Part shown: piece after piece, positions 1 through 64,000 of the stretch | Numbering within the stretch: the first letter of the stretch is position 1 | How the letters are laid out: each line of letters begins with the position of its first letter | Origin: Bdellovibrio bacteriovorus | GTDB lineage: Bacteria; Bdellovibrionota; Bdellovibrionia; Bdellovibrionales; Bdellovibrionaceae | Length of the DNA stretch: 64,000 bases | Assembly: GCF_001592735.1 (NCBI RefSeq) | Contig: NZ_LUKE01000006.1 | Coordinates: 1 to 64,000, forward strand | Direction of reading: 5' to 3' | Program-made: the position numbers and the translations under genes | The notes under the pieces: generated by a model | Told to the model about the DNA's origin: nothing | What the model saw: the letters and a program-made list of their open reading frames with translations, nothing else | The model's database searches: none

Positions 1-346
1 AGATTGGGTTTTTTTTTGCCTCGGGCTCCTGCCCTCAACCCTTTTGAGCCTTTTTTTCTCTTCGAACGAAGAACGTCTCTTATAAGCTTTTTGCTGAAGG
101 CATAGAAAATAGCCACCATAAAATTCTAAGGCTCTTGTGCTTGGGGTTTTAAGAAACGATAGACGAGTTACCACCGATGCGGTTCTGCGACGTGTCGGTT
201 GCCGATCGTTGTGAGGCAATTTTTTACTTTCGAATTAATTGGACTAAGCCAATTTAAAAAACGTAATGCATGTGCAAGCTAATTACTTTGACCCACTAAC
301 TAATTCTTGAAATCATCTTCTTCATCTACATTTAAGAGGGGGAGCG
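1..346. other. Intergenic leader region, no gene seen
   Basis: No convincing coding frame was found on either strand. The first 70 bases are rich in T-runs and may be the end of a neighbouring transcription unit outside the window. The part just before the first gene is AT-rich and ends in a purine-rich ribosome binding site (gagggggagcg) in front of the ATG at 347, so the promoter of that gene should lie here, but no clear -35/-10 pair stands out. Confidence 0.4.
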
Positions 347-1267
347 ATGAGAACTTGGGGGATGGTTTTCGGGGTCTTGATTTGTGCGCAAGGGTTCGCG
401 CAAGAGAGTACGACTTCTTTGTCCGTGGCTGATGTGACTCCCGCGGCGGCGGCTTCTTCGGTGATGCCGGTCAACGAGGTGAAAACTTCTCCGTGGAAAA
501 TGACCTTGGCTTCTGAAAATTATAGCTATGAAGCCGATCAACGAAACTTTGAGTCTGCGCCTGTTATTTCTTACAACTGGCTTGGCGTTCGATATGCTCC
601 GACCAAACTTTGGGAGTTGGAGCTGCGTCAGCAATTTCAATTCGTTTCAAATCGTGAACACCTTGGTGCGCGCGATACTCGTCTTCATGCTAAATCTTCA
701 TTAGAGATCGCCGAAACGGTTTTAAGAGCGGCTCTTCGTCCGAATGGATTCCTAGGCTCAAGTATGGCGCTTTTTGAAATGCGCTATTACGCTCCCACGG
801 ATAATGTGGCGCAAGAGAATCATGAACTGGGACGTTTGCGTGCCGATGCTTACGTTGAGTGGATGATGAGTCCGAAGTTTACGATTGCCGGTTATTTTTC
901 TCCGCGTGTTTTGTTTAATAGCGCGGACAATCCAAACAAGGCCGTGGGGGCAGATGCAGAGTACTATCAGCTGCGAACCGCCCCTTATTTTTTATATAGC
1001 ATCGATGACCACTGGCAGCCATACTATGCTTATCACTTTGTTGGTAAATCTAGCAGTGCCCAGCGCGGGAATTGGGATCCGGATATGGCCAATGTCGGTG
1101 CCCATGAGGCTGGCTTAAATATTTATTATGGTGCTTTTTATATTAACCCGGCGTTGTTAAGCGAAACGAATTTGGATGATGGCGGCGGATCTATTTTGAC
1201 GGATGATTCACGGGCCTTTTCATACGAAAATATCAGCTATAACTTCAATGTGTATGCGGTGTTTTAA
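347..1267 (+). CDS. Exported outer-membrane beta-barrel-like protein
   Basis: The 306-residue product starts with a signal peptide (about residues 1-18, ending at an AQE-type cleavage site) and then a short Ala/Ser-rich stretch. From about residue 50 to the end it shows alternating polar and aromatic residues with many Tyr, Trp and Phe, for example repeated short segments ending in aromatic residues and a C-terminal Phe, which is typical of outer-membrane beta-barrels. No family could be named with certainty. The ATG is preceded by a strong purine-rich ribosome binding site. It stands alone: the next gene is 111 bases away. Confidence 0.7.
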   Translation: MRTWGMVFGVLICAQGFAQESTTSLSVADVTPAAAASSVMPVNEVKTSPWKMTLASENYSYEADQRNFESAPVISYNWLGVRYAPTKLWELELRQQFQFVSNREHLGARDTRLHAKSSLEIAETVLRAALRPNGFLGSSMALFEMRYYAPTDNVAQENHELGRLRADAYVEWMMSPKFTIAGYFSPRVLFNSADNPNKAVGADAEYYQLRTAPYFLYSIDDHWQPYYAYHFVGKSSSAQRGNWDPDMANVGAHEAGLNIYYGAFYINPALLSETNLDDGGGSILTDDSRAFSYENISYNFNVYAVF

Positions 1268-1378
1268 CGGCCCACAAACGCCATTATTGTTAGCCTGATC
1301 AGATCTTAAACAGTCTCAGAGCTTCATCTGCGAGGAACAGCAAGAAGGCCCAGCGCCTCTTTTGCATGATTCCTCAAT

Positions 1379-2119
1379 ATGAAGCTCTTTGTATTTTTAT
1401 TCGCATTTATATCTATCACCATAACCGACGCCAAGGCCGACCGTGCTGAGGGACTGGCTTCTCGTATGCAAGAAGCCGACGGAAAAACTTTTGCGGTGAT
1501 GGGACCAAATTGTTTTGCGACCGCAATGAAAGTTTCCGGAGTTACCTCCTCGTACCGAGGAATGGATGCTAAAGAATTTGCAGTTATTCAAAAAAACTTT
1601 TGTCATAAGATAGACCAACCTCAACCCGGGGACATCGGAGTTTTTGAAACACCAGGTTTTGGATTTATTCATGCGTATGTTTTTGTTTCTAGCGACACGG
1701 GCATGCAAAAGCCTGGTGTTGATTACAATGGAAAAACGCCCATCTCATTTCAATCCTTAGAGAGCATTAATTATACTTACTTAGCCTCTCCTGAATGTCG
1801 TCGGTATTCTAAAGACATTTCAGAGTGCATGAATGCTCATTACTATGTACGATGTGAAAATTATGTGAGGCACTTAAGAAAAATCAATCCGGTTCTAGAG
1901 GACCAAGTACAAGCCATAGAAAAAAGTATGGATCTGCTTTTAGAAGGCGATAACTGGGGCCCCTCACAAGTACGACTTTCCCAGCAGGTGCAAGAGCAGG
2001 TTTTACAACTGCGGGGTCTAATGCCCACAGAAGAAAATAGCTCTTGGCAAAAGTTTGTGCGTGCTCGACAGGTCAGCTTAGAAAAGCAGGCCCAGTTCTT
2101 CATGCTTAAATCACAATAA
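1379..2119 (+). CDS. Secreted protein with NlpC/P60-like cysteine-peptidase pattern
   Basis: The product has 246 residues and an N-terminal signal peptide (about residues 1-20). The segment around residue 46 (GPNCFATA) followed by PGDIGVF near residue 80 and FIHAYVFV near residue 95 has the order Cys, 'PGD' strand, His seen in NlpC/P60 and related papain-fold peptidases and amidases. This is inferred from the pattern, not a proven hit. The C-terminal half is mostly helical and Gln/Glu-rich, with several Cys pairs. A periplasmic or secreted role in cutting peptidoglycan peptides is possible. It could also be an inactive relative or an unrelated secreted protein. Confidence 0.65.
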   Translation: MKLFVFLFAFISITITDAKADRAEGLASRMQEADGKTFAVMGPNCFATAMKVSGVTSSYRGMDAKEFAVIQKNFCHKIDQPQPGDIGVFETPGFGFIHAYVFVSSDTGMQKPGVDYNGKTPISFQSLESINYTYLASPECRRYSKDISECMNAHYYVRCENYVRHLRKINPVLEDQVQAIEKSMDLLLEGDNWGPSQVRLSQQVQEQVLQLRGLMPTEENSSWQKFVRARQVSLEKQAQFFMLKSQ

Positions 2120-2167
2120 AATAATTAATTTAGAAATTAGTAAACAGAATCTTAGATGTCAGATTTT

Positions 2168-2195
2168 AAAGAAAGGCCCACGAGATATGTGGGCC
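2168..2195 (-). terminator. Rho-independent terminator of the hydrolase operon
   Basis: A 7-base-pair stem (ggcccac / gtgggcc) with a 7-base loop lies 16 bases past the stop of the leftward gene at 2211. Read on the minus strand the stem is followed by TTTCTTT, as expected for an intrinsic terminator. It may also slow transcription arriving from the rightward gene. Confidence 0.65.
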
Positions 2196-2210
2196 TGGTG
2201 GAACAATCCT

Positions 2211-3236
2211 CTATATTTGCTTAACAAAAACTTTCCAGAATGCCTCAAAGTCTTCAATAAAAGGCATATGGCCTAAGCCTTTTAGAGTGATCAGTTTTGA
2301 TTTTGGAATCATTTTGGCAACCGTTTGGCTCATCACCGGGTAATTGCCCATTTTGTTTTTAATGTCTTCGGGCGCCCAAGCTTTGCCAATCGCGGTACGA
2401 TCGCGATCGCCAATAATTAAAACCGTCGGCGCTTTAAGATTCTTAAATTCATAATACACGGGTTGAGTGAAGATCATGTCAGAGGTGAGGGCCGCATTCC
2501 AAGCAATCACCGGATAATCGGGTCCTTGCACCCAGCCCGTTGGGATCTCTAACCATTTGTCATAGTCTGACTTCCATTTGCCGTCGTAATAGCTTTCAAG
2601 CTGATACTGTTTTACTTTTTCAGCGTTGCTCGCAAGCTCAGCTTTATAGCCATCATCCACTGAACGGTAAGATGTCATCGTCTTCCAGTCTTCCAGACCA
2701 ATAGGGTTGACCAAGAAAAGCTTGGTGACGCTATCGGGATACATTAATGCAAATCTTGTCGCGACCATGCCGCCCATGGAATGGCCTAAGACAAAGTATT
2801 TTTCGACACCCAGGCTGTTTAATAGATTTTTCGTATTTAAAGCCAAGGTTTGAAAACTGTATTGATAGTTTTTTGGTTTTGATGATTTTCCAAAGCCGAT
2901 TTGGTCGGGAACGATCACTCGATAACCTTCTTGGTTTAGACCCAAGATCAACTGTTCAAAGTAAGCTCCGGGAAAGTTTTTCCCGTGCAGCATCACGATG
3001 ACCTTTGCTGAAGGACGTCCGGCTGGGATATCCATATAGGCCATCTTTAAATCTTGTTCTTGTGAACGGAAGTTAAAAAACTTCACCGGGAAAGGGTATT
3101 GGTATTGAGTCAGCTCGGCATCAAAGCCGACCTTGCTGCCGACTTTGTTTTCGGCAGAGGCTTTTTTAAATTCTTCTTTTGGAGTTGTGGCGCAAGCGGT
3201 GAGGGCCAGGGTGAGAATCAAAAGATGTTTCTTCAC
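2211..3236 (-). CDS. Alpha/beta-hydrolase lipoprotein
   Basis: The 341-residue product has a lipoprotein signal peptide with a lipobox (LTAC, Cys at about 15). The body is an alpha/beta-hydrolase: oxyanion-region HGKNFPG near residue 85, VIVPDQIGFGKSSKP near 112-125, the nucleophile elbow GHSMGG near 150, an acid in GDRDR near 275 and the catalytic His in GLGHMPF near 323. The substrate is unknown; the family covers esterases, lipases, haloalkane dehalogenases and C-C hydrolases. It should be anchored in the envelope. It is the second gene of a leftward pair with the gene at 3248, 11 bases away. Confidence 0.85.
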   Translation of the reverse strand: MKKHLLILTLALTACATTPKEEFKKASAENKVGSKVGFDAELTQYQYPFPVKFFNFRSQEQDLKMAYMDIPAGRPSAKVIVMLHGKNFPGAYFEQLILGLNQEGYRVIVPDQIGFGKSSKPKNYQYSFQTLALNTKNLLNSLGVEKYFVLGHSMGGMVATRFALMYPDSVTKLFLVNPIGLEDWKTMTSYRSVDDGYKAELASNAEKVKQYQLESYYDGKWKSDYDKWLEIPTGWVQGPDYPVIAWNAALTSDMIFTQPVYYEFKNLKAPTVLIIGDRDRTAIGKAWAPEDIKNKMGNYPVMSQTVAKMIPKSKLITLKGLGHMPFIEDFEAFWKVFVKQI

Positions 3237-3247
3237 GAGTAAAATCC

Positions 3248-3706
3248 TTATTTCTGTGGTTTGGCGGCCGAAGGGCGATTTAAATCATTCATCGTATAAG
3301 TACGACCGATTTCAAAGACTTTGTTTTTGGATTTGATATCAAACAGACTGGCCTGAATGATAATTCCGGGATTTTCATCATCCGGCAAATCCATCACTTC
3401 AAGTTCTAAAAATGAAGAGCCGTCTTTCACTCGATGAAATGTGGGACGATGTTTTCCCATCAAGGCTTTAGCTAAAGTGGAATTCATACGCAACTCCACG
3501 GTCGCGATGGAGTTCCATTCTTTGGGTAACTGACCTTCTTTGTTTAGTTGCGCAAAGTCTTCATCAATCATGCGAGTGAGTTGTTGAGCGGGAGTGAGCT
3601 GCGAACAAAACTCTGTCTTTTGAGTTTCAAATTCATCTTTAAAAACAACGACACCAAAAGCCACAGCAACAAGGATGATCGTTGCACCTATAAATTTGTA
3701 GACCAT
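3248..3706 (-). CDS. Small membrane-anchored protein of unknown function
   Basis: The product has 152 residues with one N-terminal membrane segment (about residues 4-22) followed by a soluble, probably periplasmic domain with one Cys near residue 34. No family was recognised. The start has a purine-rich site upstream (gaggacc before the ATG). It lies 11 bases upstream of the hydrolase lipoprotein and is probably co-transcribed, so it may assist that enzyme, but this rests on location only. Confidence 0.6.
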   Translation of the reverse strand: MVYKFIGATIILVAVAFGVVVFKDEFETQKTEFCSQLTPAQQLTRMIDEDFAQLNKEGQLPKEWNSIATVELRMNSTLAKALMGKHRPTFHRVKDGSSFLELEVMDLPDDENPGIIIQASLFDIKSKNKVFEIGRTYTMNDLNRPSAAKPQK

Positions 3707-3950
3707 GCGAGGTCCTCCATCTTTATCTATTATGGCGCAAAAAAAGGCTTCGGGTCATGAGAATTTAAAGAAATCTAACACCTTGAAATTCCAGGTAAAA
3801 GCGCTGCCAAGGGCGGCACTCTGTCGACAATTTAGACAGTCTTGTGGGGCTCTAGGGTATTCTTTATAGGGGTAAAATTCATGTGTTTTCAGCTAGTTAG
3901 GGGGTTGTGAAAAGACTGGCACCGAGATTGGAAGTAAGAAGTTCGAAGAG

Positions 3951-5096
3951 GTGTTTATGTTTACCTTTACTAGAGCTGCAACATTGTCATTTTTAATTGG
4001 GCTTTACGTCGGCTGTTCGCCGGTGAAGTTCAATTTGGACGATAGTAAATGTAAAGAAAACGGCTGTATCGTGGTTGATGGGAAATATTCTTTTAATTAC
4101 TCAGCGACGGCGGGCTATGGCAAAGTCGACATCCTTATTGTTAATGACAACTCGGCTTCAATGTCTTTTGAACAAGCTCGCTTGGCTCCGCGCTTTGCGA
4201 ATTTTATTGGTGATCTTGATTCAAGAAATATCGACTATCGTATCGGAATGACGACGACGGATGTCTCTGGTACCGGGCCTTTGCAAGGCGGAAACCTGAT
4301 CTCTTTTGGTGGGAATCCTTATTTAACTCCTAAAATTTCTAATCGCGTGGCTTTATTTAACCAGGAAATCCAACGCCCGGAAACTTTGGCGTGTGAGAAA
4401 TTTATCGCGGATTGGATTCGTAATAATGGTGGCAGTGCGAGTGCAACGAATCGTCCCGGATATGCGGCCGCTTACGCGCAGAACTGTCCTTCAGGGGATG
4501 AACGCGGCATTTACGCGGCAAACTTAGTAGTAAAAAATAATCCAAATAGCTTCATCCGTTCGGATGCTCATTTAGCCGTTATTGTAGTTTCGGATGAAGA
4601 TGAACGCAGCGGTCTTTATGGCAATCAAGGATACTATTTAGAAGATTATGACCAGCCAGGTACTTTAGTTAATAACGTAAAAAACACGTTGGGTGCAGAT
4701 AAGTACAATTCATTCAGCGTGCACGCGGTGGTGGTGAAAGACCAAGCTTGCTTGAATCAACAAAACTCGCAAATTCTTGATGGTTATGCGCCGACGGCGG
4801 GGCTTGTCTCCGGCAGCATCGGCACCGTTTACCTGACATTCCCAAATGCGGGATGGGGTAAGGTTGCGGATATTTGTTCTAGCGATTACACATCTCAATT
4901 GGGTCAAATCCGTTCTAAAATCACGGATAACATCAAAGACATTCTTTTAAGCTGTTCGAACCCACAAGAGCTTGTTGTTACGGTGAATGGCAGCAACGTG
5001 GGTTTCACGACTTCGGGTAAAACGGTGAAGTTGAATTCCGCATTAACGCCCGGTACGACTGTGAATCTTTCTTATAAATGTACTAGCCTTGACTAA
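3951..5096 (+). CDS. Lipoprotein with von Willebrand factor A-like domain
   Basis: The 381-residue product carries a lipoprotein signal (lipobox ending YVGC, Cys near residue 22). From about residue 60 it has VDILIVNDNSASM, which fits the DxSxS metal-ion-dependent adhesion motif of von Willebrand A domains. A later TTTDVSG and VVSDEDERSG near residues 98 and 208 supply candidate third and fourth metal ligands. The domain is enlarged by an insert of about 80 residues rich in Asn and Gly. The last 45 residues (VTVNGSNVGFTTSGKTV) look like a small beta-sandwich. A surface or periplasmic binding role is likely; the partner is unknown. It is a single gene with about 240 bases of upstream non-coding DNA. 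Confidence 0.8.
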   Translation: MFMFTFTRAATLSFLIGLYVGCSPVKFNLDDSKCKENGCIVVDGKYSFNYSATAGYGKVDILIVNDNSASMSFEQARLAPRFANFIGDLDSRNIDYRIGMTTTDVSGTGPLQGGNLISFGGNPYLTPKISNRVALFNQEIQRPETLACEKFIADWIRNNGGSASATNRPGYAAAYAQNCPSGDERGIYAANLVVKNNPNSFIRSDAHLAVIVVSDEDERSGLYGNQGYYLEDYDQPGTLVNNVKNTLGADKYNSFSVHAVVVKDQACLNQQNSQILDGYAPTAGLVSGSIGTVYLTFPNAGWGKVADICSSDYTSQLGQIRSKITDNIKDILLSCSNPQELVVTVNGSNVGFTTSGKTVKLNSALTPGTTVNLSYKCTSLD

Positions 5097-5240
5097 AAAA
5101 TCCTAAGGGATCAACAGGGTGTTGCTGCTTACAGTGGCATCTTCTAAGATTGATCCTCTCGATTTGAGACGTTTCTTTTTTAATTAACAAATTAGTTTAG
5201 ATCGCCTTTAGTCCGGGAAATCATTTCCGATACCTTAGTC

Positions 5241-5942
5241 ATGGGCATGTTAGACAGATACAAAAAAAAGGGCGGCTTTTATCAACTTCTCCAATTGCTG
5301 GAGACTTCTCCGACAGCCAAGCGCGAGCAATTCCTCAAATTAATTGAGGCAGAAAGCCCGGCTTGGGAAGAAGCTTTGCGTAAGCGCGTGCTGACAGTAA
5401 ATCGCGTGTATGGGTGGGAGTCACAATATCTTGTAGAGATCTTTTCGCGCATCCAGCCATTAACTTTGGCAAATGCCCTGCACGGAAGTCCTCAAGAACA
5501 GGTCGATCAGCTTTTAGGTTGTTTACCCCCAATTTCAAAACGTAAGATCACCGATCTGATGGCAGAGTCAAATCCTTCACCGGGTGAGAAATCTAGCTGT
5601 ATCGTGCGTCTGCTTTCAGAAGTGCGGGGCTTTGTATCTCAAGGAATCATTCGTTTAGAAAAAGTGGACCCCGAACTTCATGTCCCAGAAAATATTGAAG
5701 AGGTGCTTAATGCTAGCGGCTTTGCCGTGCCATCATTTGAGTATGAGACAGGCAAAAAAGATTCCGCACCGCATGTTGCAGCTGAACCTGAACCGGGCGC
5801 GTCGCCGGCCCATGCAGCGATGTTACAAGAAAATGAATTCTTAAAACGTAAAGTGAACCAGCTCGTCGCGGAAGTGAATACGTTGAAAAACGAAAATTCG
5901 ATTCTTAAAGACAAACTGTCTCAAATTAAGAAAATTGCGTGA
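5241..5942 (+). CDS. FliG-C-like helical protein with C-terminal coiled coil
   Basis: The product has 233 residues and no signal peptide, so it is cytoplasmic. Residues about 70-145 (LVEIFSRIQPLTLANALHG, then 'QLLGCLPPISKRKITDLM', then a helix ending GIIRLEK) follow the helix pattern of the FliG middle or C-terminal domain, in which an ALKG turn is followed by a mixed helix and an 'eeGeI' end. This is pattern reading and therefore weak. The last 40 residues form a clear coiled coil (ENEFLKRKVNQLVAEVNTLK). A second in-frame ATG lies 6 bases downstream at 5247. There is no flagellar gene next to it. Confidence 0.7.
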   Translation: MGMLDRYKKKGGFYQLLQLLETSPTAKREQFLKLIEAESPAWEEALRKRVLTVNRVYGWESQYLVEIFSRIQPLTLANALHGSPQEQVDQLLGCLPPISKRKITDLMAESNPSPGEKSSCIVRLLSEVRGFVSQGIIRLEKVDPELHVPENIEEVLNASGFAVPSFEYETGKKDSAPHVAAEPEPGASPAHAAMLQENEFLKRKVNQLVAEVNTLKNENSILKDKLSQIKKIA

Positions 5943-6053
5943 TCATTATTTCCGGAAATGTGTCGAGCGATTAGACGAAAGTACTTTTCGCTTAACCTAG
6001 GCTAGATCCAAGTCGATAGACCTTTTGTAGCTCGTTATAGCACAAGAGGATAT

Positions 6054-7763
6054 ATGACATCAAAGATTAGCATCGCTGTGGGCGTTCTGTTATCTATTTC
6101 ATTAGTGGCTAAAGCCGAAGACGTTGAGTCTGAATTTTATCGCGAACTGGCAGCACGATCTGGTGTGAAAATGGAGCAGCCGGCGGCCCGCGGAATTTTT
6201 TCCAGTCCCCCATCTGATGGATTAAGTCTTGGTGATATCTCTCCGGGATGTGACCCACGACGTTTTGAAGACAGTGTCATCGGGAAAAAAATCAGCAATA
6301 AGCAATATTACAGCTTAGCGAAAAAATATTTCGAAAAGTGTGGGGCCGAATTAAGTGCCCATGGCTCCAAAGGCCTGATGGGTTTACTTAAGTTTTCATA
6401 CGTGAATTATCCATTTTTACAAAATCCTTTGATAAAGAAAGTACAGCTTAAAATAGACGGGGCGATCATCCCGGGGATTTTGGCGTTGAAGGCCGATCCA
6501 CGTCCACGTCCATTTGTGATTGTTCGTTGTGGAGTTTTCTGTTCAGCAGATGAAGGCACGTCGATGAAAAGTTTCATGATGCATTTGTTTGATCAATCTC
6601 CTTTTAACGTTCTACTGATTGCCAATCAGACGGGTGAAGATTATGTCACTACGAATGGCAAAGTCAGCATGGGCGGATGGACGGAAGGGTATGAGACCCT
6701 AGCTGTGGGTAAGTGGTTGATTGAAAAGTCTGAATACCGAGATCGTATATCAAGCTTACATATGATGGGTATCAGCTTGGGTGGAAATGGGGCCGTGATT
6801 GGGGCGGCGTTCAATGATAAATACTATTTAGATAATGGTCGTAAGGTCTTTAACTCGGTCACGGCGATTTGTCCGGTGGTCACATTGCGTCCCACCTTGG
6901 ACTATCTTTACGGTAACGGTTTAGTGGGCGTGGTGTTTTCGGAAATGACACGTAAACATTTTAAAAATACACGCTACGCCGTCAAAGATGTTCCAGAGCT
7001 TTTAACAGATGATAAGATTCCTTGGGCGGCCCGCAGTATGCCGGCCTTTATTGGAACCTTGGGATCAGCGGCCCTGAATAAACGGGGCGTGGCAAGTACC
7101 CCGGATTCATTCTTTAAGAGCAATAACTTTTGGAACCTAAAAGAAGAAGTAAAAACTCCCTTGATGCTGTGGGCATCAAAAGATGACATTGTCGTAAATG
7201 AAAAAATTAATACGGCGGTTGTTGCCTCAAATAGTGTTTATGAGAAATCAGATTACGTCGGGGCGATCAGCGTTCCTTATGGCACGCACTGTGCGTTTTC
7301 GACAGCTTATGGGGACCAAGCTTCTGCGGCTCTTCTAAGAAGTTTTGTTCTTAATAACAGCCCAGAATTTATAGACTCTTATGACACCAAACAGTCACAA
7401 ACTTGGACATTTGGTTTTGATAAGATGAGTTCATCAGTGCAGCATCTAAATCAAAAGTGGACTTTTGTAGCCAACCAAAAGTTAGTGAAAGTTGATTTTA
7501 AACTCTTCTTAAGTAAGGCGGACAATTCTTGTGCGGTCGGACCTCAAAAGGCAACGTCGGCAGTTTGTTTCCAGACGAAAACTCGTTGGGTTTCGATCTC
7601 GGCCTTAAAAGATTTGGGTGCTCGTGTACCAAAGACGGACATTGAAGCGCAAGCTCTGTCGCGAGAGTTTAACACCAAGGTGGAATTTAGAGTGAAAACC
7701 GGCCCTCTTAATGGTACCAATAAATCAGACTTCTTTATGACGTGGAGAAACCATTTTGAATGA
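6054..7763 (+). CDS. Exported alpha/beta-hydrolase-type protein
   Basis: The 569-residue product has a signal peptide (about residues 1-21). The middle contains an alpha/beta-hydrolase fold: RCGVFCSADEG near residue 160 as the oxyanion region, the nucleophile elbow MMGISLGGNG near residue 240, an acid candidate in WASKDDIVV near residue 380 and a His candidate in PYGTHCAF near residue 418. The last 130 residues form an extra beta-rich domain. The enzyme is probably a periplasmic or secreted esterase/peptidase-like hydrolase; the substrate is unknown. Its end overlaps the start of the pyroglutamyl peptidase gene by 8 bases, so the two are translationally linked and may act in the same process. 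Confidence 0.75.
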   Translation: MTSKISIAVGVLLSISLVAKAEDVESEFYRELAARSGVKMEQPAARGIFSSPPSDGLSLGDISPGCDPRRFEDSVIGKKISNKQYYSLAKKYFEKCGAELSAHGSKGLMGLLKFSYVNYPFLQNPLIKKVQLKIDGAIIPGILALKADPRPRPFVIVRCGVFCSADEGTSMKSFMMHLFDQSPFNVLLIANQTGEDYVTTNGKVSMGGWTEGYETLAVGKWLIEKSEYRDRISSLHMMGISLGGNGAVIGAAFNDKYYLDNGRKVFNSVTAICPVVTLRPTLDYLYGNGLVGVVFSEMTRKHFKNTRYAVKDVPELLTDDKIPWAARSMPAFIGTLGSAALNKRGVASTPDSFFKSNNFWNLKEEVKTPLMLWASKDDIVVNEKINTAVVASNSVYEKSDYVGAISVPYGTHCAFSTAYGDQASAALLRSFVLNNSPEFIDSYDTKQSQTWTFGFDKMSSSVQHLNQKWTFVANQKLVKVDFKLFLSKADNSCAVGPQKATSAVCFQTKTRWVSISALKDLGARVPKTDIEAQALSREFNTKVEFRVKTGPLNGTNKSDFFMTWRNHFE

Positions 7764-8367
7764 TCGAGTTTTAGTGACCGGGTTCAAACCTTTCTTGGGT
7801 GAAACTATAAATCCAAGTGAAGTCCTTCTTGAAGAGATCAGGAAGGATTTTGCCGTTTCAAAGAATGTAGATACGTTGGTTTTACCGGTGTCCTTTGGCA
7901 AAGCCTTTGCGGTGCTAGAAGAACAGCTCAACAAAAAATCTTATCGCTATGTGTTTTTGTTAGGGCAAGCGGGTGATCGTGACAAAGTCTGCTTTGAACG
8001 CGTGGGTTTGAACTGGATTGAAACACAGAAGCCTGATGAAGATGGGTTTACCCCGCAGCAGGGGCCGATTGCGGCTCAAGAAGCTCCGGCCCTTTTTTCG
8101 CGCCTTCCGCTAAGTGAGTGGAGTGATGCTTTGCGCGCTCAAGGTTTACCGGTAAAGGTGTCTTTAAGTGCGGGTGGTTATGTGTGTAATCAGGTGTATT
8201 TTAAGGCGCTACAAAAGCTTCAATCCGAGACCGGGGCGGGCGTGGTATTTATTCATGTACCGTATTTGCCCGAGCAGGTGCAAAACAAGGCCCCGGGAAC
8301 TCCCTTCCTGGACCTAGAAACCCAGAAAAAGACCCTCTATTCCGTTTTAAATCGATACGTAAAATAA
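7756..8367 (+). CDS. pcp: Pyroglutamyl-peptidase I (family C15)
   Basis: The 203-residue product removes N-terminal pyroglutamate (5-oxoproline) from peptides in the cytoplasm. The full set of family signatures is present: N-terminal VTGFKPFLGETINPS, GQAGDRDKVCFERVGLN with the catalytic Glu near residue 81, SAGGYVCNQVYF with the catalytic Cys near residue 144, and FIHVPYLPEQ with the catalytic His near residue 166. Length is close to the usual 210-215. It overlaps the upstream hydrolase gene by 8 bases. In a predator it may help to recycle prey peptides, which is inference. Confidence 0.92.
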   Translation: MNDRVLVTGFKPFLGETINPSEVLLEEIRKDFAVSKNVDTLVLPVSFGKAFAVLEEQLNKKSYRYVFLLGQAGDRDKVCFERVGLNWIETQKPDEDGFTPQQGPIAAQEAPALFSRLPLSEWSDALRAQGLPVKVSLSAGGYVCNQVYFKALQKLQSETGAGVVFIHVPYLPEQVQNKAPGTPFLDLETQKKTLYSVLNRYVK

Positions 8368-8368
8368 T

Positions 8369-8398
8369 TTGAACCCGGCACCCGCCGCCTTCGTCTAA
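8369..8398 (+). promoter_or_regulatory. ECF-sigma-type promoter
   Basis: TTGAACCC (8369-8376) and CGTCTAA (8392-8398) are spaced by 15 bases. This matches the general form of group-IV (ECF) promoters, with a GAAC core at -35 and CGTC at -10. It lies directly after the stop of pcp and 20 bases before the start of the Spy-like gene, in front of an operon that itself encodes an ECF sigma factor, so autoregulation is likely. The match is seen in the sequence; the use by this sigma factor is inferred. Confidence 0.7.
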
Positions 8399-8418
8399 AG
8401 AGGCAAATTGGAGGAACA

Positions 8419-8853
8419 ATGAAACTTTCAAGGCTTATCATGGTTCTTATCGCCACAACCGGAATTTCAAGCACCGCCCTAGCTCGTGGGGAGGGTCGTG
8501 GCGGCGAACACGGGCACGGACGAGATGAACTGGCGATCGAAAAGCAGTTCAGCATGGAAAAACTTAAAAAACTGGATCTTACAAAAGAACAAAAAGAGAA
8601 GTTAAAAGATCTGCGCGAAGCCCATAAAAATGATGCTGAAAAATTGCGTGAAGAACTTAAAGCCGCCAAGAAAAGTTTCAAAGAAGCTTTGCGCTCTAAC
8701 GCCAGCAAAGAGGACGTGGTGAAATTGTACGAAGCGATGATGGGTAAAAAACTCCAAGTGGGAAAAGCCCGCATCACGGGGCTGTTGGAAGCTCGTGAGG
8801 TTTTAACGCCCGCGCAACGTGAAAAGCTCTTTGAAAATAAAGAAAAAGAATAA
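8419..8853 (+). CDS. Spy/CpxP/CnrX-like periplasmic sensor protein
   Basis: The 144-residue product has a signal peptide (about residues 1-22) followed by a Gly/His-rich stretch (RGEGRGGEHGHGRDE) that could bind metal. The rest is helical and highly charged, with LDLTKEQKEKLKDLR near residue 55 and LTPAQREKLFE near residue 131, both LTxxQ-type motifs of the Spy/CpxP/heavy-metal-sensor superfamily. It acts in the periplasm. It is the first gene of an operon with an ECF sigma factor and a small membrane protein, the same layout as CnrX with CnrH and CnrY. It probably senses envelope stress or metal and feeds into the sigma factor. Confidence 0.8.
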   Translation: MKLSRLIMVLIATTGISSTALARGEGRGGEHGHGRDELAIEKQFSMEKLKKLDLTKEQKEKLKDLREAHKNDAEKLREELKAAKKSFKEALRSNASKEDVVKLYEAMMGKKLQVGKARITGLLEAREVLTPAQREKLFENKEKE

Positions 8854-8867
8854 GGATTTGAGGTTAG

Positions 8868-9359
8868 GTGAGTCTGCACTCTCCCGAAGAATTTAAAAAA
8901 TTTTACGAAGAACATGCTCCGAAAGTGCGGGGCATGCTTTTTCGTTTGGTGGGAGAGCAATCATTGAGCGATCTTACTCAGGAAGCTTTTTTAAAGGCTT
9001 GGGAGCATCGAGACAAATTTCGGGGGGACGCCGAAGCATCTACGTGGCTTTACCGTATTTCTTACAACTGCGCTGTTGATTATTTAAGAAAAAATAGAAA
9101 TAAACAAATGCCCGCGGATGTGGAAGTGTCGGCGACATCTCAGGAGGAAGAACTTTCTGGCCGAGAGATTGTGGATTTGCTTTTACGTTCGTTGGATATA
9201 GAACAACGGGCCGTGGTGATATTGTTTTATTTTGAAGATCAGGGAATTAAAGAGATTTCAGAAAGCCTTTCGATTCCCGAGGGAACCGTCAAATCCCGGT
9301 TAAATCATGCACGACAAAAAATGAATGAGTTTTTAACTAAGAAAGGAGTCGCACAGTGA
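8868..9359 (+). CDS. RNA polymerase ECF sigma factor
   Basis: The 163-residue product has the two ECF domains. Sigma-2 covers about residues 8-75 (FYEEHAPKVRGMLFRLVG, SDLTQEAFLKAWEH, STWLYRISYNCAVDYLR) and sigma-4 about 100-155 (LRSLDIEQRAVVILFYFE, IPEGTVKSRLNHARQKM, the DNA-binding helix-turn-helix). The start is GTG, with a gaggt sequence just upstream. It overlaps the following gene by 4 bases (GTGA), so the two are translationally coupled, as usual for a sigma/anti-sigma pair. It probably reads the promoter at 8369. Confidence 0.93.
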   Translation: MSLHSPEEFKKFYEEHAPKVRGMLFRLVGEQSLSDLTQEAFLKAWEHRDKFRGDAEASTWLYRISYNCAVDYLRKNRNKQMPADVEVSATSQEEELSGREIVDLLLRSLDIEQRAVVILFYFEDQGIKEISESLSIPEGTVKSRLNHARQKMNEFLTKKGVAQ

Positions 9360-9655
9360 AAGATGATTCTTTAAAAAAGTATCTAAAGGAAAATGCATCT
9401 CCCTTGCCCGCGGGGAACTTGGACGAATCTTCGCGCATTTGGCGTAAGATCCAAGAAAGAAAAAAACCTTGGTCATTATGGTGGACGATGCTTCCTGTGG
9501 CCGTTACGGCAGCTTTGGTCGTTTTTGTGGTTCGTACGCAGACTTTACAAAATGAGAGCAAAGTCGAAGAAGAATATTTATACCAAGAATGGAACGCCAT
9601 GATGTCTGAGGTGAACTCGGACGAGTCTGAATTGATAACGACCTTTGGAAAATAA
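9356..9655 (+). CDS. Small single-span membrane protein, putative anti-sigma factor
   Basis: The 99-residue product has a cytoplasmic N-terminal segment of about 37 residues, one membrane span (about residues 38-59, WWTMLPVAVTAALVVFVV) and a short acidic periplasmic tail. It carries no zinc-binding anti-sigma motif. Its size, topology and translational coupling to the ECF sigma gene resemble CnrY, the small one-span anti-sigma factor of the CnrYXH system. The role as sigma inhibitor is inferred from context only. The start is a GTG overlapping the sigma factor stop. Confidence 0.75.
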   Translation: MKDDSLKKYLKENASPLPAGNLDESSRIWRKIQERKKPWSLWWTMLPVAVTAALVVFVVRTQTLQNESKVEEEYLYQEWNAMMSEVNSDESELITTFGK

Positions 9656-9681
9656 AAACGGCCCCCGTGAAGGAGCCGTTT
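9656..9681. terminator. Bidirectional terminator
   Basis: AAACGGC (9656-9662) and GCCGTTT (9675-9681) form a stem with a 12-base loop between two converging genes. The plus strand has few Ts after the stem, but on the minus strand it is followed by TTTTTA, so it works best for the leftward ompA-like gene. The loop shares CCCCGTGAAG with the terminator at 11596. Confidence 0.6.
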
Positions 9682-9706
9682 AGATTCAATCGGATTTCTT
9701 AAATAC

Positions 9707-10795
9707 CTATTGGATTTGAGAAAGAGCCTCTTGAAGTTTCGCTTCATCTTTAACCCCGATAAATACTAATTCCGCACGACGGTCGCTTTGCATTGAGCCT
9801 GTAGATTCGGCAGAACCTTTACCCATTGCTACGACATCGTTAACGCCATTTCTTTTTAGAATTGAGCTCACTGATTCCGCACGTTGTTGCGAAATGCGTT
9901 GGTTGATCTCAGAAGAACCCGTAGCATCTGTATAACCGTGAACTTCCACGCGTTCATAAAGATCACTGTTGTCGGCTAAGACTTTAGCCACTTGATTAAG
10001 CTTTTGCTGATCCGCTGAATTTAAAGCTGTTCTTGATGTGTCGAAATTGATCGCTGTGCCACCCGCAAGCGCTGCATAACTTACATCACGTAAAGCAGGT
10101 TCTGGGACGACGGCCGCTACGGGGCGAGCTGGTTCCGAGGGAGTTTCCTCAACGAGCATGTCATCTTCTTCCATGACAGTTTCCGTGGCCGCTACAGGGC
10201 TTTGGCTGACAGATGGTTTATAGGCGCCAGGATTCCAACCAAGTTGTAGGTCCACAAGGTACATCATGACGTTACCATCTGTATTGTTAGTGAGTGACTG
10301 GGCACGGGCACCGACACGCGCTAACCAGCTTGGGGTCATGTTGAATTCTCTAAGAACTTGCAAGCCAGCAAAGTGAGCATCTGCTTGGTCTGCCGAGTAG
10401 TATTGACCTTGGTTATAGAACTGGTTTCCGATCACGCCGGCTTGCCATTTATCCCAACGATAGCGGATAGCTAGTTCCAAGGCGCCGTCGGTGATGGCCG
10501 TCTCTGCAGCGTTGTTTGATGAGAATTGCTGGTTATTCGCTCCGTAACCGAGGTCGATGACGGCAGGGGCATCAAAATAATAAGAACCTAAGAGTTTGAT
10601 CGTGGCCGGTGTCCCTTCCACTTCGGCGATATTTTCATAACCCGTATAACCTCCACCAAAACCTAAGAATGGCAAAAGCCCAGCCGGTCTTGTGGCCGTC
10701 TCTTCGCGGGAGAACTCAAGGGCGCTGGTTGTTGTATCCTGTGCGTAGGCCGATGTGGCTGCGCATAACAAAGTGGCTAAAATAAACTTTTTCAT
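9707..10795 (-). CDS. OmpA-family outer-membrane protein
   Basis: The 362-residue product has a signal peptide ending in AYAQ (about residue 19). Residues about 35-200 form a beta-barrel with many aromatic residues. A Glu/Pro/Val-rich linker follows, and the last 115 residues form an OmpA-like peptidoglycan-binding domain: INFDTSRTALNSADQQKL, VEVHGYTDATGSSEINQRIS, RAESVSSIL, then a final DRRAELVF. It links the outer membrane to the cell wall. I chose the ATG at 10795 because it has aaggag seven bases upstream and starts the signal peptide; a start 33 bases further out would add a charged leader without reason. Confidence 0.9.
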   Translation of the reverse strand: MKKFILATLLCAATSAYAQDTTTSALEFSREETATRPAGLLPFLGFGGGYTGYENIAEVEGTPATIKLLGSYYFDAPAVIDLGYGANNQQFSSNNAAETAITDGALELAIRYRWDKWQAGVIGNQFYNQGQYYSADQADAHFAGLQVLREFNMTPSWLARVGARAQSLTNNTDGNVMMYLVDLQLGWNPGAYKPSVSQSPVAATETVMEEDDMLVEETPSEPARPVAAVVPEPALRDVSYAALAGGTAINFDTSRTALNSADQQKLNQVAKVLADNSDLYERVEVHGYTDATGSSEINQRISQQRAESVSSILKRNGVNDVVAMGKGSAESTGSMQSDRRAELVFIGVKDEAKLQEALSQIQ

Positions 10796-10950
10796 ATAAG
10801 TCTCCTTTTCTAAGTCACACACCCCCAATTATTGGAGTTCGGAGGATGGGGTCAATTTTCAGAGGCTTAATGTGTTGAGATAAATAAAAGAACCTGGCCT
10901 AGCGTCAGGATATGTTTCTGGCCTGTAAACAATATGCTTTTGCAAAGAAA

Positions 10951-10979
10951 TTGACGTTTGCCAAAGCTCTCTCTAGGCT
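10951..10979 (+). promoter_or_regulatory. Putative housekeeping-type promoter
   Basis: TTGACG (10951-10956) and TAGGCT (10974-10979) are 17 bases apart and lie 31 bases upstream of the lipoprotein gene at 11010. The -35 is near-consensus; the -10 is weak by E. coli rules, but a TAGGCT sequence also occurs shortly upstream of genes at 6054 and 21969, so it may be a local form of the -10 element. Confidence 0.45.
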
Positions 10980-11009
10980 CAAAGAACCCATGCAGGAGGA
11001 TTTCCGTTT

Positions 11010-11573
11010 ATGATGCGTTATTTCATTCTTATTGCCGTAGTTTCTTTAGGCTTTTCGGTAGGGTGTTCTTCGAAACACAAAGCTAAAGATGTGGATACCA
11101 CAGTGGAAATGGCTGAAACTGTGCGCGCAGACTCTGTCGTCGGTGTTAAAGACGGTGACATGGTTTATCAACGTAAAGTGGCTATCGGTGAAGAACTTCG
11201 CCGCTTAGAAATCGACGTTTACGATCTTGAAGCACGGGTGGTTGGTGGACCGCGATATCTAGACAACCGTGGCCTTTACGGCGTGTTAAGAGACTGCCGC
11301 GTTCAATTGGGCGATGCAAAAAACGGCGGCGATGGAAAAGTTCGTTGGACGGAGGCTCGTGAATACGTAACGCCGGACGATGAATATTCTAAAATCGGGA
11401 TTGAGGACAAAAAGCGTATCGTGGGAGTTTCTGAAGAATTCCTAAAAGATCGTTTGGCTCGCTTTAAAGACTATCAAAAAACTTTGCAAAAGCGCCAAGA
11501 TGAATACGAAACAAAAGTAAAAATGTGCGAAATGGAATTACAAACGCAAAAAGCCAAAGCCTCTGCGCAGTAA
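11010..11573 (+). CDS. Lipoprotein of unknown function with helical C-terminus
   Basis: The 187-residue product has a lipoprotein signal (lipobox SVGC, Cys near 19). The mature protein is highly charged and mostly helical: an N-terminal helix around residues 50-75 and a long C-terminal helix from about 140 (KDRLARFKDYQKTLQKRQ), with two Cys (near 95 and 175) that could form a disulphide. No family was recognised. It begins with ATG preceded by aggagg and ends before a strong terminator, so it is a single-gene unit. The promoter at 10951 fits. Confidence 0.75.
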   Translation: MMRYFILIAVVSLGFSVGCSSKHKAKDVDTTVEMAETVRADSVVGVKDGDMVYQRKVAIGEELRRLEIDVYDLEARVVGGPRYLDNRGLYGVLRDCRVQLGDAKNGGDGKVRWTEAREYVTPDDEYSKIGIEDKKRIVGVSEEFLKDRLARFKDYQKTLQKRQDEYETKVKMCEMELQTQKAKASAQ

Positions 11574-11595
11574 TTTCAGTAAAATAAAATTCGAC

Positions 11596-11632
11596 AAAAA
11601 AGCCAGCCCCGTGAAGAGGCTGGCTTTTTTAT
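11596..11632. terminator. Strong bidirectional terminator
   Basis: AAAAAAGCCAGCC (11596-11608) pairs with GGCTGGCTTTTTT (11618-11630). There are Ts after the stem on both strands, so it ends both the rightward lipoprotein gene and the leftward efflux operon, whose last stop codon lies at the edge of the T-run (11629). Confidence 0.9.
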
Positions 11633-12876
11633 TTTCCTAAGACGGCCAGAGCTTGAGATCGAGACAGCTGGAAGTCTCTTAAAATTTCAAAGTACTTGTG
11701 GCGGCGTTCGTAAAGCTTTTCTGCGGCTCCTAAAACGTCCGGAGAGTTTTTAACTCCACGCGCGTATTCGGATTGCGTGAGCTTGTAATATCTTTCCGCC
11801 CGATTGATATTTTCTTCGGCTTCATGCACTTGATCGTGCAGAAAATGAAGACGTCTTGTTTCGTTTTCAAGAGCGACTGAAAGAGAGTTCTTTTGAAACT
11901 CCGCAAGTCTTTGTTCGGCCAGGGCTTGCTTTTTATAAGACGAGGAATCTTGAAGGGCCGTAAAGCCATCGGCTAAATTCAGACGCAAGCGTAAACCGAC
12001 CACGGATTCGGTACGATCTGAAGATTCCGGATATTCTTTCTCGCGCTCATTGTACTGATTGTATCCGGCGAAAGCCTCTAATTTGGGCCACAAGCTTCTT
12101 CCGGACTGTTGAGCTGAAAGAGTTTTTTGTTCGGCTTCCGTTTGCTGCTCCAGATACCAAAAAGAATTTTGACCCTCTTGAGGCTTAAGCTCTTTGATAA
12201 ACTCATGTTCATGACCTAATTCTTGCGTCAGTTTATAGCCGTTGTCAGGCGGCAGATTCAAAATCAAATTCATTTCTTGAGATAGATTTTGAAGTTCTAA
12301 ATCTGTTTGCTTGAGTTCACGGCGCAGATCGACATCTTTCATTTCAAATTCAAACCGATCTGAATCGGTGGCGACACCACTGCGGATGCGCTTCAAGGCT
12401 CCTTGTAGATTGGAACTATTTAAATCCAAAGTCTTACCCAGCAGTTCTTTTTTCTTGGTTAAAAAAGACATCTGCCAATAAAGATTTCTCGCTTTGAGAA
12501 GTTCTTCGGCGACGGTTTTTTGCGATTGAAACCCGCGCTTAGAAACTTCTAAATGACGAACGTCGTTTTCAAGTCTGTCAGCACCGCCATTAAACAGGTT
12601 CAAGCGAACTTCAGCGCCATAGGTGGGCTGGTTTTTTTGTTCTGCTTGGCCCATTTTAAAACTTTCTTGGCTTGCATAAAGATCAACGCTGGGAATGAAC
12701 GAGCGTCCTAAATACCCTGTGCGAGATTCTGCGGCTTCGACATTCAGCTTGGCGGCAGAAACGCGGGTGTTTTTTTCCTTTAAAAGCGATTCCAAATTTT
12801 CTGGCGAAATCGCGGTTTGGGCAACCGCGGTCCCCACAGAAAAGAGAGCTATCACGAATACAACATAATACTTCAT
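11629..12876 (-). CDS. TolC/CzcC-type outer-membrane efflux protein
   Basis: The 415-residue product has a signal peptide ending in AVAQ (about residue 20) and the two long coiled helical repeats of the outer-membrane efflux family: about residues 25-200 and 235-410, with barrel strands between (SVDLYASQESF, VVGLRLRLNLADGF). It would form the outer-membrane channel of the RND pump encoded upstream. It is the last gene of the leftward metal efflux operon, six bases after the small periplasmic gene. No lipobox is seen, unlike some CzcC proteins. Confidence 0.9.
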   Translation of the reverse strand: MKYYVVFVIALFSVGTAVAQTAISPENLESLLKEKNTRVSAAKLNVEAAESRTGYLGRSFIPSVDLYASQESFKMGQAEQKNQPTYGAEVRLNLFNGGADRLENDVRHLEVSKRGFQSQKTVAEELLKARNLYWQMSFLTKKKELLGKTLDLNSSNLQGALKRIRSGVATDSDRFEFEMKDVDLRRELKQTDLELQNLSQEMNLILNLPPDNGYKLTQELGHEHEFIKELKPQEGQNSFWYLEQQTEAEQKTLSAQQSGRSLWPKLEAFAGYNQYNEREKEYPESSDRTESVVGLRLRLNLADGFTALQDSSSYKKQALAEQRLAEFQKNSLSVALENETRRLHFLHDQVHEAEENINRAERYYKLTQSEYARGVKNSPDVLGAAEKLYERRHKYFEILRDFQLSRSQALAVLGK

Positions 12877-12882
12877 AAGGAC

Positions 12883-13299
12883 CTACTTTTTGGGTTCGAT
12901 GACAAAAGTCAGCGTGTCTGAATGCTTCGTTGGCTTATGGACCAAAGATAAAATCAGATTATAACGATGCGCCCCTTTGGCATCAAAGTTCGCCTCTAAA
13001 TAACCGTCTTTTGGCTCCAGTGTCAGATTGGATGTGCCCTTGCCGCGAGGCAGTTCAGCTTTTGCGGCCAGGGTGAAGTCTTCAAACTTAAGTGATTGAG
13101 GCTTTTCACTTTTCAAATCTAAAAGATAGATTTTAATATTTTTTCCCTTAGCCACGATTTCGACGTGAGCTTCCTCGATGCGTTGGACAATTCCGCCTTT
13201 CATGGGCCGAGACGATGCCGCGGATTCATGTTCGTGATCGCCGTGAGCAAAAGTGAGAGAACCTGCGAGCATAATAAAAGAAATAATCCATTTTTTCAT
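12883..13299 (-). CDS. Small periplasmic His-rich protein of the efflux operon
   Basis: The 138-residue product has a signal peptide and a mature N-terminus with HGDHEHE, a likely metal-binding site. The remainder is a beta-rich domain with HVEIVAKGKNIKIYLLDL near residue 47, like the small metal-handling domain found alone or attached in front of some heavy-metal efflux adaptors. It lacks the coiled-coil hairpin and lipoyl domain of a true membrane-fusion protein, so it cannot replace the adaptor by itself. It overlaps the pump gene by four bases (ATGA). A role as metal chaperone or as a partner of a separate adaptor is inferred. Confidence 0.75.
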   Translation of the reverse strand: MKKWIISFIMLAGSLTFAHGDHEHESAASSRPMKGGIVQRIEEAHVEIVAKGKNIKIYLLDLKSEKPQSLKFEDFTLAAKAELPRGKGTSNLTLEPKDGYLEANFDAKGAHRYNLILSLVHKPTKHSDTLTFVIEPKK

Positions 13300-16200
13300 A
13301 AAACATCCTTTTCTACGTGCGATACATATTTTTCTGAGGCCTTTTTGCCAAAACGATAAAATAAGGCCGGGGTTACAACGATATCTAAAAGACTGGAGCT
13401 GATCAGACCTCCGACGACCACGACGGCCACGGGATGTAAGATCTCACTGCCTGGTTCACCTTTGGCTAAAACCAATGGCAAAAGGGCCAACGAGGTCACT
13501 AGAGCTGTCATCAATACGGGCACCAGGCGCTCTTGCGAGCCGCGAATGATCATTTCTTTTGAGAAGCTTTCGCCTTCAAATTTCATGAGGTGCAAATAAT
13601 GCGAAATCATCATGATTGAGTTTCGCGCGGTGACACCACACAAAGTGATAAATCCCACAAGGCTGGCCACGGTGAGGGTGCGATCCGTAAAGAAAAGCAA
13701 AATCAACCCGCCGATAAAGGCTAACGGAATGGTCGCTAAAATCTGCGCCGTCATCATTTTTGAACGGAAATGACTGTAAAGAACTAAGACGATTCCTAAT
13801 ATAGAAATCATTGAATACAGTAAGAGCGTTCTGGTTGCAGACTTCTGACTTTTAAACTGTCCATCATAGACGATGAAATATCCTTGCGGCAGTTGGACCG
13901 ATTCTTCAATGACCGAGCGAATTTCTTCCACGACGCCGGCGAGATCGCGCTTGCTGACATTAGCACTGATGATCATGCGGCGTTGATTGTCCTCGCGGTT
14001 GATTTCATTGGGACCGCTGGCTTCATACACGTCGGCGACTTCATTTAAGGTCACCCGTCGGCCGTCGGGCATAATCTTCAAAATCGTGCGTTTTAGGGCG
14101 TCTAGATCAGCGCGGGATCTTTGGTCGTATTGTAAGAAGACTTCATAAGACCGCGTTTCTTCTAAAATATGCGTGACCGTTTTTCCGTTGAGGGCGGTCT
14201 CTAAAAGTTCCGTGATATCCCCCGGGCTTAAGCCAAATTTCGCGGCATCTTCACGCATGACAAAGATTTTTACTTGAGGAATCAAGCCTTGCTGTTCAAC
14301 CCGCAAATCGACTAAGCCAGGAATTTTTTCGATGGCTTCTTCGATCTCAAAAGATTTTTCCTGCAAAGTCGCTAGATCCGGGCCAAAGACTTTCACGGCG
14401 ACGGCGGCATTAACTCCGGACAACATATGGTCAATGAGATGCGAAATAGGTTGTCCGACATTCACGCTGACGTCAGGAATCTGTTTTTTGATTTCATCGC
14501 GGATATTATTTAAGACAACATCCCGTGGTCGACCCGTGGGATGAAAATCAACATCAATTTCACTGACGTTCACGCCCATCGCATGTTCATCCATCTCGGC
14601 ACGACCTGTGCGGCGAGAAACCGATTTTACTTCTGGAATGGACAGCATGATTTGTTCGGCTAAAAGACCGCGCTCATTAGACTCGGTCAAATTCACTCCT
14701 GGGGGAGCTGATAACGCCACCATTGCTGTGCCCTCGTTAAAGTGCGGCAGAAAATCTTTTCCCATAAAAGGGACCAAGGAAAGGGCGCCAACCAAAACCA
14801 CCACCGCCGCACCCAAGGTGACTGAACTGCGTGGTAAGCTCCATTCTAGGATTTTACGATCCCAGTTTTTTAACTTTGTGACAAGCCAGGTGTCGTGATG
14901 TTCTTTCAATGAACCTTTAAGTAAAAATGAACACAACACCGGAGTCAGTGTCAAAGAAACTAAGAGCGATGCCCCCAGTGCCGTTAAATAGGCGATCCCC
15001 AAGGGGGCAAACAAACGTCCTTCTAGACCATCTAACGTGAACAGGGGAATAAAGACCAAGGCAATGATCACGGTCGCTAGTACAATTGAATTACGAATCT
15101 CGCTAGAGGCTTCGTAAATGACTTTTAATAGTGGCTGCGGCATCGCTGCTTTGGCATTTTCACGGAGGCGTCGAAAGACGTTTTCGACATCCACGATGGA
15201 GTCATCGACAAGTTCCCCAATGGCAATAGCCAAACCACCTAAAGTCATCGTGTTTACGGTTAAGCCAAATATTTTAAACACGATGAAAGCGCAAATGAAC
15301 GAGACCGGAATCGCCGTCAGCGTAATCACCGACATGCGCATATTGGCCAAGAAAATAAAAAGAACTACAAAAACTAAAATAGTTCCCAGTTTTAATTTTC
15401 CTTGAATGCCGTTGATCGAGGCTTCGATAAAATGGGCCTGCTTAAAGACGTCGGTATTGATGATCAACTCTGTTGGCAAGGAGGGGCGAAGCTCTTCCAC
15501 TGCTTTTTCAATAGCGCGAGTGATCGTGACGGTGTCCGCTCCTGGTTGTTTTAACACCGTCATGATCACGGCCGGGCCGCCGTTAAAGCTGCCATCGCCT
15601 CGTTTTAAACGTGGAGCTTCGTGAACTTCGGCGATATCGCCCACCAAAACGGGACGGCCAAAGTGCAAGCCCACGAAAGTTTTGCGAATATCCTCAACAG
15701 ATTCAACAACGCCGATGTTGCGCACAAGTTTTTCTTTGCCATCAGATTCTAAAAATCCGCCCGTCGTATTTTGACTGATACGGGTGAGCTGACCGTCGAC
15801 CGCGTCCATGGACAGTTGATAGCGATTTAGTTTTTCAGCCGACACTTGGATTTGATATTGTTTTAATCCGCCACCGATAGAAATCACGTTGGAAACCCCC
15901 GGTATCGTCATTAAACGAGGACGTAGGTTCCATTCCGCGATATCACGGAGTTGTAACGGCGAAATCTTTTGATCTTTCGATGTAACGGCGATCTGCTGAA
16001 TTTGGCCGAGTAAGGAACCAATGGGTGCCATCGTGGGAGTGATATCGGGAGGCATTCTTTCCTCTGCCAAGGTCAATCGCTCTTGCACGATTTGGCGCAG
16101 GCGATAGATGTCGGTATCCCATTTAAATTCTAAATAAATAACGGAAAGACCAATGCCGGACTGAGAACGGATGCGATCCATTCCGGGCATTCCGGTTAAG

Positions 16201-16415
16201 AATGACTCTAAAGGAAGTGTCACGCGCGTTTCAACTTCCTCTGGTGCCATTCCATGTGCTTCCGTCATGACAACGACTGTAGGCTTGGTGATATCCGGAA
16301 AAATATCAATGGGGAGTTTTTGTAAGGTGAGAACACCATACACAAGTAAAAGACAGGCACTTGCAACAACGGCCAAACGGTGCAGCAAAGCCCAACGAAT
16401 TAATGCATTTAACAT
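13296..16415 (-). CDS. Heavy-metal efflux RND pump (CzcA/CusA family)
   Basis: The 1039-residue product is an inner-membrane proton-driven pump with the usual length and 12-span, two-fold layout of the HME-RND family: first span about 10-30, a large periplasmic loop to about 335, spans 2-7 to about 545, second periplasmic loop to about 860 and spans 8-12. Typical signatures are PDITKPTVVVMTEAHG near 40, AIGELVDDSIVDVENVFRR near 395-415 and GVTARNSIMMISHY near 940. The TM4 motif reads VDDSIVDVEN, which differs from the classic Czc (VDGA) and Cus (VDAA) forms, so the substrate cannot be assigned. The operon has a TolC gene but no adaptor gene. Confidence 0.93.
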   Translation of the reverse strand: MLNALIRWALLHRLAVVASACLLLVYGVLTLQKLPIDIFPDITKPTVVVMTEAHGMAPEEVETRVTLPLESFLTGMPGMDRIRSQSGIGLSVIYLEFKWDTDIYRLRQIVQERLTLAEERMPPDITPTMAPIGSLLGQIQQIAVTSKDQKISPLQLRDIAEWNLRPRLMTIPGVSNVISIGGGLKQYQIQVSAEKLNRYQLSMDAVDGQLTRISQNTTGGFLESDGKEKLVRNIGVVESVEDIRKTFVGLHFGRPVLVGDIAEVHEAPRLKRGDGSFNGGPAVIMTVLKQPGADTVTITRAIEKAVEELRPSLPTELIINTDVFKQAHFIEASINGIQGKLKLGTILVFVVLFIFLANMRMSVITLTAIPVSFICAFIVFKIFGLTVNTMTLGGLAIAIGELVDDSIVDVENVFRRLRENAKAAMPQPLLKVIYEASSEIRNSIVLATVIIALVFIPLFTLDGLEGRLFAPLGIAYLTALGASLLVSLTLTPVLCSFLLKGSLKEHHDTWLVTKLKNWDRKILEWSLPRSSVTLGAAVVVLVGALSLVPFMGKDFLPHFNEGTAMVALSAPPGVNLTESNERGLLAEQIMLSIPEVKSVSRRTGRAEMDEHAMGVNVSEIDVDFHPTGRPRDVVLNNIRDEIKKQIPDVSVNVGQPISHLIDHMLSGVNAAVAVKVFGPDLATLQEKSFEIEEAIEKIPGLVDLRVEQQGLIPQVKIFVMREDAAKFGLSPGDITELLETALNGKTVTHILEETRSYEVFLQYDQRSRADLDALKRTILKIMPDGRRVTLNEVADVYEASGPNEINREDNQRRMIISANVSKRDLAGVVEEIRSVIEESVQLPQGYFIVYDGQFKSQKSATRTLLLYSMISILGIVLVLYSHFRSKMMTAQILATIPLAFIGGLILLFFTDRTLTVASLVGFITLCGVTARNSIMMISHYLHLMKFEGESFSKEMIIRGSQERLVPVLMTALVTSLALLPLVLAKGEPGSEILHPVAVVVVGGLISSSLLDIVVTPALFYRFGKKASEKYVSHVEKDVL

Positions 16416-16467
16416 ATTAATATACCTTCAAAAAAATTGGATGCGAATGAATGTAAGCTTTGAAGGA

Positions 16468-16836
16468 TTAAGCTCGAGGAGGCTGGAATGGTCCGTCTAA
16501 TAACGGAGAACTAGGTGGAGCAAAAAGATCTTGGCTGTAAGCCAATTCAAAATAAATAGAAACAAGGTTCAGCTTTGGTAAAGACGGAGCCGCTTGAAAA
16601 TGACAGCAGTCGACGCGATGGGTAGGGCAGGCACAATCGTGAGATTCATGATGACTCGCACTGCTCTCTTCTGAATGTTGGTTTAGGGTTGTTACATCTT
16701 GCGAAACACTTTGTTGGTGGGAATCGCAGCGGTGCAAAGCGCTGGAAATGTTGGGGGAAAGCACAATCATCGCCATAAAGACGATCAGGATGGCTTTGAC
16801 TGAAGAGTAATAAAGACCCCAACGCATAGAACTCAC
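16468..16836 (-). CDS. Small exported Cys/His-rich protein, CzcI-like
   Basis: The 122-residue product has an N-terminal hydrophobic segment (about residues 10-33) that can act as a signal or anchor, followed by a stretch rich in His and Cys (HRCDSH, SHHESHDCACPTHRVDCCH, about 36-77) and a tail ending in GPFQPPRA. Small proteins with this composition and ending occur at the head of many Czc/Cop-type operons (CzcI, DUF2946-like). It probably binds the metal before or during efflux. It is the first gene of the leftward operon, 52 bases upstream of the pump. Confidence 0.75.
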   Translation of the reverse strand: MSSMRWGLYYSSVKAILIVFMAMIVLSPNISSALHRCDSHQQSVSQDVTTLNQHSEESSASHHESHDCACPTHRVDCCHFQAAPSLPKLNLVSIYFELAYSQDLFAPPSSPLLDGPFQPPRA

Positions 16837-17013
16837 TTTAGCGAGGTTGCAAACGATTGTCTACTGAGATCTCGATTTGGTTCATGAGGTCATTTCTGTC
16901 AAGATTTTAGCCATCCTTGTATTTCCTTCGTTGAGAGGTCTTTGGATTTACGAAAGCATGGCGCCAAGAATGAAAACTTCGTATAAGTCTTCATTCTTAA
17001 ACGAGGTCCTAAA

Positions 17014-17454
17014 ATGAAAAAAATGATGCTTTTTGCTATGGTACTTTGTGCTGCAGTTTCTGCTCAAACACAAGAAAAAGCAAAAATCTTAGATTGCATG
17101 CAGCCCGTATATTTGGATGATCCCAATTTTCAACAAGGCACTGAAATGTTTTTTGATGTGCTATCAGTGGATGGAAAATTTGAAGTCAAGTTCACCTCAG
17201 GTGATCTGCGCAGCGAAACGATTTTCAAAAGTGAAGCAAACGCAAAAAGTATTATGAGTGTTGAAAGCGCATCGTTTTATGCTTCGTGGAATACGCCGGC
17301 TCGTGTGGATATGGTTTTGCGGGACTTCGGAACTCGATGGAGAGGGTTGATCATGTTTCCTGAGGGGTATCAATCTGAGACATTGACGATGGCTCCAGGA
17401 TCCGAAGTTGATTTGGCCTGTGTTCTTAAATCGGGTGCGGCTCTTTATCCGTAA
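17014..17454 (+). CDS. Small secreted protein of unknown function
   Basis: The 146-residue product has a signal peptide ending in VSAQ (about residue 17). The mature part is beta-rich and has two Cys (near 28 and 137) that may form a disulphide. No family was recognised. It is a single gene, divergent from the metal efflux operon with 177 bases between them. Confidence 0.65.
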   Translation: MKKMMLFAMVLCAAVSAQTQEKAKILDCMQPVYLDDPNFQQGTEMFFDVLSVDGKFEVKFTSGDLRSETIFKSEANAKSIMSVESASFYASWNTPARVDMVLRDFGTRWRGLIMFPEGYQSETLTMAPGSEVDLACVLKSGAALYP

Positions 17455-17524
17455 GTTTCAAGATCTTTTGAGGTCTAGTTCGTTTTAAAAAAGTCTATTT
17501 CCGCCCCTATTTCCCGATAAGAAT

Positions 17525-20113
17525 GTGGGGGCGTTCTTGTTGAAGTTACTTCGGTTTTTACAAACCATATCGCTGATTTTGGGCTGGAATTTTTTGGCCC
17601 AAGCGGCAGAAATTTGTCCGCCTCAATCTAATCTTGAAATTCACGCTCAAGCACAAGCGCTAGCGAAGACATCTTGTGTTGCCCAATGCACGAAAATTTA
17701 TAAAGAACAGTCGCAAGAACAAATCGATAAGTTCGAAAAAAACTGTGACATGTTGGCAAAAAACGGAAATCCGTTCACCCAAGCAGAAGGCATCAAGGAA
17801 GCCAAAGAGGCGGTTAACGAGGCGACGCTGTTGTGTCTTCCTGTAGCCACAAAAAATGCCGTGGTCGGAACCTATGAGCTTATCAAGGCCCTGCCTTCCA
17901 TGGTGGGGTTTCTGGTGAGTGGATCGTGGGCTAAGGACGTCGACAGTGAGCGCATGGCAGGTATTGAATTCTGTAAAGGCAGCGTCGATTGTAGGCGCGC
18001 GATGGCCCGCAATACTATTTTATACCAAAATAAAAATCCCGATGGCAGCTGGCAGATATCAGATGAAGAGGTTGATAAACAGATCTCGAGCCGAGATTTT
18101 TATGATCTCCATCGCCAGGCGGTGCATGATGTTCCGCTCGCGAAGAACGAATGCTTAGGATATCTAGCATCGCTTCGTCGCAAAATGTCCGCAGACGGTG
18201 AAGATTGGACGGAAGAGAGGCACAAAGCGGTGGCCGCCCAGATGGGACAGCAGCATCCACACTGTCCGGGAATTTTAAAGTTCGCCGAGCCGCCGTATAA
18301 AGCCCCGACGAAAAAAGAAGAAACATTGGAACAGTGTTTAGCACGGCAGAGCTCACCTCTTTTATGTCTGGCGCCGCAAGATATGTTCGCCACCAGCTAT
18401 GTGTGCAACGGGCTTTTAGAAACGTGTGCCGCGTTGACTGAGTTCTTCATCCCTTTGCCAGGTCCAAAGGTGGTAAAGCTTATTAAGCTGGGAAAAAAAT
18501 CTGAAATTGCCGCTGTCGCCGTTAAAGATGGTGTTGAAGTGGCGGAGTCAAAACCGGTCAGGGCTTTGACGGGAGCTCAAAAATTTTTTGTGGGTGCGTA
18601 CAAAGAGAGAGTCTTTGTTGATGAGGCGGGCAATCGGCGATTTATGGGGGTGGCAGAGCACACTCCGAAAACACTTACCGAAAACAAAACGCGGGTTTTG
18701 GACAATGAAAATTCCGTGATGAAGATACTAAACGATGAAACCAACGATAAAGAACTTGTCACCAGCCTTACAAATTATCAGAAGGACACCCTGATAAAGC
18801 GTTTGGATAAACTTAAGGAAAAATATCCAGACATGGATTTTTCACTCTATAGCGATTTTAAATCGGTAAAATTAGGTGTTAAATCAAAAAAAGAAATCGA
18901 TGCTGTTACCGATAAACGGCTTATAGCAGATCTGAATAAAGTCCTTGCGGAAAGTAACAGAGAATTTGCGGCAAAAATGAAAGAGCTGGGAATTGATGTC
19001 CCCAAGGCGGGCAAAGCTGAGGAGTGGTTCAAATCCGGTTATGGAAGAAGTGCTGACGAAGCGGCAACGGCAGCAAGAAAGGCGCGGCAAACGGCGGGTT
19101 CTGACGCCGTTGCGTATTCCAGTGCCCAGGTGCAAGAGGATTTAAGCAAAAGCTTGGCGGACGTCGAAAGAAAACGTCAAGAGATTGCCGGGTCGAAAAG
19201 TTTTTCTTCGCTTATGCAGAGGACCAAAAAAGGTGTCAACCTCCCTAAAGAAGATGTTTTAGATTTGGTAAGAAAAAATAAAGATCCTGAGTCTTTGGCA
19301 TCCGCCATCTCTAAGCGCTATGAATTATCAAACTTCACGGCGAAGGAAGCCGCGCAGCTTCAAGATTATGTCAAAGGGGTGGATGAATTCTCTCCGACGA
19401 TCTTAATTGCCAAACGTGAGAACGTGAATCTTGATGAGGCCAATTTAGGGGGATTGTCAGCGGACTTCCTTGGTATGGGATCTGCAAACCTTCGGGCGAC
19501 AGCCGAAGGAATTGCCCAAAAAGAAACGGTGGATGCCGCTCTTATTGGAGCGCGTGAAGGCGAAAAGAAGGTTACAAACCTATTTAAGGCTCGTATGGAA
19601 AAATTCCGTAAGATCGTGGGCGATGCGAGTTGCTCTGGCGACGACTGTGCGATGGCTAAAGTTATGACCGAAAAAGAAAAATTAGAGGTCATGAGAAAGC
19701 TTGCCCGCAATCCTGAAACCCGCGGCGTGCGCATGTCCTTTATCGGTTCTAATGTTTCCCCCGAAGTTCGCATGAAACTGGCAAGCCACGGGGAAAGCAT
19801 TGAAAAGACCTTTCGTAAAGAACTAGAAGGAAAAATTCCGTATTCAAAATTAAATAAGATGACCTTCGGCTTTGACATGAGGTCCACAGAACTTAATCAG
19901 GGTTCCGTGAATTTAGTTTTAGGTAAGGGGCGGGGGACAAGGCTTTCAACCAAAGAACAAAATGAAATGAATGCGGCGTTTAGGCGGGCCTTAGAGAAAC
20001 ACAACCAAGAGAAATTGGCGACCTATTCGCAAGGCACGCAAAGTTACAGTGCTTCCCAAATTTACTGGGTGCCTGGCGTCAGCGTATTCGGTGCGGATGA
20101 GGACGAGCCTTAA
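17525..20113 (+). CDS. Large secreted Cys-rich protein, unrecognised
   Basis: The product has 862 residues with a signal peptide ending in AQAAE (about residue 28). The first 270 mature residues contain about ten Cys (CVAQCTKIY, NCDML, LLCLP, EFCKGSVDCRRA, ECLGYL), suggesting disulphide-linked periplasmic or extracellular folding. A hydrophobic stretch follows at about 290-320 and the remaining 540 residues are charged, helical and low in Cys, ending in a compact domain around 740-862 with a CSGDDC pair near 700. No catalytic motif was recognised. The start is uncertain: GTG at 17525, or a TTG at 17537/17540 after the GGGGG sequence. It is possibly an effector acting on prey, which is speculation. 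Confidence 0.7.
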   Translation: MGAFLLKLLRFLQTISLILGWNFLAQAAEICPPQSNLEIHAQAQALAKTSCVAQCTKIYKEQSQEQIDKFEKNCDMLAKNGNPFTQAEGIKEAKEAVNEATLLCLPVATKNAVVGTYELIKALPSMVGFLVSGSWAKDVDSERMAGIEFCKGSVDCRRAMARNTILYQNKNPDGSWQISDEEVDKQISSRDFYDLHRQAVHDVPLAKNECLGYLASLRRKMSADGEDWTEERHKAVAAQMGQQHPHCPGILKFAEPPYKAPTKKEETLEQCLARQSSPLLCLAPQDMFATSYVCNGLLETCAALTEFFIPLPGPKVVKLIKLGKKSEIAAVAVKDGVEVAESKPVRALTGAQKFFVGAYKERVFVDEAGNRRFMGVAEHTPKTLTENKTRVLDNENSVMKILNDETNDKELVTSLTNYQKDTLIKRLDKLKEKYPDMDFSLYSDFKSVKLGVKSKKEIDAVTDKRLIADLNKVLAESNREFAAKMKELGIDVPKAGKAEEWFKSGYGRSADEAATAARKARQTAGSDAVAYSSAQVQEDLSKSLADVERKRQEIAGSKSFSSLMQRTKKGVNLPKEDVLDLVRKNKDPESLASAISKRYELSNFTAKEAAQLQDYVKGVDEFSPTILIAKRENVNLDEANLGGLSADFLGMGSANLRATAEGIAQKETVDAALIGAREGEKKVTNLFKARMEKFRKIVGDASCSGDDCAMAKVMTEKEKLEVMRKLARNPETRGVRMSFIGSNVSPEVRMKLASHGESIEKTFRKELEGKIPYSKLNKMTFGFDMRSTELNQGSVNLVLGKGRGTRLSTKEQNEMNAAFRRALEKHNQEKLATYSQGTQSYSASQIYWVPGVSVFGADEDEP

Positions 20114-20116
20114 ACC

Positions 20117-20548
20117 TTAAAGTCCTCTAAAGAAGGGTCTTACAAAGCTCATAAAAGGCCAAGGCACAGATCCCAAAATCACCAAAAGCGCGACGACATT
20201 TCCGATTAAATATACTTTGCGCTGCTTTTGGGCGGAAGGTTTCTTTTTACCAATGGAATTTACAGCATGGGCGACCGCGACGCCCATAAACATGCCACCC
20301 CCATGATGAAAGATCCAAGGATGAATATGTCCCCCGGCAATCAAGGGTGTAACGATCAAAAGTCCACAGCCTAAAAGAAATTGCAGATCCAAAGTCGCGA
20401 TAAAGATTTTTTGCCCCGCCATTTCAATCCGACTGAGGGGAGATGATTTCTTCAAGAGGCCGATAATCAAGGCGATGAGTGTCGTCGCTAGACAAAGTAA
20501 AACCAACCATCGATTCCACGAGTGGATAAATAAAAGTGATGTGTACAT
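20117..20548 (-). CDS. Four-span integral membrane protein
   Basis: The 143-residue product has four hydrophobic spans (about 8-28, 45-65, 75-95 and 115-135). Several His lie at membrane edges (FIHSWNRW, GGHIHPWIFHHGGG, VAHAV), which could bind haem or metal as in small di-haem membrane proteins, but no definite family is claimed. I prefer the ATG at 20548, since the sequence upstream adds a basic leader. Its end is only three bases from the end of the convergent secreted-protein gene, and no terminator separates them. Confidence 0.65.
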   Translation of the reverse strand: MYTSLLFIHSWNRWLVLLCLATTLIALIIGLLKKSSPLSRIEMAGQKIFIATLDLQFLLGCGLLIVTPLIAGGHIHPWIFHHGGGMFMGVAVAHAVNSIGKKKPSAQKQRKVYLIGNVVALLVILGSVPWPFMSFVRPFFRGL

Positions 20549-20619
20549 GCAGAATGTATAAAAGAGCTTCCTCAGGAAAGAAAGCTCTTTTCGCATGCGC
20601 ATCTATTGGTTGCGCGCAG

Positions 20620-21828
20620 CTATTTACATTGAGTTTTAAACTTCAGCAGCTGACGAATTTCTTTAGGATAAAGAGCCATTTTGGGAATCGAGCACTCTCG
20701 GTGCAGCTGATTCTTTAAAGCTTCTAACAAAGTCGGATATTCGGTACGACCTAAATTCCAGATCGAAGCAAATTCATTTTCGTAAGCGGGTAAAACCTCT
20801 TGAGCCAATCTGCCGGAAAGGATCACGATGTTTTCAATGTGATTGTTTTCACTGCTAGATGACCAGTTAAATGACCCCGTTACAAGCGTATGGCCGTCGA
20901 CGATCATGAACTTGTTATGCATTTGGTAAGTCATGTATTCCGCCACTTGTAAGTTGTAAAACTTCACACGCAAGTCGATGTTGGGATTACTTAAAAGATA
21001 TTTGGCTCTTTTTCCCAAATCCATAAAGTCATCTTGGCTGATCACGGCTTGGATTTTAACTCCTCGAGCAGCCGCGGCTTGGAGGGCCTCAAGAACTGGT
21101 ACCAGGCGAATGCGTGTGCTCGCTATTTGCAAATGGCTTTGCGAAGAGTTGATAAGATTCACGATTTCATCAGTTAAATTTGATTTCTCTCCGGATCCTG
21201 GCTCTAACCGTTTCGGGGAATTAAAATAAACATCCATGCCTTCTTGATCAACCGCTGAAACAGGGGTGATGTCGGGCGCTGAGCCCGTGAAGCCAAACTC
21301 TACTGAGTTCATCCACAAGCGGTTGAACTCAGTTTGATAGCGGCTTGTGGCTTCAGGCTCTTGCGTGAAAAAAAGTATGTTTTCATTATACCCACGGTAT
21401 GACGATAAAGACCAGTTCGCGCTGCCTGTGATCACGCGATCTATCGATTTTAACGAGTCAATAACCGCGAACTTATGATGAACTTTGACCGATCGACCAA
21501 GGTAGCGGACGTCGACACCCAGATCTTCAATGGCTTGTCTTTTTTTAGTGTTTTCTTCTGGGGTGCCATAAAGCTCAAGCACCATGCGGATTTTTAAGCT
21601 GCCGTTGCGGATGCGGGCTTGGACTTTGGGGCTTTGGATGGTTTGAATGATCGGTGAAGCTGGGCCTGACTCTAAGTTGTACATGGCAATGTCTACGGTG
21701 GATTCGGCTTCATAAATCCACTGGGCGATTGTTTCTAAGGTCGGATCGTGAGGATGAAACAAGGCCTCGATACGAGCTTGGGCCGCTAAAGAGACAGTCA
21801 TTAATAGAGCAAAAACGAATGTTTTCAC
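20620..21828 (-). CDS. Exported phospholipase-D-superfamily protein
   Basis: The 402-residue product has a signal peptide (ending AAQA) and two HKD motifs: VHHKFAVID near residue 117 and MHNKFMIVDG near residue 303, each followed by a downstream GSANWS or GSFNWSS. These two sites form the single active site of PLD-type phospholipases and nucleases. It would act in the periplasm or outside, on phospholipid or nucleic acid. The start is GTG at 21828: ggagg sits six bases upstream. A TTG 12 bases further out overlaps that ribosome binding site and is unlikely. Confidence 0.88.
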   Translation of the reverse strand: MKTFVFALLMTVSLAAQARIEALFHPHDPTLETIAQWIYEAESTVDIAMYNLESGPASPIIQTIQSPKVQARIRNGSLKIRMVLELYGTPEENTKKRQAIEDLGVDVRYLGRSVKVHHKFAVIDSLKSIDRVITGSANWSLSSYRGYNENILFFTQEPEATSRYQTEFNRLWMNSVEFGFTGSAPDITPVSAVDQEGMDVYFNSPKRLEPGSGEKSNLTDEIVNLINSSQSHLQIASTRIRLVPVLEALQAAAARGVKIQAVISQDDFMDLGKRAKYLLSNPNIDLRVKFYNLQVAEYMTYQMHNKFMIVDGHTLVTGSFNWSSSSENNHIENIVILSGRLAQEVLPAYENEFASIWNLGRTEYPTLLEALKNQLHRECSIPKMALYPKEIRQLLKFKTQCK

Positions 21829-21968
21829 AGGAACCTCCAAAAAGTCGATGGCGAGTTTTACGCCGAAAATAGAAATTCGGACAGTGCATGTTTCATAAGT
21901 TATTATTCATTATATGAATTAATTAGAGACTTTATATCTAAATAAACCGGTGCTAGGCTTAAGGACCT

Positions 21969-22700
21969 ATGGAAATGGTGTTAAACGCTGTCCAAGCTCA
22001 AAAAAGACTCCGCCAATTTGCTACTGAACAAAACAGGGAGGCGGCGCTTTGGTTTTTTAAAACCGGTCCGGGAGGCTACAGTCAACATGATCAGTTTATC
22101 GGCGTGAAAGTTCCTAAGACGCGGTTGGTATCGCGAGAGTATAAAGATTTGCCTTTGTCGGAGATCCAAAAGCTTCTGAAATCAAAAATTCATGAAGATC
22201 GTCTTTTAGGGCTCATAATTTTAGTGAATCGAATGAAGAAAGCTTCTATCCAAGATCGAAAGACGATCGCTGATTTCTATTTTAAAAATCTAAAATATGT
22301 GAACAACTGGGACCTGGTAGATAGCTCGGCAGAATACATTCTAGGACCGTACTTAAAAGAATTTCTAACACCCTCACAGCAATTGAAGTTTTTAAAAAAA
22401 CTTGCCGTTTCTAAAAACCTTTGGGAACGAAGAGTTTCCATTCTGACAACATTTCATTTTATCCGTCAGCACGAATTTGAAAATACTCTTTATATTGCCG
22501 AGATCCTATTGAACGATCCCCACGACCTGATCCATAAAGCCGTCGGCTGGATGGTGCGGGAGGTAGCGAATCGGGATTTAGCGCAAGCCAATGATTTTTT
22601 GCGCGGACGCTATGATCAAATGCCGCGAACCATGCTTCGCTACGCGATCGAAAAATTTCCCGAAACGCGCAGAAAAGCCTATTTATTAGGAAAAATTTAG
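21969..22700 (+). CDS. AlkD-type DNA alkylation repair protein
   Basis: The 243-residue product is made of HEAT-like helical repeats and matches the AlkD family of DNA glycosylases that remove bulky or positively charged alkylated bases (3-methyladenine, 7-methylguanine). Seen motifs are GQG-type N-terminus variant QHDQFIGVKVP near 38-48, YVNNWDLVDSSAEYI near 110-125, LWERRVSILTTF near 155, and HKAVGWMVREV near 190 followed by RYAIEKFPETRRK. Asp in NWDLVD and Trp in KAVGWM are positions important in AlkD. The stop overlaps the stop of the convergent dehydrogenase gene by four bases. It is cytoplasmic. Confidence 0.9.
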   Translation: MEMVLNAVQAQKRLRQFATEQNREAALWFFKTGPGGYSQHDQFIGVKVPKTRLVSREYKDLPLSEIQKLLKSKIHEDRLLGLIILVNRMKKASIQDRKTIADFYFKNLKYVNNWDLVDSSAEYILGPYLKEFLTPSQQLKFLKKLAVSKNLWERRVSILTTFHFIRQHEFENTLYIAEILLNDPHDLIHKAVGWMVREVANRDLAQANDFLRGRYDQMPRTMLRYAIEKFPETRRKAYLLGKI

Positions 22701-23944
22701 AAGCGGTTGGCGTCCAAAACTTTTAGATCCACAAACGGAGTTTTACCTTCGATAAGATCAGCAACCAAAAGCCCCGTGCCCGCACCACTTTGCAGCCCCA
22801 ACATTTGGTGACCTACAGCCAACATCAAATTAGAGATGTTTTTGTGATAGCCAACTAGTGGAACGCCATCCGGAGTGCAGGGGCGCAGTCCTGCCCATAG
22901 TTCTTGGATTTCTAAATCTTGAGGTAAGTGTAAAAACTCACGGGCGCCTTTTTTTATACTTTCCACGCGTCTTTGCGTGATCGTAAAATCCTGATCCACA
23001 AGCTCTAAAGTTCCCGCGATGCGCAATGAGCCTTGGCGTGGTGTGATAGCGATTTTCTTTTCCACCAACATGATGGGATACTGAGGTTGTTTTTCTAAAG
23101 GAGGAACGATCATCGCGTAACCTTTACCGCCCAAGATAGGCACACGCAAACGCATCAAGCGAGCAAGATCCTTAGACCAACTGCCGGTAGCCATCACCAG
23201 TTGCTGCGGTTTAAACTCCCCTTGGGACGTCAGGACCGATTCAACTTTATTTCCTGAAATTACGATGTCTTGAAGCTCACAGTTTTCAATGATCTCACCA
23301 CCATAGGCGCGAATTTCATTTGCTAAAGCTTGTACGACTTGGAATGGTTCCGCCATGGCTTCATTTGAAAAATACACGCCCCCTAAAAGCGGTCCCTTCA
23401 GGGCTGGCTCCATTGCGGCAATATCATCGCCATTTAGAACTTTGCCGGGGACCCCCAGATTTTTAACATAGTTTAATTCCGCCACGGCAGCATCGACACC
23501 TGGTTGGGTGCGGCTGACCATCATCAGGCCTTTTTGTTCAAAATTAAGGGCGGGATATTTTTGACCTAACTTTTCATATTCGGTCAGACTTTTTTGAGAA
23601 AGCACGACCAAAGCTTCCACCGCCTTACGTGCTTGGGTTTCGTTCATGGCCTTCATGAACGCCCACATCCAATGAGCTAAGTTCACCGACAAAGAAGGTT
23701 TGATATAAAGTGGGCCTTCGGGATCTAAAAGCCATTTCATTGATTTAAGCAACATTCCCGGCATCGGCAGGGGCATCGCAAAACAAGGTGTCATCCATCC
23801 CGCATTGCCGTAAGAACATCCGCGTCCCACGGTGCCTCGATCGATGATGCAGACTTTAGCACCACGGCGAGAAAGTTCAGCTCCAATGGCGGTACCAATG
23901 ATACCGGCCCCCACGATAAGTATTTCGACGTCCTTTTTTTGCAT
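22697..23944 (-). CDS. dadA: D-amino-acid dehydrogenase-type FAD oxidoreductase
   Basis: The 415-residue product begins with an FAD-binding Rossmann motif (ILIVGAGIIGTAIGAELSRR, residues 8-27) and has the DadA signature GRGCSYGNAGWMTPCFAMPLP around 40-60, followed by the DAO-type substrate domain and a C-terminal GLRPCTPDGVPLVG with a final GAGTGLLVADLI. It oxidises D-amino acids to 2-oxo acids and passes electrons to the respiratory chain. In a predator digesting peptidoglycan, D-Ala is a plausible substrate (inference). It is a single gene. Confidence 0.87.
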   Translation of the reverse strand: MQKKDVEILIVGAGIIGTAIGAELSRRGAKVCIIDRGTVGRGCSYGNAGWMTPCFAMPLPMPGMLLKSMKWLLDPEGPLYIKPSLSVNLAHWMWAFMKAMNETQARKAVEALVVLSQKSLTEYEKLGQKYPALNFEQKGLMMVSRTQPGVDAAVAELNYVKNLGVPGKVLNGDDIAAMEPALKGPLLGGVYFSNEAMAEPFQVVQALANEIRAYGGEIIENCELQDIVISGNKVESVLTSQGEFKPQQLVMATGSWSKDLARLMRLRVPILGGKGYAMIVPPLEKQPQYPIMLVEKKIAITPRQGSLRIAGTLELVDQDFTITQRRVESIKKGAREFLHLPQDLEIQELWAGLRPCTPDGVPLVGYHKNISNLMLAVGHQMLGLQSGAGTGLLVADLIEGKTPFVDLKVLDANRF

Positions 23945-23992
23945 GGCTCTATTGGAAGAGTCTTTGCAGAAAAAGGCAAGTGAAGCTTTAGG

Positions 23993-24763
23993 CTATTTGC
24001 GGCCTTTGGGTGGGGAGGTTTTATAAATGTGACTTAAGGGGAACAGGGCAACGGTAAGGCTGTAGACTTCGTCGCATTCCTCGCCTTCGGCCAAAAAGTT
24101 TGCTAAATTCCGTCGGAAACGAACAATGCGGGCGCACGCCTCCTCCATTTTTTTGCTATTCATCGTAAAAGTCATGGCAGAGTAATTCGTACGATTTTCT
24201 GGGACCTCGTCCATGGCCCTGAGAGCTTTTCTTAAGTGCTGCTTGTAAAAGTGGTTATGGGTTTCGCCTTTACCAAGGTTTGATAAACTTCCTGTTGATT
24301 TCCATTGACCGTTTTTATCGACGGTAATTAAACCCACTCTTAAAAGTCTTTCGACTGCTTCATCAACCTCTTTAACCGAAAGTTCTAAGACCTTGGCGAT
24401 CCATCTCCTATCGGGTTTGAAACCGTTAGTCGAAATCAAACTGCGGATGGCGAAATGATACCAGTCTTTAATGATTGTAAATTGATCAGCGGCGAGCGTT
24501 AGGTAATGTTGTTGCAACTGCGTCTCTTCATCGATCTCTTTGGTCGCTCGCTGATAAGCAGAGATGTCTTGGTCACTTAAACCCATTTTTTTACCGATTT
24601 GTTCAATCGTTTTTTTGCCAATCGGACGCTTCCCTTTCAGGATCTTAGAGAAAGTTGAAGCATCCATTCCTAAAGAGGCAGCAAAAGCTCTTAGGGAATA
24701 GCTGGGATTTTTTTTGGTCCGTTTTAAGAGTTCGTCGCGTAAAAAAGTTCGGAAAGACGTCAT
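23993..24763 (-). CDS. TIGR02147-family transcriptional regulator
   Basis: The 256-residue product has an N-terminal helix-turn-helix (residues about 15-60: YSLRAFAASLGMDASTFSKILKGKRP) and a C-terminal domain with a winged-helix-like region (AIRSLISTNGFKPDRRWIAKVLELSVKEVDEAVERLLRVGLI, about 105-150) and a final part with FTMNSKKMEEACARI and YSLTVALFPLSH. This architecture fits the TIGR02147 (DUF4423) family found chiefly in Bdellovibrio-like and Fibrobacter genomes. The start is the ATG at 24763, with gaggtag just upstream. Targets are unknown; no partner gene is adjacent. Confidence 0.87.
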   Translation of the reverse strand: MTSFRTFLRDELLKRTKKNPSYSLRAFAASLGMDASTFSKILKGKRPIGKKTIEQIGKKMGLSDQDISAYQRATKEIDEETQLQQHYLTLAADQFTIIKDWYHFAIRSLISTNGFKPDRRWIAKVLELSVKEVDEAVERLLRVGLITVDKNGQWKSTGSLSNLGKGETHNHFYKQHLRKALRAMDEVPENRTNYSAMTFTMNSKKMEEACARIVRFRRNLANFLAEGEECDEVYSLTVALFPLSHIYKTSPPKGRK

Positions 24764-24923
24764 GCTACCTCTTGGGGTGATAGGCAATCATAGTAATTCC
24801 TAGGCTTCAGCGTCAATGACCCTTGACCAATTCAAATTAAGACCAGACTGTTTTGTCCATTTTTGGTTTAAAACGGACTCAGGCTTAAGCGATGGACTTC
24901 AGCCCTTAAGCCCATTTGATTGA

Positions 24924-26771
24924 TTATACCAAGCTTTCAAAATGCGAAATTTTCTTTTCCACAATATTAATACTGTCTTGCCAAAATTGCGTCTGGCGAA
25001 TATCCGCACCCAAATGTTTTTGCACAAGGTCTTCCGCGCTCATACGTCCGCTGTCGCGTAAAAGATCCACATAGGCTTGGTGGAATTTATCCCCCAATTT
25101 TTCTTTCATCGCATAAATTCCCAGGCTGAAAAGATAGCCGAAAGTGTAAGGATAGTTATAAAAACTGATGTCCGAAAAGTTAAAATGCATTTTCGTCATC
25201 CAGTATTGCTCCTCTGTTTTTGAAAGCTCATCGCCGTACCATTTGCGCCACGCCTTGTCGGTCAAAGCACTAAGTTCTGCCGCCGAAAGAACGCCGTCTT
25301 GGCGAGCTTCATAAAAGCTTTTTTCAAATTCAAAGCGCGCTGGAATATTGACCAATAAGGATACGGCGTCACTGGCTTCTTCCCAAGCGATGGTGAACTT
25401 CTCATCGCCTTGAGCTTTCGCCACGAGGCGCTCAGAAAGCAAGGTTTCAGCAAAAGTCGAAGCGGTTTCGGCCACGGTCATCGGGTAATTAGATTCAAAG
25501 ATAGAAAGATCACGCATCACCCAGCTGTGATAAGCATGGCCGATTTCATGGGCCAATGTCGAAATATCTTTTAAAGAGCCCATATAAGACTGAAAAACGC
25601 GCGGAGTTTTAGATTTCAAAAATCCCGTGCAATGGGCCCCCGGACCCTTGTTAGGTAAGATACGCGCTTCCAGCCAATTATTCTTAGACATGGTGTCGAC
25701 GAATTCAGCCATTTTCGGGTCAATGCTGGCGAAAGAATCGCGCACCATTGCTAAGCCCTCGGCGAAGGGATAGCTGCTGCCTTCACTCGCGCGAGGTGAA
25801 GGAGCTAAGATGTCCCAGGGATCCATTTTGGGCTTTTTTAAAGCCTTGGCCATCGCACGCATAGCGCGACGGGGAACTTCAATATTTTTTTCCACGGCTG
25901 ACATCATGGCTTCAAGCGTGGCCGCTTCAATGCGGGAATCATTTAAAGGCTGCACCATGAAGTCCATTTTTTCCGTGTGCGAGCGTTTTTTATAAATCTC
26001 TAAGCGATAGCCGACCAGATTGTTGATTAAGACCGAACAAGGGACTTCCATCGTTTTCCAAGACGCTTGCAAGCCTTCCCAGGCTTCTTTGCGAGCTTGT
26101 TCATCCGCACCACGTAAAATTCCGGCAGCTTGAGCCACGCCGATTTCACCTTGGGAAGTCTTCACGCGCAGGGACCCGGCAATTTGGTCATAAAGTTCAC
26201 CCCAACCCCCGTGAGAAAACGGATGCAGATCAGAAATGGTTTTTTCTTCTTCAGGGGAAAGCAAAAATGGCTTAAGACGACGCAAATAAAACCAAGTAAA
26301 GCGCGAGCTTTGAGTGTGCGGAGCTTCCAAAAAATCATTTAAGATCGTCTCATCACATTGTTTAAGAAAAACTTCATATGGAACCAACGCGCTAGACAGA
26401 TTCGCCCAAAGAAGCTGGGCTTGAGAATTGAATTTAAGGGCGGCTTCATTTTTGGAGTCAAGTGAGGTTTCACAACGCGCATAGGTCGACAGATTTGCCA
26501 ATAAGATTACAACCTGTTCTTGGAGGTGCGCGATATCTTGCAAACCCTGAATGAGGATTTTTCTTTCGCCAGTTTCAAAACTTGTTTTCTTAAAAAGCAG
26601 TTTCAAATCGGAATTCGTATTTTCGATTTTTGCAAGGAGGGCATGTACCTCCGCCAAGTCTTTATTGAAAGACGGGGAGTTTAAAGCCTCATACTCGGAG
26701 GAGTTATCCCATGCTGGAAGTTTTGCATTTTTATTATCTAATTCTTTTTGAGTGGTTTGAGATGTCTGCAT
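24924..26771 (-). CDS. pepF: Oligoendopeptidase F (M3B metallopeptidase)
   Basis: The 615-residue product is a soluble zinc metallopeptidase with the M3 active site HEIGHAYHSW near residues 405-415 and the third ligand Glu in AETASTFAE about 28 residues later. The closing GYLFSLGIYAMKEK and 'HQAYVDLLRDSGRMSAEDL' segment is typical of the PepF family. It cuts peptides of about 7-20 residues. No signal peptide is seen, so it is cytoplasmic and probably degrades imported peptides from prey (inference). Length is normal for the family. It is a single gene. Confidence 0.93.
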   Translation of the reverse strand: MQTSQTTQKELDNKNAKLPAWDNSSEYEALNSPSFNKDLAEVHALLAKIENTNSDLKLLFKKTSFETGERKILIQGLQDIAHLQEQVVILLANLSTYARCETSLDSKNEAALKFNSQAQLLWANLSSALVPYEVFLKQCDETILNDFLEAPHTQSSRFTWFYLRRLKPFLLSPEEEKTISDLHPFSHGGWGELYDQIAGSLRVKTSQGEIGVAQAAGILRGADEQARKEAWEGLQASWKTMEVPCSVLINNLVGYRLEIYKKRSHTEKMDFMVQPLNDSRIEAATLEAMMSAVEKNIEVPRRAMRAMAKALKKPKMDPWDILAPSPRASEGSSYPFAEGLAMVRDSFASIDPKMAEFVDTMSKNNWLEARILPNKGPGAHCTGFLKSKTPRVFQSYMGSLKDISTLAHEIGHAYHSWVMRDLSIFESNYPMTVAETASTFAETLLSERLVAKAQGDEKFTIAWEEASDAVSLLVNIPARFEFEKSFYEARQDGVLSAAELSALTDKAWRKWYGDELSKTEEQYWMTKMHFNFSDISFYNYPYTFGYLFSLGIYAMKEKLGDKFHQAYVDLLRDSGRMSAEDLVQKHLGADIRQTQFWQDSINIVEKKISHFESLV

Positions 26772-26975
26772 AAGGTCTCCTGCAAGAAGTAAGTCTAATG
26801 GATATCCCAGATCCTTCTGAAACGCAACTTGCGCCCAGGTAATGAATATGTCGATTAAGATCAGATGTTTAAAAAAGCAATTGGTCTTTGTTTTTAGTGA
26901 TTATCTTTTTTATATTTATCTATTATTTCAATGATCTTATGTTTGTTAGTTTGGTTTTATGAAAGGGAGGTGGTT

Positions 26976-27230
26976 ATGAAATGCCCTCATTGTAAAGATA
27001 AAGACCTGGTTATGAGCGAAAGAAAAGGCGTCGAAATAGATTATTGCCCCGAGTGCCGCGGTATTTGGTTGGATAAAGGAGAGCTTGATAAAATCCTTGA
27101 TCGTTCTCGGGAAGAAGAAGGCCGCGATCAGCCTCAAGGTTATAGTAATGGCCCTAGTGGCCACCATCCCACCTATGGGCATAAGCCTTATAAAAAGCGA
27201 AAATCGTTTTTCGAAGAGTTATTTGATTAA
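26976..27230 (+). CDS. Small zinc-ribbon (TFIIB-type) protein
   Basis: The 84-residue product has two CxxC knuckles, MKCPHCKDKDL and DYCPECRGIWLDKGELDKIL, which is the zf-TFIIB-like domain with its usual C-terminal WLDxGEL helix. The remaining part is Gly/His/Pro-rich and ends in a basic-acidic tail (KRKSFFEELFD). Proteins of this type are small, cytoplasmic and widespread; their role is unknown. The start at 26976 has agggagg directly upstream and gives the proper domain start. Confidence 0.85.
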   Translation: MKCPHCKDKDLVMSERKGVEIDYCPECRGIWLDKGELDKILDRSREEEGRDQPQGYSNGPSGHHPTYGHKPYKKRKSFFEELFD

Positions 27231-27234
27231 TCAA

Positions 27235-27258
27235 GAGAGGGCCGGTAACGGCCCTCTC
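27235..27258. terminator. Hairpin between convergent genes
   Basis: GAGAGGGCC (27235-27243) pairs with GGCCCTCTC (27250-27258), loop of six bases, between the ends of the zinc-ribbon and SpoIIAA-like genes. The T-run after the stem is weak on both strands, so the strength is uncertain. Confidence 0.6.
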
Positions 27259-27261
27259 TAT

Positions 27262-27627
27262 TTAGTGTAAGACCCAGTCGCGGGCTTCTTCGATTTGTGT
27301 GGGCTGGAAGACCTTGATTTCTGGCTTGAATAAGGGATCTACGGCTTCGGCGATGCTGCGCACCCATTTTTGATCGGCGACCACGGCACATTTTTCCAGG
27401 CGATTAAAAAGTCCCCAGTTTTTGAGCCCGAACTGAATATCTTTCATGAGTGCCATCACTTCTACACCGTCTAAGTTTTCAATCACTTCGACCATGCGTA
27501 TGCCGTTCCATTTTTCGAGGCGCGGCTGGATTTTTTCCACGAAGGCTTCAAATTCCTCGCGGGTTAATTTGCCGGAAACCTTGAACTCAATAAATTTTTG
27601 GGTGTGGTCTTCTCTGTAAGAAAGCAT
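27262..27627 (-). CDS. SpoIIAA/STAS-like domain protein
   Basis: The 121-residue product fits the SpoIIAA-like family (a STAS-related fold): IEFKVSGKLTREEFEAFVE at the N-terminus, MVEVIENLDGVEVMALMKDI in the middle, CAVVADQKWVRSIAE and a final VFQPTQIEEARDWV. Such proteins are cytoplasmic; functions are poorly known. The ATG at 27627 has aaggag seven bases upstream, so a longer form is unlikely. Confidence 0.8.
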   Translation of the reverse strand: MLSYREDHTQKFIEFKVSGKLTREEFEAFVEKIQPRLEKWNGIRMVEVIENLDGVEVMALMKDIQFGLKNWGLFNRLEKCAVVADQKWVRSIAEAVDPLFKPEIKVFQPTQIEEARDWVLH

Positions 27628-27775
27628 GCGGTCTCCTTTTGGCGGAAAGTTTTCTGCCAATCACTATCTCACCACAAGCTGTTGGAAATTTGGGCTTGGG
27701 AGGCTATTTCATGTTGAAAAGCACCAGTTGCAAACTTATAGATAGTCACTTAACATAGGCATACATATTTAAATA

Positions 27776-27818
27776 CCCGGACGAGACGCGCCGTACCCGG
27801 TTAAGACAAGACGACGCC
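27776..27818 (+). promoter_or_regulatory. Guanidine-III (ykkC-III) riboswitch
   Basis: The sequence CCGGACGAG at 27777-27785, GCGCCGTACCCGG at 27788-27800, and the ACAAGACGACGCC at 27806-27818 follow, in order and spacing, the conserved ykkC-III aptamer core (CCGGACGAG..GCGCCGUACCCGG..ACAAGACGRCGC). CCGG pairs with CCGG as P1, and GCGCCG faces CGACGC with one C-A mismatch in the pseudoknot helix. It sits 24 bases before the start codon of an SMR exporter, the known setting for this class. The aptamer is recognised from memory of the class, not from a covariance search. Guanidine binding should switch on the exporter gene, most likely by freeing the ggagg at 27831. Confidence 0.88.
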
Positions 27819-27841
27819 ATTAACAATAATGGAGGTTTGTC

Positions 27842-28162
27842 ATGTTTACAGCTTGGAGCTATTTAATTCTTGCAGGTTTATTGGAAGTTTGTTGGGCCAT
27901 CGGTTTAAAATACACTGAAGGTTTCACTCGTATCATACCCAGCATTTTCACTCTTACGACCTTAGCGGCCAGTATGTTTTTGTTAGCAAAGGCCGCGACC
28001 ACTTTGCCGATTGGAACCGCGTACGCGATCTGGGTTGGTATCGGTGCGGTGGGTGCGGGCATCTTAGGAATTGTTTTATTTAAAGAACCTGTGACCCTTT
28101 CGCGTGTGGGCTTCATGGTTCTTTTAATTATCTCCATCATCGGTCTAAAGTTTACGGCTTAG
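27842..28162 (+). CDS. SMR-family guanidinium exporter (Gdx/SugE type)
   Basis: The 106-residue product has four membrane spans and the SMR hallmark Glu near residue 16 (GLLEVCWAIGLKYTEGF), which binds proton and cation. The GTAYAIWVGIGAVGAGILGIVLF signature in span 3 and the KYTEGF after span 1 point to the SugE/Gdx branch rather than the EmrE multidrug branch. Gdx proteins export guanidinium in exchange for protons. The guanidine-III riboswitch directly upstream strongly supports this. Protein lies in the inner membrane, as a dual-topology dimer in known members. Confidence 0.92.
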   Translation: MFTAWSYLILAGLLEVCWAIGLKYTEGFTRIIPSIFTLTTLAASMFLLAKAATTLPIGTAYAIWVGIGAVGAGILGIVLFKEPVTLSRVGFMVLLIISIIGLKFTA

Positions 28163-28233
28163 CCTTACAACGAAGCGTATGTGCGGTGATTACTAGTGGT
28201 GTGCAGATATATTCTGGAGCCCCTTGCGATCAA

Positions 28234-28259
28234 AACGAAATAGCGGTTAAATTTTCGTT
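28234..28259. promoter_or_regulatory. Inverted repeat, possible operator
   Basis: AACGAAA (28234-28240) and TTTCGTT (28253-28259) form a perfect 7-base inverted repeat with 12 bases between, placed 20 bases upstream of a helix-turn-helix regulator gene. The centres are about two turns of DNA apart, as for a dimer-binding site. Autoregulation is a guess; there is no terminator-like T-run. Confidence 0.35.
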
Positions 28260-28279
28260 AAAGGTGGTCGCTGAAAGCC

Positions 28280-28729
28280 ATGCAGTGGAATTCGCACTTC
28301 ATTAATCTTTTGGAAGCTGAATTTAATAAGATCCGGTTAAGAAATCCTCGAATTTCTAGACGTGGTTTCGCAAGATTATTAGGTGTTTCACCAAGCACTA
28401 TGTTTAGAGTTCTTTCCGGTGAGCTGCAAGTGTCTTCCGAACGTGCGCTTCACATGCTAGAAAACCTTGATGTCGAACCTGCCGCCTTAAATGAACTTAT
28501 ATATTTGATGAATCATCGGTATAAGATGGATCGTGCATCAGAGAAGATGCTTGACGAAACTTGCCGCCTTACTGTGACGGGAAGTCGTGAGGATTTAGAA
28601 GTTATAAAAAACGAAGTGTATGGCCTCTGCATGTCCCTAAAGAATAAGAATTCTTTTTCAGAGCTTAAGGCAAAATATTCTCTTCATGTTCTTATAGAGT
28701 TAAAAAACGACGGGCTCATGCGGTCCTAA
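28280..28729 (+). CDS. Miniature TIGR02147-like HTH regulator
   Basis: The 149-residue product has a helix-turn-helix at about residues 22-65 (SRRGFARLLGVSPSTMFRVLSG) and a C-terminal strand-helix unit (CRLTVTGSREDLEVIKNEVYGLC) like the end of full TIGR02147 proteins. The central winged-helix portion of about 100 residues present in the genes at 23993 and 42370 is missing. The gene at 41858 encodes a clear paralogue with the same shortened plan. It lies just upstream of the cytochrome/DUF1501 operon and may control it (inference). Confidence 0.75.
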   Translation: MQWNSHFINLLEAEFNKIRLRNPRISRRGFARLLGVSPSTMFRVLSGELQVSSERALHMLENLDVEPAALNELIYLMNHRYKMDRASEKMLDETCRLTVTGSREDLEVIKNEVYGLCMSLKNKNSFSELKAKYSLHVLIELKNDGLMRS

Positions 28730-28801
28730 GTGGTTACCATTAGTGGACAGAATTTGTGAGAATGAGTTGGGTAACCTCTTTGGAATGCCGACAAGATGGG
28801 C

Positions 28802-30403
28802 ATGAAAAAGTCTTATTCGGTACTCTTGCTGTGCGTTTTTTTGGGAATTCAGACGGGAGTTTTAGGAAAGGTTTGGGCGAAATCCCTCTCTGGCACGGAA
28901 CTCTTTGCGAAATGCTACATGCAGTTCACGGGACTGCCGTTGCCTTTACAGCATCCTTGGAAATTACAGATCATGGCGGGGACGTTAAGGGGAGAGCAAG
29001 CATGCGTCGATTTACTTGATAAGGCCGAACTAAACTCTCAAGGCATGGTCAGTTCCGACAGCGAAAGTAAGGCGGTTCTTAATCGCATCTATGAATTTCA
29101 TCGCTCTTGGTTTGAAGTCGGTGTCTTTAATCAAATGCAAAATTTCGCCGGAGGCGATGTGGGCCATTACGGAGTGGCTGGAACTTCGGATGTCCTGGAT
29201 TCCACAGAGCCAGCTTTAGCAATTACTTATAATTTGTTCTCTTCATCATTACCACATTACTCACAAGTATTGCGTACAAGTTCAGGCTTTGTAGCACAAA
29301 GAGAAGTCGATCCGACCATCAACCCTAGTTTTACCGGAAACAATCAACCCTATCAGCTTTTGTTCCGTTCTGCGACCAACTGGAATGCGACCACCTTTTC
29401 GGGCAGTTTTCCGTTGGCCTTTCCGCGAATTCAGAAAGGCGAGTTAACGGGCATCAAACCGCAAACGCAAAATATCATGGTTCCGGATTACTGGATTGAT
29501 CCGCCCCTCAGTCAGGCGTCCGATACTAATTTGCGCGCGCGCCGGGCCAGTCTTAATACTCCGGGAACGCCTTCAGAGGGGTCGATTTCAAGTTTCAACT
29601 TTTTTGACAGCATGGGCGGTGGACTTCTCGGGTTTCAATCCACGATGCTTTTAAATTGGGGTCATGAAGATGCTCTTTTGGCCAATGGTTCCCTGAAGCT
29701 TCCTCGACGATGGATTAAAAACATGCTTAATACCATGTTATGCAAGGAGCTTCCGGTCCTTCGCGAGGCTGACGTTGTCGCGTTTGTCGACTCCAGTGGC
29801 GGTCCCGACGTAGCTCCTTTTAGAGAGGGGACCAGTTGTTTGCAATGTCACGGCACCTTGGATCAGCTGGCGATGGTAGGACGAAATTTCACTGTGGCTA
29901 GGACCGAGCCAGGCAATGGTCAGCGTGTCAGTGGGGGCGGTCGCAAATCAGCTGCGGAGCCTAATGGAATTACATCTCGCAACAGCTATGTCATGGGACG
30001 TTACTCGGTCATTAGCGATCCGGGGTACTCTTGGTCGTCAACGCCGGTAGCGAATTTTCATCGGAGTCAACCTCGAGGAAAAGTATATTTAAGAACATTT
30101 TCCGGTGCCCTGGTAAATCAGCCCGTCAATGGTTTGGCCGAAGCCGGAGCGGCTCTTTCGAATATCGATGATTTTTATCAGTGCGCGGCCAAACGCTATT
30201 TCGAATATCTCACAGGGAATGAAGTTTTACTTTATGATCGCGGGGACTCTCGATTTGCGAATGTGACAAAATCACTTTCCACCGAGGCGATTCGAAATAG
30301 ACTCTTCATTGAAAAACTAAGCCGCGAGCTTAAAGCCACGGGGTCTTTAAGGTCATTGATTAAGAGTATTCTTCAATCTGAATATTACACGGAGTCAAAA
30401 TGA
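28802..30403 (+). CDS. Exported protein with c-type haem motif and DUF1585-like end
   Basis: The 533-residue product has a signal peptide (about residues 1-26). One haem-binding motif, CLQCH, lies near residue 347. The last 75 residues (YQCAAKRYFEYLTGNE ... RSLIKSILQSEYY) resemble the C-terminal DUF1585-type module of Planctomycetes-style secreted cytochrome proteins, in which a Cys-rich helix, 'lTG' turn and 'Li.si..S..Y' helix occur. It is thought to act in the periplasm or outer envelope; the reaction is unknown. The gene overlaps the Tat-exported DUF1501-like gene by four bases (ATGA), matching the pairing of these families in other bacteria. I used the ATG at 28802, where the typical MKKS signal peptide begins. 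Confidence 0.75.
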   Translation: MKKSYSVLLLCVFLGIQTGVLGKVWAKSLSGTELFAKCYMQFTGLPLPLQHPWKLQIMAGTLRGEQACVDLLDKAELNSQGMVSSDSESKAVLNRIYEFHRSWFEVGVFNQMQNFAGGDVGHYGVAGTSDVLDSTEPALAITYNLFSSSLPHYSQVLRTSSGFVAQREVDPTINPSFTGNNQPYQLLFRSATNWNATTFSGSFPLAFPRIQKGELTGIKPQTQNIMVPDYWIDPPLSQASDTNLRARRASLNTPGTPSEGSISSFNFFDSMGGGLLGFQSTMLLNWGHEDALLANGSLKLPRRWIKNMLNTMLCKELPVLREADVVAFVDSSGGPDVAPFREGTSCLQCHGTLDQLAMVGRNFTVARTEPGNGQRVSGGGRKSAAEPNGITSRNSYVMGRYSVISDPGYSWSSTPVANFHRSQPRGKVYLRTFSGALVNQPVNGLAEAGAALSNIDDFYQCAAKRYFEYLTGNEVLLYDRGDSRFANVTKSLSTEAIRNRLFIEKLSRELKATGSLRSLIKSILQSEYYTESK

Positions 30404-32076
30404 GCTCATCCCAAAGTCGTCGTGCTTTTTTAAAAAACTCCGGTATCGTCATGGCGGGAGTGTCGTTATCACCTCATCAGGCCCTGGCGAATGCTTTAAT
30501 TAAAAATCTATTTCGCTCCGCCCAGGCGGAGGCCGCCGATTTGGTGTCGCCTCGCTACTACGTAAATATTTATTTCGACAACGGTCCGGCTCGCTTCACC
30601 TTTGATCACTGGTTAAGAACTAATGCGAACGATCCGCAATTAAATTTCAATCCGTCGACGGGCACGGCCTTCACCTATGACGGCTCCAGAAACGTGACGG
30701 GCACCGAATACAGAACCTTTGATTACAACGGTGTTTTAGTGCCCCACATATTTCAAACTTTTTCGCCTTCAGAACGACAGTCCTTTTTAGATTCATTTTT
30801 GGTAATTCGGGGATACGGCAGTGGTATGGATGGACACGATCTCAACGCCGCATTACAGATGCATCCCCTTTCCAGCGCACCTTCTTTGTCTGCGCTATTA
30901 GCCGATCATTCCGATAGATATTTTCAGGCCGTGCAGTATCGCAACCGGGGGGCGAATTCTAGATTTTATTCCCAAAAATCTTTAGTGATGAATAAACTGA
31001 CGAGCCCCACTCAGCCTTTGAGTGAATTGTTGCAGGCGATTAAGCCTTCAACAGATAACGCCCGCGCTATTCGTAATGCCAATCAATCTCTTTTCAGTGA
31101 TGTTCGTGCTCTGTTGAATTCACTTCCAGATGATCGCAAGTCGGTTCAGATTGCTAGAAAAAATGTGAACACCACCTACCAGCTACTGCAAAGCAATTTG
31201 GGGGATTTTTCAAGTCAGTGGTCGTCGTTAGTGGCGGACTACACGGCCGTGATTCAGGCAGCGATGAGATCGACGTCCGTTCCCGGGATTAATGGAACCT
31301 TAGATGGATCACAGATTCTTACCTCTGTTTCAGATGGGCAGCGAACCAAGTTTGGCGTCGGTACTTCACCTGGGACGGATGTTATCATCGGCAGCGGAAA
31401 AAACTTCTTGGATGTTTCTCGCAATATGAGCTCATCATCGTTGGCGGAAAGCTTTGCGTTGGCGGAATATTCGATTAGGAATGGCTTGGTGGGGGCTTTG
31501 GAACTTATTGCCGGTCCAGCGACTCAGTTGCTTCAAGACCCGGCCACTTCCAATGTGGCGGATGCTTCTAATTGGTTTACCATGGATGGGGACATGCATA
31601 TGACCCAGTCATATGGCATGATGTATCTGACCTCCCAGTATTATCGCGGCGTGATTTCAGCATTGCTATTGTTGCGCACACGGTTGATGGCAGCAGGAAA
31701 ATGGAATCAAACTGTCATTCAAATGTATTCCGAGTTTGATCGCACCGTCGGCGCACCGGGTGCAGGTTCAGGGCATGGTTTTGACCAAATGGTTTCTTCG
31801 ATTTTTTCTGGTGTTTTTAGTGGCGGACCTTATGTGGTCGGCAACACCACGACGAAAGCTCCCAAAGGGGGCGTGGGTTCGCAAGGATTGGGAGCGCCCA
31901 TCGAAAATTATCCACAAAAAGGAATCCCAAGCCCCTTGGCTATGGCATCGACGTTATCTGCGTTGATGGATGTGCCAGAAAATCCATGGAAGAGCTTTGC
32001 GCTTCCTTTGGTGAATTTGCAAAGCGATGGAACATTATCTTTGCCCTACGGCAAGGGAAAGCTGATCGCGGAATAA
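30400..32076 (+). CDS. Tat-exported DUF1501-like protein
   Basis: The 558-residue product has a twin-arginine signal (SRRAFLKNSG, then a hydrophobic stretch to about 32) and so leaves the cytoplasm folded. Its C-terminal region has VIQMYSEFDRT followed by GSGHGFDQMV and GVFSGGPYVVG, the positions of 'GEFGRTP', 'GRDHW' and 'GGGVKGGQVYG' in DUF1501 proteins, which belong to the alkaline phosphatase/sulfatase superfamily. Whether it keeps metal-binding residues is unclear. It is translationally coupled to the preceding haem-motif gene. Confidence 0.8.
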   Translation: MSSSQSRRAFLKNSGIVMAGVSLSPHQALANALIKNLFRSAQAEAADLVSPRYYVNIYFDNGPARFTFDHWLRTNANDPQLNFNPSTGTAFTYDGSRNVTGTEYRTFDYNGVLVPHIFQTFSPSERQSFLDSFLVIRGYGSGMDGHDLNAALQMHPLSSAPSLSALLADHSDRYFQAVQYRNRGANSRFYSQKSLVMNKLTSPTQPLSELLQAIKPSTDNARAIRNANQSLFSDVRALLNSLPDDRKSVQIARKNVNTTYQLLQSNLGDFSSQWSSLVADYTAVIQAAMRSTSVPGINGTLDGSQILTSVSDGQRTKFGVGTSPGTDVIIGSGKNFLDVSRNMSSSSLAESFALAEYSIRNGLVGALELIAGPATQLLQDPATSNVADASNWFTMDGDMHMTQSYGMMYLTSQYYRGVISALLLLRTRLMAAGKWNQTVIQMYSEFDRTVGAPGAGSGHGFDQMVSSIFSGVFSGGPYVVGNTTTKAPKGGVGSQGLGAPIENYPQKGIPSPLAMASTLSALMDVPENPWKSFALPLVNLQSDGTLSLPYGKGKLIAE

Positions 32077-32078
32077 TT

Positions 32079-32990
32079 ATGAAAAAATCTAGATCAAAAT
32101 CTTACTTATTTTTTCTATTGTTAAATCTTGTGGTCCTGTCGGGGTGTTTGGATTTAAAACAAGTCGGCGCCCAAAAAACATCGGAAGGAAGCTCGTCTTC
32201 GCCGTCGACCGGTTCACCCCATCAAGGGGGTAGCAACGAACTGCCCTCTGTCAGCCCGATCGTTGTTGATCCGGTATTACAAAAATCAGAAGTCGGATCT
32301 CGAGGTGCTATGGTGCCCCGGCAATACATGAAACAGATTTTTAAAGATCTATTTTCGGCATCAGATTTTACCAGTCACCCTCTGCAGGACCCGGATTTAA
32401 GCTTGGTCATGAGTGCGGGCATCACTTCCCAGATTCACAATCTGGTTATCACACAGACCGGAAGTTTTGGTCCCTCGTGCAATTTTTACGGAAGTTACCA
32501 AACTTTAAGTACGACGGCGGCTCAAGATTGTGGTGGTGCCAGTGGCGACGCGGTCTCTAATGCGATATCTGACTTCGCGGCGCAATCTTCGACGGTGCGA
32601 CATCTTAATACTGCCAAGGTGTGTGAGATGATTTTAGGCGGAGAAACAGTGCGTGTGACGCGAATTGGTTCCACGAACACGGATGATATCAATTTTGAGA
32701 GATCCATTTACGCTGCGGCAAAAAATATTTCGGGATCGACAGTTTATCTTTCTCCAAAAATAACTTCCAACGTGATTTCGGGCTATGAGCTGGCCGAGCT
32801 TGACGAAAATGCAATCACGGCTCTGTATGGACTCTTCAATCGCTCACGCGAAATATCTGCGGCCGAATTAGAAATCTACTCTGACTTTAATGAAAGACTT
32901 AAAATCACTTCGCCACCAACGACGAATGTAAATCGCTGGCGCTCTGTATTGTTAATGATGTGCGAAAGCCCAGAGTGGACGTTGTTATGA
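32079..32990 (+). CDS. Lipoprotein of the cytochrome/DUF1501 operon
   Basis: The 303-residue product has a lipoprotein signal (lipobox LSGC, Cys near 23) followed by a Ser/Gly/Pro-rich linker (about 30-60). The rest is largely helical, with Cys near 127, 148, 181 and 298. Its last 60 residues (ALYGLFNRSREISAAELEIYSDF) have the 'LF.R.....E......' form seen in the DUF1800/DUF1549-type helical proteins that accompany DUF1501, so it may supply that part. The start at 32079 follows the previous stop by two bases. The stop overlaps the next start (ATGA). Confidence 0.72.
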   Translation: MKKSRSKSYLFFLLLNLVVLSGCLDLKQVGAQKTSEGSSSSPSTGSPHQGGSNELPSVSPIVVDPVLQKSEVGSRGAMVPRQYMKQIFKDLFSASDFTSHPLQDPDLSLVMSAGITSQIHNLVITQTGSFGPSCNFYGSYQTLSTTAAQDCGGASGDAVSNAISDFAAQSSTVRHLNTAKVCEMILGGETVRVTRIGSTNTDDINFERSIYAAAKNISGSTVYLSPKITSNVISGYELAELDENAITALYGLFNRSREISAAELEIYSDFNERLKITSPPTTNVNRWRSVLLMMCESPEWTLL

Positions 32991-34102
32991 GAATTATTTT
33001 CTGTGTATTCGTCATTGTAACGGCGGGCTGTGAATTTGGAAAGACGACCTTCGGCGGTACCTTAGCCTCTAATACTTCGGCCGTCACATCTGATGATATC
33101 GCTAAAAACTTGATTAAGAGTGAAGTGACGCTTTTCCATTTTGATTCCACCTCCGCCGTCATGACGGGAAATGCCGTTGATGTCTTAAAAAACAGAAAAA
33201 CGGAATTTGTTCAAGGCATCGAAGGTCCTCAAGATCTGTCTTCAGACGGAGGCGTCACCGCGACGTTGGTTGGCGATGTTTTGCATGTTGAGCCGACGGT
33301 CAGCCAAGGTCAGTTCTTAAGCCCCGTCGACAAAACAATCACGGGAACGTCAGCAAGTATCTTTATTGTGGCGAAAAATTCAAGTCGGGGAAATATTGTC
33401 TCTTTCAATTCGTTTGATCGCTATTCGCAAGGATTTAATATTTCGGTTAATGCTTCTGAAATTTCCGCGATATTTTATTCTTCACCGGATGATAAAATTT
33501 CAAATCAAATTGCGATTCCGTCTTCGGAATGGTCGATTATAGGGGCAAATTATGGAGATGAAGGCGAAATTGAGCTTTCGGTGAATGGCATTTTAAGTTC
33601 TGCCGCGACAACCGAGGGAGTTCCGGGAACATCTTTTTCGGTGCCGCGAGTTCTTTCATTGGGACCAGATAATATTGGTGACTCCTTAGAGTTCAAAGAG
33701 CTTTATGTTTTTGGGCGCCCTTTGACGAAATTGGAACATGGCTCACTGATCACTTACCTAGCCAAAAAAAACGGCGTCAGTGTGACCCTTGATCCCTCAC
33801 TTAATGTTCCAATTGGTGACGGGGGAGGGAGTGGTGGCTCGACAGCCGATCCCAATTTTGCACCCGCGCAAAGCGTGATCGAAAGTAAATGTTTGAACTG
33901 CCATTCTAGTTGGGCGGGGGCCAGAGCCAGTTATTATGTGGGCTTGGGGTTGGTTTCGAAAAACAATGCGGCTAATTCTAAACTGTATTATCGACTGCTG
34001 GGAAGCGCGGGCTCAAATGGCCCGAAAAACATGCCTCAAGGGGGCAGCTTAACCCCGGCGGAGGCAGAACTCGTTCGTGTGTGGATTGATAATATGCCCT
34101 AA
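32987..34102 (+). CDS. Lipoprotein with LamG-like domain and C-terminal cytochrome-c motif
   Basis: The 371-residue product has a lipoprotein signal (lipobox VTAGC). Residues about 50-255 fit a concanavalin/LamG-type jelly roll (ASIFIVAKNSSRGNIVSFNS, LSVNGILSSAAT, FKELYVFGRPLTKLE), which usually binds carbohydrate or protein. After a Gly/Ser linker, residues about 290-371 form a small cytochrome-c-like domain with CLNCHS and a late MPQGG, ending in ELVRVWIDNMP, the style of the Planctomycetes cytochrome module. It could be anchored in the outer membrane. It is the last gene of the four-gene operon. Confidence 0.78.
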   Translation: MRIIFCVFVIVTAGCEFGKTTFGGTLASNTSAVTSDDIAKNLIKSEVTLFHFDSTSAVMTGNAVDVLKNRKTEFVQGIEGPQDLSSDGGVTATLVGDVLHVEPTVSQGQFLSPVDKTITGTSASIFIVAKNSSRGNIVSFNSFDRYSQGFNISVNASEISAIFYSSPDDKISNQIAIPSSEWSIIGANYGDEGEIELSVNGILSSAATTEGVPGTSFSVPRVLSLGPDNIGDSLEFKELYVFGRPLTKLEHGSLITYLAKKNGVSVTLDPSLNVPIGDGGGSGGSTADPNFAPAQSVIESKCLNCHSSWAGARASYYVGLGLVSKNNAANSKLYYRLLGSAGSNGPKNMPQGGSLTPAEAELVRVWIDNMP

Positions 34103-34689
34103 AGATTCCAGTTGGCGGATAAGATCCACTGCGTTTCTGTGGGCCCAAAAAATCCGAAGCTGTTGACGAATTCTAATTTTGAGCTGATGCGATACCTTAA
34201 CTGCAACGAGGGCGCTCCTTGAATTCCACTTTGAGCCTCTATTTTTAAAGTCTGATCGGAAGGTTCCCAGTCCACCCATGTCAGACGACTGATGTATCCA
34301 CCGCCTAAAAGAAACCGCGATTTTATGCGATAAAGGGCGTAGGGGTTTATCACAAATCCATACCAGGATCTGTTGGTTCCGTCGGTGAATTCTAAGTTGC
34401 GCGTGCCACCGCTGGCCGCCTTTCCGGCGGCGGCGGCCAAGTGAGTCCCTAACATCCACCACGATCCATTCCAGTTGATGTCCGTGTTTATCGCGGGACC
34501 ACTGTAGGCGGCAAAACCTGTCTCACTGACGCTTCCTTGATTTAAAACCATCTTTTCATTCCATTGAATGTAGCCTACGCCCACACTGGTCCCGAAGCGA
34601 ATTTTAGGGGCGCTGCGAACAGCTTGTGCATGTCCAAAAGAGCCTATGCAAAAAACGGCAAAAAGGAGAACACATTTAAAAAGAGGCAT
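34099..34689 (-). CDS. Outer-membrane beta-barrel-like protein
   Basis: The 196-residue product has a signal peptide ending in GHAQA (about residue 23), and then alternating strand segments with Trp and Tyr, ending in WNL. Size fits an 8-stranded barrel. Its stop overlaps the stop of the convergent lipoprotein gene by four bases, and its start overlaps the end of the next leftward gene by 14 bases. The two leftward genes are probably one operon. Function unknown. Confidence 0.7.
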   Translation of the reverse strand: MPLFKCVLLFAVFCIGSFGHAQAVRSAPKIRFGTSVGVGYIQWNEKMVLNQGSVSETGFAAYSGPAINTDINWNGSWWMLGTHLAAAAGKAASGGTRNLEFTDGTNRSWYGFVINPYALYRIKSRFLLGGGYISRLTWVDWEPSDQTLKIEAQSGIQGAPSLQLRYRISSKLEFVNSFGFFGPTETQWILSANWNL

Positions 34690-35869
34690 GGATTTGTCCT
34701 TGAAGTGCCCAAAGATCTTCGGTTGCCAAAAAGGGAGAAGTGCTACTTTCTTGGGTGATGTTGACTCGAGCTTCTAAGCGTTGAAAGGGAAATGTTAAAA
34801 ATCCGACACCCCATTTTTTGCGATCAGGTTCGTTTAAACTATTAATCTCTTGCGAGCGTTCAAACGTGGTGACGAAGTTATATCCTCGGGTGAGATTGAT
34901 CATTAGTTGGCCGATGGCATAGTTACCAAATTTTTCTTCATTGGAAGTTTCACTTATTTTGCGTTTAAGGCCCGCCTCTATCCATAGACTGCTGCCTTTG
35001 GCATTCGGTAAGCCATATCTGTCATGCACCGCCAACAACTGCGTGGACTCAAGTGAGGTTTTAAAATCAGCCACGGAAGCGCCGATGCGATGCTTTTCGC
35101 CCCAATCAGATTCGGCAATAGCCGAAAAACCTTTTTGACGAAAATTTTCGTTTTGACTTAGATTTCCCACAAAATAATTAAAGGCGGCATCCCAAGAACT
35201 TCCCATGTAATGCAGGATGATTCCGTGAGCTTGATCATCTTTACCCATGCCGATCAAGCCCCGATTATAGGCGGTATGATCTGGAGTCCTTATCCCGTAG
35301 GCCTTGTCCATAAGTCCTACTTGAACTAACAGGGATTTCGTGACGAAGGTCCGAATGTAATGTTCCTTTGAAACTCCCGAAACTTTTTCTCCGTTATTAT
35401 AATAGTCCACAGGTTCTGGCAGTATATTGTAAGTAATAGCCAGCAACGTGCGGTTGGTGTTGCTGGTTGAAGAGACAATGCTTACGTCCGTCTGCATATT
35501 TATCCAGACACTTTTTTCTTTAGATCCCCCAGGGGAGCGAGTCAAAGAAAGGCCGCGATACTTGATCGAAGGTTGAAGCCAATGATTCAACACGACTCCG
35601 GGAAGCAATCCGGAATATTCACCGAGCTCTTCATCGCTGATTGAACTTGGAATGAAAGGACGCGCGGCGATTTCTTGCGCAAAAAGAGCCTTGCCGTAGG
35701 CGGTGAGTGGGCCTCCGCCTAAACTATTAGTATGGCAGACAATGCATGTGGTGTAGCCATAGGAAATAAAATCCGGATAAGCCAGGACCGTGTTCGAAAA
35801 AAAGAGTACGATTCCCAAAACGGCAAACGCCAGCGGCCATCTTATTTTCAGAATATTCATGAATTTCAT
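34676..35869 (-). CDS. Exported protein with haem motif and barrel-like body
   Basis: The 397-residue product has a signal peptide (about residues 1-30, cleavage near LAYP). Directly after it comes a c-type haem motif, CIVCHTN, near residue 40, followed by GGGPLTAYGKALFAQEI. The remaining 320 residues are rich in aromatic and alternating residues and end in QIHASF, as for an outer-membrane barrel. A short cytochrome joined to an outer-membrane porin could conduct electrons across the membrane, but this is speculation. The gene is divergent from the giant lipoprotein gene at 36068. Confidence 0.72.
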   Translation of the reverse strand: MKFMNILKIRWPLAFAVLGIVLFFSNTVLAYPDFISYGYTTCIVCHTNSLGGGPLTAYGKALFAQEIAARPFIPSSISDEELGEYSGLLPGVVLNHWLQPSIKYRGLSLTRSPGGSKEKSVWINMQTDVSIVSSTSNTNRTLLAITYNILPEPVDYYNNGEKVSGVSKEHYIRTFVTKSLLVQVGLMDKAYGIRTPDHTAYNRGLIGMGKDDQAHGIILHYMGSSWDAAFNYFVGNLSQNENFRQKGFSAIAESDWGEKHRIGASVADFKTSLESTQLLAVHDRYGLPNAKGSSLWIEAGLKRKISETSNEEKFGNYAIGQLMINLTRGYNFVTTFERSQEINSLNEPDRKKWGVGFLTFPFQRLEARVNITQESSTSPFLATEDLWALQGQIHASF

Positions 35870-35944
35870 TATTAGAAGATTTAAGGAGCTTGGCTAAAGA
35901 CATCCGTTTTATGACCATCGCGTTGTCCTCATTTTGTACACTGT

Positions 35945-35968
35945 CGGTGTGCACATTAACGGTGTGCA
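35945..35968. repeat. Direct repeat of CGGTGTGCA, possible operator
   Basis: CGGTGTGCA occurs at 35945-35953 and again at 35960-35968, a 15-base period, within the 198-base divergent intergenic region between 35869 and 36068. A partly matching GTGTGCACA half-palindrome overlaps the first copy. This could be a regulator-binding site for one or both genes. Confidence 0.5.
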
Positions 35969-36067
35969 TTTTCCAGGGTGAAATATCCATCGAGAGACTT
36001 AAAAGTATGTAGGGTTCCTCAGAATGCACCGATGGATTATGTATATTCTATTCGCAAGGAAGAGATA

Positions 36068-39000
36068 ATGATTCGGAACCCTGTGGCAAATCTAGTTATT
36101 TCTGCGTTCATTGTGATTTCGTTGACCGGATGTCTGCAGTCGGAGTCGTTGGTGTCGGGCCCGGTTGCAACGGCGACGTTTCAAGGTTGCATTTCTGCTT
36201 CGGGAGTCTCCAATTCGAGCGTTCGTGTGGAATTCACTTTTCCGAGCGAGGCTGATAAGGTCATCGTTTATCGCGATGGAATTCAAATCGGAGTATCATC
36301 CATTTCGACCATCACCTCCATTCTTGATACGGGGCTTATGGAGGGAGTGACCTATCAATATTCTTGTGACGCCTATAAAGGAGCCTCCAAGATTGCTGGT
36401 TCTGCTTACGTCACGGGCTCTCCCATTAACACCAATGCGCCTATTTTTAACGGAATTATCAATGCGGCTCGCTCCTCAAATTCTTCCGTCAAAGTGGATT
36501 GGAATCCTGAAAGTTCCAGCTCGTCTAAGGCTTCCTATTATTTGATCTACGCCAATGTTGGTTCGACTTTGGATTGGGCAGCGATACCTCGGGGTAAAGT
36601 GCCGGCCACGGGAACTTTCTCGATGATCGTAGATGGCTTGGGTGACGAGCTTCCTTATGTTTTTGGAGTCCGCGCATGCACCAAAGATGATATCTGCGAT
36701 TCTAATACGACCTTAAAGTCCCTGACACTTCCGGATCGTGGTGCGCCCCAAACGGTCGGCGTTTCTTTGATGGCCGGCCGAAATCGAACATTGTACATCA
36801 CGGCTCCTTGGGTGTCTTCTCAAGGGGGTATTGCCGAGCGACGCATCTATTCTTGTACGGGGGCAGGATGTACACTGCCAAACTCTCCAACAAAAACCGT
36901 CGCGGTGACCGACATTACAAATCCAGTTCAAGAAATGACGATAGAAAACTCTCTGGATTTCACCACCTACAAGGTGCGCGTCGATGATTTGGATCCTTCC
37001 GGGAATGTTAACAATTCTACGAACGTGATGACCTTTACGACCGGTGATATGACGGAGCCGGTGTTTTTAGGAATCGGGAGTATCATTAGCATCAGTCCTG
37101 TGGACAAGGCCGCCCGAATTGGCTTTACATCGGCACCTCGACAAGGCTCTTCAGACGCTGGAGCCGCCGACGGAATCAAAGAATATGTATTATACATTCA
37201 GTCGGCGCCTTTTGGGACTGTGCCTACGAATGCGTGCAATAAGGTTGTACCGGATGTGGTGATTTCTGCGGCGTCTTATCCAGGGGGAAATGCTCAGACT
37301 TATGATGTCACGAATCTTTCTGAACGGACCAATTATAGCTTTTGTATGAGGGCTCGGGATGCGGCTGGTAATACGTCCTCTATTAATGCTGAAGCCACTT
37401 TGACCACCGGCGACCTCACGGCGCCGAATTTTGGGGGCATCCAAAGTCTTACTTTCCGAAATACCGAAAAGGATCTGCTCTTAACATGGAACCCTCCTTT
37501 AAGTGCGGATCAAAATAACTATGTCGTGCGTATTTGGAAAAACAATCCCAATCCATCGGCCGCTGGTACACAGCTGGCTTCGTTTACAGCACCCAAGACC
37601 AGCACCAGCGGAAGAAGCATCACGCAATCCGATTACACCTTAAACGATAACGACGTTGTTTATGCCACTGTGGATGCTTGTGATAACGCGTCCACGTTGG
37701 GGTTAGGGCTGCCGGATAATTGCACTACATTTTACAACTCTTACACTTCGGCTAAGAAGACCACCATCCCTGACATTCGGCCTCCTCAAGGATTCACTTC
37801 CGGGATTAAGGCCGCAAGTGCGGGCGCCACGGAATCTTTGACCGAGGGAGTGGCGACGGTAAGATGGAATCGGCCTTCGGCTCCTTATCCGACAGACTAT
37901 GCGGGTTTCCGGGTTTATTCCGTCGATCCCGCAAGCCCTGTTGGCGCTAAAATCTTACTTAAATCTTGCGCTTGTGCGGCGAATCCTTGCAGTACGGCTT
38001 CTCCGGATTCGGCCAATTCTGATTTGAAATGTGATGTGACGGGACTATCTCCGTATCGTTTATATCGACTGCATGTTGTGGCTTATGATGCCGTGGGGAA
38101 TGAAAGTACCGATTTAAATCCTCTTTCAAGTTACACGGACTTGCGGATTCGCGACACCACACCTCCAGGCAACGGCGTTTTCGCCTCCAATTTAGAAGTC
38201 AGTGGTTTGGATTTTTCATGGTCGTCGACAACGGACAATCAATATTCTGTAGGTAATGCGATTACGTATAAACTGTATCGAAAAATTTCAAGCACCTTTG
38301 CCAACGCGGCAGCCCCGGATGCGGATGGGGTGCAGATTTATTCGGGCACTGTCAGAACGTTCACCGACACTCTTTCGGTCGGGGGAGTTTACTTTTACGG
38401 ACTTTGCGCGTTTGATGCTGCCGGGAATAAGACTTGCGATGCGGGAAATATTAAACAAGTTGTCGCCACGGACGTAACCGCTCCCTTAATTTATTCCTTT
38501 AGCACCACGAAGTCTGCGGATACCTTGGGATTGCAAAAACGCTGGGTCTTAACATGGAGTGCTGATGATCCAGGTGGGACTATTGCCACGAACTTAAAAG
38601 TATCAATTTATTCGAAGTTTTCAGAAACTGAGAACTCTGTCATGGCCACCGTTTCGGACACCTTGGTCTTTACCGGTTTTGCCAACACCACAAGTTCTGG
38701 CAATCTGACGGGCCCTTTGGGTAAAGATGGATGGATTAACTATTTGATCGTGGTCGAAGATTCTGAGCGCAATCGGACCACGCGAAATCTGACAGTTTAT
38801 TCGGCGAACAAGATGGCCTTTACGTCGGTGAAGACCTCTACGGCTTACTATGGGGGCGGAACTTTGGTGGTCTTCGAGGGACGAGGATTTTCAAAAGGCT
38901 CGGAAAATATCTATGGTCAAGACACTGTTGTTAAATTCAGTGGCACCACCTGTAACAATACGAAAGTTTTATCCGATGAATACATCTCTTGTGTGACCCC

Positions 39001-40564
39001 TGCCGGAACGGCAGGACCGGTGGATATTACTTTTACAAATCCTGAAGGCACTATCTTAACGGCTTCGGGTGCGTTCGTTTACAATGCGACTCGAACGGAT
39101 TCGTGTGATATTTTTGATGCTGCGGGTGGATCGTCCACCTACTTTGCCAACGCCCCTCAAAACGGCGGCACGGCCAATGGGACCAGTGAATCCAGCGCTT
39201 ATTTAATTTGCAATATCGCTCAACTGCAGCTCGCCTTAAATAATAGTGCTCTTATTTATTACAAGCTCGGAAGAAATTTGGATCTCAGCGGTATTTCCGG
39301 AGGGATTGTAAATACCTCTTCGTTTGGTGGAAGCTTGAATGGAAATGGCTTTGCGTTATTGGATTTAAATCGCACCGGTTCCGGACAGTACGTGGGAGCG
39401 ATCGCACTGACGACCTCCACCATCCAGTCTGTAAAATTTCTGGGATTTAATATTACCTCGACCAACACCAGCTCCACGGCGGGGCAAGCGGGTTGCGGCA
39501 TTTTTGGAAACAGCTCGGGATCTTCATCCTTTAAAAATTCCGGAGGCGTTCGGTCCCCCGTATTTAAAGGTATAACCATCGTTGCTAATATTGACTGCAG
39601 CAGTCCGGATGGAGCGCGCGTGGGCGCCATTGCTTCGGAATTTGGTTGGTCCGCAAATTCTTCATCTTTGGCGGTCGCAGATGACGATGCGGGTCTGCGA
39701 TCAAAAATTGTTATTTACGTTAAGGTTAAACCTTCCAGCAATGGCGGCAGCTTGAACACAGTTCCCGGGGTGGGAGGAGTGGTGGGGCTTCTGGTCGGGC
39801 CGCAAAATTTAACAATCAGAAACACGGATATTAAAACCTATCTGACCATCCTTGCATCCACGGGAAATAGGTGGCTGATGGCGGGCGGGGCTTTGGGATT
39901 TGTAGATTCGTCGACGCAGAACTTTACGATGACGCGATCTACGGCCTCGCTTTCGGTCCTTTCTCAAGCGGAAGCCTCTAGTAACGTGTTCAAGGGGGGC
40001 GTGGCGGGTTGCATACCTTCGCAAGTTTCCATGGATCAAGTGAAGGCAAAAATCTTCGTTAACCAAAATCCCGGAGGTTCCGTCGGAGGACTGTTTGGAA
40101 GCAACGGATGTTATTATTTGATGGGGTCTGCTTCCATTACCGATTCTTATGCATTAGGCAGTTACACCGGGACCACTACTAGGAATCTGGCATTTGGTGG
40201 AACGCTCACTCCGGCTTCGGGAACTGATTCCGTGACATTACAGCGGCTGTATTCGGCGGTAAAATTCACGCCGCAATCAACGATGGCGACCAGCTCTCAG
40301 TCTCCCAACTTCCGTGTGGATATTACTAACAATCCCACGGTTTCATCATCCAGTGTGCTTTATCGGGTAGAATCATTTCCTTACGGAGTTGATGCTGCCA
40401 GCGCAAATAGCATTGGCGAGCTCGACGCCGACATGAAAAACCAGGCGCCGGGGAATGTTTATGAATCCAGTAACTTCGACTTTAGTAGCGGGGGTAAATG
40501 GAAATGGTGTAATGTGGGCGAGTATCCGCGCCTCAAATTTGAAGATTGCGGAATCAATCAATAA
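36068..40564 (+). CDS. Giant lipoprotein with FN3, TIG and GLUG-like modules
   Basis: The 1,498-residue product has a lipoprotein signal (lipobox LTGC, Cys near 21). About 900 residues follow with repeated fibronectin-type-III-like units: strands ending in 'VTYQYSCDAY', 'LPYVFGVRACT', 'TNYSFCMRARDAAGN', 'RLYRLHVVAYDAVGN', 'GVYFYGLCAFDAAGN' (the classic Y.....A.D..GN end). Then comes an IPT/TIG domain around 945-1005 (GGGTLVVFEGRGFS) and a C-terminal repeat region with GLUG-type motifs (GGLFGSNGC, ITDSYALGSYTG). It should be surface-anchored and bind other cells or polysaccharide. The start at 36068 is chosen for its signal peptide; 30 residues upstream carry no signal. Confidence 0.85.
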   Translation: MIRNPVANLVISAFIVISLTGCLQSESLVSGPVATATFQGCISASGVSNSSVRVEFTFPSEADKVIVYRDGIQIGVSSISTITSILDTGLMEGVTYQYSCDAYKGASKIAGSAYVTGSPINTNAPIFNGIINAARSSNSSVKVDWNPESSSSSKASYYLIYANVGSTLDWAAIPRGKVPATGTFSMIVDGLGDELPYVFGVRACTKDDICDSNTTLKSLTLPDRGAPQTVGVSLMAGRNRTLYITAPWVSSQGGIAERRIYSCTGAGCTLPNSPTKTVAVTDITNPVQEMTIENSLDFTTYKVRVDDLDPSGNVNNSTNVMTFTTGDMTEPVFLGIGSIISISPVDKAARIGFTSAPRQGSSDAGAADGIKEYVLYIQSAPFGTVPTNACNKVVPDVVISAASYPGGNAQTYDVTNLSERTNYSFCMRARDAAGNTSSINAEATLTTGDLTAPNFGGIQSLTFRNTEKDLLLTWNPPLSADQNNYVVRIWKNNPNPSAAGTQLASFTAPKTSTSGRSITQSDYTLNDNDVVYATVDACDNASTLGLGLPDNCTTFYNSYTSAKKTTIPDIRPPQGFTSGIKAASAGATESLTEGVATVRWNRPSAPYPTDYAGFRVYSVDPASPVGAKILLKSCACAANPCSTASPDSANSDLKCDVTGLSPYRLYRLHVVAYDAVGNESTDLNPLSSYTDLRIRDTTPPGNGVFASNLEVSGLDFSWSSTTDNQYSVGNAITYKLYRKISSTFANAAAPDADGVQIYSGTVRTFTDTLSVGGVYFYGLCAFDAAGNKTCDAGNIKQVVATDVTAPLIYSFSTTKSADTLGLQKRWVLTWSADDPGGTIATNLKVSIYSKFSETENSVMATVSDTLVFTGFANTTSSGNLTGPLGKDGWINYLIVVEDSERNRTTRNLTVYSANKMAFTSVKTSTAYYGGGTLVVFEGRGFSKGSENIYGQDTVVKFSGTTCNNTKVLSDEYISCVTPAGTAGPVDITFTNPEGTILTASGAFVYNATRTDSCDIFDAAGGSSTYFANAPQNGGTANGTSESSAYLICNIAQLQLALNNSALIYYKLGRNLDLSGISGGIVNTSSFGGSLNGNGFALLDLNRTGSGQYVGAIALTTSTIQSVKFLGFNITSTNTSSTAGQAGCGIFGNSSGSSSFKNSGGVRSPVFKGITIVANIDCSSPDGARVGAIASEFGWSANSSSLAVADDDAGLRSKIVIYVKVKPSSNGGSLNTVPGVGGVVGLLVGPQNLTIRNTDIKTYLTILASTGNRWLMAGGALGFVDSSTQNFTMTRSTASLSVLSQAEASSNVFKGGVAGCIPSQVSMDQVKAKIFVNQNPGGSVGGLFGSNGCYYLMGSASITDSYALGSYTGTTTRNLAFGGTLTPASGTDSVTLQRLYSAVKFTPQSTMATSSQSPNFRVDITNNPTVSSSSVLYRVESFPYGVDAASANSIGELDADMKNQAPGNVYESSNFDFSSGGKWKWCNVGEYPRLKFEDCGINQ

Positions 40565-40570
40565 AACGAG

Positions 40571-40611
40571 CGGCCTGGTTAGCTATTGTCAGTGACAATA
40601 GCTATGGGCCG
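40571..40611. terminator. Long hairpin terminator between convergent genes
   Basis: TAGCTATTGTC (40580-40590) pairs perfectly with GACAATAGCTA (40594-40604) around a 3-base loop, and outer CGGCC/GGCCG arms (40571-40575, 40607-40611) extend the stem. It overlaps the last codon and stop of the leftward gene. T-runs are short, so it acts at least as an mRNA-end hairpin for both genes. Confidence 0.6.
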
Positions 40612-41668
40612 AAATAGTCGTATTTTTAGCGAAGTTTAAAATTTGCGCATATTGTATGAAAAGCGACATGTTACAACTTTTTTCATCTTTCACCACGACC
40701 TCTAAGGGAAACGATTGCGTCGTCGCAGCGACAGACAATGCGATTTGGCCGCTGTAAGCTTCTTTCTTGGAATTAATATAGCCGTTCTCTAAGACTTCCA
40801 ACTTCGGGATCTGTGCGGATATTTTAATAATTAGCGGCAAGCCCGTTGCCGCTGTTTGCTGGCTAGCAAGATTGCAAAACCGGCTTAGATCACTGTAAAC
40901 ATCCGTGATTTCCGTAAAAGCCGCCGATCTGGTCGCGCGATATTTGGGCTCGCATTTATCGGTATCACAGGTAAGACCCTTTTGTTGAAGTATTTCGACC
41001 TTAAGCTCAAGTGCGGGATCTTTACACATTCGGTAAAGCGGGGCTATTTTCAGTTTGGAAAAAAGTTGATCAATAAAATCCACCGGGTGCGTTTCTTGAA
41101 AAAGCTGTGCTACCAACGGTCTTATTTCCTCAGAGCTTTGCTTGCACGTTAAAAAGTCCTCGCCACAGCTGGTTTTTGCAAAACTATACAGGCCTTCATG
41201 AATTAGCAGGGCGACTCTTTGTTGTGACGCCATTTTTTGCCAAAGCTTTTCATTGATGTAGACGTTTTCATAGATTCTGACCGCCAAAGCGACGAAGCCC
41301 GGCTCGACATTATCAACAAAAATTTTTTCGTCAGAGGAAAAGGTGAATTTCATGCGGTTTAAAGAAGAAATCAGAACGGCACCTAAGCCGGGTGTTACTT
41401 TTTCAGCGTCTGAAAACTTTTGAACTAAAAGCGGGGCTTCTGTAGCGAAGGTGCCAAAAAGAGGGGATTGGGCCCACCGACTTTGGATGGCAGGAACAAC
41501 GTCCGATCCGAACCAAGGTGTTTTATGGATACCCATTTCATAAAGATCGCGCAGGTAAATTTCATCATGAACCAAGACACCATCACCATTATTTCCCACG
41601 CGAACGAAAAAAGCCTGGGCTCCCTGGCAAAGGGTGATGAAGATAAGAATATAATAAATGATTCTCAT
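40589..41668 (-). CDS. Secreted protein with HE-type motif, unrecognised family
   Basis: The 359-residue product has a signal peptide ending in GAQAF (about residue 19). Near residue 155, RVALLIHEGLYSF places HE in a hydrophobic helix, similar to the start of a zinc peptidase site, but a third ligand is not obvious. Seven Cys, mostly in the centre and end, suggest disulphides. The C-terminal part is beta-rich. A peptidase role is possible but not shown. It is a single leftward gene. Confidence 0.65.
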   Translation of the reverse strand: MRIIYYILIFITLCQGAQAFFVRVGNNGDGVLVHDEIYLRDLYEMGIHKTPWFGSDVVPAIQSRWAQSPLFGTFATEAPLLVQKFSDAEKVTPGLGAVLISSLNRMKFTFSSDEKIFVDNVEPGFVALAVRIYENVYINEKLWQKMASQQRVALLIHEGLYSFAKTSCGEDFLTCKQSSEEIRPLVAQLFQETHPVDFIDQLFSKLKIAPLYRMCKDPALELKVEILQQKGLTCDTDKCEPKYRATRSAAFTEITDVYSDLSRFCNLASQQTAATGLPLIIKISAQIPKLEVLENGYINSKKEAYSGQIALSVAATTQSFPLEVVVKDEKSCNMSLFIQYAQILNFAKNTTISAHSYCH

Positions 41669-41857
41669 GGGGGTCTCCTCTGCGACGGACGGCGATCTTG
41701 TAAATTTTTAATAAGCTAGAAGCAACCTAAAATAGCTTTTTGGAAAATATGTTTTTTAAGTTCGCTCTCGGTGGTCAATCCCATTGCACAGAAAATGGTC
41801 CAATACCTTGATTGACACTCGAGGTCTCTAATAGTTTTGGGCTGGGGAAGATTATAA

Positions 41858-42283
41858 ATGGGATGGAATGAGAACTTTATAGCGCTTCTAGAAGAAGAGT
41901 TTAAAAAACTCAAAGCCCGTAATTCTCGCATCTCCATGAGGGGGTTTGCGCGCATCCTAGGGGTGTCGGCAAGCACCGTGTTTAGAGTCATGTCAGGAGA
42001 CTTACAGGTTTCATCGGAAAGAGCCCTGCAGATGGTGTCCAAGCTAAACGTAGAGCCGGATAGGCTTAATGATCTTATATTTCTTATGAATCATCCCTAT
42101 AAGATTACGAAATCTGATAAGGTCACTGATAATCATAGATTTGTTTTTAGGGGCAGCAAGAACGAGTTTGAACTGTACCGAAATGAATTATATGGGCTTT
42201 TAATGAGATTGAAAATTCAATCGGTGGCGTCGGCCCAAGATGCCGATTTTGAACTGAAGATTGACCTGCTGGATCCTGAATAA
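41858..42283 (+). CDS. Miniature TIGR02147-like HTH regulator (paralogue)
   Basis: The 141-residue product is closely related to the one at 28280: both start with a short W-N segment, then 'SRRGFAR/SMRGFAR', 'LGVSASTVFRVMSGDLQVSSERALQM' and 'NDLIFLMNHPYKI'. The C-terminal unit (HRFVFRGSKNEFELYRNELYGL) matches the last part of full-length family members, with the winged-helix centre missing. It is followed 86 bases later by a full-length family member at 42370. Confidence 0.75.
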   Translation: MGWNENFIALLEEEFKKLKARNSRISMRGFARILGVSASTVFRVMSGDLQVSSERALQMVSKLNVEPDRLNDLIFLMNHPYKITKSDKVTDNHRFVFRGSKNEFELYRNELYGLLMRLKIQSVASAQDADFELKIDLLDPE

Positions 42284-42369
42284 AACGGTGACGCGAAGTT
42301 GCGATTTACATTTTTTCCCAGGTTTATCAGGAAGTTGAATGCGACTCTGCCTGAAGGTAAAAGGTTGAT

Positions 42370-43134
42370 ATGACGCCTTGGAGAGAAGATTTTGTAAATC
42401 TCCTTAGAGACTACTACAAAAAGCAAAAATCTAAAAATACCAGATATAGCATCCGGGCTTTGGCGCGTGATTTAGGCGTTGCACACGGTCCCTTAGCCGG
42501 AATTCTTAAAGGCACACAGTCCTGGAAGTTTTCCGCGAACTGGGCCGCCGCGATCTTAGAACAAATGAAAATTACGGGTGAGGCACGCAATCGAATGCTT
42601 TCTCGTATGGGGCTAAGACCTGTTCTTAAATCTCGTAGTATAATTAAGGCGGAAAGTTTGTTGATGATGCATTGGGCTTATTGGCCGGTGTTGTGCTTTT
42701 TTGAACTTGTTGAAAAACCCTCAATTTTACTCATGGCTCGAAAGCTGCAAATTCCAGAAACGGAAGTGCAGGCTATCGTCAAGGATCTGGTAAGTCGTAA
42801 ATTTTTAAAAAAAACAGGTCCAGGGCAATACCGGGTGGATACTGAAAATGTAGTCTTGGAAGATGATCTTCCGCACGTAGCGTTCCGAGATATTCATCGT
42901 GATCACTTAAAAATTGCCGAAAAAGCTTTGAACGCCATCCCTGCCGGAGAGCGCGAATTCCAGACGCTCACCGTCTCGGGAAGCTTAAGCTCAGTCGAAG
43001 AAGTTAAGCAAGAGATTCGGGCGTTTGTCGAACGAATTGGTCATCTCCTTTCTCGAGAACAAGAAAATAATGAAGTGTTTCGATTGTCCGTGCAGCTTTT
43101 CCCGTTTGATTTTTCTAAGTCTCAAAAACAGTAA
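42370..43134 (+). CDS. TIGR02147-family transcriptional regulator
   Basis: The 254-residue product has an N-terminal helix-turn-helix (about 22-65: YSIRALARDLGVAHGPLAGILKG), a winged-helix-like middle part (ICHWAYWP-type segment near 100, then LLMARKLQIPETEVQAIVKDLVSRKFL around 118-148) and a C-terminal FQTLTVSGSLSSVEEVKQEI domain ending in FRLSVQLFPFD. It matches the gene at 23993 in plan. It lies downstream of a miniature paralogue. Target genes are unknown. Confidence 0.87.
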   Translation: MTPWREDFVNLLRDYYKKQKSKNTRYSIRALARDLGVAHGPLAGILKGTQSWKFSANWAAAILEQMKITGEARNRMLSRMGLRPVLKSRSIIKAESLLMMHWAYWPVLCFFELVEKPSILLMARKLQIPETEVQAIVKDLVSRKFLKKTGPGQYRVDTENVVLEDDLPHVAFRDIHRDHLKIAEKALNAIPAGEREFQTLTVSGSLSSVEEVKQEIRAFVERIGHLLSREQENNEVFRLSVQLFPFDFSKSQKQ

Positions 43135-43233
43135 GCCTCTTTGTTCATTGCATACCTAAGATAAGCAGAAGTTTTCTCGACCATCTATTCATGGCCCGGT
43201 CCTTCTTTTACAATTTAAGAACTGGAGTCTTAA

Positions 43234-43548
43234 ATGGGTGAAAAGGTCTTGGTCGTAAAAGCAACTGGACTTAAAAACAAAGAAGAGAATTTGCAGGTTC
43301 GGAATGATATTCGAAACGTAATTAAAAGTGTTCTGCGAATGATTCTTTCCCATTCCTTTCAAGTCGAATATGAAGTCGGGGAGCGAACCACCAAATATTC
43401 CATCGATATCAATCAGCAGGATTGTGGTCGTCTTCTGGGCAGTCACGGACGAACAATCGGGGGGCTACGGACGTTAGTGACAGCGATGGCGGCTAGCGCT
43501 GGTATAAGAGCTGTCGTCGAGATTAAGAACGAAGAAAGATTTTTCTGA
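43234..43548 (+). CDS. KH-domain RNA-binding protein (KhpA-like)
   Basis: The 104-residue product has a KH domain with the GxxG loop in LLGSHGRTIGGLRTLV (residues about 70-85), the element that contacts single-stranded RNA. It lacks other domains and is slightly longer at its N-terminus than typical KhpA (about 75-80). It is a cytoplasmic RNA-binding protein, possibly a KhpA-type small RNA chaperone. It runs head-on into the motor operon, with stop codons two bases apart, and no terminator is seen between them. Confidence 0.8.
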   Translation: MGEKVLVVKATGLKNKEENLQVRNDIRNVIKSVLRMILSHSFQVEYEVGERTTKYSIDINQQDCGRLLGSHGRTIGGLRTLVTAMAASAGIRAVVEIKNEERFF

Positions 43549-43550
43549 AC

Positions 43551-43928
43551 TCAGGGCTTTCTATTTTTTTTGGCGATCTCATCCAAAAACATGTTCTTAA
43601 GTTGTTTTCTTAGTTCCGCGTTCCCGGGATCTCCACATGACTCCGTATCCATCGAAAGGTATTTAAACAAATTCATCTCCAGCGCGGCGATTTTTTCTTC
43701 AAGGGCTTTAAAGGGAAGATCGGCTCCGGAACTGGGGCGGCTGAGCCTCTCAATTTGGTTTAAAAGCCTTTCTTGATTTTGCAACACATTCGCAAGTATA
43801 TTTCGTAATTCCAAATTCTCTGCCACCACGGCAAAATGCTTTTCTTGAAGGTTCAAAAGATACCTTTCCACTTTTTCTTCAGAAATACGACGGACTTCGC
43901 TGAGCATGATTTCGTTTTTAAAAGACAT
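43551..43928 (-). CDS. Coiled-coil protein, last gene of the motor-like operon
   Basis: The 125-residue product has no signal peptide. Residues about 10-60 form a coiled coil rich in Glu, Leu and Lys (SEEKVERYLLNLQEKH, LELRNILANVLQNQERLLNQIERL), followed by a short linker and two further helices. It is likely cytoplasmic. The ATG at 43928 follows taggaatt; a TTG six bases earlier is also in frame. It begins inside the last codons of the barrel gene, so the two are coupled. It could be the cytoplasmic link between motor and output, which is only inferred. Confidence 0.6.
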   Translation of the reverse strand: MSFKNEIMLSEVRRISEEKVERYLLNLQEKHFAVVAENLELRNILANVLQNQERLLNQIERLSRPSSGADLPFKALEEKIAALEMNLFKYLSMDTESCGDPGNAELRKQLKNMFLDEIAKKNRKP

Positions 43929-44520
43929 AGCCAATTCCTATTCTTAAAAAAGTTTCCGAAAGATTCACACGGGCATCAGAGCTGGCAAAAGAAAGGGCGC
44001 TGGTTGATAGCTCGATATTCAAATCATAGCGATAATTCAAATAGTAATCGATTCCCGCCCCCAGGTTCATCACGGCGTATTCGCCTTTAAGAGTCGAGGT
44101 GGCGTCGTTGGACTGATAGTCAGGACCCAAATAAAAGTCTCTTTTGCCATAAACAAGGGCAAAATAAGCGTTCCATAAACTTCTTTGACGGGATACGCCC
44201 CAATCTGATTTTTCGGTCGTGGTCGTTCCGGTATTGTAGAAATAATATCTCGATCCGATTTCCATGCCAGAGACAGGCATCGAACCATTAGTCACGTCAA
44301 ATTCAGCCATATAGCCAAATACAAGTCCCAGTCGTTCATTCAGAAATTTTAAATACTGTAAGTTTAAACTTCCTACGGAAACGGCACTTCCGCTCTGCGT
44401 TCCGGTATTGGTCAACTGTCCCATACCAGACCGCAAAATCAGTTTAGAGGAGTAGGTTTTCTCACCAGCTTTTGCCGTGAGTGAAAATAATAAAAGGACG
44501 GAAAGGGTTAGACTCTTCAC
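43918..44520 (-). CDS. Outer-membrane barrel of the motor-like operon
   Basis: The 200-residue product has a signal peptide ending in AKAGE (about residue 19), then strands with alternating aromatic residues (YSSKLILRSGMGQL, NLQYLKFLNERLGLVFGYMAEF, RDFYLGPDY, GAGIDYYLNYRYDLNIEL) and a C-terminal IGIGYVF, a classic outer-membrane barrel signature ending in Phe. The predicted size is that of an 8-stranded barrel. The start overlaps the stop of the FliF/FliG-like gene by four bases (ATGA), so the products are probably made together and may form part of one envelope machine. Confidence 0.78.
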   Translation of the reverse strand: MKSLTLSVLLLFSLTAKAGEKTYSSKLILRSGMGQLTNTGTQSGSAVSVGSLNLQYLKFLNERLGLVFGYMAEFDVTNGSMPVSGMEIGSRYYFYNTGTTTTEKSDWGVSRQRSLWNAYFALVYGKRDFYLGPDYQSNDATSTLKGEYAVMNLGAGIDYYLNYRYDLNIELSTSALSFASSDARVNLSETFLRIGIGYVF

Positions 44521-46274
44521 GCGGCCAATCCCTTGTCCGAGCGCTTCGAAATCTTGCCAGCTTCATACAGCTTCATCGTCTTTTGTAGCGTCTCGCGCGT
44601 CAGGGAGATCGCCGCTTTAAGTTTAGCTTCGTCCGCTCGGGCCAAAGCCTGTTGTAATAGGTCAAGGACTACAGATTTTCGCATTCCTTCGGGAATATGA
44701 GATTTAAAGAGTTCCCTATCTTTTTCTGATGCCACATACAGCAAGGAAAAAAGTGTCTCGTTTGTCTGTGCATCGATGAAGTACTTTAGTGAAGCAATAT
44801 CTAATTCTCGAAGATCACGGAATGTCCAAAACTGTTTACGAAGACGCTCGCTGATGCGTGGGCTGTCGGCGGCAATTTCATCCAAGAACACTTCGTCCTC
44901 GCCAAAAGGTAAGATTTGAAGCTTTTGCAGTAATGGTTCCGATATTTTATCTTCAAACCCTACATCAATGACTTGGTGTAATTCAGGTTTGCTGTAGTTG
45001 CTTTTTAAGGCGGCGATCAATCTTTCTGAGTTATCTTTGGCCTGATCCAAGGTCACCTTCGAGCTGCGAATAATTTGCGCCCACTGCGTGGTTTCAAGCT
45101 CGGTGGATTTCTTTAAAAGATAGTCTGAACTGGCAAGCTCGGCTAAGACCTTCCAATATGCGATATTGTTTTCTTTAGAGGCCAGTTGGAAGATATGATC
45201 CGTTTCTAGTTGATAAAGAAACGAAAGATCATCCCCACTGAAAATGCTTTCCAAGAAATCACGGCCCGCCAAATGTTTCAGCGTCGCTCTTTCATTGAGA
45301 TCCTGCGCCCAGGCACCCATTGAAAAGTTCGCCGGCGCTAACATGGGCGTCATAATTTTTCTTAATCTTTCTTGGCCTAGGAACTTGTTCAGCCTTTCGG
45401 CGGTTTCGGTGGGCAATTGACTTAAAAACCACCTCAGCCCCAACATGTCAGAGGGAGAATCGGACAAAACCGAAATAAAGCGAACGGGTTCTTGATCGGC
45501 CAGCTTTTTTAAAGATTCCAGGAAATCCTTCGGGTTGATCTTTTCATTGACCAAAGTCTCCACCCGCTTGGGATCGGTTTCCGCTTCTTTCAAGTTTTGC
45601 GCAAGTTGCCCCTTCGGTTCGCTTCCACGAATTAGAATTCCTTCCGCCGCCAGATTTTTACTGGCGCTTCGAAGCGATTCGCTGAGTTTTGAGAATGCAA
45701 AATAAAGGGCCATAACTAAAGAAAAAGTTGAAACTGGCACGATGATCGCCCACAGGATGTCTTTTTTCGTAAAGTCCGGGGCCTTGATTTCTTTTGGCTG
45801 CTCCTTCGGGGTGGCTTCTGCGGCCGGTTTTGGTTTTATCACTTCAGTAAATTTGACTTTTTGAACGCGGATGTTCGGCCGATAGGGGGCAAACATTCTT
45901 TGTACGGACGTACGTAAAGATCGCACGGCCGCTTCATCTACTAAAGAAGATATGACCATAGAGATTTCCAGTCGATCAATCTCAAGTTCTTCTGATGAAG
46001 GACTTCCCATGGCCGCCACAGGGGCGGGCAAATATCCAACATCCAGGGCTTCAGTTTCTTTCGGGGCGGGAGCGGCGGTTTTTTTGGTAACGGCCTTTAC
46101 ACTGGCGGCAACATTTTCCGAAGTTCCAAAATGCACCGTGGAAAGTCTTAAAATTTGTTGCTCCACCTGACGTTCGAAATTTTCAACGCTAGTTTCAGAC
46201 AGCGCCCAGGTAGTCTGAGGGGCGAGTAGAATTGTCGAAAAAATTATGAAAAATAAATTTTTAATATTTTTCAT
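44517..46274 (-). CDS. Membrane protein combining FliF-end-like and FliG-like parts
   Basis: The 585-residue product has an N-terminal hydrophobic segment (about 6-24) and a periplasmic part in which EIDRLEISMVISSLVDEA near 97-115, followed by an MFAPYRPNIRVQKVKF strand, recalls the last periplasmic domain of FliF. A Pro/Lys/Glu-rich linker leads to one membrane span at about 172-190 (ILWAIIVPVSTFSLVMALYF), like FliF TM2. The next 390 residues are cytoplasmic helices; the last 115 match the FliG C-terminal domain: ISERLRKQFWTFRDLRELD, SLLYVASEKDRELFK and TLQKTMKLYEAGKI. Canonical torque residues are only partly kept (LRKQ present, DDR replaced by DIA). It overlaps the PEGA lipoprotein gene and lies downstream of motA and motB, so it may be their rotor. 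The assignment is by pattern, not by search. Confidence 0.75.
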   Translation of the reverse strand: MKNIKNLFFIIFSTILLAPQTTWALSETSVENFERQVEQQILRLSTVHFGTSENVAASVKAVTKKTAAPAPKETEALDVGYLPAPVAAMGSPSSEELEIDRLEISMVISSLVDEAAVRSLRTSVQRMFAPYRPNIRVQKVKFTEVIKPKPAAEATPKEQPKEIKAPDFTKKDILWAIIVPVSTFSLVMALYFAFSKLSESLRSASKNLAAEGILIRGSEPKGQLAQNLKEAETDPKRVETLVNEKINPKDFLESLKKLADQEPVRFISVLSDSPSDMLGLRWFLSQLPTETAERLNKFLGQERLRKIMTPMLAPANFSMGAWAQDLNERATLKHLAGRDFLESIFSGDDLSFLYQLETDHIFQLASKENNIAYWKVLAELASSDYLLKKSTELETTQWAQIIRSSKVTLDQAKDNSERLIAALKSNYSKPELHQVIDVGFEDKISEPLLQKLQILPFGEDEVFLDEIAADSPRISERLRKQFWTFRDLRELDIASLKYFIDAQTNETLFSLLYVASEKDRELFKSHIPEGMRKSVVLDLLQQALARADEAKLKAAISLTRETLQKTMKLYEAGKISKRSDKGLAA

Positions 46275-46867
46275 TGGGTTGTCCTTCCTGACAAGTTTTC
46301 AAGCATTCTTTTTACAACGGCGTCATTGGGGTCCAGAGACAGTGCCCGGACAATTAACTGTTTAGCTTCAGCGCGGTTGCCTTTTTCGATGGCGATGTTG
46401 GCCTGCAAGACATAACCGGCAGCGATATTCGGATAGGCCTTCATAAAGACTTGAAGGCGATTTTCTGCCTCGTTTGTTTTTTTTGAGAAAAGGAGACCCT
46501 GGATTTGAAGAAGTTCACGCACCAATTCATTCTGCGGACGTTGAAAGCTTTTAAGGACGATCGTTTCAAAGTACTTCTGGTTCAATTCCAAAAGATTGAT
46601 TGTAAAGTTTTGTAATCCTTGTGTGGGAACAATGACCGATTTTTCTTCATGCTCAGCCTTCGTTATTTTTATATTTAAATAGTTTTGTTTAAATTCATCG
46701 GGATAGTTTGATTCAGATATTTCGATAGGCGTTTCGCCAATGACTTTATCCGAAATTATCACCGCGGCCGCGGACGGCGTCGACTCGATACGGATGGTTC
46801 GTGGAGACATGCACGCGGTCAGAAGTAAAGGAACTAAAATAAAAACGCTCAACAAATTTTTTTTCAT
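46271..46867 (-). CDS. PEGA-domain lipoprotein with TPR-like C-terminus
   Basis: The 198-residue product has a lipobox (LTAC, Cys near 19). Residues about 25-85 form a PEGA-type surface-binding domain (IRIESTPSAAAVIISDKVIGETPIEI; the STP...V.....GETP pattern). The remaining 100 residues are TPR-like helices (AAGYVLQANIAIEKGNRAEAKQLIVRALSLDPND). PEGA domains occur in surface-layer and cell-wall-associated proteins. Its place between motB and the FliF/FliG-like gene suggests a structural role in the envelope part of the motor. Confidence 0.83.
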   Translation of the reverse strand: MKKNLLSVFILVPLLLTACMSPRTIRIESTPSAAAVIISDKVIGETPIEISESNYPDEFKQNYLNIKITKAEHEEKSVIVPTQGLQNFTINLLELNQKYFETIVLKSFQRPQNELVRELLQIQGLLFSKKTNEAENRLQVFMKAYPNIAAGYVLQANIAIEKGNRAEAKQLIVRALSLDPNDAVVKRMLENLSGRTTQ

Positions 46868-46868
46868 T

Positions 46869-47597
46869 TTACTTTGCCTCGAAGTTTTTCAATATTTTTA
46901 CGACCACGCGTCTGTTCTGTGCTTGGTTGAACTCGTTCCAGCTCCCATCAGGATTTTTGTCAGAGGCGATGGATCGGGTGTCTCCCCAGCCGAGGGCTTT
47001 GATTTTTGAAGCCGCAAAACCTTTTTCTAAGAAGAGTCTTAAAACCCGACATGCTCGGATACTTGAGAGTTCCCAGTTTGTGGCGACGGGACCATCGGTA
47101 AGCAGCGGTCGACTGTCTGTGTGTCCCTCAACTACGATGCCAAAGTCCTTCGCCTTTTCGGATATGACGGGAATTAAATCCGTCAACAGACGAATGGCTT
47201 CGGAGCGCAGTTCATAGGAACCCGTTTCAAAAAAAAGGGCACCGCGAAAGGTGATTTCGATTCCTTCTTCTGTTTGCGTAAATACGACCTGATCCCCAGC
47301 GTTCATTTTTTTCACGACCTCTTCAAGCTGTTTTTTTAAATCTTCGAAGGGCATTTGATATTCGCCCCCGAATAGCTGCGTCGTTTCTTTTTTCACTTTT
47401 TCAAAAGAACTTGAATCGATTTTCGAAAAGCTTTGTAAAACCACGAAAAAGCCTACCAGCAGGGTCATCATATCCGCATAGGACACCAGCCAACTTCCTT
47501 CGCCCTCTTCTTCATGCTCGGGGGGGCGTCGCGGGGGTTCATTACCGCTATCCCAAATGGATGGTTCTTCATCTGGTCTAATTTTTAGTGCACCCAT
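46869..47597 (-). CDS. motB: MotB-type stator protein
   Basis: The 242-residue product has a charged N-terminal part, one membrane span at about 37-56 (SYADMMTLLVGFFVVLQSF) with the proton-carrying Asp (Asp42, equivalent to Asp32 of E. coli MotB), a linker and plug region, and an OmpA-like peptidoglycan-binding domain around 105-235 (FFETGSYELRSEAI, VVEGHTDSRPL, WELSSIRACRVLR, NRRVVVKI). It anchors a MotA/MotB stator to the cell wall and conducts protons. One base separates it from motA upstream. Confidence 0.93.
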   Translation of the reverse strand: MGALKIRPDEEPSIWDSGNEPPRRPPEHEEEGEGSWLVSYADMMTLLVGFFVVLQSFSKIDSSSFEKVKKETTQLFGGEYQMPFEDLKKQLEEVVKKMNAGDQVVFTQTEEGIEITFRGALFFETGSYELRSEAIRLLTDLIPVISEKAKDFGIVVEGHTDSRPLLTDGPVATNWELSSIRACRVLRLFLEKGFAASKIKALGWGDTRSIASDKNPDGSWNEFNQAQNRRVVVKILKNFEAK

Positions 47598-47598
47598 A

Positions 47599-48387
47599 TT
47601 AGCTCGCTTTCGCCTGCAGCTTGTGGCGCTCCGTCGGATTTAAGTAACTAACCAGGAACTCTTCAACGACCAGAGGATGTTCTTGGGCGCGAAGCAGTCG
47701 AATGCCGTCGATGACTAACTCGCGCAAAAGTTCGTCTTCTTCATTTAATTTGGCAAGGTTTTCTCCCAGTGGAATAAAAACAAAATTGGCCAGAGCGATA
47801 CCGTAAAGTGTCGCCACTAAACCTATGGCCATGGCTGGCCCCAGGCGGGAATACGCGTCGGCAGAGCCTAAGCTTTGAAGTAAGGCAATCATACCAATGG
47901 TCGTTCCCATAAGGCCGAAGGCCGGCGGAAATTTAGCCAGGGTCTTAAAGATGTTGGCCTCTTTCTGATGGCGTCTAAATTGAACGTCGGCTCTTTTTTT
48001 AAGGATGGCATCCAGTTGTTTGTCGTTCATACCGCCGTCCACCAAAAGTTTCAGGCCATCGCGCAAGAAGTCTGTTTTAATTTGCGGTATTTTTTCTCGA
48101 AATAATTGGGCATCTTCTTTTTGGGTCTTCGACATTTCTACAATTTCGCGAATCGCATTGGCGTGACGATGTCCGTATTTTCCCAAAAACTTACGAATGA
48201 CGACTTTCACCATTTGGGGAAAGGTGGACACTGGGAAACAGAGAAAGGCCGCGGCCATCGTGCCCCCGATGACAATGAGAATGCCGTGGGGATCTAAAAA
48301 TATTTCGCGAGAAGACGTTGAGGTGAAGATAGCAACCCCGAAAACAACGATTGCCGCGATAACTCCAAGTGCCGAAGAAAAATTCAT
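47599..48387 (-). CDS. motA: MotA-type stator protein
   Basis: The 262-residue product has four membrane spans, about 2-20, 30-50, 145-165 and 175-200. The cytoplasmic loop and the third-fourth spans carry the MotA signature (FPPAFGLMGTTIGMIALLQSL, then LGPAMAIGLVATLYGIALANF, both with the conserved Pro). It forms the proton channel together with MotB. The ATG at 48387 has ggaggc just upstream. It lies 97 bases downstream of the FecR-like gene. No flagellar genes are nearby, so its output may be non-flagellar. Confidence 0.93.
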   Translation of the reverse strand: MNFSSALGVIAAIVVFGVAIFTSTSSREIFLDPHGILIVIGGTMAAAFLCFPVSTFPQMVKVVIRKFLGKYGHRHANAIREIVEMSKTQKEDAQLFREKIPQIKTDFLRDGLKLLVDGGMNDKQLDAILKKRADVQFRRHQKEANIFKTLAKFPPAFGLMGTTIGMIALLQSLGSADAYSRLGPAMAIGLVATLYGIALANFVFIPLGENLAKLNEEDELLRELVIDGIRLLRAQEHPLVVEEFLVSYLNPTERHKLQAKAS

Positions 48388-48484
48388 AAAGCCTCCAGAA
48401 AATTTTTCGGAGACTTGACCCATTTCGAGAGTCCAAGTTTGAACTGCAAAGTACTTTACTGCGCACTAACGAGCAACGGACTGG

Positions 48485-49324
48485 CTAGTTGAGGATATCT
48501 AAATCGCGGTTTTCCAGGAGGAACTTTTGAAGTTCGTCTTTATGATATTCGATGGCTTCAAATTCTCCGACCTCATCGACACCCAGACCTTTCAGATGCC
48601 ATTGGTATGTGCCAGGTTTATTAACGGTGTACGGGATTTCTGTGGGAAAACCGGATCGCTTATAGGTGGCATCAAATTTTCCATTTAACGATATCTCAAA
48701 GACACATTCTTCACGACATTCAAACGGAAGCGATATCGATATCAAAGCCTGCTTGCGATAAAGCAGGATTGAATTTCGCTTAGGATAAAGTTGCACTCCC
48801 TTGATGACGAGATTTTGACTTTTGATTTTTGCAGAATCGGTTTTCGCCTTCGGCACATCGACGTTTTGGGTGTCGGTCATTGAGGATGTGGCAGGGGGCA
48901 AGGAATTTCGTGAAACTTCAACGTCGGCTCCCGGAGGGAGTTGGACTTCCCCTTGCTGGACGTCGAGGTGAATCATCCCATTTCTTAAACTTAATCGAAT
49001 CAGAGAGTTTGGGAGCATTTTTATAACGGTGTACTTGCCATAGGTGGTTATCAATGCGCTCACATTCCCGGTTCGAAGATAATCACCGTTTCGGAGAATG
49101 GTATTTGGAGGCGTTAACATCCATCGTAATGAATCATAGGGTCGATACTCAAGCTCTCCCGAAGGTCCGTGAAAGTAGGCGATAGGCTGGGAATAACCGG
49201 CGCCCGCAAAGAAAAACTGATGCTGAGTGCGCATCAAAATAATTCCGGATACACACAGGCCGGCCACAAATAAGAGTGCTAAATTAAGAGTGCCGAACTG
49301 TAATAAGAGACGTTGAAGTGACAC
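48485..49324 (-). CDS. FecR-like single-span membrane protein
   Basis: The product (279 residues from GTG at 49324; a TTG at 49366 would add 14) has one N-terminal span (LNLALLFVAGLCVSGIILM) and an outside part. The segment near residues 80-140 (NTILRNGDYLRTGNVSALITT, MIHLDVQQGEVQLP) has the 'G....TG..s...' and 'v...G.v.v' elements of the FecR periplasmic sensor domain. The rest is beta-rich with a CREECVF pair. It is the first gene of the motor-like operon. A role as an envelope sensor or structural anchor is inferred. Confidence 0.72.
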   Translation of the reverse strand: MSLQRLLLQFGTLNLALLFVAGLCVSGIILMRTQHQFFFAGAGYSQPIAYFHGPSGELEYRPYDSLRWMLTPPNTILRNGDYLRTGNVSALITTYGKYTVIKMLPNSLIRLSLRNGMIHLDVQQGEVQLPPGADVEVSRNSLPPATSSMTDTQNVDVPKAKTDSAKIKSQNLVIKGVQLYPKRNSILLYRKQALISISLPFECREECVFEISLNGKFDATYKRSGFPTEIPYTVNKPGTYQWHLKGLGVDEVGEFEAIEYHKDELQKFLLENRDLDILN

Positions 49325-49336
49325 CTTTGTAGTAGA

Positions 49337-50830
49337 ATGGATTCTTTGATGAAACTCAATGCCCAAATTAAACTTCTGATTTCTTTCTTACTTTTGGTCA
49401 CGGTTTTGGCAAATGCCGGTATTTTTTTGTACAACCAGTATCACGAAAAAGTAGATCTGCTTGTTGATATGGTCATGCAGAAGAATCGGTTCTTAGAACG
49501 AATAAGCCAGGACGTGGATTCGAGTCATCTGATAGCAAATCTTCAACGGGAATTAAGTGTCCCTGAATGGTCCAGATCCATGTTGGTGGATGAAAAAGGC
49601 ACAATTCTTTTTCAAGAACAGATGTCTGCAAAAAATGAGGATCAGGTTCTACTGAGAAGTGGTAAACTTCAACAAGTCTTAAAAAGTGGCGTGATAGAGG
49701 GTCTTGTTGAAGAGGAAGCCAAAGACGGAATGGCTTTCGTCGCTTACCGGGTCGTGCCGAAGCTGGGATTTTTTTTAACGGTGGCTCCTAAGCGCCTGGT
49801 GATCTCTAGTCTGCAATATCAAATGGCGATGGCCTTCTTAATCTGTGTTGCTTTTTTGGCCCTAGCTGATATTGGTGTTTCTTATGTTTTAAATAGAATT
49901 ACTAACAGCCTTGAAAGGCTTTCCCAACAGGTGGAGCAATTTGGTCAGGACGGGGTCCGTATCGAGGCCCTTGAGCAAGGTGGATCAGAAGAAATTTCGA
50001 CCTTATCGAAAAACTTCAATAAAATGACTCAAAGTATCGAGGATCTGATTGCCGTGAAAGAGAAAAAATCTTCCATGGATGCGGAGATTCGCATGGCCGA
50101 ACAGGTGCAGATGAGTTTCTTTCCAGAGATGAGCGTAAGGACGCGGGAATACTCATTGGCTGGATACACTCAGCAGATGCATGGCTGCGGCGGCGATTGG
50201 TTGTATCACTTCGAGGTGGATCATTTTTTATTTATCGCGGTGGGGGATGTTACGGGGCACGGGCTTTCTTCAGCTCTACTGACCGGCGTCAGTCGAACGT
50301 ATTTTTCAGTCATTGAGGATGTTCGAATTGCGGATCCAGGGGAACTCTTGGAAGGTCTCAATCGAGTTCTTCATAAGGTGGCCAAAGGCTCTTTAAGCAT
50401 GACATTTTTTTTGGGACGGATCAATTTGGTTACTGGCGAAATGGATTTTGCCAACGCGAGCCACTGCGCACCTTTTGTGTTTAAAAATGAAAATGGTCAA
50501 AATGTCGGGACCGAGAGTGTGATGGCCGAGCCCGGATCCATATTAGGCCTTCGTCCTTCGTCAAAGTATTCCACTTCGAAGTATTTTCTTAAGGCGCAGG
50601 ATACGCTTTTTGTATGCACCGACGGGCTGGTGGAACTGAGAACTCCCACGGGCCGCCCCCTTGGCGAGAGAAAGTTAATAAAGTCTTTAAAAGAGCTCTT
50701 TGCCCAGAATGAATTTGAGACTCTGTCGCCGAAACTTTCATCCTATGTAAAACAGGCCAGCGGGGGCCAGCCTTGTGAGGATGATATTTCTTGGATGATT
50801 TTAAGGATCAATCAGCTAAGATCTGTTTGA
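49337..50830 (+). CDS. HAMP/SpoIIE-type serine phosphatase, membrane-bound
   Basis: The 497-residue product has an N-terminal span (about 10-30), a periplasmic sensor part, a second span near 170-190, a HAMP linker (about 190-245: ITNSLERLSQQVEQFG) and a C-terminal PP2C/SpoIIE phosphatase domain from about 255, with EIRMAEQVQMSFFPEM, the metal site VGDVTGHGLSSALLTG, and a final QPCEDDISWMIL with Asp metal ligands. It removes phosphate from serine/threonine, often on an anti-anti-sigma-type STAS protein. Its gene is divergent from the motor operon, only 12 bases from the FecR-like start, so it probably regulates that system. Confidence 0.9.
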   Translation: MDSLMKLNAQIKLLISFLLLVTVLANAGIFLYNQYHEKVDLLVDMVMQKNRFLERISQDVDSSHLIANLQRELSVPEWSRSMLVDEKGTILFQEQMSAKNEDQVLLRSGKLQQVLKSGVIEGLVEEEAKDGMAFVAYRVVPKLGFFLTVAPKRLVISSLQYQMAMAFLICVAFLALADIGVSYVLNRITNSLERLSQQVEQFGQDGVRIEALEQGGSEEISTLSKNFNKMTQSIEDLIAVKEKKSSMDAEIRMAEQVQMSFFPEMSVRTREYSLAGYTQQMHGCGGDWLYHFEVDHFLFIAVGDVTGHGLSSALLTGVSRTYFSVIEDVRIADPGELLEGLNRVLHKVAKGSLSMTFFLGRINLVTGEMDFANASHCAPFVFKNENGQNVGTESVMAEPGSILGLRPSSKYSTSKYFLKAQDTLFVCTDGLVELRTPTGRPLGERKLIKSLKELFAQNEFETLSPKLSSYVKQASGGQPCEDDISWMILRINQLRSV

Positions 50831-50831
50831 A

Positions 50832-53800
50832 TCAAAGCCCCAATTTTTGTTTAATCAGCTGAAGTTCGCGATCTTGTTTTTCTAAGCGAGCCTTGAGTTC
50901 GGCATTTTCTTTTCTTAGCGCGCTCACGTCTTGTTCGACGGAAGCCACGCTGCGATGAAGATCGGCAGAATCCGTCGACCATTTTTTATGAAGCTCTTGC
51001 AAGCCGGCGGTCAGGACCGACACAAAATGGGCGTAATTCACTTGTTTGAATCCACGCTCATCTGTTTTTACGTATTCCGGAAATAACTTTTCCAACTCTT
51101 GCGCGATGAAGCCCGTCTGTTTTTCGTGTTTGAGATCTTTGATCCAAGTAAAATGCACGGTGCGAACTTTAAGCAGCTGATCTAAATTGGTTGTCAGATC
51201 CACGGTTTGTACATTTTCTTTTAAACGAATATCGGAAGAACACGATGTTCCGTTCCAAGAAATGCTACATCCTGCACCGCCTGATCCCGTCGAAACGAAA
51301 TTTGCGATATTGCCTGAAACATTCGTCGTCGAAACGTGCAGGGGAGCATTCGGATTGGCTGTGCCGATACCTAAGTAGCCATTCTGATCAAGACGCATTT
51401 TTTCACTGCGAGTGTTATTATTATTACCTGTCGTTTCAAATACCAACGCGGTCCCGTTGGCCCCGGAGCTCCAGGCTTGTGTCGACCATCCCGTGATGCC
51501 GCTGGTAAAATTGTAATAGCCGCCAGAATTTGATAAGCCGCCAAAGCCGATAATGCCTAAGCGTTGATTTGCTGCCGTTGGGACCAGGGTGGTCATGATT
51601 AAATTAGAACCACCCGACAATATTCCTAAAGAAGCGGTACTGCTAGAACGAATGTTGCCCGAGGCCGAAGTGGACTGCACCTCTAATGAGGCGCCGGGAT
51701 TTGTCGTACCAATACCCACCCAACCAGATCCCAGAATAGTCATTTTCGTGGATGGTGTGTTATCGGTGGTAGCGCCGGCAGTGCCAGCACTTGCAGTTTG
51801 GAAGGAAATACTACTTGCGCCGTTACCCGTAGAAATACCGCTGGATAAAATCAAATCACCCCCATTACGATCGGCGATGTTTTGTTTCGGCGCTCCCGAA
51901 ATAACCGTCAACGATTTACCGTCTTGAGAACCGGTGTTGTTGCGGGCCATACCAATTTCAGCCGTATTGCTAAAACCACCCAAAGTCAGGGTGTGTCCCG
52001 AGCAGCCGGTGACGGAGTTGTAGGCCGAGCCAACCACCAAGCACGCATTTGAAGTGGGTAAGAAAACTCGCGACGCGTTCATTTCGATGCGCCCCGCGCC
52101 TTTGGCTGAAATCGCAATCGGAATATCGGTGTCTGAACCCGCCGCCGCCAGGGTGGGGGCTAAAGTCGTTGCGGCTCCGGTCACCGTCAAATAATTCACG
52201 GTGCTTGCTCCGCCGTCGACGACCTGGAATTGACGACCATTGGAATTTACAACGTCAAACAGAGAAGTGGGTGATGAAGTACCAATAGCGACTTTGCCGG
52301 CCGAGTCTTGGTAAAGTCCCAGAATGTTATTTACGCTCACGGAATAAGAACCTCCGCCGCCTGAAACTAATTTCGTGGAGCTGTTACCGCGATTGATCGT
52401 GAAAACAGAACTTGAATCTTGGTATAAGCTTGTTGACGACGTCGAACCCGATTCTTCAATGCGTAAACCCGCAGTGCTCGCAGATTGTTTGATGTGGAAT
52501 CGATCTCCGGGTGACGTGGTCCCGACACCTACCGCGGTGCCACTGACATACAATGGAGAATTGGCTAGGGCCGAGGCGGAAGAAAGATAGGGAACATAAC
52601 CCGTAGTTCCGGAGCTCGTCACGACACTTGAAGGTAAGCGAGCAGCATCGATTGTTCCAGAAACGATTTTAGATGCATCTAAAGAGATCGCGGTACAAGC
52701 TAAGTTATCAGTGGCGGCGGTCCAGGTTAATGTTTCTCCGGCCGTACATCCTGTGCTGCCCGCACCGAACGTCGCCGTCCCCGTGACCGTGGATCGCAGA
52801 TCAAACATAGAAATAAAATTAGGTTTCCAAGTCGTGCCATCATAACGCAGAACTTGTCCTGAAGAATTTGGTGCGGTGGCGCTGACGGCTTTGTTTTGGA
52901 TTTTCGTCACGGTCGTGCTGCCGTCGTTGGCCATACTGATGTCTCCGGATACCGAGACAGCGGCGGCGACGTTGGAAGCGTTGCCCACCCAAATTTTACC
53001 AGCTGTTAAGGCGGCACCTGAGGGATCCGTTCCTGAAATTGTGACGTCGGTTGCGGAAGTCACGCGCCCATAGGTGTCGACAGTCAATTGGGGGACGGTG
53101 GTCGCGCTGCCATAAGTATTTGCGGTGACTCCACTTGCTGTTAACGCGATCGTTCCTGAACCCGTGATTGTACCACCGCTTAAGCCGGTCCCTGCCGTGA
53201 TGCTGGTGACGGTGCCTCCACTTGATGTGGGCCAAGCCGAACGACAGTCCGTATCAATGCAAAGTTCCGTGCCTTTGATTTTGCCGACCACTTCTAATTT
53301 TTCAGAAGGAGAATTTGTACCAATACCTACCGAACCGGTGGAACGATAAACATTTCCAGAATTCGCACTCCACAATGCATCGGTGACGGTTGATGATAAT
53401 CCCACAGTCCCGGCGGTGTAAGTCAGGGGGGAGCTAACAGCAATAGGGGCAGCCCAAGTCAGGCCAGAGGCACTTGATGAATCCGCCTTTAAAACATTTC
53501 CGTTCGTACCTGTAGGCAAGCGAATATTGTTGGTCCCGTCATAGACGATGACGTCCCCTTTTGTCGTCGTTGGAGCTAAGGCATCGAAAGAATCACTGGC
53601 CGTGGTTTTACCTGTACCGCCCTTATTGATGGGTAATGTGCCAGAAGAAATTTGACTGAGTGACAAATTCGTCAAATTAGAACCATCAATCACCGGTAAT
53701 TTGTCACCGCTCGCCACTTGAACTAATTTTCCCGCGGTTGTTCCTACATCGGCCGTTAATGTGCCAGCGGAATATGAAAGTGGAGATACCACGCTTACGC

Positions 53801-54923
53801 TGCTATAAGAGTTGGCTCCATTTCTTTGCACAATGCCTGTTGTCGTCATCGAAGCGATGTCCGTGGCGATGGGCGCACTCCAAACAAGTCCTGAGGATTG
53901 AGTTGAATCGGCCTTTAAGACATATCCATTTGCGCCTACACCTAAGCGCACGTGATCAGTCCCGTTGAAAACAGGAATGTCTCCTTTGGTTGTTGAGGGA
54001 GAAAGAGCATCAAACGCCTCTGTCGCCGAAGTTTTTCCGGTACCACCGTTGGCGATGGGTAAAACTCCGGAAACGCCAGTCGCTAAGGGAATTGTTGGCA
54101 AATCGCTTGCTGAGATGTTGCCTGCTGACTGTACGATACCTTTTACGTCGACCGTCACTTTCGTATAAGTGCCCGCGGCAACGCCCGTGGATTTTAAATC
54201 AATTGTACCTGGACCCGAGAGGGTGCCCCCGGCAACACCACCGGCGGTTAAGCCAGATCCTACGGTCAGGGAGGAAACGCCGACACCGCCGCCGCCGCCC
54301 GAGTTTGAAACATAAAGCGTGCTTGTCCCGGAAACGAGGGATCTTAATTCATTGTAGTCTGCGGGAGAAAGTGGCGTCGTTGTTTGCGGTCCCGAACCGT
54401 TAGCTACGCGTAAAAGAGAATCCGAAGTGAAGCCGCCTACTTGAAGGGCATCAATCGACTGAGGAACTTGATTGATCATCTGTTGCGGTGCAGGTTCCCA
54501 ACCCGTAAATGTTCCATCATTAAAATAGACTAAAAGGCTGCGACCTGAAGAAGCTAGGGGTGAAAAAGTGGTTCCCGAAGAACAAGTCCCTGAGGGGAAA
54601 GTGAAGGGAACGCGGTTTGAAAAGATATCTTGAAAGGAGTATCCACTCGTGTCCGTACGTGATCCAGCACCGGAATTTAAGCTTATGGAAAATACACCGG
54701 CACTGGCCGAAAGATCTTTAGTCAGCGTTTCCTCATACATCAAACAGTTTTCCGCGCCTGATGTACGAATTTGGACTTTAAATCGAACGGTTGGTGCATT
54801 TAGTGGAGTGCCATCAGACTTCATGATGCGTCCGTGATAGGTAATCGCCGGCCCGCTGGCTTTGACCTGTGTCGCTATTGTTAAAACCAATAAAAAGAAG
54901 AAAGTGGTTAATGATGTTTTCAT
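50832..54923 (-). CDS. Trimeric fibre protein with C-terminal S74 chaperone domain (MAT-like)
   Basis: The 1,363-residue product has a signal peptide (residues about 1-22), an N-terminal domain (ITYHGRIMKSDGTPL, then a beta-rich head), and a Ser/Thr/Gly-rich shaft with recurring units: LPIANGGTGKTSATEAFDAL and LPINKGGTGKTTASDSFDAL, each followed by a TKGD..V.(D/N)GT..(I/V)RL..G.NG.VLKAD unit about 140 residues apart. The C-terminus has the S74 intramolecular chaperone: CSSDIRLKENVQ (self-cleavage site before the Ser) and TGFIAQELEKLFPEYVKTDE. A final coiled coil (RKENAELKARLEKQDREL) trimerises the fibre. The start ATG at 54923 begins the signal peptide. The protein resembles the mosaic adhesive trimers used by Bdellovibrio on prey; its role here is inferred. 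Confidence 0.88.
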   Translation of the reverse strand: MKTSLTTFFFLLVLTIATQVKASGPAITYHGRIMKSDGTPLNAPTVRFKVQIRTSGAENCLMYEETLTKDLSASAGVFSISLNSGAGSRTDTSGYSFQDIFSNRVPFTFPSGTCSSGTTFSPLASSGRSLLVYFNDGTFTGWEPAPQQMINQVPQSIDALQVGGFTSDSLLRVANGSGPQTTTPLSPADYNELRSLVSGTSTLYVSNSGGGGGVGVSSLTVGSGLTAGGVAGGTLSGPGTIDLKSTGVAAGTYTKVTVDVKGIVQSAGNISASDLPTIPLATGVSGVLPIANGGTGKTSATEAFDALSPSTTKGDIPVFNGTDHVRLGVGANGYVLKADSTQSSGLVWSAPIATDIASMTTTGIVQRNGANSYSSVSVVSPLSYSAGTLTADVGTTAGKLVQVASGDKLPVIDGSNLTNLSLSQISSGTLPINKGGTGKTTASDSFDALAPTTTKGDVIVYDGTNNIRLPTGTNGNVLKADSSSASGLTWAAPIAVSSPLTYTAGTVGLSSTVTDALWSANSGNVYRSTGSVGIGTNSPSEKLEVVGKIKGTELCIDTDCRSAWPTSSGGTVTSITAGTGLSGGTITGSGTIALTASGVTANTYGSATTVPQLTVDTYGRVTSATDVTISGTDPSGAALTAGKIWVGNASNVAAAVSVSGDISMANDGSTTVTKIQNKAVSATAPNSSGQVLRYDGTTWKPNFISMFDLRSTVTGTATFGAGSTGCTAGETLTWTAATDNLACTAISLDASKIVSGTIDAARLPSSVVTSSGTTGYVPYLSSASALANSPLYVSGTAVGVGTTSPGDRFHIKQSASTAGLRIEESGSTSSTSLYQDSSSVFTINRGNSSTKLVSGGGGSYSVSVNNILGLYQDSAGKVAIGTSSPTSLFDVVNSNGRQFQVVDGGASTVNYLTVTGAATTLAPTLAAAGSDTDIPIAISAKGAGRIEMNASRVFLPTSNACLVVGSAYNSVTGCSGHTLTLGGFSNTAEIGMARNNTGSQDGKSLTVISGAPKQNIADRNGGDLILSSGISTGNGASSISFQTASAGTAGATTDNTPSTKMTILGSGWVGIGTTNPGASLEVQSTSASGNIRSSSTASLGILSGGSNLIMTTLVPTAANQRLGIIGFGGLSNSGGYYNFTSGITGWSTQAWSSGANGTALVFETTGNNNNTRSEKMRLDQNGYLGIGTANPNAPLHVSTTNVSGNIANFVSTGSGGAGCSISWNGTSCSSDIRLKENVQTVDLTTNLDQLLKVRTVHFTWIKDLKHEKQTGFIAQELEKLFPEYVKTDERGFKQVNYAHFVSVLTAGLQELHKKWSTDSADLHRSVASVEQDVSALRKENAELKARLEKQDRELQLIKQKLGL

Positions 54924-54924
54924 A

Positions 54925-55215
54925 TTATTGGGTCTCCGAAACGAACACGCCTTGGATGCCAGAATAAACCTGATATCCACGAGGAGTTGTGGTTGTGACT
55001 TCACTACTTAGTTCACCGGCGGAATGAGAAACCACGTACCCGCGGGGGGTGACGGAGTTTTGTTTTCCCATACTTAACACTTCTGAAAAAGCTCCAGCCG
55101 GATAAGTACTTTGGACTCCCGGGTGATGACCTTCATCGACCACGGACTGGCCGCCACCAAATGGGTTTGAACACGCCGCTAAAAATAGCAATGCCGCGAC
55201 AGACACGTACTTCAT
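54925..55215 (-). CDS. Small lipoprotein with a duplicated TPRGY motif
   Basis: The 96-residue product has a lipobox (LAAC, Cys near 15) and, in the second half, TPRGYVVSHSAG and TPRGYQVYSGI, two copies of a short motif about 25 residues apart. The start ATG at 55215 overlaps the stop of the LysM/barrel gene (ATGA). One base separates its stop from the start of the fibre gene, so it may be an assembly or anchoring factor for the fibre. No family was recognised. Confidence 0.72.
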   Translation of the reverse strand: MKYVSVAALLFLAACSNPFGGGQSVVDEGHHPGVQSTYPAGAFSEVLSMGKQNSVTPRGYVVSHSAGELSSEVTTTTPRGYQVYSGIQGVFVSETQ

Positions 55216-56369
55216 GGCATCCTCCACCCTAGTCCGCATTTAAGGCCCGTACTTTTTTCTTCTAATTCCAGTAAAGATGTATTTTGCTTTCTGATCTCGA
55301 AATAAGCCTGACAGTGAAAATCATTTCCGCTGTCCATTTGATGTTTTACGGATAAAGACAGATCGGCTCCAAGGCCGTTGTCGACGGTGTAAGTATCGTA
55401 GGTTCCACCGCTATACCATGAAGCTCCAGCTTGCCCACTTAATGAAAGGTGGCGGCGTTCGATCAAAAGATATTTGAATTCTGGATGAAGTTTCAAAAGT
55501 GGAATGGTATTAAACTCCAAACCGTTGCCGACGCCGGAACCGCGATAAAATATTTCACTATCTTGAGAAAATCCCAAGCCCCATTCCAGACGGTGGCTAT
55601 GGTTGAAGAAGATAGAAGCTCCGAAGCCGGTTTTTACAAACTCATTGTTTTTTAGTGCGACGCCGTTTTTTTCTGATTGATAAGATGCGTTCAACATCGA
55701 AAAGTAAAGCTCTGAGCGCATTTCGGAATCCCACTGCTGAGACCAAGAGAGTTTCACCCCTGGATCCATTTTGGATAAAAGTTTTCCAGTTGTGCCGTTG
55801 GCTTTATCAACGCCGATCAATGCTGAATATTCGCCATAGATGTCAACTCCCACTGTTGAATAGTCTGTGGTGGATGCGTCTATTAAGGGCGCTGGTGTTA
55901 AGGTCGGAGGAGGGGTTGGAGTTGGAGTTGGAGTTGTCGTAGCAACGGGGGCTATTAGGGGAGCGGGGGCCGGAGTTTCCGCTGCTGTTTGGCGAACGTC
56001 CTCGGTCTTTAAAGCCACTACATAGATGTCGCCATTTTTTTCTTCGGTGATGAATTTATCCAGTTCATTTTGGCAGTGAAGAGGCAAAACAATCGTATCA
56101 TTCACGCGCAGAGTATCGCGTTTCGGTATTTGGTTTGATGATGCTGTTTTATCAACGAAGCGTTGCGGTCCCCACAACGGACCGATGTTGAAGCGATAAA
56201 GAACTCCGCCTAAGGTGTCGCCGGTTTTAATTTTATAAAAAACTTTTTGCTGAAGTGGTGAACATTCGGACGAGGAGTTTCGAAGGACATACGTCTCAGC
56301 TTGAGCTCCCTGCACACAGCTAAGTATTATGGCCATCAAAATTCTCGAGTAGCGTCCAAAACGTTTCAT
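55212..56369 (-). CDS. LysM-like domain plus outer-membrane barrel protein
   Basis: The 385-residue product has a signal peptide (about 1-24), then a LysM-like segment (VFYKIKTGDTLGGVLYRFNIG ... RVNDTIVLP, about 43-95) that would bind peptidoglycan. After a Pro/Thr linker (TPTPTPTPPPTLTPAPL), residues about 170-385 are strand-rich with many aromatic residues and end in KCGLGWRMP, as in an outer-membrane barrel. It could join outer membrane to cell wall, and it precedes the fibre operon, suggesting a base for the fibre. The start at 56369 has an open upstream region with no strong ribosome binding site. Confidence 0.82.
   Translation of the reverse strand: MKRFGRYSRILMAIILSCVQGAQAETYVLRNSSSECSPLQQKVFYKIKTGDTLGGVLYRFNIGPLWGPQRFVDKTASSNQIPKRDTLRVNDTIVLPLHCQNELDKFITEEKNGDIYVVALKTEDVRQTAAETPAPAPLIAPVATTTPTPTPTPPPTLTPAPLIDASTTDYSTVGVDIYGEYSALIGVDKANGTTGKLLSKMDPGVKLSWSQQWDSEMRSELYFSMLNASYQSEKNGVALKNNEFVKTGFGASIFFNHSHRLEWGLGFSQDSEIFYRGSGVGNGLEFNTIPLLKLHPEFKYLLIERRHLSLSGQAGASWYSGGTYDTYTVDNGLGADLSLSVKHQMDSGNDFHCQAYFEIRKQNTSLLELEEKSTGLKCGLGWRMP
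55915..55936. repeat. GTTGGA hexanucleotide tandem repeat
   Basis: GTTGGA repeats 3.7 times (55915-55936) within the Pro/Thr linker of the LysM/barrel gene, encoding a Thr-Pro series on the other strand. Unit length is a multiple of three, so gain or loss of units would lengthen or shorten the linker without breaking the frame. Confidence 0.75.
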
Positions 56370-56879
56370 TCACTTTCTCGTTGACTAGATTTTAACATCT
56401 CACCCCTGACTTCTCGGATGTTTAGATCTAAAATCAAAGGGTCTTTGTCTTACATATTGTTAACTCCTCGCATTTTCGCGACCAACGTTGAGATTTTGGC
56501 TCAAAACAAGTCGTCGTTTGTTAAGGAATTTTACCAGTGTAATGGGGGGACTTAAGTTTGGTTAAATGGATATGAATGTCTCAAAACGAGCAGGGCGAGT
56601 GAAGACAGTCTTGCCAGCACGACCGAACCAACTTCGGGTGTGATGTTGTTCGCAATGATGAACTTCATCAACATTGTCGACCACCGCATCGACACGTACG
56701 AGCTCGCTGAATATATGCCAGTTCGGATCAATTGTCTCATCTGCCTTCCAGCTGATGTTTTGCTGGCGTCACGCGATTCCGAGCCGCTCAAATTGCTTTT
56801 CGCAATTGTTGAGGCTACGTCTTAGAAGAGTTAGAAACCTAACTAAAACGGCTGATGAGAATGTGATTGTTTGTTCAGA
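56370..56879. other. Gene-poor region, possible decayed fragment at 56550-56830
   Basis: The first 180 bases are AT-rich and show no gene or clear promoter. From about 56550 to 56830 the sequence becomes more GC-rich and has several overlapping open stretches of 60-90 codons on both strands, the best being a minus-strand frame broken once by a TGA. No family was recognised in any of them. An inverted repeat AATTGC/GCAATT lies at 56791-56807. The stretch may be a decayed gene or mobile fragment. Confidence 0.35.
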
Positions 56880-57275
56880 TCACGAAGATTTTATGGCTTT
56901 AAGGCAAGCTTCGAAAACTTCCTCAGCAATCTGAATGGCCTTTTTTACTTTAGCCACTGTCATAGTTTTTCTTTCGGCGTCAGGATATCTGTATGTGACG
57001 GCATAGATCGTGAGGCCTTCAGCCTTTGAAATTTTCTTGGCAAGGTTGGGATCTATTTTAGCAACCTCAGCTAAAAGAAATTCCATGTCATGGGTCTTAG
57101 GTGTGCGAATTCTTTTGAAAGTTAAATAGGCTTTTACGATTTTTTCAGCACTTTGCTGTGCAAGAAAGGCTGCGCCATTTTTGTACTGGCTAGAAATCTG
57201 GAGTGAAGCCTTCGCCATACTAAGATCCGTACGAGCATATTTAATCCATTGCTGAACGGTCTTAGAAATTTTCAT
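56880..57275 (-). CDS. HEPN-domain protein (toxin of HEPN/MNT pair)
   Basis: The 131-residue product is all-helical and has the HEPN motif Rx4-6H in RTPKTHDMEFLL near residue 57-63, with an upstream AAFLAQQSAEKIVKAYL helix. HEPN proteins of this kind are RNases or, in a pair with MNT, targets of AMPylation by the partner. It follows the nucleotidyltransferase gene with a four-base overlap (ATGA), the standard pair layout. The order here is antitoxin first. Confidence 0.9.
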   Translation of the reverse strand: MKISKTVQQWIKYARTDLSMAKASLQISSQYKNGAAFLAQQSAEKIVKAYLTFKRIRTPKTHDMEFLLAEVAKIDPNLAKKISKAEGLTIYAVTYRYPDAERKTMTVAKVKKAIQIAEEVFEACLKAIKSS

Positions 57276-57607
57276 AGCTCGATTTCTTTGCCAGTATTCA
57301 AAGCCGTTTCAGGAATAGAGTTGAATTCATCCTTCCACTGATCAAATTCTTTTTTAGAATAGATAAAGACATCGGCGATAACGCCATGATTTTTAAAGAT
57401 CAAGGATCGAGCTCGGCTCATTTCGTCAATAGAAGATTTTTTTGAATCGGTAACCACCATGACAAAATCATAGTCACTATTTTTCGAGGCAGTACCATTA
57501 GCACGCGAGCCAAAAAGAAAAAGACGAACTGGCTGAAACTCAGCCTTAAGAGTATTTTTAATCTGATCTAATTTCTTCTGATCAAAAGTACCCAAAGCCA
57601 CCCTCAT
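57272..57607 (-). CDS. MNT-type nucleotidyltransferase (antitoxin of HEPN/MNT pair)
   Basis: The 111-residue product has the minimal nucleotidyltransferase motif GSRANGTASKNSDYD (GSx10DxD, residues about 34-48), and a third acidic candidate in IADVFIYS near residue 79. MNT antitoxins transfer AMP groups onto a Tyr of the HEPN toxin. The start at 57607 (ATG, preceded by a TTG) has no good ribosome binding site and directly abuts the T-run of the terminator for the tRNA gene. Confidence 0.88.
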   Translation of the reverse strand: MRVALGTFDQKKLDQIKNTLKAEFQPVRLFLFGSRANGTASKNSDYDFVMVVTDSKKSSIDEMSRARSLIFKNHGVIADVFIYSKKEFDQWKDEFNSIPETALNTGKEIEL

Positions 57608-57610
57608 CAA

Positions 57611-57636
57611 GAAAAAAGAAAGGGGGCAAAGCCCCC
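57611..57636 (-). terminator. Terminator of the tRNA-Pro gene
   Basis: On the minus strand GGGGGC TTT GCCCCC is followed by TTTCTTTTTTC, a strong intrinsic terminator about 100 bases past the tRNA. Its T-run ends four bases before the start of the MNT gene, so there is no room for a promoter between them. Confidence 0.85.
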
Positions 57637-57737
57637 AAAATAGGCCCCAGCGCCTCAGCGATGGGGTCTAGCAAATTTTTTTAAACAGATGGGTGAATGA
57701 GAGTAACGAACTGAACAGCCGCGCTGTTTAAAAAAAT

Positions 57738-57814
<77 letters not shown>

Positions 57815-57906
57815 CGAGGTTTGGAAATTATGAAATTGGACGGACTTTGTCAAATCTAATTCAAATCTCTGGATACTAACGCGTGATATAAGCTATCCTT
57901 TTTTAC

Positions 57907-58569
57907 ATGGAAAATTTCATCAACTCGCTGCCAAAGCCAGTTCTCGTATTATTAGTTCTGATTGTTGCTATATTTGTGATCTTTTTACTGCAACCTCCAC
58001 GCACGATATGTGACACCCAACTGGACTCTTTCAAAGAAGACCAAAAAGGCAGCATCTTTGCCTTAAAAGAAAAAAAGAACGTCATTCCTCCGAGCATCCA
58101 GCGCTCTAAAGAGGCTTGCCAGCTTGGGAACAGTCCGGGTTCTTGCTATGAATATTTCCTGACCCTTAAAAAAGTGGCCGATGGGATCAATAAGGCTTCC
58201 ACAGAATGTGCAGCGCAGCTCTTTGGAGTAGCAGAGGCCCGTACGGCCATCACGGATGGGGTTGAGTTGATGACTCGTCTGGCTTGGGGCTTAAAGCCGC
58301 CAGAGCCGACGCTTGAAAGATTTGGTTGGATGCAAGAGGCAGAGCTTGCGACCTTTTGTCGTCTGCGCTCGGTGTACATCCGGGCCAATGGAGAAGAGGG
58401 ATGGGTGGAGCTGCGCCGTAAGATTTTTGCTAAACTTCCAGGCGAAGAGGTTCCAGTGGCTCTTGAGCCGGGCCAAGAAAGTGTTCAGCCAAGAATGGCA
58501 AACACAATGATGACCGAAGAAAATATCTGGAACCGCAGTCTGTTTTCAGTTCGGTGTGAGATCTTTTAG
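57907..58569 (+). CDS. Single-span membrane protein, unknown function
   Basis: The 220-residue product has an N-terminal span (about 10-30: LVLLVLIVAIFVIFLL) followed by a soluble region with about six Cys (ICDTQLD, EACQLG, SCYEYF, ECAAQLF, FCRLRS, VRCEIF), so it probably faces the periplasm with disulphides. No family was recognised. Its stop overlaps the end of the leftward small gene at 58566 by four bases. Confidence 0.7.
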   Translation: MENFINSLPKPVLVLLVLIVAIFVIFLLQPPRTICDTQLDSFKEDQKGSIFALKEKKNVIPPSIQRSKEACQLGNSPGSCYEYFLTLKKVADGINKASTECAAQLFGVAEARTAITDGVELMTRLAWGLKPPEPTLERFGWMQEAELATFCRLRSVYIRANGEEGWVELRRKIFAKLPGEEVPVALEPGQESVQPRMANTMMTEENIWNRSLFSVRCEIF

Positions 58570-58751
58570 ATCGACCACAAGCGCAGAAATTTCCAGCGAG
58601 GTTTGCTGGCGCGATATTCCACTTGCCCGTGAAACTCAAAGCCGGCGTCGTATTTGTGACTGATGAGATATTGCGACCCTTGCAGGCGTTGAATGTCCCA
58701 TTCCAAAGGGTTTAACCCGAATTGTCTTAGTGATAAATTAAGTTGCTCCAT
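58566..58751 (-). CDS. Small cytoplasmic protein, unknown function
   Basis: The 61-residue product has no signal or span and is rich in Trp, Phe and Arg. The ATG at 58751 follows aaggag at a good distance, which is why I favour this short form over a start 63 bases upstream. No family was recognised. It is convergent with the previous gene. Confidence 0.55.
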   Translation of the reverse strand: MEQLNLSLRQFGLNPLEWDIQRLQGSQYLISHKYDAGFEFHGQVEYRASKPRWKFLRLWSI

Positions 58752-58900
58752 GAAATTCTCCTTAAAAGTTGTCCGATGTTCGCATCGTGTTTCGATAAGG
58801 AAGCATTGCAACATAAAGGCCCGGACATGCCGGCCCCCGCAACGATTTTATGCGGGTTTCAGGCTTGAGTTGTCCGGCCCCCTGGACTAGCTTCCTAGAC

Positions 58901-59296
58901 ATGAGACGAAATGCATTTCTTGGATATTTGATGGCGCAAGTGGTGGTGATTGGGGCGGTTCTGGTGATCTTTCGAGTGATTCCGGAACGTCAGACCGCCG
59001 CAACCGTCGCAGGTGTTCTATTTGTATTACTGCCTGTTATATTGATGGTTCTGGAATATAGACGTGCTCAATTACAAGAGATGATCTGGTTTGTGGCCGT
59101 TTTGCAGTTTTGGACGGTCTTTGCTTTGCCCATCTTGGGGATTCGGCTTTTGAATTGGGGGGTGCCCTTTGATCAATTGTCTTTTGTTGGAATCCCGGGC
59201 CCGGTCCTGCATCAGTTTTCGAGTAAAAGCTACATGGTGATGATGATCGTCACGGCGTGGTGCTGGATTAAGCTGGCTCGAAGAGCCCAAACCTAA
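58901..59296 (+). CDS. Four-span membrane protein, unknown function
   Basis: The 131-residue product has four hydrophobic segments (about 5-25, 33-50, 60-80 and 108-122) and almost no soluble part. No family was recognised. The ATG at 58901 gives a short basic N-terminus (MRRN) before the first span. It ends before a bidirectional terminator. Confidence 0.7.
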   Translation: MRRNAFLGYLMAQVVVIGAVLVIFRVIPERQTAATVAGVLFVLLPVILMVLEYRRAQLQEMIWFVAVLQFWTVFALPILGIRLLNWGVPFDQLSFVGIPGPVLHQFSSKSYMVMMIVTAWCWIKLARRAQT

Positions 59297-59312
59297 ATAG
59301 GCGAAAATAGAA

Positions 59313-59345
59313 ATAAAAAAAGCCGGTTTTTAAACCGGCTTTTTA
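59313..59345. terminator. Strong bidirectional terminator
   Basis: AGCCGGTTT (59321-59329) pairs with AAACCGGCT (59332-59340), with an A-run before and T-run after, so it works on both strands: for the four-span membrane gene on plus and for the ribosomal S18 gene on minus. Confidence 0.9.
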
Positions 59346-59382
59346 GTATCCAATAGGAAATCTAGTTCAGTTCAAAGATTGA

Positions 59383-59652
59383 TTAGATCTCGAATGGAAC
59401 TGGAGAGATAGCTTCAGCTCTGTGGAAGTTATCGAAAGCATCAGACCCACCTGGCAATAGAGCCAAGTTACGAGCTTTTTTAACTGCCGCAGCAACGCGT
59501 TTTTGTTGCGCTACGCTGAGTTTAGAGATGCGAGAAGGAGTGATTTTACCACCGTCGCCGATGAAACGAGTCAAAGATGCTGGATCTTTGTAATCGAATA
59601 CGTGGTCGCCGGAGAATTCTTGACGGTATTTGCTACGAGTAGTCTTTTTCAT
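59383..59652 (-). CDS. rpsR: Ribosomal protein bS18
   Basis: The 89-residue product has the bS18 core: FDYKDPASLTRFIGDGGKITPSRISKLS, AQQKRVAAAVKKARNLALLP. It lacks the CxxC pairs of the zinc-binding form, so it is of the Cys-free type. It is a component of the 30S subunit near uS11 and bS6. The ATG at 59652 has aggac upstream. It is a single gene: rpsF and rplI, the usual neighbours, are absent here. Confidence 0.93.
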   Translation of the reverse strand: MKKTTRSKYRQEFSGDHVFDYKDPASLTRFIGDGGKITPSRISKLSVAQQKRVAAAVKKARNLALLPGGSDAFDNFHRAEAISPVPFEI

Positions 59653-59839
59653 TAAAGTCCTCTTTCGATGTCCTATTGGTTGCGAGATCATGATGTGTAC
59701 AAGAAAAAAGAGTTGCCAGCAAGTATCTTTTTACCTTATATCGTTACTTCTTGTTTGCGGCGCCTCCTAATTTAACCCGGATCGTGCTGTCCAGACTAAT
59801 AGCTAGTTTGTATATAGGTAAAAGCCGAGGAGCTTCGTT

Positions 59840-60130
59840 ATGAGCAAATGTGAAATCACTGGAAAAGGCCCTGTTGTAAAAAACTTGGTTTCTCACTCCA
59901 ACATCAAAACTAAATCAACTGCACAACCAAATGTTCAGAAAAAACGCATCTTTAGCCGCGTTTTGAATTCTATGGTTCGTCTACAAATCGCTACCAGCGC
60001 TATCCGTGATATGGAGCATGTTGGCGGTTTTGACTCTTACATCCTTAACTCTGATGACGCTAAAATGTCTAAAAGAGCTTTGGCGGTAAAAGCGCGTATC
60101 CGTAAAAAAATGAGCACTGTAAAGAAATAG
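59840..60130 (+). CDS. rpmB: Ribosomal protein bL28
   Basis: The 96-residue product starts MSKCEITGKGPVVKNLVSHSNIKTK, the signature of bL28, followed by KKRIFSRV and a longer C-terminal part than the 78-residue E. coli form. Only one Cys is present, so it is not the zinc-binding version. It joins the 50S subunit. Nine bases separate it from the uL24 gene. Confidence 0.92.
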   Translation: MSKCEITGKGPVVKNLVSHSNIKTKSTAQPNVQKKRIFSRVLNSMVRLQIATSAIRDMEHVGGFDSYILNSDDAKMSKRALAVKARIRKKMSTVKK

Positions 60131-60139
60131 GGGCCAGAC

Positions 60140-60400
60140 ATGAAATTGAAAATTAAAAAGGGCGCAACTGTCCAAGTAATCACTGGTTCTGATAAAGGTA
60201 AAAAAGGGTCTGTATTGGCTGTAAACGCGGCTGCTATGAAGATCCAAGTTCAAGGTGTGAAAGTTCAAACACACTATGACAAAAAAGACGGTCTTCTAAA
60301 AAAAGAAGGCTTCATCGACTACTCAAATGTAAAGTTGGTTGAAGCAGCTTCTAAAGAAAAGAAGACTTCTAAAAAAGCTACTAAGTCTAAATCTGCATAG
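60140..60400 (+). CDS. rplX: Ribosomal protein uL24
   Basis: The 86-residue product has the KOW motif (KIKKGATVQVITGSDKGKKGSV) at the N-terminus and KVQTHYDKKDGLLKKEGFIDYSNVKLV after, as in uL24, which nucleates 50S assembly. The C-terminus is shorter and lysine-rich. It is usually in the spc operon between uL14 and uL5; here it is linked to bL28, followed by a terminator. Confidence 0.92.
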   Translation: MKLKIKKGATVQVITGSDKGKKGSVLAVNAAAMKIQVQGVKVQTHYDKKDGLLKKEGFIDYSNVKLVEAASKEKKTSKKATKSKSA

Positions 60401-60408
60401 TAGCTCAT

Positions 60409-60438
60409 AAAAAGCCGACCTCAGTGTCGGCTTTTTTT
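60409..60438 (+). terminator. Intrinsic terminator after rplX
   Basis: AAAGCCGAC (60411-60419) pairs with GTCGGCTTT (60426-60434), followed by seven Ts. The hairpin ends the rpmB-rplX operon. Confidence 0.92.
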
Positions 60439-60594
60439 ATCTCTGCCATGGTGGTTTTCATGGAAACCGGCAAAGATTGCCTAAGACAAAGTCCAAAATA
60501 AGTCCAAGTTTAATTGTTTCAGCGTTCTCTCTATTTTAGTCCGTCCTGAGCTTCTATAAAATCAAACTTGGGTACAAAACGTAGGAGATGCACC

Positions 60595-60909
60595 TTGAAA
60601 AAATCAATGATCACAGCAGCCCTTGTAATTCTAGGAACTTCCACGGCTTTTGCGGGACTGGAAAACTCGTTAGTTCTTTGCCGCAATCAAAAGAATGTCC
60701 GCACTTTGCGTGTGGAAATGGGCGAAGATCAAAAGTGCCGCGCTATCTACACAAAACAAGGTGTCGATGAAACGATTGGTTCAGGGCAAATTACGGGTTC
60801 TTGCGAAGAATACATCTCTAATGTTCGCAAGAACTTAGAAGAAGCTAAGTGGAATTGTCGCGAAATTAAAGAAGCACGCACTTCGTCCGTGATTCGCGAC
60901 GCGGAGTAA
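60595..60909 (+). CDS. Small secreted protein, unknown function
   Basis: The 104-residue product has a signal peptide (about 1-19, ending in AFAG) and about four Cys in the mature part (LCRNQK, QKCRAIYT, GSCEEY, WNCREI), suggesting two disulphides. The start is TTG at 60595, with taggaga upstream, which gives a standard MKK signal peptide; the GTG/ATG-type start 27 bases upstream yields an odd basic leader. It ends four bases before the nitrilase-family gene and may be in its operon. Confidence 0.7.
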   Translation: MKKSMITAALVILGTSTAFAGLENSLVLCRNQKNVRTLRVEMGEDQKCRAIYTKQGVDETIGSGQITGSCEEYISNVRKNLEEAKWNCREIKEARTSSVIRDAE

Positions 60910-60913
60910 ATCC

Positions 60914-61747
60914 ATGTCTGCCGCCGAATTGGTTATTGCAAATGTGCAGATGACGTCTATTGACGACGTCGATACCAATTTGATGCAAATGGAATCCCTG
61001 CTTGAAAGGGTTTTTGAAAAACACCAACCACGCTTAGTCACTTTTCCGGAAAACTGCCTTTACCTGCGGTTGACAGAAGGTGAAAAAATACCTGGATTTG
61101 AACTTTCTCATTCGTTGTTTTCCCGCCTTTCTGAATTATCTGTACAATATAAAACCTATCTTCACTTGGGCTCGGTGCCTTTGTTGATCGAAGGACATTT
61201 GTACAATTCGTCAGTCTTAATCACTCCCTCCGGACAAGTGCAGCCCACTTATCAAAAGATGCATCTGTTTGATATTCAGCTGGAGGGGCAAAAAGCCATT
61301 CGTGAATCCGATGCTTTTCGCCATGGGCAAAAGCCAAATATTTTAGAGGTCGATGGTTGGCGCGTGGGCGAAGCGATTTGTTATGACGTGCGCTTTGCCG
61401 AATTATTTTCTCAATATGCTCGCAAAGAAGTGGATTTGATTTTGGTGCCGGCAGCCTTTTTAGTAAAAACAGGTGAGGCCCACTGGAATATCTTACTGCG
61501 TGCACGTGCGATTGAGAGTCAGTCTTATGTTGTTGCCAGTGCCCAAGGTGGAACTCACCGAGGTGTTAGGGGCGGCACGCGAGAGACTTACGGTCATTCA
61601 ATCAGTATTGATCCTTGGGGCAATATCCTGGGCGAAATCACGCAAAGCGGGCCGGGGTTTGTGATCAATACTTTATCGCGCCAACAGATTGAAAATGTGC
61701 GCAAACAAATCCCCATGAAATATCACCGCCGTCTGCCGGTGGGATGA
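60914..61747 (+). CDS. Nitrilase-superfamily amidase
   Basis: The 277-residue product has the catalytic Glu-Lys-Cys triad of the carbon-nitrogen hydrolase family: VTFPENCLY near 45, YQKMHLFD near 116 and GEAICYDVRFAEL near 154. The closest well-known members are NIT1/deaminated-glutathione amidases (branch with YDVRFPEL), also close to omega-amidases. It hydrolyses C-N bonds of small amides in the cytoplasm. It lies in a cluster with the secreted protein gene (four bases upstream). Confidence 0.9.
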   Translation: MSAAELVIANVQMTSIDDVDTNLMQMESLLERVFEKHQPRLVTFPENCLYLRLTEGEKIPGFELSHSLFSRLSELSVQYKTYLHLGSVPLLIEGHLYNSSVLITPSGQVQPTYQKMHLFDIQLEGQKAIRESDAFRHGQKPNILEVDGWRVGEAICYDVRFAELFSQYARKEVDLILVPAAFLVKTGEAHWNILLRARAIESQSYVVASAQGGTHRGVRGGTRETYGHSISIDPWGNILGEITQSGPGFVINTLSRQQIENVRKQIPMKYHRRLPVG

Positions 61748-61875
61748 GCTCTTGGCCCTTCGCCCCATAGACAACTCTCTAGATTTCCAGCACTATTTTC
61801 TGGTGACATCTTTCTCATTTAGTTTTTATATTCACACTGAATTGGCTCATTGGAGCGATTTAGGGGAGCTGGAAC

Positions 61876-62121
61876 ATGATCCGAGTTTTCTTTGCAATAT
61901 TGGCTATCAATATGGCTTTGGTTTTGACCTCTCACGCGCAGGAGCTTAGCGGCCCTCGTTACGATGAGGCCAAAGAGGCGGAAATTGCCGTTAAAGCTAA
62001 AAAGCGTCTTTATCCGGGAGGCCGTGATGAAGAAGAGCTTAAAGTGCAAAGTCAGCTAACAACGCCGGTTCGTAAACTAGCTCCTCAAGCGGAAGTGAAA
62101 GAAGAATCTTCCGAAGAATAG
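61876..62121 (+). CDS. Small secreted protein, charged
   Basis: The 81-residue product has a signal peptide (about 1-22, ending in SHAQ) and a highly charged remainder rich in Glu and Lys. No family was recognised. Its stop is 12 bases from the start of the ETF-QO gene, so they may form an operon. No link of function is evident. Confidence 0.6.
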   Translation: MIRVFFAILAINMALVLTSHAQELSGPRYDEAKEAEIAVKAKKRLYPGGRDEEELKVQSQLTTPVRKLAPQAEVKEESSEE

Positions 62122-62133
62122 CAGGAGAAATAA

Positions 62134-63870
62134 ATGTCTACATACAATGATCTTCCAGAAGGTGTGACTCGCGAAACGATGGATGTTGATGTCCTGATCG
62201 TGGGTGGTGGTTCCGCCGGTTTGTCTTGCGCTTTGCATTTGCAAAACCAAATTCAAAAACACAACGAAGATGTCGCCGCTGGAAAAAAACAAGGCGAACA
62301 AATCCCCGAGCAAATGATCGTTGTTTTAGAGAAAGCTTCTGAAGTGGGCGCGCACAGTTTTTCTGGTGCGGTTTTAAATCCGAAAGCTTTAAGAGAGCTT
62401 GTGCCAAACTTTAAAGAAGAAGGCTGCCCGATTGAGTCGGAAGTAAAAAAGGATGCGGTTTATTATCTAGGTTCTGATTACTCTTTCAAAATGCCAATCA
62501 CGCCACCGCCGTTTCATAACGACGGGAACTATATTGTGTCTGTCAGCAAATTAAATCGCTGGTTGGCTTCAAAGTGTGAAGAAAAAGGCGTTAATATTTT
62601 TCCAGGCTTTGCGGCGGTTGAAGCTTTGTATGAAGGTGACAAAATTGTCGGTGTTCGCACTGGCGACAAAGGCCGTGATAAAAATGGTAAACCGAAGGCG
62701 AACTTTGAGCCGGGTTTGATTTTAAAATCAAAAGTCGTGATCTTTGCCGAAGGAACTCGTGGTTCACTTTTCCGCCAAGTGGAAAAGAAATTAAACTTGC
62801 GTGCCGGTAAAAATCCAGAAGTGTTCGAAGAAGGCGTGAAAGAAATCATCCAGATGCCACCGGGCACCGTAGAAGCGGGCCAAGTGATTCACACAATGGG
62901 CTTCCCATTGTCTAAGTCTATTGGTGGTACTTTCATTTACACTTTGCCAGGCGATAAAATCATCGTGGGCTTAGTGGCGTACCTTGACACGAATGATCCT
63001 TTACTTGATCCACATCGTGAATTGCAAAAGTTAAAAACTCATCCGTTCTTACAAGACATGCTTAAAGGCGGAAAAGTGATCGCTTATGGCGGTAAAACCT
63101 TGCCTGCGGGTGGCTGGTATTCAATGCCAAAACTTTATGGCGATGGCTTTATGGTTTGCGGGGATTCTGCCAGCATGGTGGATGTGCAAAAGCTTAAAGG
63201 AATTCATTTAGCAATGAAGTCCGGTATGCAAGCCGCAGAAACGGTGATTGATGGCTTAATGAAGGGCGGCGACTTTACGGAAGCCGTGACCTCGGGGTAC
63301 GAAAAACGTATTGAGAGCGGCTTCGTTAAGACGGACCTTTACCGCGTTCGTAACTTCCACCAAGCGCTGAGCAAGGGGATGGTTGCGGGAATGCCTTTGA
63401 TCGCTTTGCAAGAGGCCACAGGGGGCCGTGGTTTGCATGATCCTATGCCGATTGGGCATCGGGATGCTGAAACCACTGAAAAAGTGGTTGATGTGTGGGG
63501 GCCCTATGGGCTTGATCACGAGGAAAACCGTCTGCCTAAGCCGGATGGGCAGTTGTTCTTTGATAAGCTTTCTAGCGTCTATTTGACGGGGACCATGCAT
63601 GATGAGGACTCTCCGAACCATTTAATCCTTAAAGACGGGGATATCTGCCGTTCGGTATGTGAGCCTAATTACAAATCTCCGTGCAACCACTTCTGCCCGG
63701 CCAATGTATACGAGATGGTGGACTCCACTAAAGAAGCCGGTAAGAAGGACTTACAAATTAACTATACCAACTGTATTCACTGTAAGACTTGTGATATCAA
63801 GTGCCCATTCGAAAACATCGAGTGGACGGTTCCCGAAGGCGGGGGCGGCCCTCAATATCGTGAAACTTAG
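62134..63870 (+). CDS. Electron-transfer flavoprotein-ubiquinone oxidoreductase
   Basis: The 578-residue product carries an N-terminal FAD-binding motif (VDVLIVGGGSAGLSCALHLQN, about 18-38), the ETF-QO signature EKASEVGAHSFSGAVLNP around 70-90, a substrate/quinone region with ITPPPFHNDGNYIVSV, and a C-terminal 4Fe-4S part: CRSVCEPNY, CNHFCPANVYE and the cluster-binding CIHCKTCDIKCPFENIEW. It transfers electrons from reduced ETF to ubiquinone at the inner membrane in fatty-acid and amino-acid oxidation. The length is that of the full family (about 550-600). Confidence 0.95.
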   Translation: MSTYNDLPEGVTRETMDVDVLIVGGGSAGLSCALHLQNQIQKHNEDVAAGKKQGEQIPEQMIVVLEKASEVGAHSFSGAVLNPKALRELVPNFKEEGCPIESEVKKDAVYYLGSDYSFKMPITPPPFHNDGNYIVSVSKLNRWLASKCEEKGVNIFPGFAAVEALYEGDKIVGVRTGDKGRDKNGKPKANFEPGLILKSKVVIFAEGTRGSLFRQVEKKLNLRAGKNPEVFEEGVKEIIQMPPGTVEAGQVIHTMGFPLSKSIGGTFIYTLPGDKIIVGLVAYLDTNDPLLDPHRELQKLKTHPFLQDMLKGGKVIAYGGKTLPAGGWYSMPKLYGDGFMVCGDSASMVDVQKLKGIHLAMKSGMQAAETVIDGLMKGGDFTEAVTSGYEKRIESGFVKTDLYRVRNFHQALSKGMVAGMPLIALQEATGGRGLHDPMPIGHRDAETTEKVVDVWGPYGLDHEENRLPKPDGQLFFDKLSSVYLTGTMHDEDSPNHLILKDGDICRSVCEPNYKSPCNHFCPANVYEMVDSTKEAGKKDLQINYTNCIHCKTCDIKCPFENIEWTVPEGGGGPQYRET

Positions 63871-63926
63871 AAGGCTCGGCGGATAAAAAGGGACCGGGTC
63901 TTCTTAACCAAAGAAAGGCCCGTCCA

Positions 63927-64000
63927 ATGCCAGAATTTTTCGCCTCCACAGCCCGTGGATTAGTTGAACCTCTTGAACAAGAACTTAAAGATTTAGGTCT
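63927..64000 (+). CDS. Start of THUMP-domain 23S rRNA methyltransferase (RlmL/RlmKL type), partial
   Basis: The first 24 codons read MPEFFASTARGLVEPLEQELKD, which matches the N-terminus of the RlmL/RlmKL family (FASTARGLEELLK...EL), the enzyme that N2-methylates G2445 of 23S rRNA. The gene is cut at the window end. It starts with ATG after a gapped agaaagg. Confidence 0.75.
   Translation, partial: MPEFFASTARGLVEPLEQELKDLG

Follow-up and report, generated by a model that had tools for sequence, protein, structure and literature searches.

The 64-kb window analysed here (the whole stretch of DNA studied, from genome GCF_001592735.1) carries a conserved six-gene set: MotA, MotB, a PEGA/TPR lipoprotein, a FliF–FliG fusion, an outer-membrane barrel and a giant FN3/TIG lipoprotein. 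We favor, at a probability of roughly 0.55, the reading that this set is a flagellar-type rotary motor lacking a rod, hook, filament and type III export, which would pass torque through the envelope to the giant surface lipoprotein. More tentatively, we propose that it represents a new class of rotary nanomachine, in which a natural FliF–FliG fusion ring, turned by MotAB without flagellar axle or export apparatus, may drive the giant lipoprotein through the outer membrane, the motor module alone serving surface locomotion, adhesion or prey handling. In a predatory-type bacterium and scattered relatives, the set looks like a rotary motor driving something other than a flagellum.

Organization of the locus

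The seven leftward ORFs noted in a preliminary description of this DNA are all present, at 43551–49366; they are listed here with their plus-strand neighbors:

35978–40564, plus strand: giant lipoprotein, proposed surface end (Pfam fn3 9.9e-17, TIG 6.7e-10)
43234–43548, plus strand: KH-domain (KhpA/B-like) protein, convergent with the operon
43551–43934, minus strand: coiled-coil protein of no family
43918–44520, minus strand: small outer-membrane beta-barrel (Pfam OMP_b-brl 0.0035; signal peptide, C-terminal Phe)
44517–46274, minus strand: FliF-RBM3/FliG fusion, 585 aa (Pfam FliG_C 8.7e-7 and structure model)
46271–46867, minus strand: PEGA/TPR lipoprotein (Pfam PEGA 5.8e-4, TPR 1.4e-4; lipobox LLLTAC)
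46869–47597, minus strand: MotB (Pfam MotB_plug 4e-16, OmpA 8.8e-14)
47599–48423, minus strand: MotA (Pfam MotA_ExbB 2.6e-21)
48485–49366, minus strand: single-TM protein, previously called "FecR-like" (no Pfam match)
49337–50830, plus strand: HAMP and SpoIIE-type phosphatase, divergent neighbor (SpoIIE 1e-36)

The spacing described earlier, mostly one base or an overlap of four, holds for barrel/fusion and fusion/PEGA-TPR (overlaps of 4 bases each) and for PEGA-TPR/MotB and MotB/MotA (gaps of +1 base each); coil/barrel overlap by 17 bases, and MotA/"FecR-like" have a gap of +61. Judged from a homologue alignment (A2), the true MotA start is probably at 48387. Recent transfer, judged by GC content, gave no signal (operon 45.1%, window 45.8%).

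The earlier parts list stands for MotA/MotB, the PEGA/TPR lipoprotein, the fusion and the barrel; it missed the giant surface lipoprotein and included the coiled-coil and "FecR-like" genes, which are not conserved parts. Coiled-coil proteins of other sequence fill the corresponding slot in copy C1 and in G064. The "FecR" label finds no support in Pfam or NCBIfam; a homologue of this single-TM protein adjoins copy C2 and another occurs in L056, its gene and the divergent SpoIIE gene overlap at their starts, and it is at most accessory or regulatory. The HAMP/SpoIIE phosphatase, also present beside copy C2 and in L061, L064 and L124, is a probable regulator, and the KH-domain protein, also present beside copy C1, is not a core part. 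A soluble FliG_C protein (5241–5942) was rejected as a set member: it occurs in 56/66 genomes of the family, with or without the operon.

A natural fusion of FliF-like and FliG-like parts

Several comparisons identify the C-terminal part of the 585-residue fusion as FliG-like: FliG_C scores 29.6 bits against a Pfam cut-off of 23.3; a family profile built from 17 homologues matches solved FliG 3hjl (E 9.6e-6, profile positions 394–577); hhalign against the genome's own FliG gives 4.5e-5; and every top row of a Foldseek search with the fusion model is FliG. By VIA-align, the model reaches Z up to 12.7 against FliG M+C, and Z 9.9 (3.5 Å over 98 residues) against the FliG_C structure 1qc7_A. The middle (ARM) domain may be present as well, the model from residue 249 on aligning with FliG from 103–106, at high rmsd and with partly low pLDDT. 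Many alignments begin at FliG 94–116, with some rows reaching FliG 3–5 through low-confidence model residues; because most begin near residue 103–116, FliG_N is probably missing from the fusion. The FliG N domain, which binds FliF_C, is made unnecessary by the fusion.

The AF2 model, computed from three sequences and with a low mean pLDDT of 59.9, predicts an alpha-beta-beta-alpha-beta periplasmic domain, a TM and an all-helical remainder. VIA-align places the periplasmic part with FliF RBM3 at Z 9–11 (top Z 11.1, 2.9 Å over 91 residues; best rmsd 2.1–2.9 Å), with unrelated OsmC-like folds trailing by only about 1.5 Z units. A profile match falls exactly at RBM3 helix 1 with a score of 32.6, which 0/200 column shuffles reach (best shuffle 20.8). 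By Pfam, FliF has no match in the operon, PF01514 (YscJ_FliF) being matched only by the genome's true FliF; the FliF identity rests on the structure model and the helix 1 match. The predicted architecture is a signal peptide, a periplasmic RBM3-like domain (about 28–143), one TM (about 171–196), a cytoplasmic FliG M/C-like region (about 250–578) and a C-terminal Ala-Ala, that is, RBM3, membrane span and FliG M/C in this order. RBM1, RBM2 and the first TM of FliF are absent, there being a single TM after the signal peptide; in the model, the RBM3 domain precedes this TM. These results bear out the earlier claim of a FliF-like end and membrane span joined to a FliG-like C-terminal domain.

The torque interface is altered. 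The fusion family has a new conserved torque-helix motif, LPEGxxK-TIVxD, and mostly retains an Asp at the position of E. coli FliG D289, the sole torque charge largely kept among K264, R281, D288, D289 and R297; K264, R281 and D288 are replaced, D284 is changed to K/R, and R297 is mostly D/E.

A flagellar-type stator

The operon MotA groups with flagellar MotA and apart from ExbB/TolQ (100/100) in a tree of 19 proteins, and by this sequence criterion it is of the flagellar (PomA/MotA) type. Its two channel prolines are invariant (alignments A2/A3, and also an alignment of 8 operons). MotB has one TM with the channel Asp D42, likewise invariant in A2/A3, and an OmpA-type peptidoglycan-binding domain; the proton-carrying Asp noted earlier is thus present. 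The torque residues corresponding to E. coli R90/E98 are not kept and vary among the 8 operon MotAs: the E98 position, which adjoins an alignment gap, is mostly R or K in close copies and other residues elsewhere. MotA and MotB share a locus with the fusion in only about 13/22 loci, some contigs being cut.

We also considered anti-phage defence of the Zorya type, which has MotAB-like ZorAB. MotB does match ZorB models in PADLOC (6e-18), and a patchy distribution with several copies in one genome would suit defence; however, among the window proteins tested PADLOC gives the ZorB-type match only, with none for MotA or any other part, no ZorC/D/E-like partner was seen, and the set has outer-membrane and surface parts rather than cytoplasmic effectors. 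We regard a Zorya-type function as very improbable.

Envelope and proposed surface partners

The earlier assignments of a PEGA/TPR lipoprotein and an outer-membrane barrel are upheld, with the PEGA score falling just below the Pfam cut-off. Cys19 of the lipoprotein is invariant in 12 homologues, and the protein is probably in the outer membrane. Its gene adjoins the fusion gene, or lies one gene away, in 20/22 judgeable loci, and barrel homologues adjoin the fusion gene in most loci.

The giant FN3/TIG lipoprotein is the sixth conserved part. It comprises 1528 aa from the ORF start (the probable start is at 36068), with the lipobox ..SLTGC, FN3 repeats, an IPT/TIG domain and a glycine-rich repeat C-terminus ending ..WKWC..YPxLxWExC; a structure model of its C-terminal 493 residues has a pLDDT of 30. 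The N-terminal part occurs in 16/369 genomes, and 12/16 also have the fusion, against 0.9 expected (p 2e-14 before any kinship correction). The gene usually adjoins the operon, as seen in many loci. The protein is presumably exposed and used at the cell surface.

Apart from the PEGA/TPR lipoprotein and the barrel, no non-motor partner is as consistent as the giant lipoprotein, and the set might alternatively be an energised envelope transducer and not a rotor: MotAB would pump or pull on a fixed RBM3/FliG scaffold, as TolQR/ExbBD do on TolA/TonB, and move the giant lipoprotein to the surface or keep it there. The barrel and the TPR/PEGA lipoprotein suit an export or display path, and the locus has no axle, FliM or FliN. 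On the other hand, the flagellar type of MotA (not TolQ/ExbB) and the peptidoglycan-binding domain of MotB are features typically seen in stators acting on a FliG ring; moreover, to our knowledge, Tol/Ton-type systems do not require a FliG C-domain. We consider a fixed transducer unlikely, though the likeliest of the alternatives to the rotary motor.

Copies, distribution and separation from flagellar genes

The set is present three times in this genome and in 20/369 genomes of the phylum, in 8 families, and for both reasons the operon is not a product of chance. Narrow peptide patterns, scanned against genomes of all phyla, found only two loci, both in Bdellovibrionota, and a plasmid search with the fusion protein gave no match. 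A match in G049 was a true FliG with flagellar neighbors and was set aside. Since 23/23 congeners searched lack the set, the genus cannot depend on it in general as its motor for gliding or invasion.

The operon does not accompany a flagellar cluster: the genome's true FliF, FliG, FliM, FliN and FliP lie at C1:743-815 kb, far from the three copies, with its single FliM, FliN and FliP at C1:744-746 kb. FliM/FliN and type III export genes are not in the loci of the three copies, and no rod, hook or export genes were seen in the operon neighborhoods fetched, part of whose neighbors were searched against a library.

A true FliF is present elsewhere in 14/14 operon-bearing genomes checked, and stator sets can be exchanged in flagellated bacteria, so that the set could in principle serve the flagellum itself, as an additional or alternative rotor/stator. 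However, the fusion brings ring and membrane parts of its own, the copies are located apart from flagellar genes, all congeners searched lack the set, and a barrel and a giant lipoprotein accompany it instead; we judge this improbable. Parts derived from flagellar proteins and a patchy presence would also fit what is left of a second, decaying flagellar system, but the ORFs are intact in three copies and 8 families, motifs are conserved (LPEGxxK, DxGYLPxP, channel residues) and these loci share a set of non-flagellar parts, which leaves decay the least credible account of all.

Proposed mechanism and comparison with known systems

In the rotary motor that we favor, RBM3 contacts would hold the fusion subunits together as a ring in the inner membrane, with FliG M/C as its cytoplasmic rim; peptidoglycan-anchored MotA5B2 units, powered by a proton (or sodium) gradient, would push the FliG-like torque helix; from the periplasmic face, torque would reach the giant lipoprotein by way of the PEGA/TPR lipoprotein and barrel; and the giant lipoprotein, outside, may adhere or work as a lever when the cell moves over a surface or touches prey or a surface. 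Against this reading stands the absence of RBM1, RBM2, TM1, FliM, FliN and any axle that a ring could turn. The replaced torque residues of the fusion, the loss of the stator Glu (E. coli E98), the low confidence of the AF2 model, the narrow lead of RBM3 over OsmC-like folds and the share of loci with MotA/MotB also count against it. The preliminary description's interpretation as a self-contained device spanning the envelope is supported overall, and neither outcome that it had named as refuting (a 585-residue protein with no structural match to FliG or FliF, or an operon always next to a full flagellar cluster in relatives) was observed; that the device rotates, and each use proposed for it (gliding, cell-wall remodelling, surface movement of adhesins, prey invasion), we infer.

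We found no description of rotor–stator coupling via FliG outside the flagellum in the open-licence literature. If our reading is true, the motor of the flagellum can function as a module separate from the rest. This set would be such a module in compact, natural form, equipped with a ring protein, a stator and outer-membrane parts of its own, and torque transfer could be studied in it at minimal size and with naturally rewired charges. The gliding motor of the phylum is stated as still to be identified (PMC13104615), and the set provides a surface-motor candidate that can be tested, though just for the minority of species possessing it.

Among known systems, Zorya (ZorAB) shares a MotB-like subunit and the use of MotAB outside the flagellum, whereas our set has no defence effectors and has FliG, a barrel and surface parts. 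The T9SS/GldLM gliding motor of Bacteroidota likewise uses an ion-driven motor to move surface adhesins; GldLM has no FliG, and resembles MotAB without being homologous (PMC13104615). Agl-Glt of Myxococcus and its Bdellovibrio homologues share the overall plan of an ion-driven motor with TPR and outer-membrane parts across the envelope, but AglRQS is of the TolQR/ExbB type without a FliF/FliG part, in contrast to the flagellar-type MotA/MotB here; the genome of Bdellovibrio bacteriovorus is reported to have four Agl-Glt core-complex sets, whereas the fusion set is absent from all congeners searched (PMC3169522 for Agl-Glt).

The flagellar motor (FliF MS-ring, FliG, MotAB) shares with the set flagellar-type MotA/MotB and the succession of RBM3 fold, TM and FliG M/C, with matching membrane topology. 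It differs in that the set has one fused protein lacking RBM1/2, TM1 and probably FliG_N; its locus has no FliM/FliN, rod, hook, filament or export genes; its torque-interface charges are rewired; and it has the barrel, PEGA/TPR lipoprotein and giant lipoprotein instead. A laboratory FliF–FliG deletion fusion of Salmonella is engineered, has all of the periplasmic portion of FliF and powers a flagellum. Its junction nevertheless lies very close to the natural one: FliF, cut beyond the last membrane span (minus the last 56 residues), continues into FliG without its N-domain (minus the first 94). The motor turns and the cells still swim (PMC6445934).

Results

All seven leftward genes of the preliminary description were found as claimed. 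Pfam matches bear out MotA (MotA_ExbB), MotB (MotB_plug and OmpA) and, above the cut-off, a FliG_C domain at the C terminus of the 585-residue fusion protein (44517-46274, minus strand). Pfam also supports the PEGA/TPR lipoprotein, with a PEGA score just below the cut-off, and the outer-membrane barrel has a weak match; the FecR-like label of the upstream membrane protein was unconfirmed by domain-library matches.

The fusion protein carries a signal peptide and a single membrane span at about residues 171-196. A profile of its 17-member family matched the solved FliG structure 3hjl (E 9.6e-6, profile positions 394-577) and further FliG entries, and hhalign of the family against the genome's own FliG gave 4.5e-5. 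With an AlphaFold2 model (mean pLDDT 59.9, pTM 0.31; periplasmic and C-domains mostly 70-90), Foldseek ranked FliG first and FliF MS-ring entries second; VIA-align against the FliG middle and C-terminal domains (M/C) reached Z 12.7, many alignments beginning near FliG residue 103-116, in line with the FliG match expected of this protein. The modelled periplasmic domain has the alpha-beta-beta-alpha-beta order of a ring-building motif (RBM):

Residues 30-49, helix
Residues 55-65 and 97-109, strands
Residues 114-127, helix
Residues 133-140, strand

VIA-align superposed this domain on FliF RBM3 with Z 11.1 (2.9 Å, 91 residues), the lowest rmsd being 2.1 Å over 85 residues; the best unrelated fold, OsmC-type, scored Z 9.6. 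At the sequence level, a FliF profile matched only helix 1 and strand 1 of RBM3 (score 32.6 vs. a maximum of 20.8 in 200 column shuffles). The proposed FliF-like periplasmic end thus holds, and the structure and profile matches give the order RBM3, membrane span, FliG M/C, the middle-domain part being probable; RBM1, RBM2 and TM1 are missing, as probably is FliG_N.

The strand 1-strand 2 insertion of the RBM3-like domain bears a family motif, DxGYLPxP (residues 78-83), and may serve for the docking of a partner in the periplasm, e.g. the PEGA lipoprotein. Separately, among the window protein and its 26 certain or likely homologues, nearly every fusion protein has Ala-Ala (or Ala-Ser) as its last two residues, after an unconserved tail (background for AA, 24/241 ORFs); this ending may act as a ClpX-type degradation signal. 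Several operon MotAs end in a similar way.

A 19-protein tree of MotA, TolQ and ExbB sequences places the MotAs of the operons with the genome's two flagellar-type MotAs and E. coli MotA, split from TolQ/ExbB with support 100/100; the MotB Asp and MotA prolines are invariant in operon homologues. Among 22 fusion homologues, FliG torque positions K264, R281 and D288 are lost, D284 is K/R in most, R297 is mostly D/E, and D289 is largely retained inside a conserved LPEGxxK-TIVxD helix. On the stator side, the E. coli MotA E98 position shows no conservation among operon MotAs. Judged from these residues, the rotor-stator contact may be retained but rewired, or the FliG-like part may have another partner.

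The set (MotA, MotB, lipoprotein, fusion protein, barrel) has three copies in the genome:

C6, in the window
C1, about 353-358 kb
C2, about 30-35 kb

The genome's FliF, FliG, FliM, FliN and FliP genes map to C1:743-815 kb, distant from every copy, so that the operon has no adjoining flagellar cluster, as the preliminary description held. Extending the search across the phylum (369 genomes), a narrow fusion profile matched 14 genomes, all 14 with true FliF, and a wide profile matched 20, in 19 genera and 8 families. At the family level G064 was the only other genome with the set, which was absent from 23/23 congeners searched.

Fusion/PEGA units occur as side-by-side pairs at three loci, L058 (G337), L132 (G193) and L133 (G088); the second of the pair in L132 and L133 consists of motA-motB-PEGA and a diverged fusion-like protein of 641-651 aa. 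Elsewhere in the window, 5241-5942 (plus strand) encodes a soluble protein of 233 aa that matches FliG_C at 28 bits, above the cut-off, and probably ends in a coiled coil; it is a core gene because 56/66 family genomes have it.

By hand count, several contigs ending within the locus, the PEGA gene adjoins the gene of the fusion protein, or lies one gene off, in 20/22 judgeable loci, and MotA/MotB and the barrel share its locus in about 13/22 and 15/22. The set adjoins a giant lipoprotein gene, overlooked in the preliminary description (35978-40564, plus strand, in the window) and divergent from motA in C1, C2 and G064. Its product combines a lipobox with FN3 repeats and a TIG domain. Its N-terminal part was found in 16/369 genomes, 12 of which also have the fusion (0.9 expected; hypergeometric 2e-14, kinship uncorrected). 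One giant-bearing genome without a fusion match, G249, has in a row the giant, PEGA, MotA, MotB, a 554-aa protein with the topology of the fusion protein and a barrel-like protein, probably a diverged version of the set. G193 and G088 gave no giant-profile match; in both, the PEGA gene has beside it the gene of a protein of 1466 or 1492 aa whose start resembles a lipobox. The C1 and C2 giants (loci L016 and L035) share 42-43% identity with the window giant over about 1150 residues and diverge from it in the C-terminal part.

SpoIIE-type phosphatases lie close to several copies of the set, STAS-like proteins and one HATPase-like protein close to others; L056 contains a GGDEF protein. SpoIIE, STAS-like (about 160 aa) or HATPase-like neighbours recur at L055, L061, L064, L124, window 49337-50830 and L035 4304-5779; this recurrence suggests that the set is under partner-switching control. 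Window 50832-55004 (minus strand) encodes a 1390-aa repetitive secreted protein whose end segment (SDIRLKENV...) has a putative likeness to tail-fibre chaperone ends.

Discussion

The set combines identified domains in a defined order, a stator of flagellar type, co-conservation of its parts and independence from flagellar genes. We propose that the RBM3 domain of the fusion protein would build a ring turned by MotAB, that force would pass to the outer membrane via the PEGA/TPR lipoprotein and barrel, and that the giant lipoprotein would be the effector on the cell exterior. The main rival to this rotary reading is a Tol/Ton-like transducer serving surface display of the giant lipoprotein.

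We found no description of FliG outside flagella, natural FliF-FliG fusions or non-flagellar MotAB operons in the open-licence literature. A 2026 review calls the gliding motor of Bdellovibrio unidentified (PMC13104615); because the congeners searched are without the set, it is at most an addition specific to its lineage. In overall plan the set is nearest to the Agl-Glt gliding machine, whose motor is TolQR-type (PMC3169522), whereas that of the set is flagellar-type MotAB.
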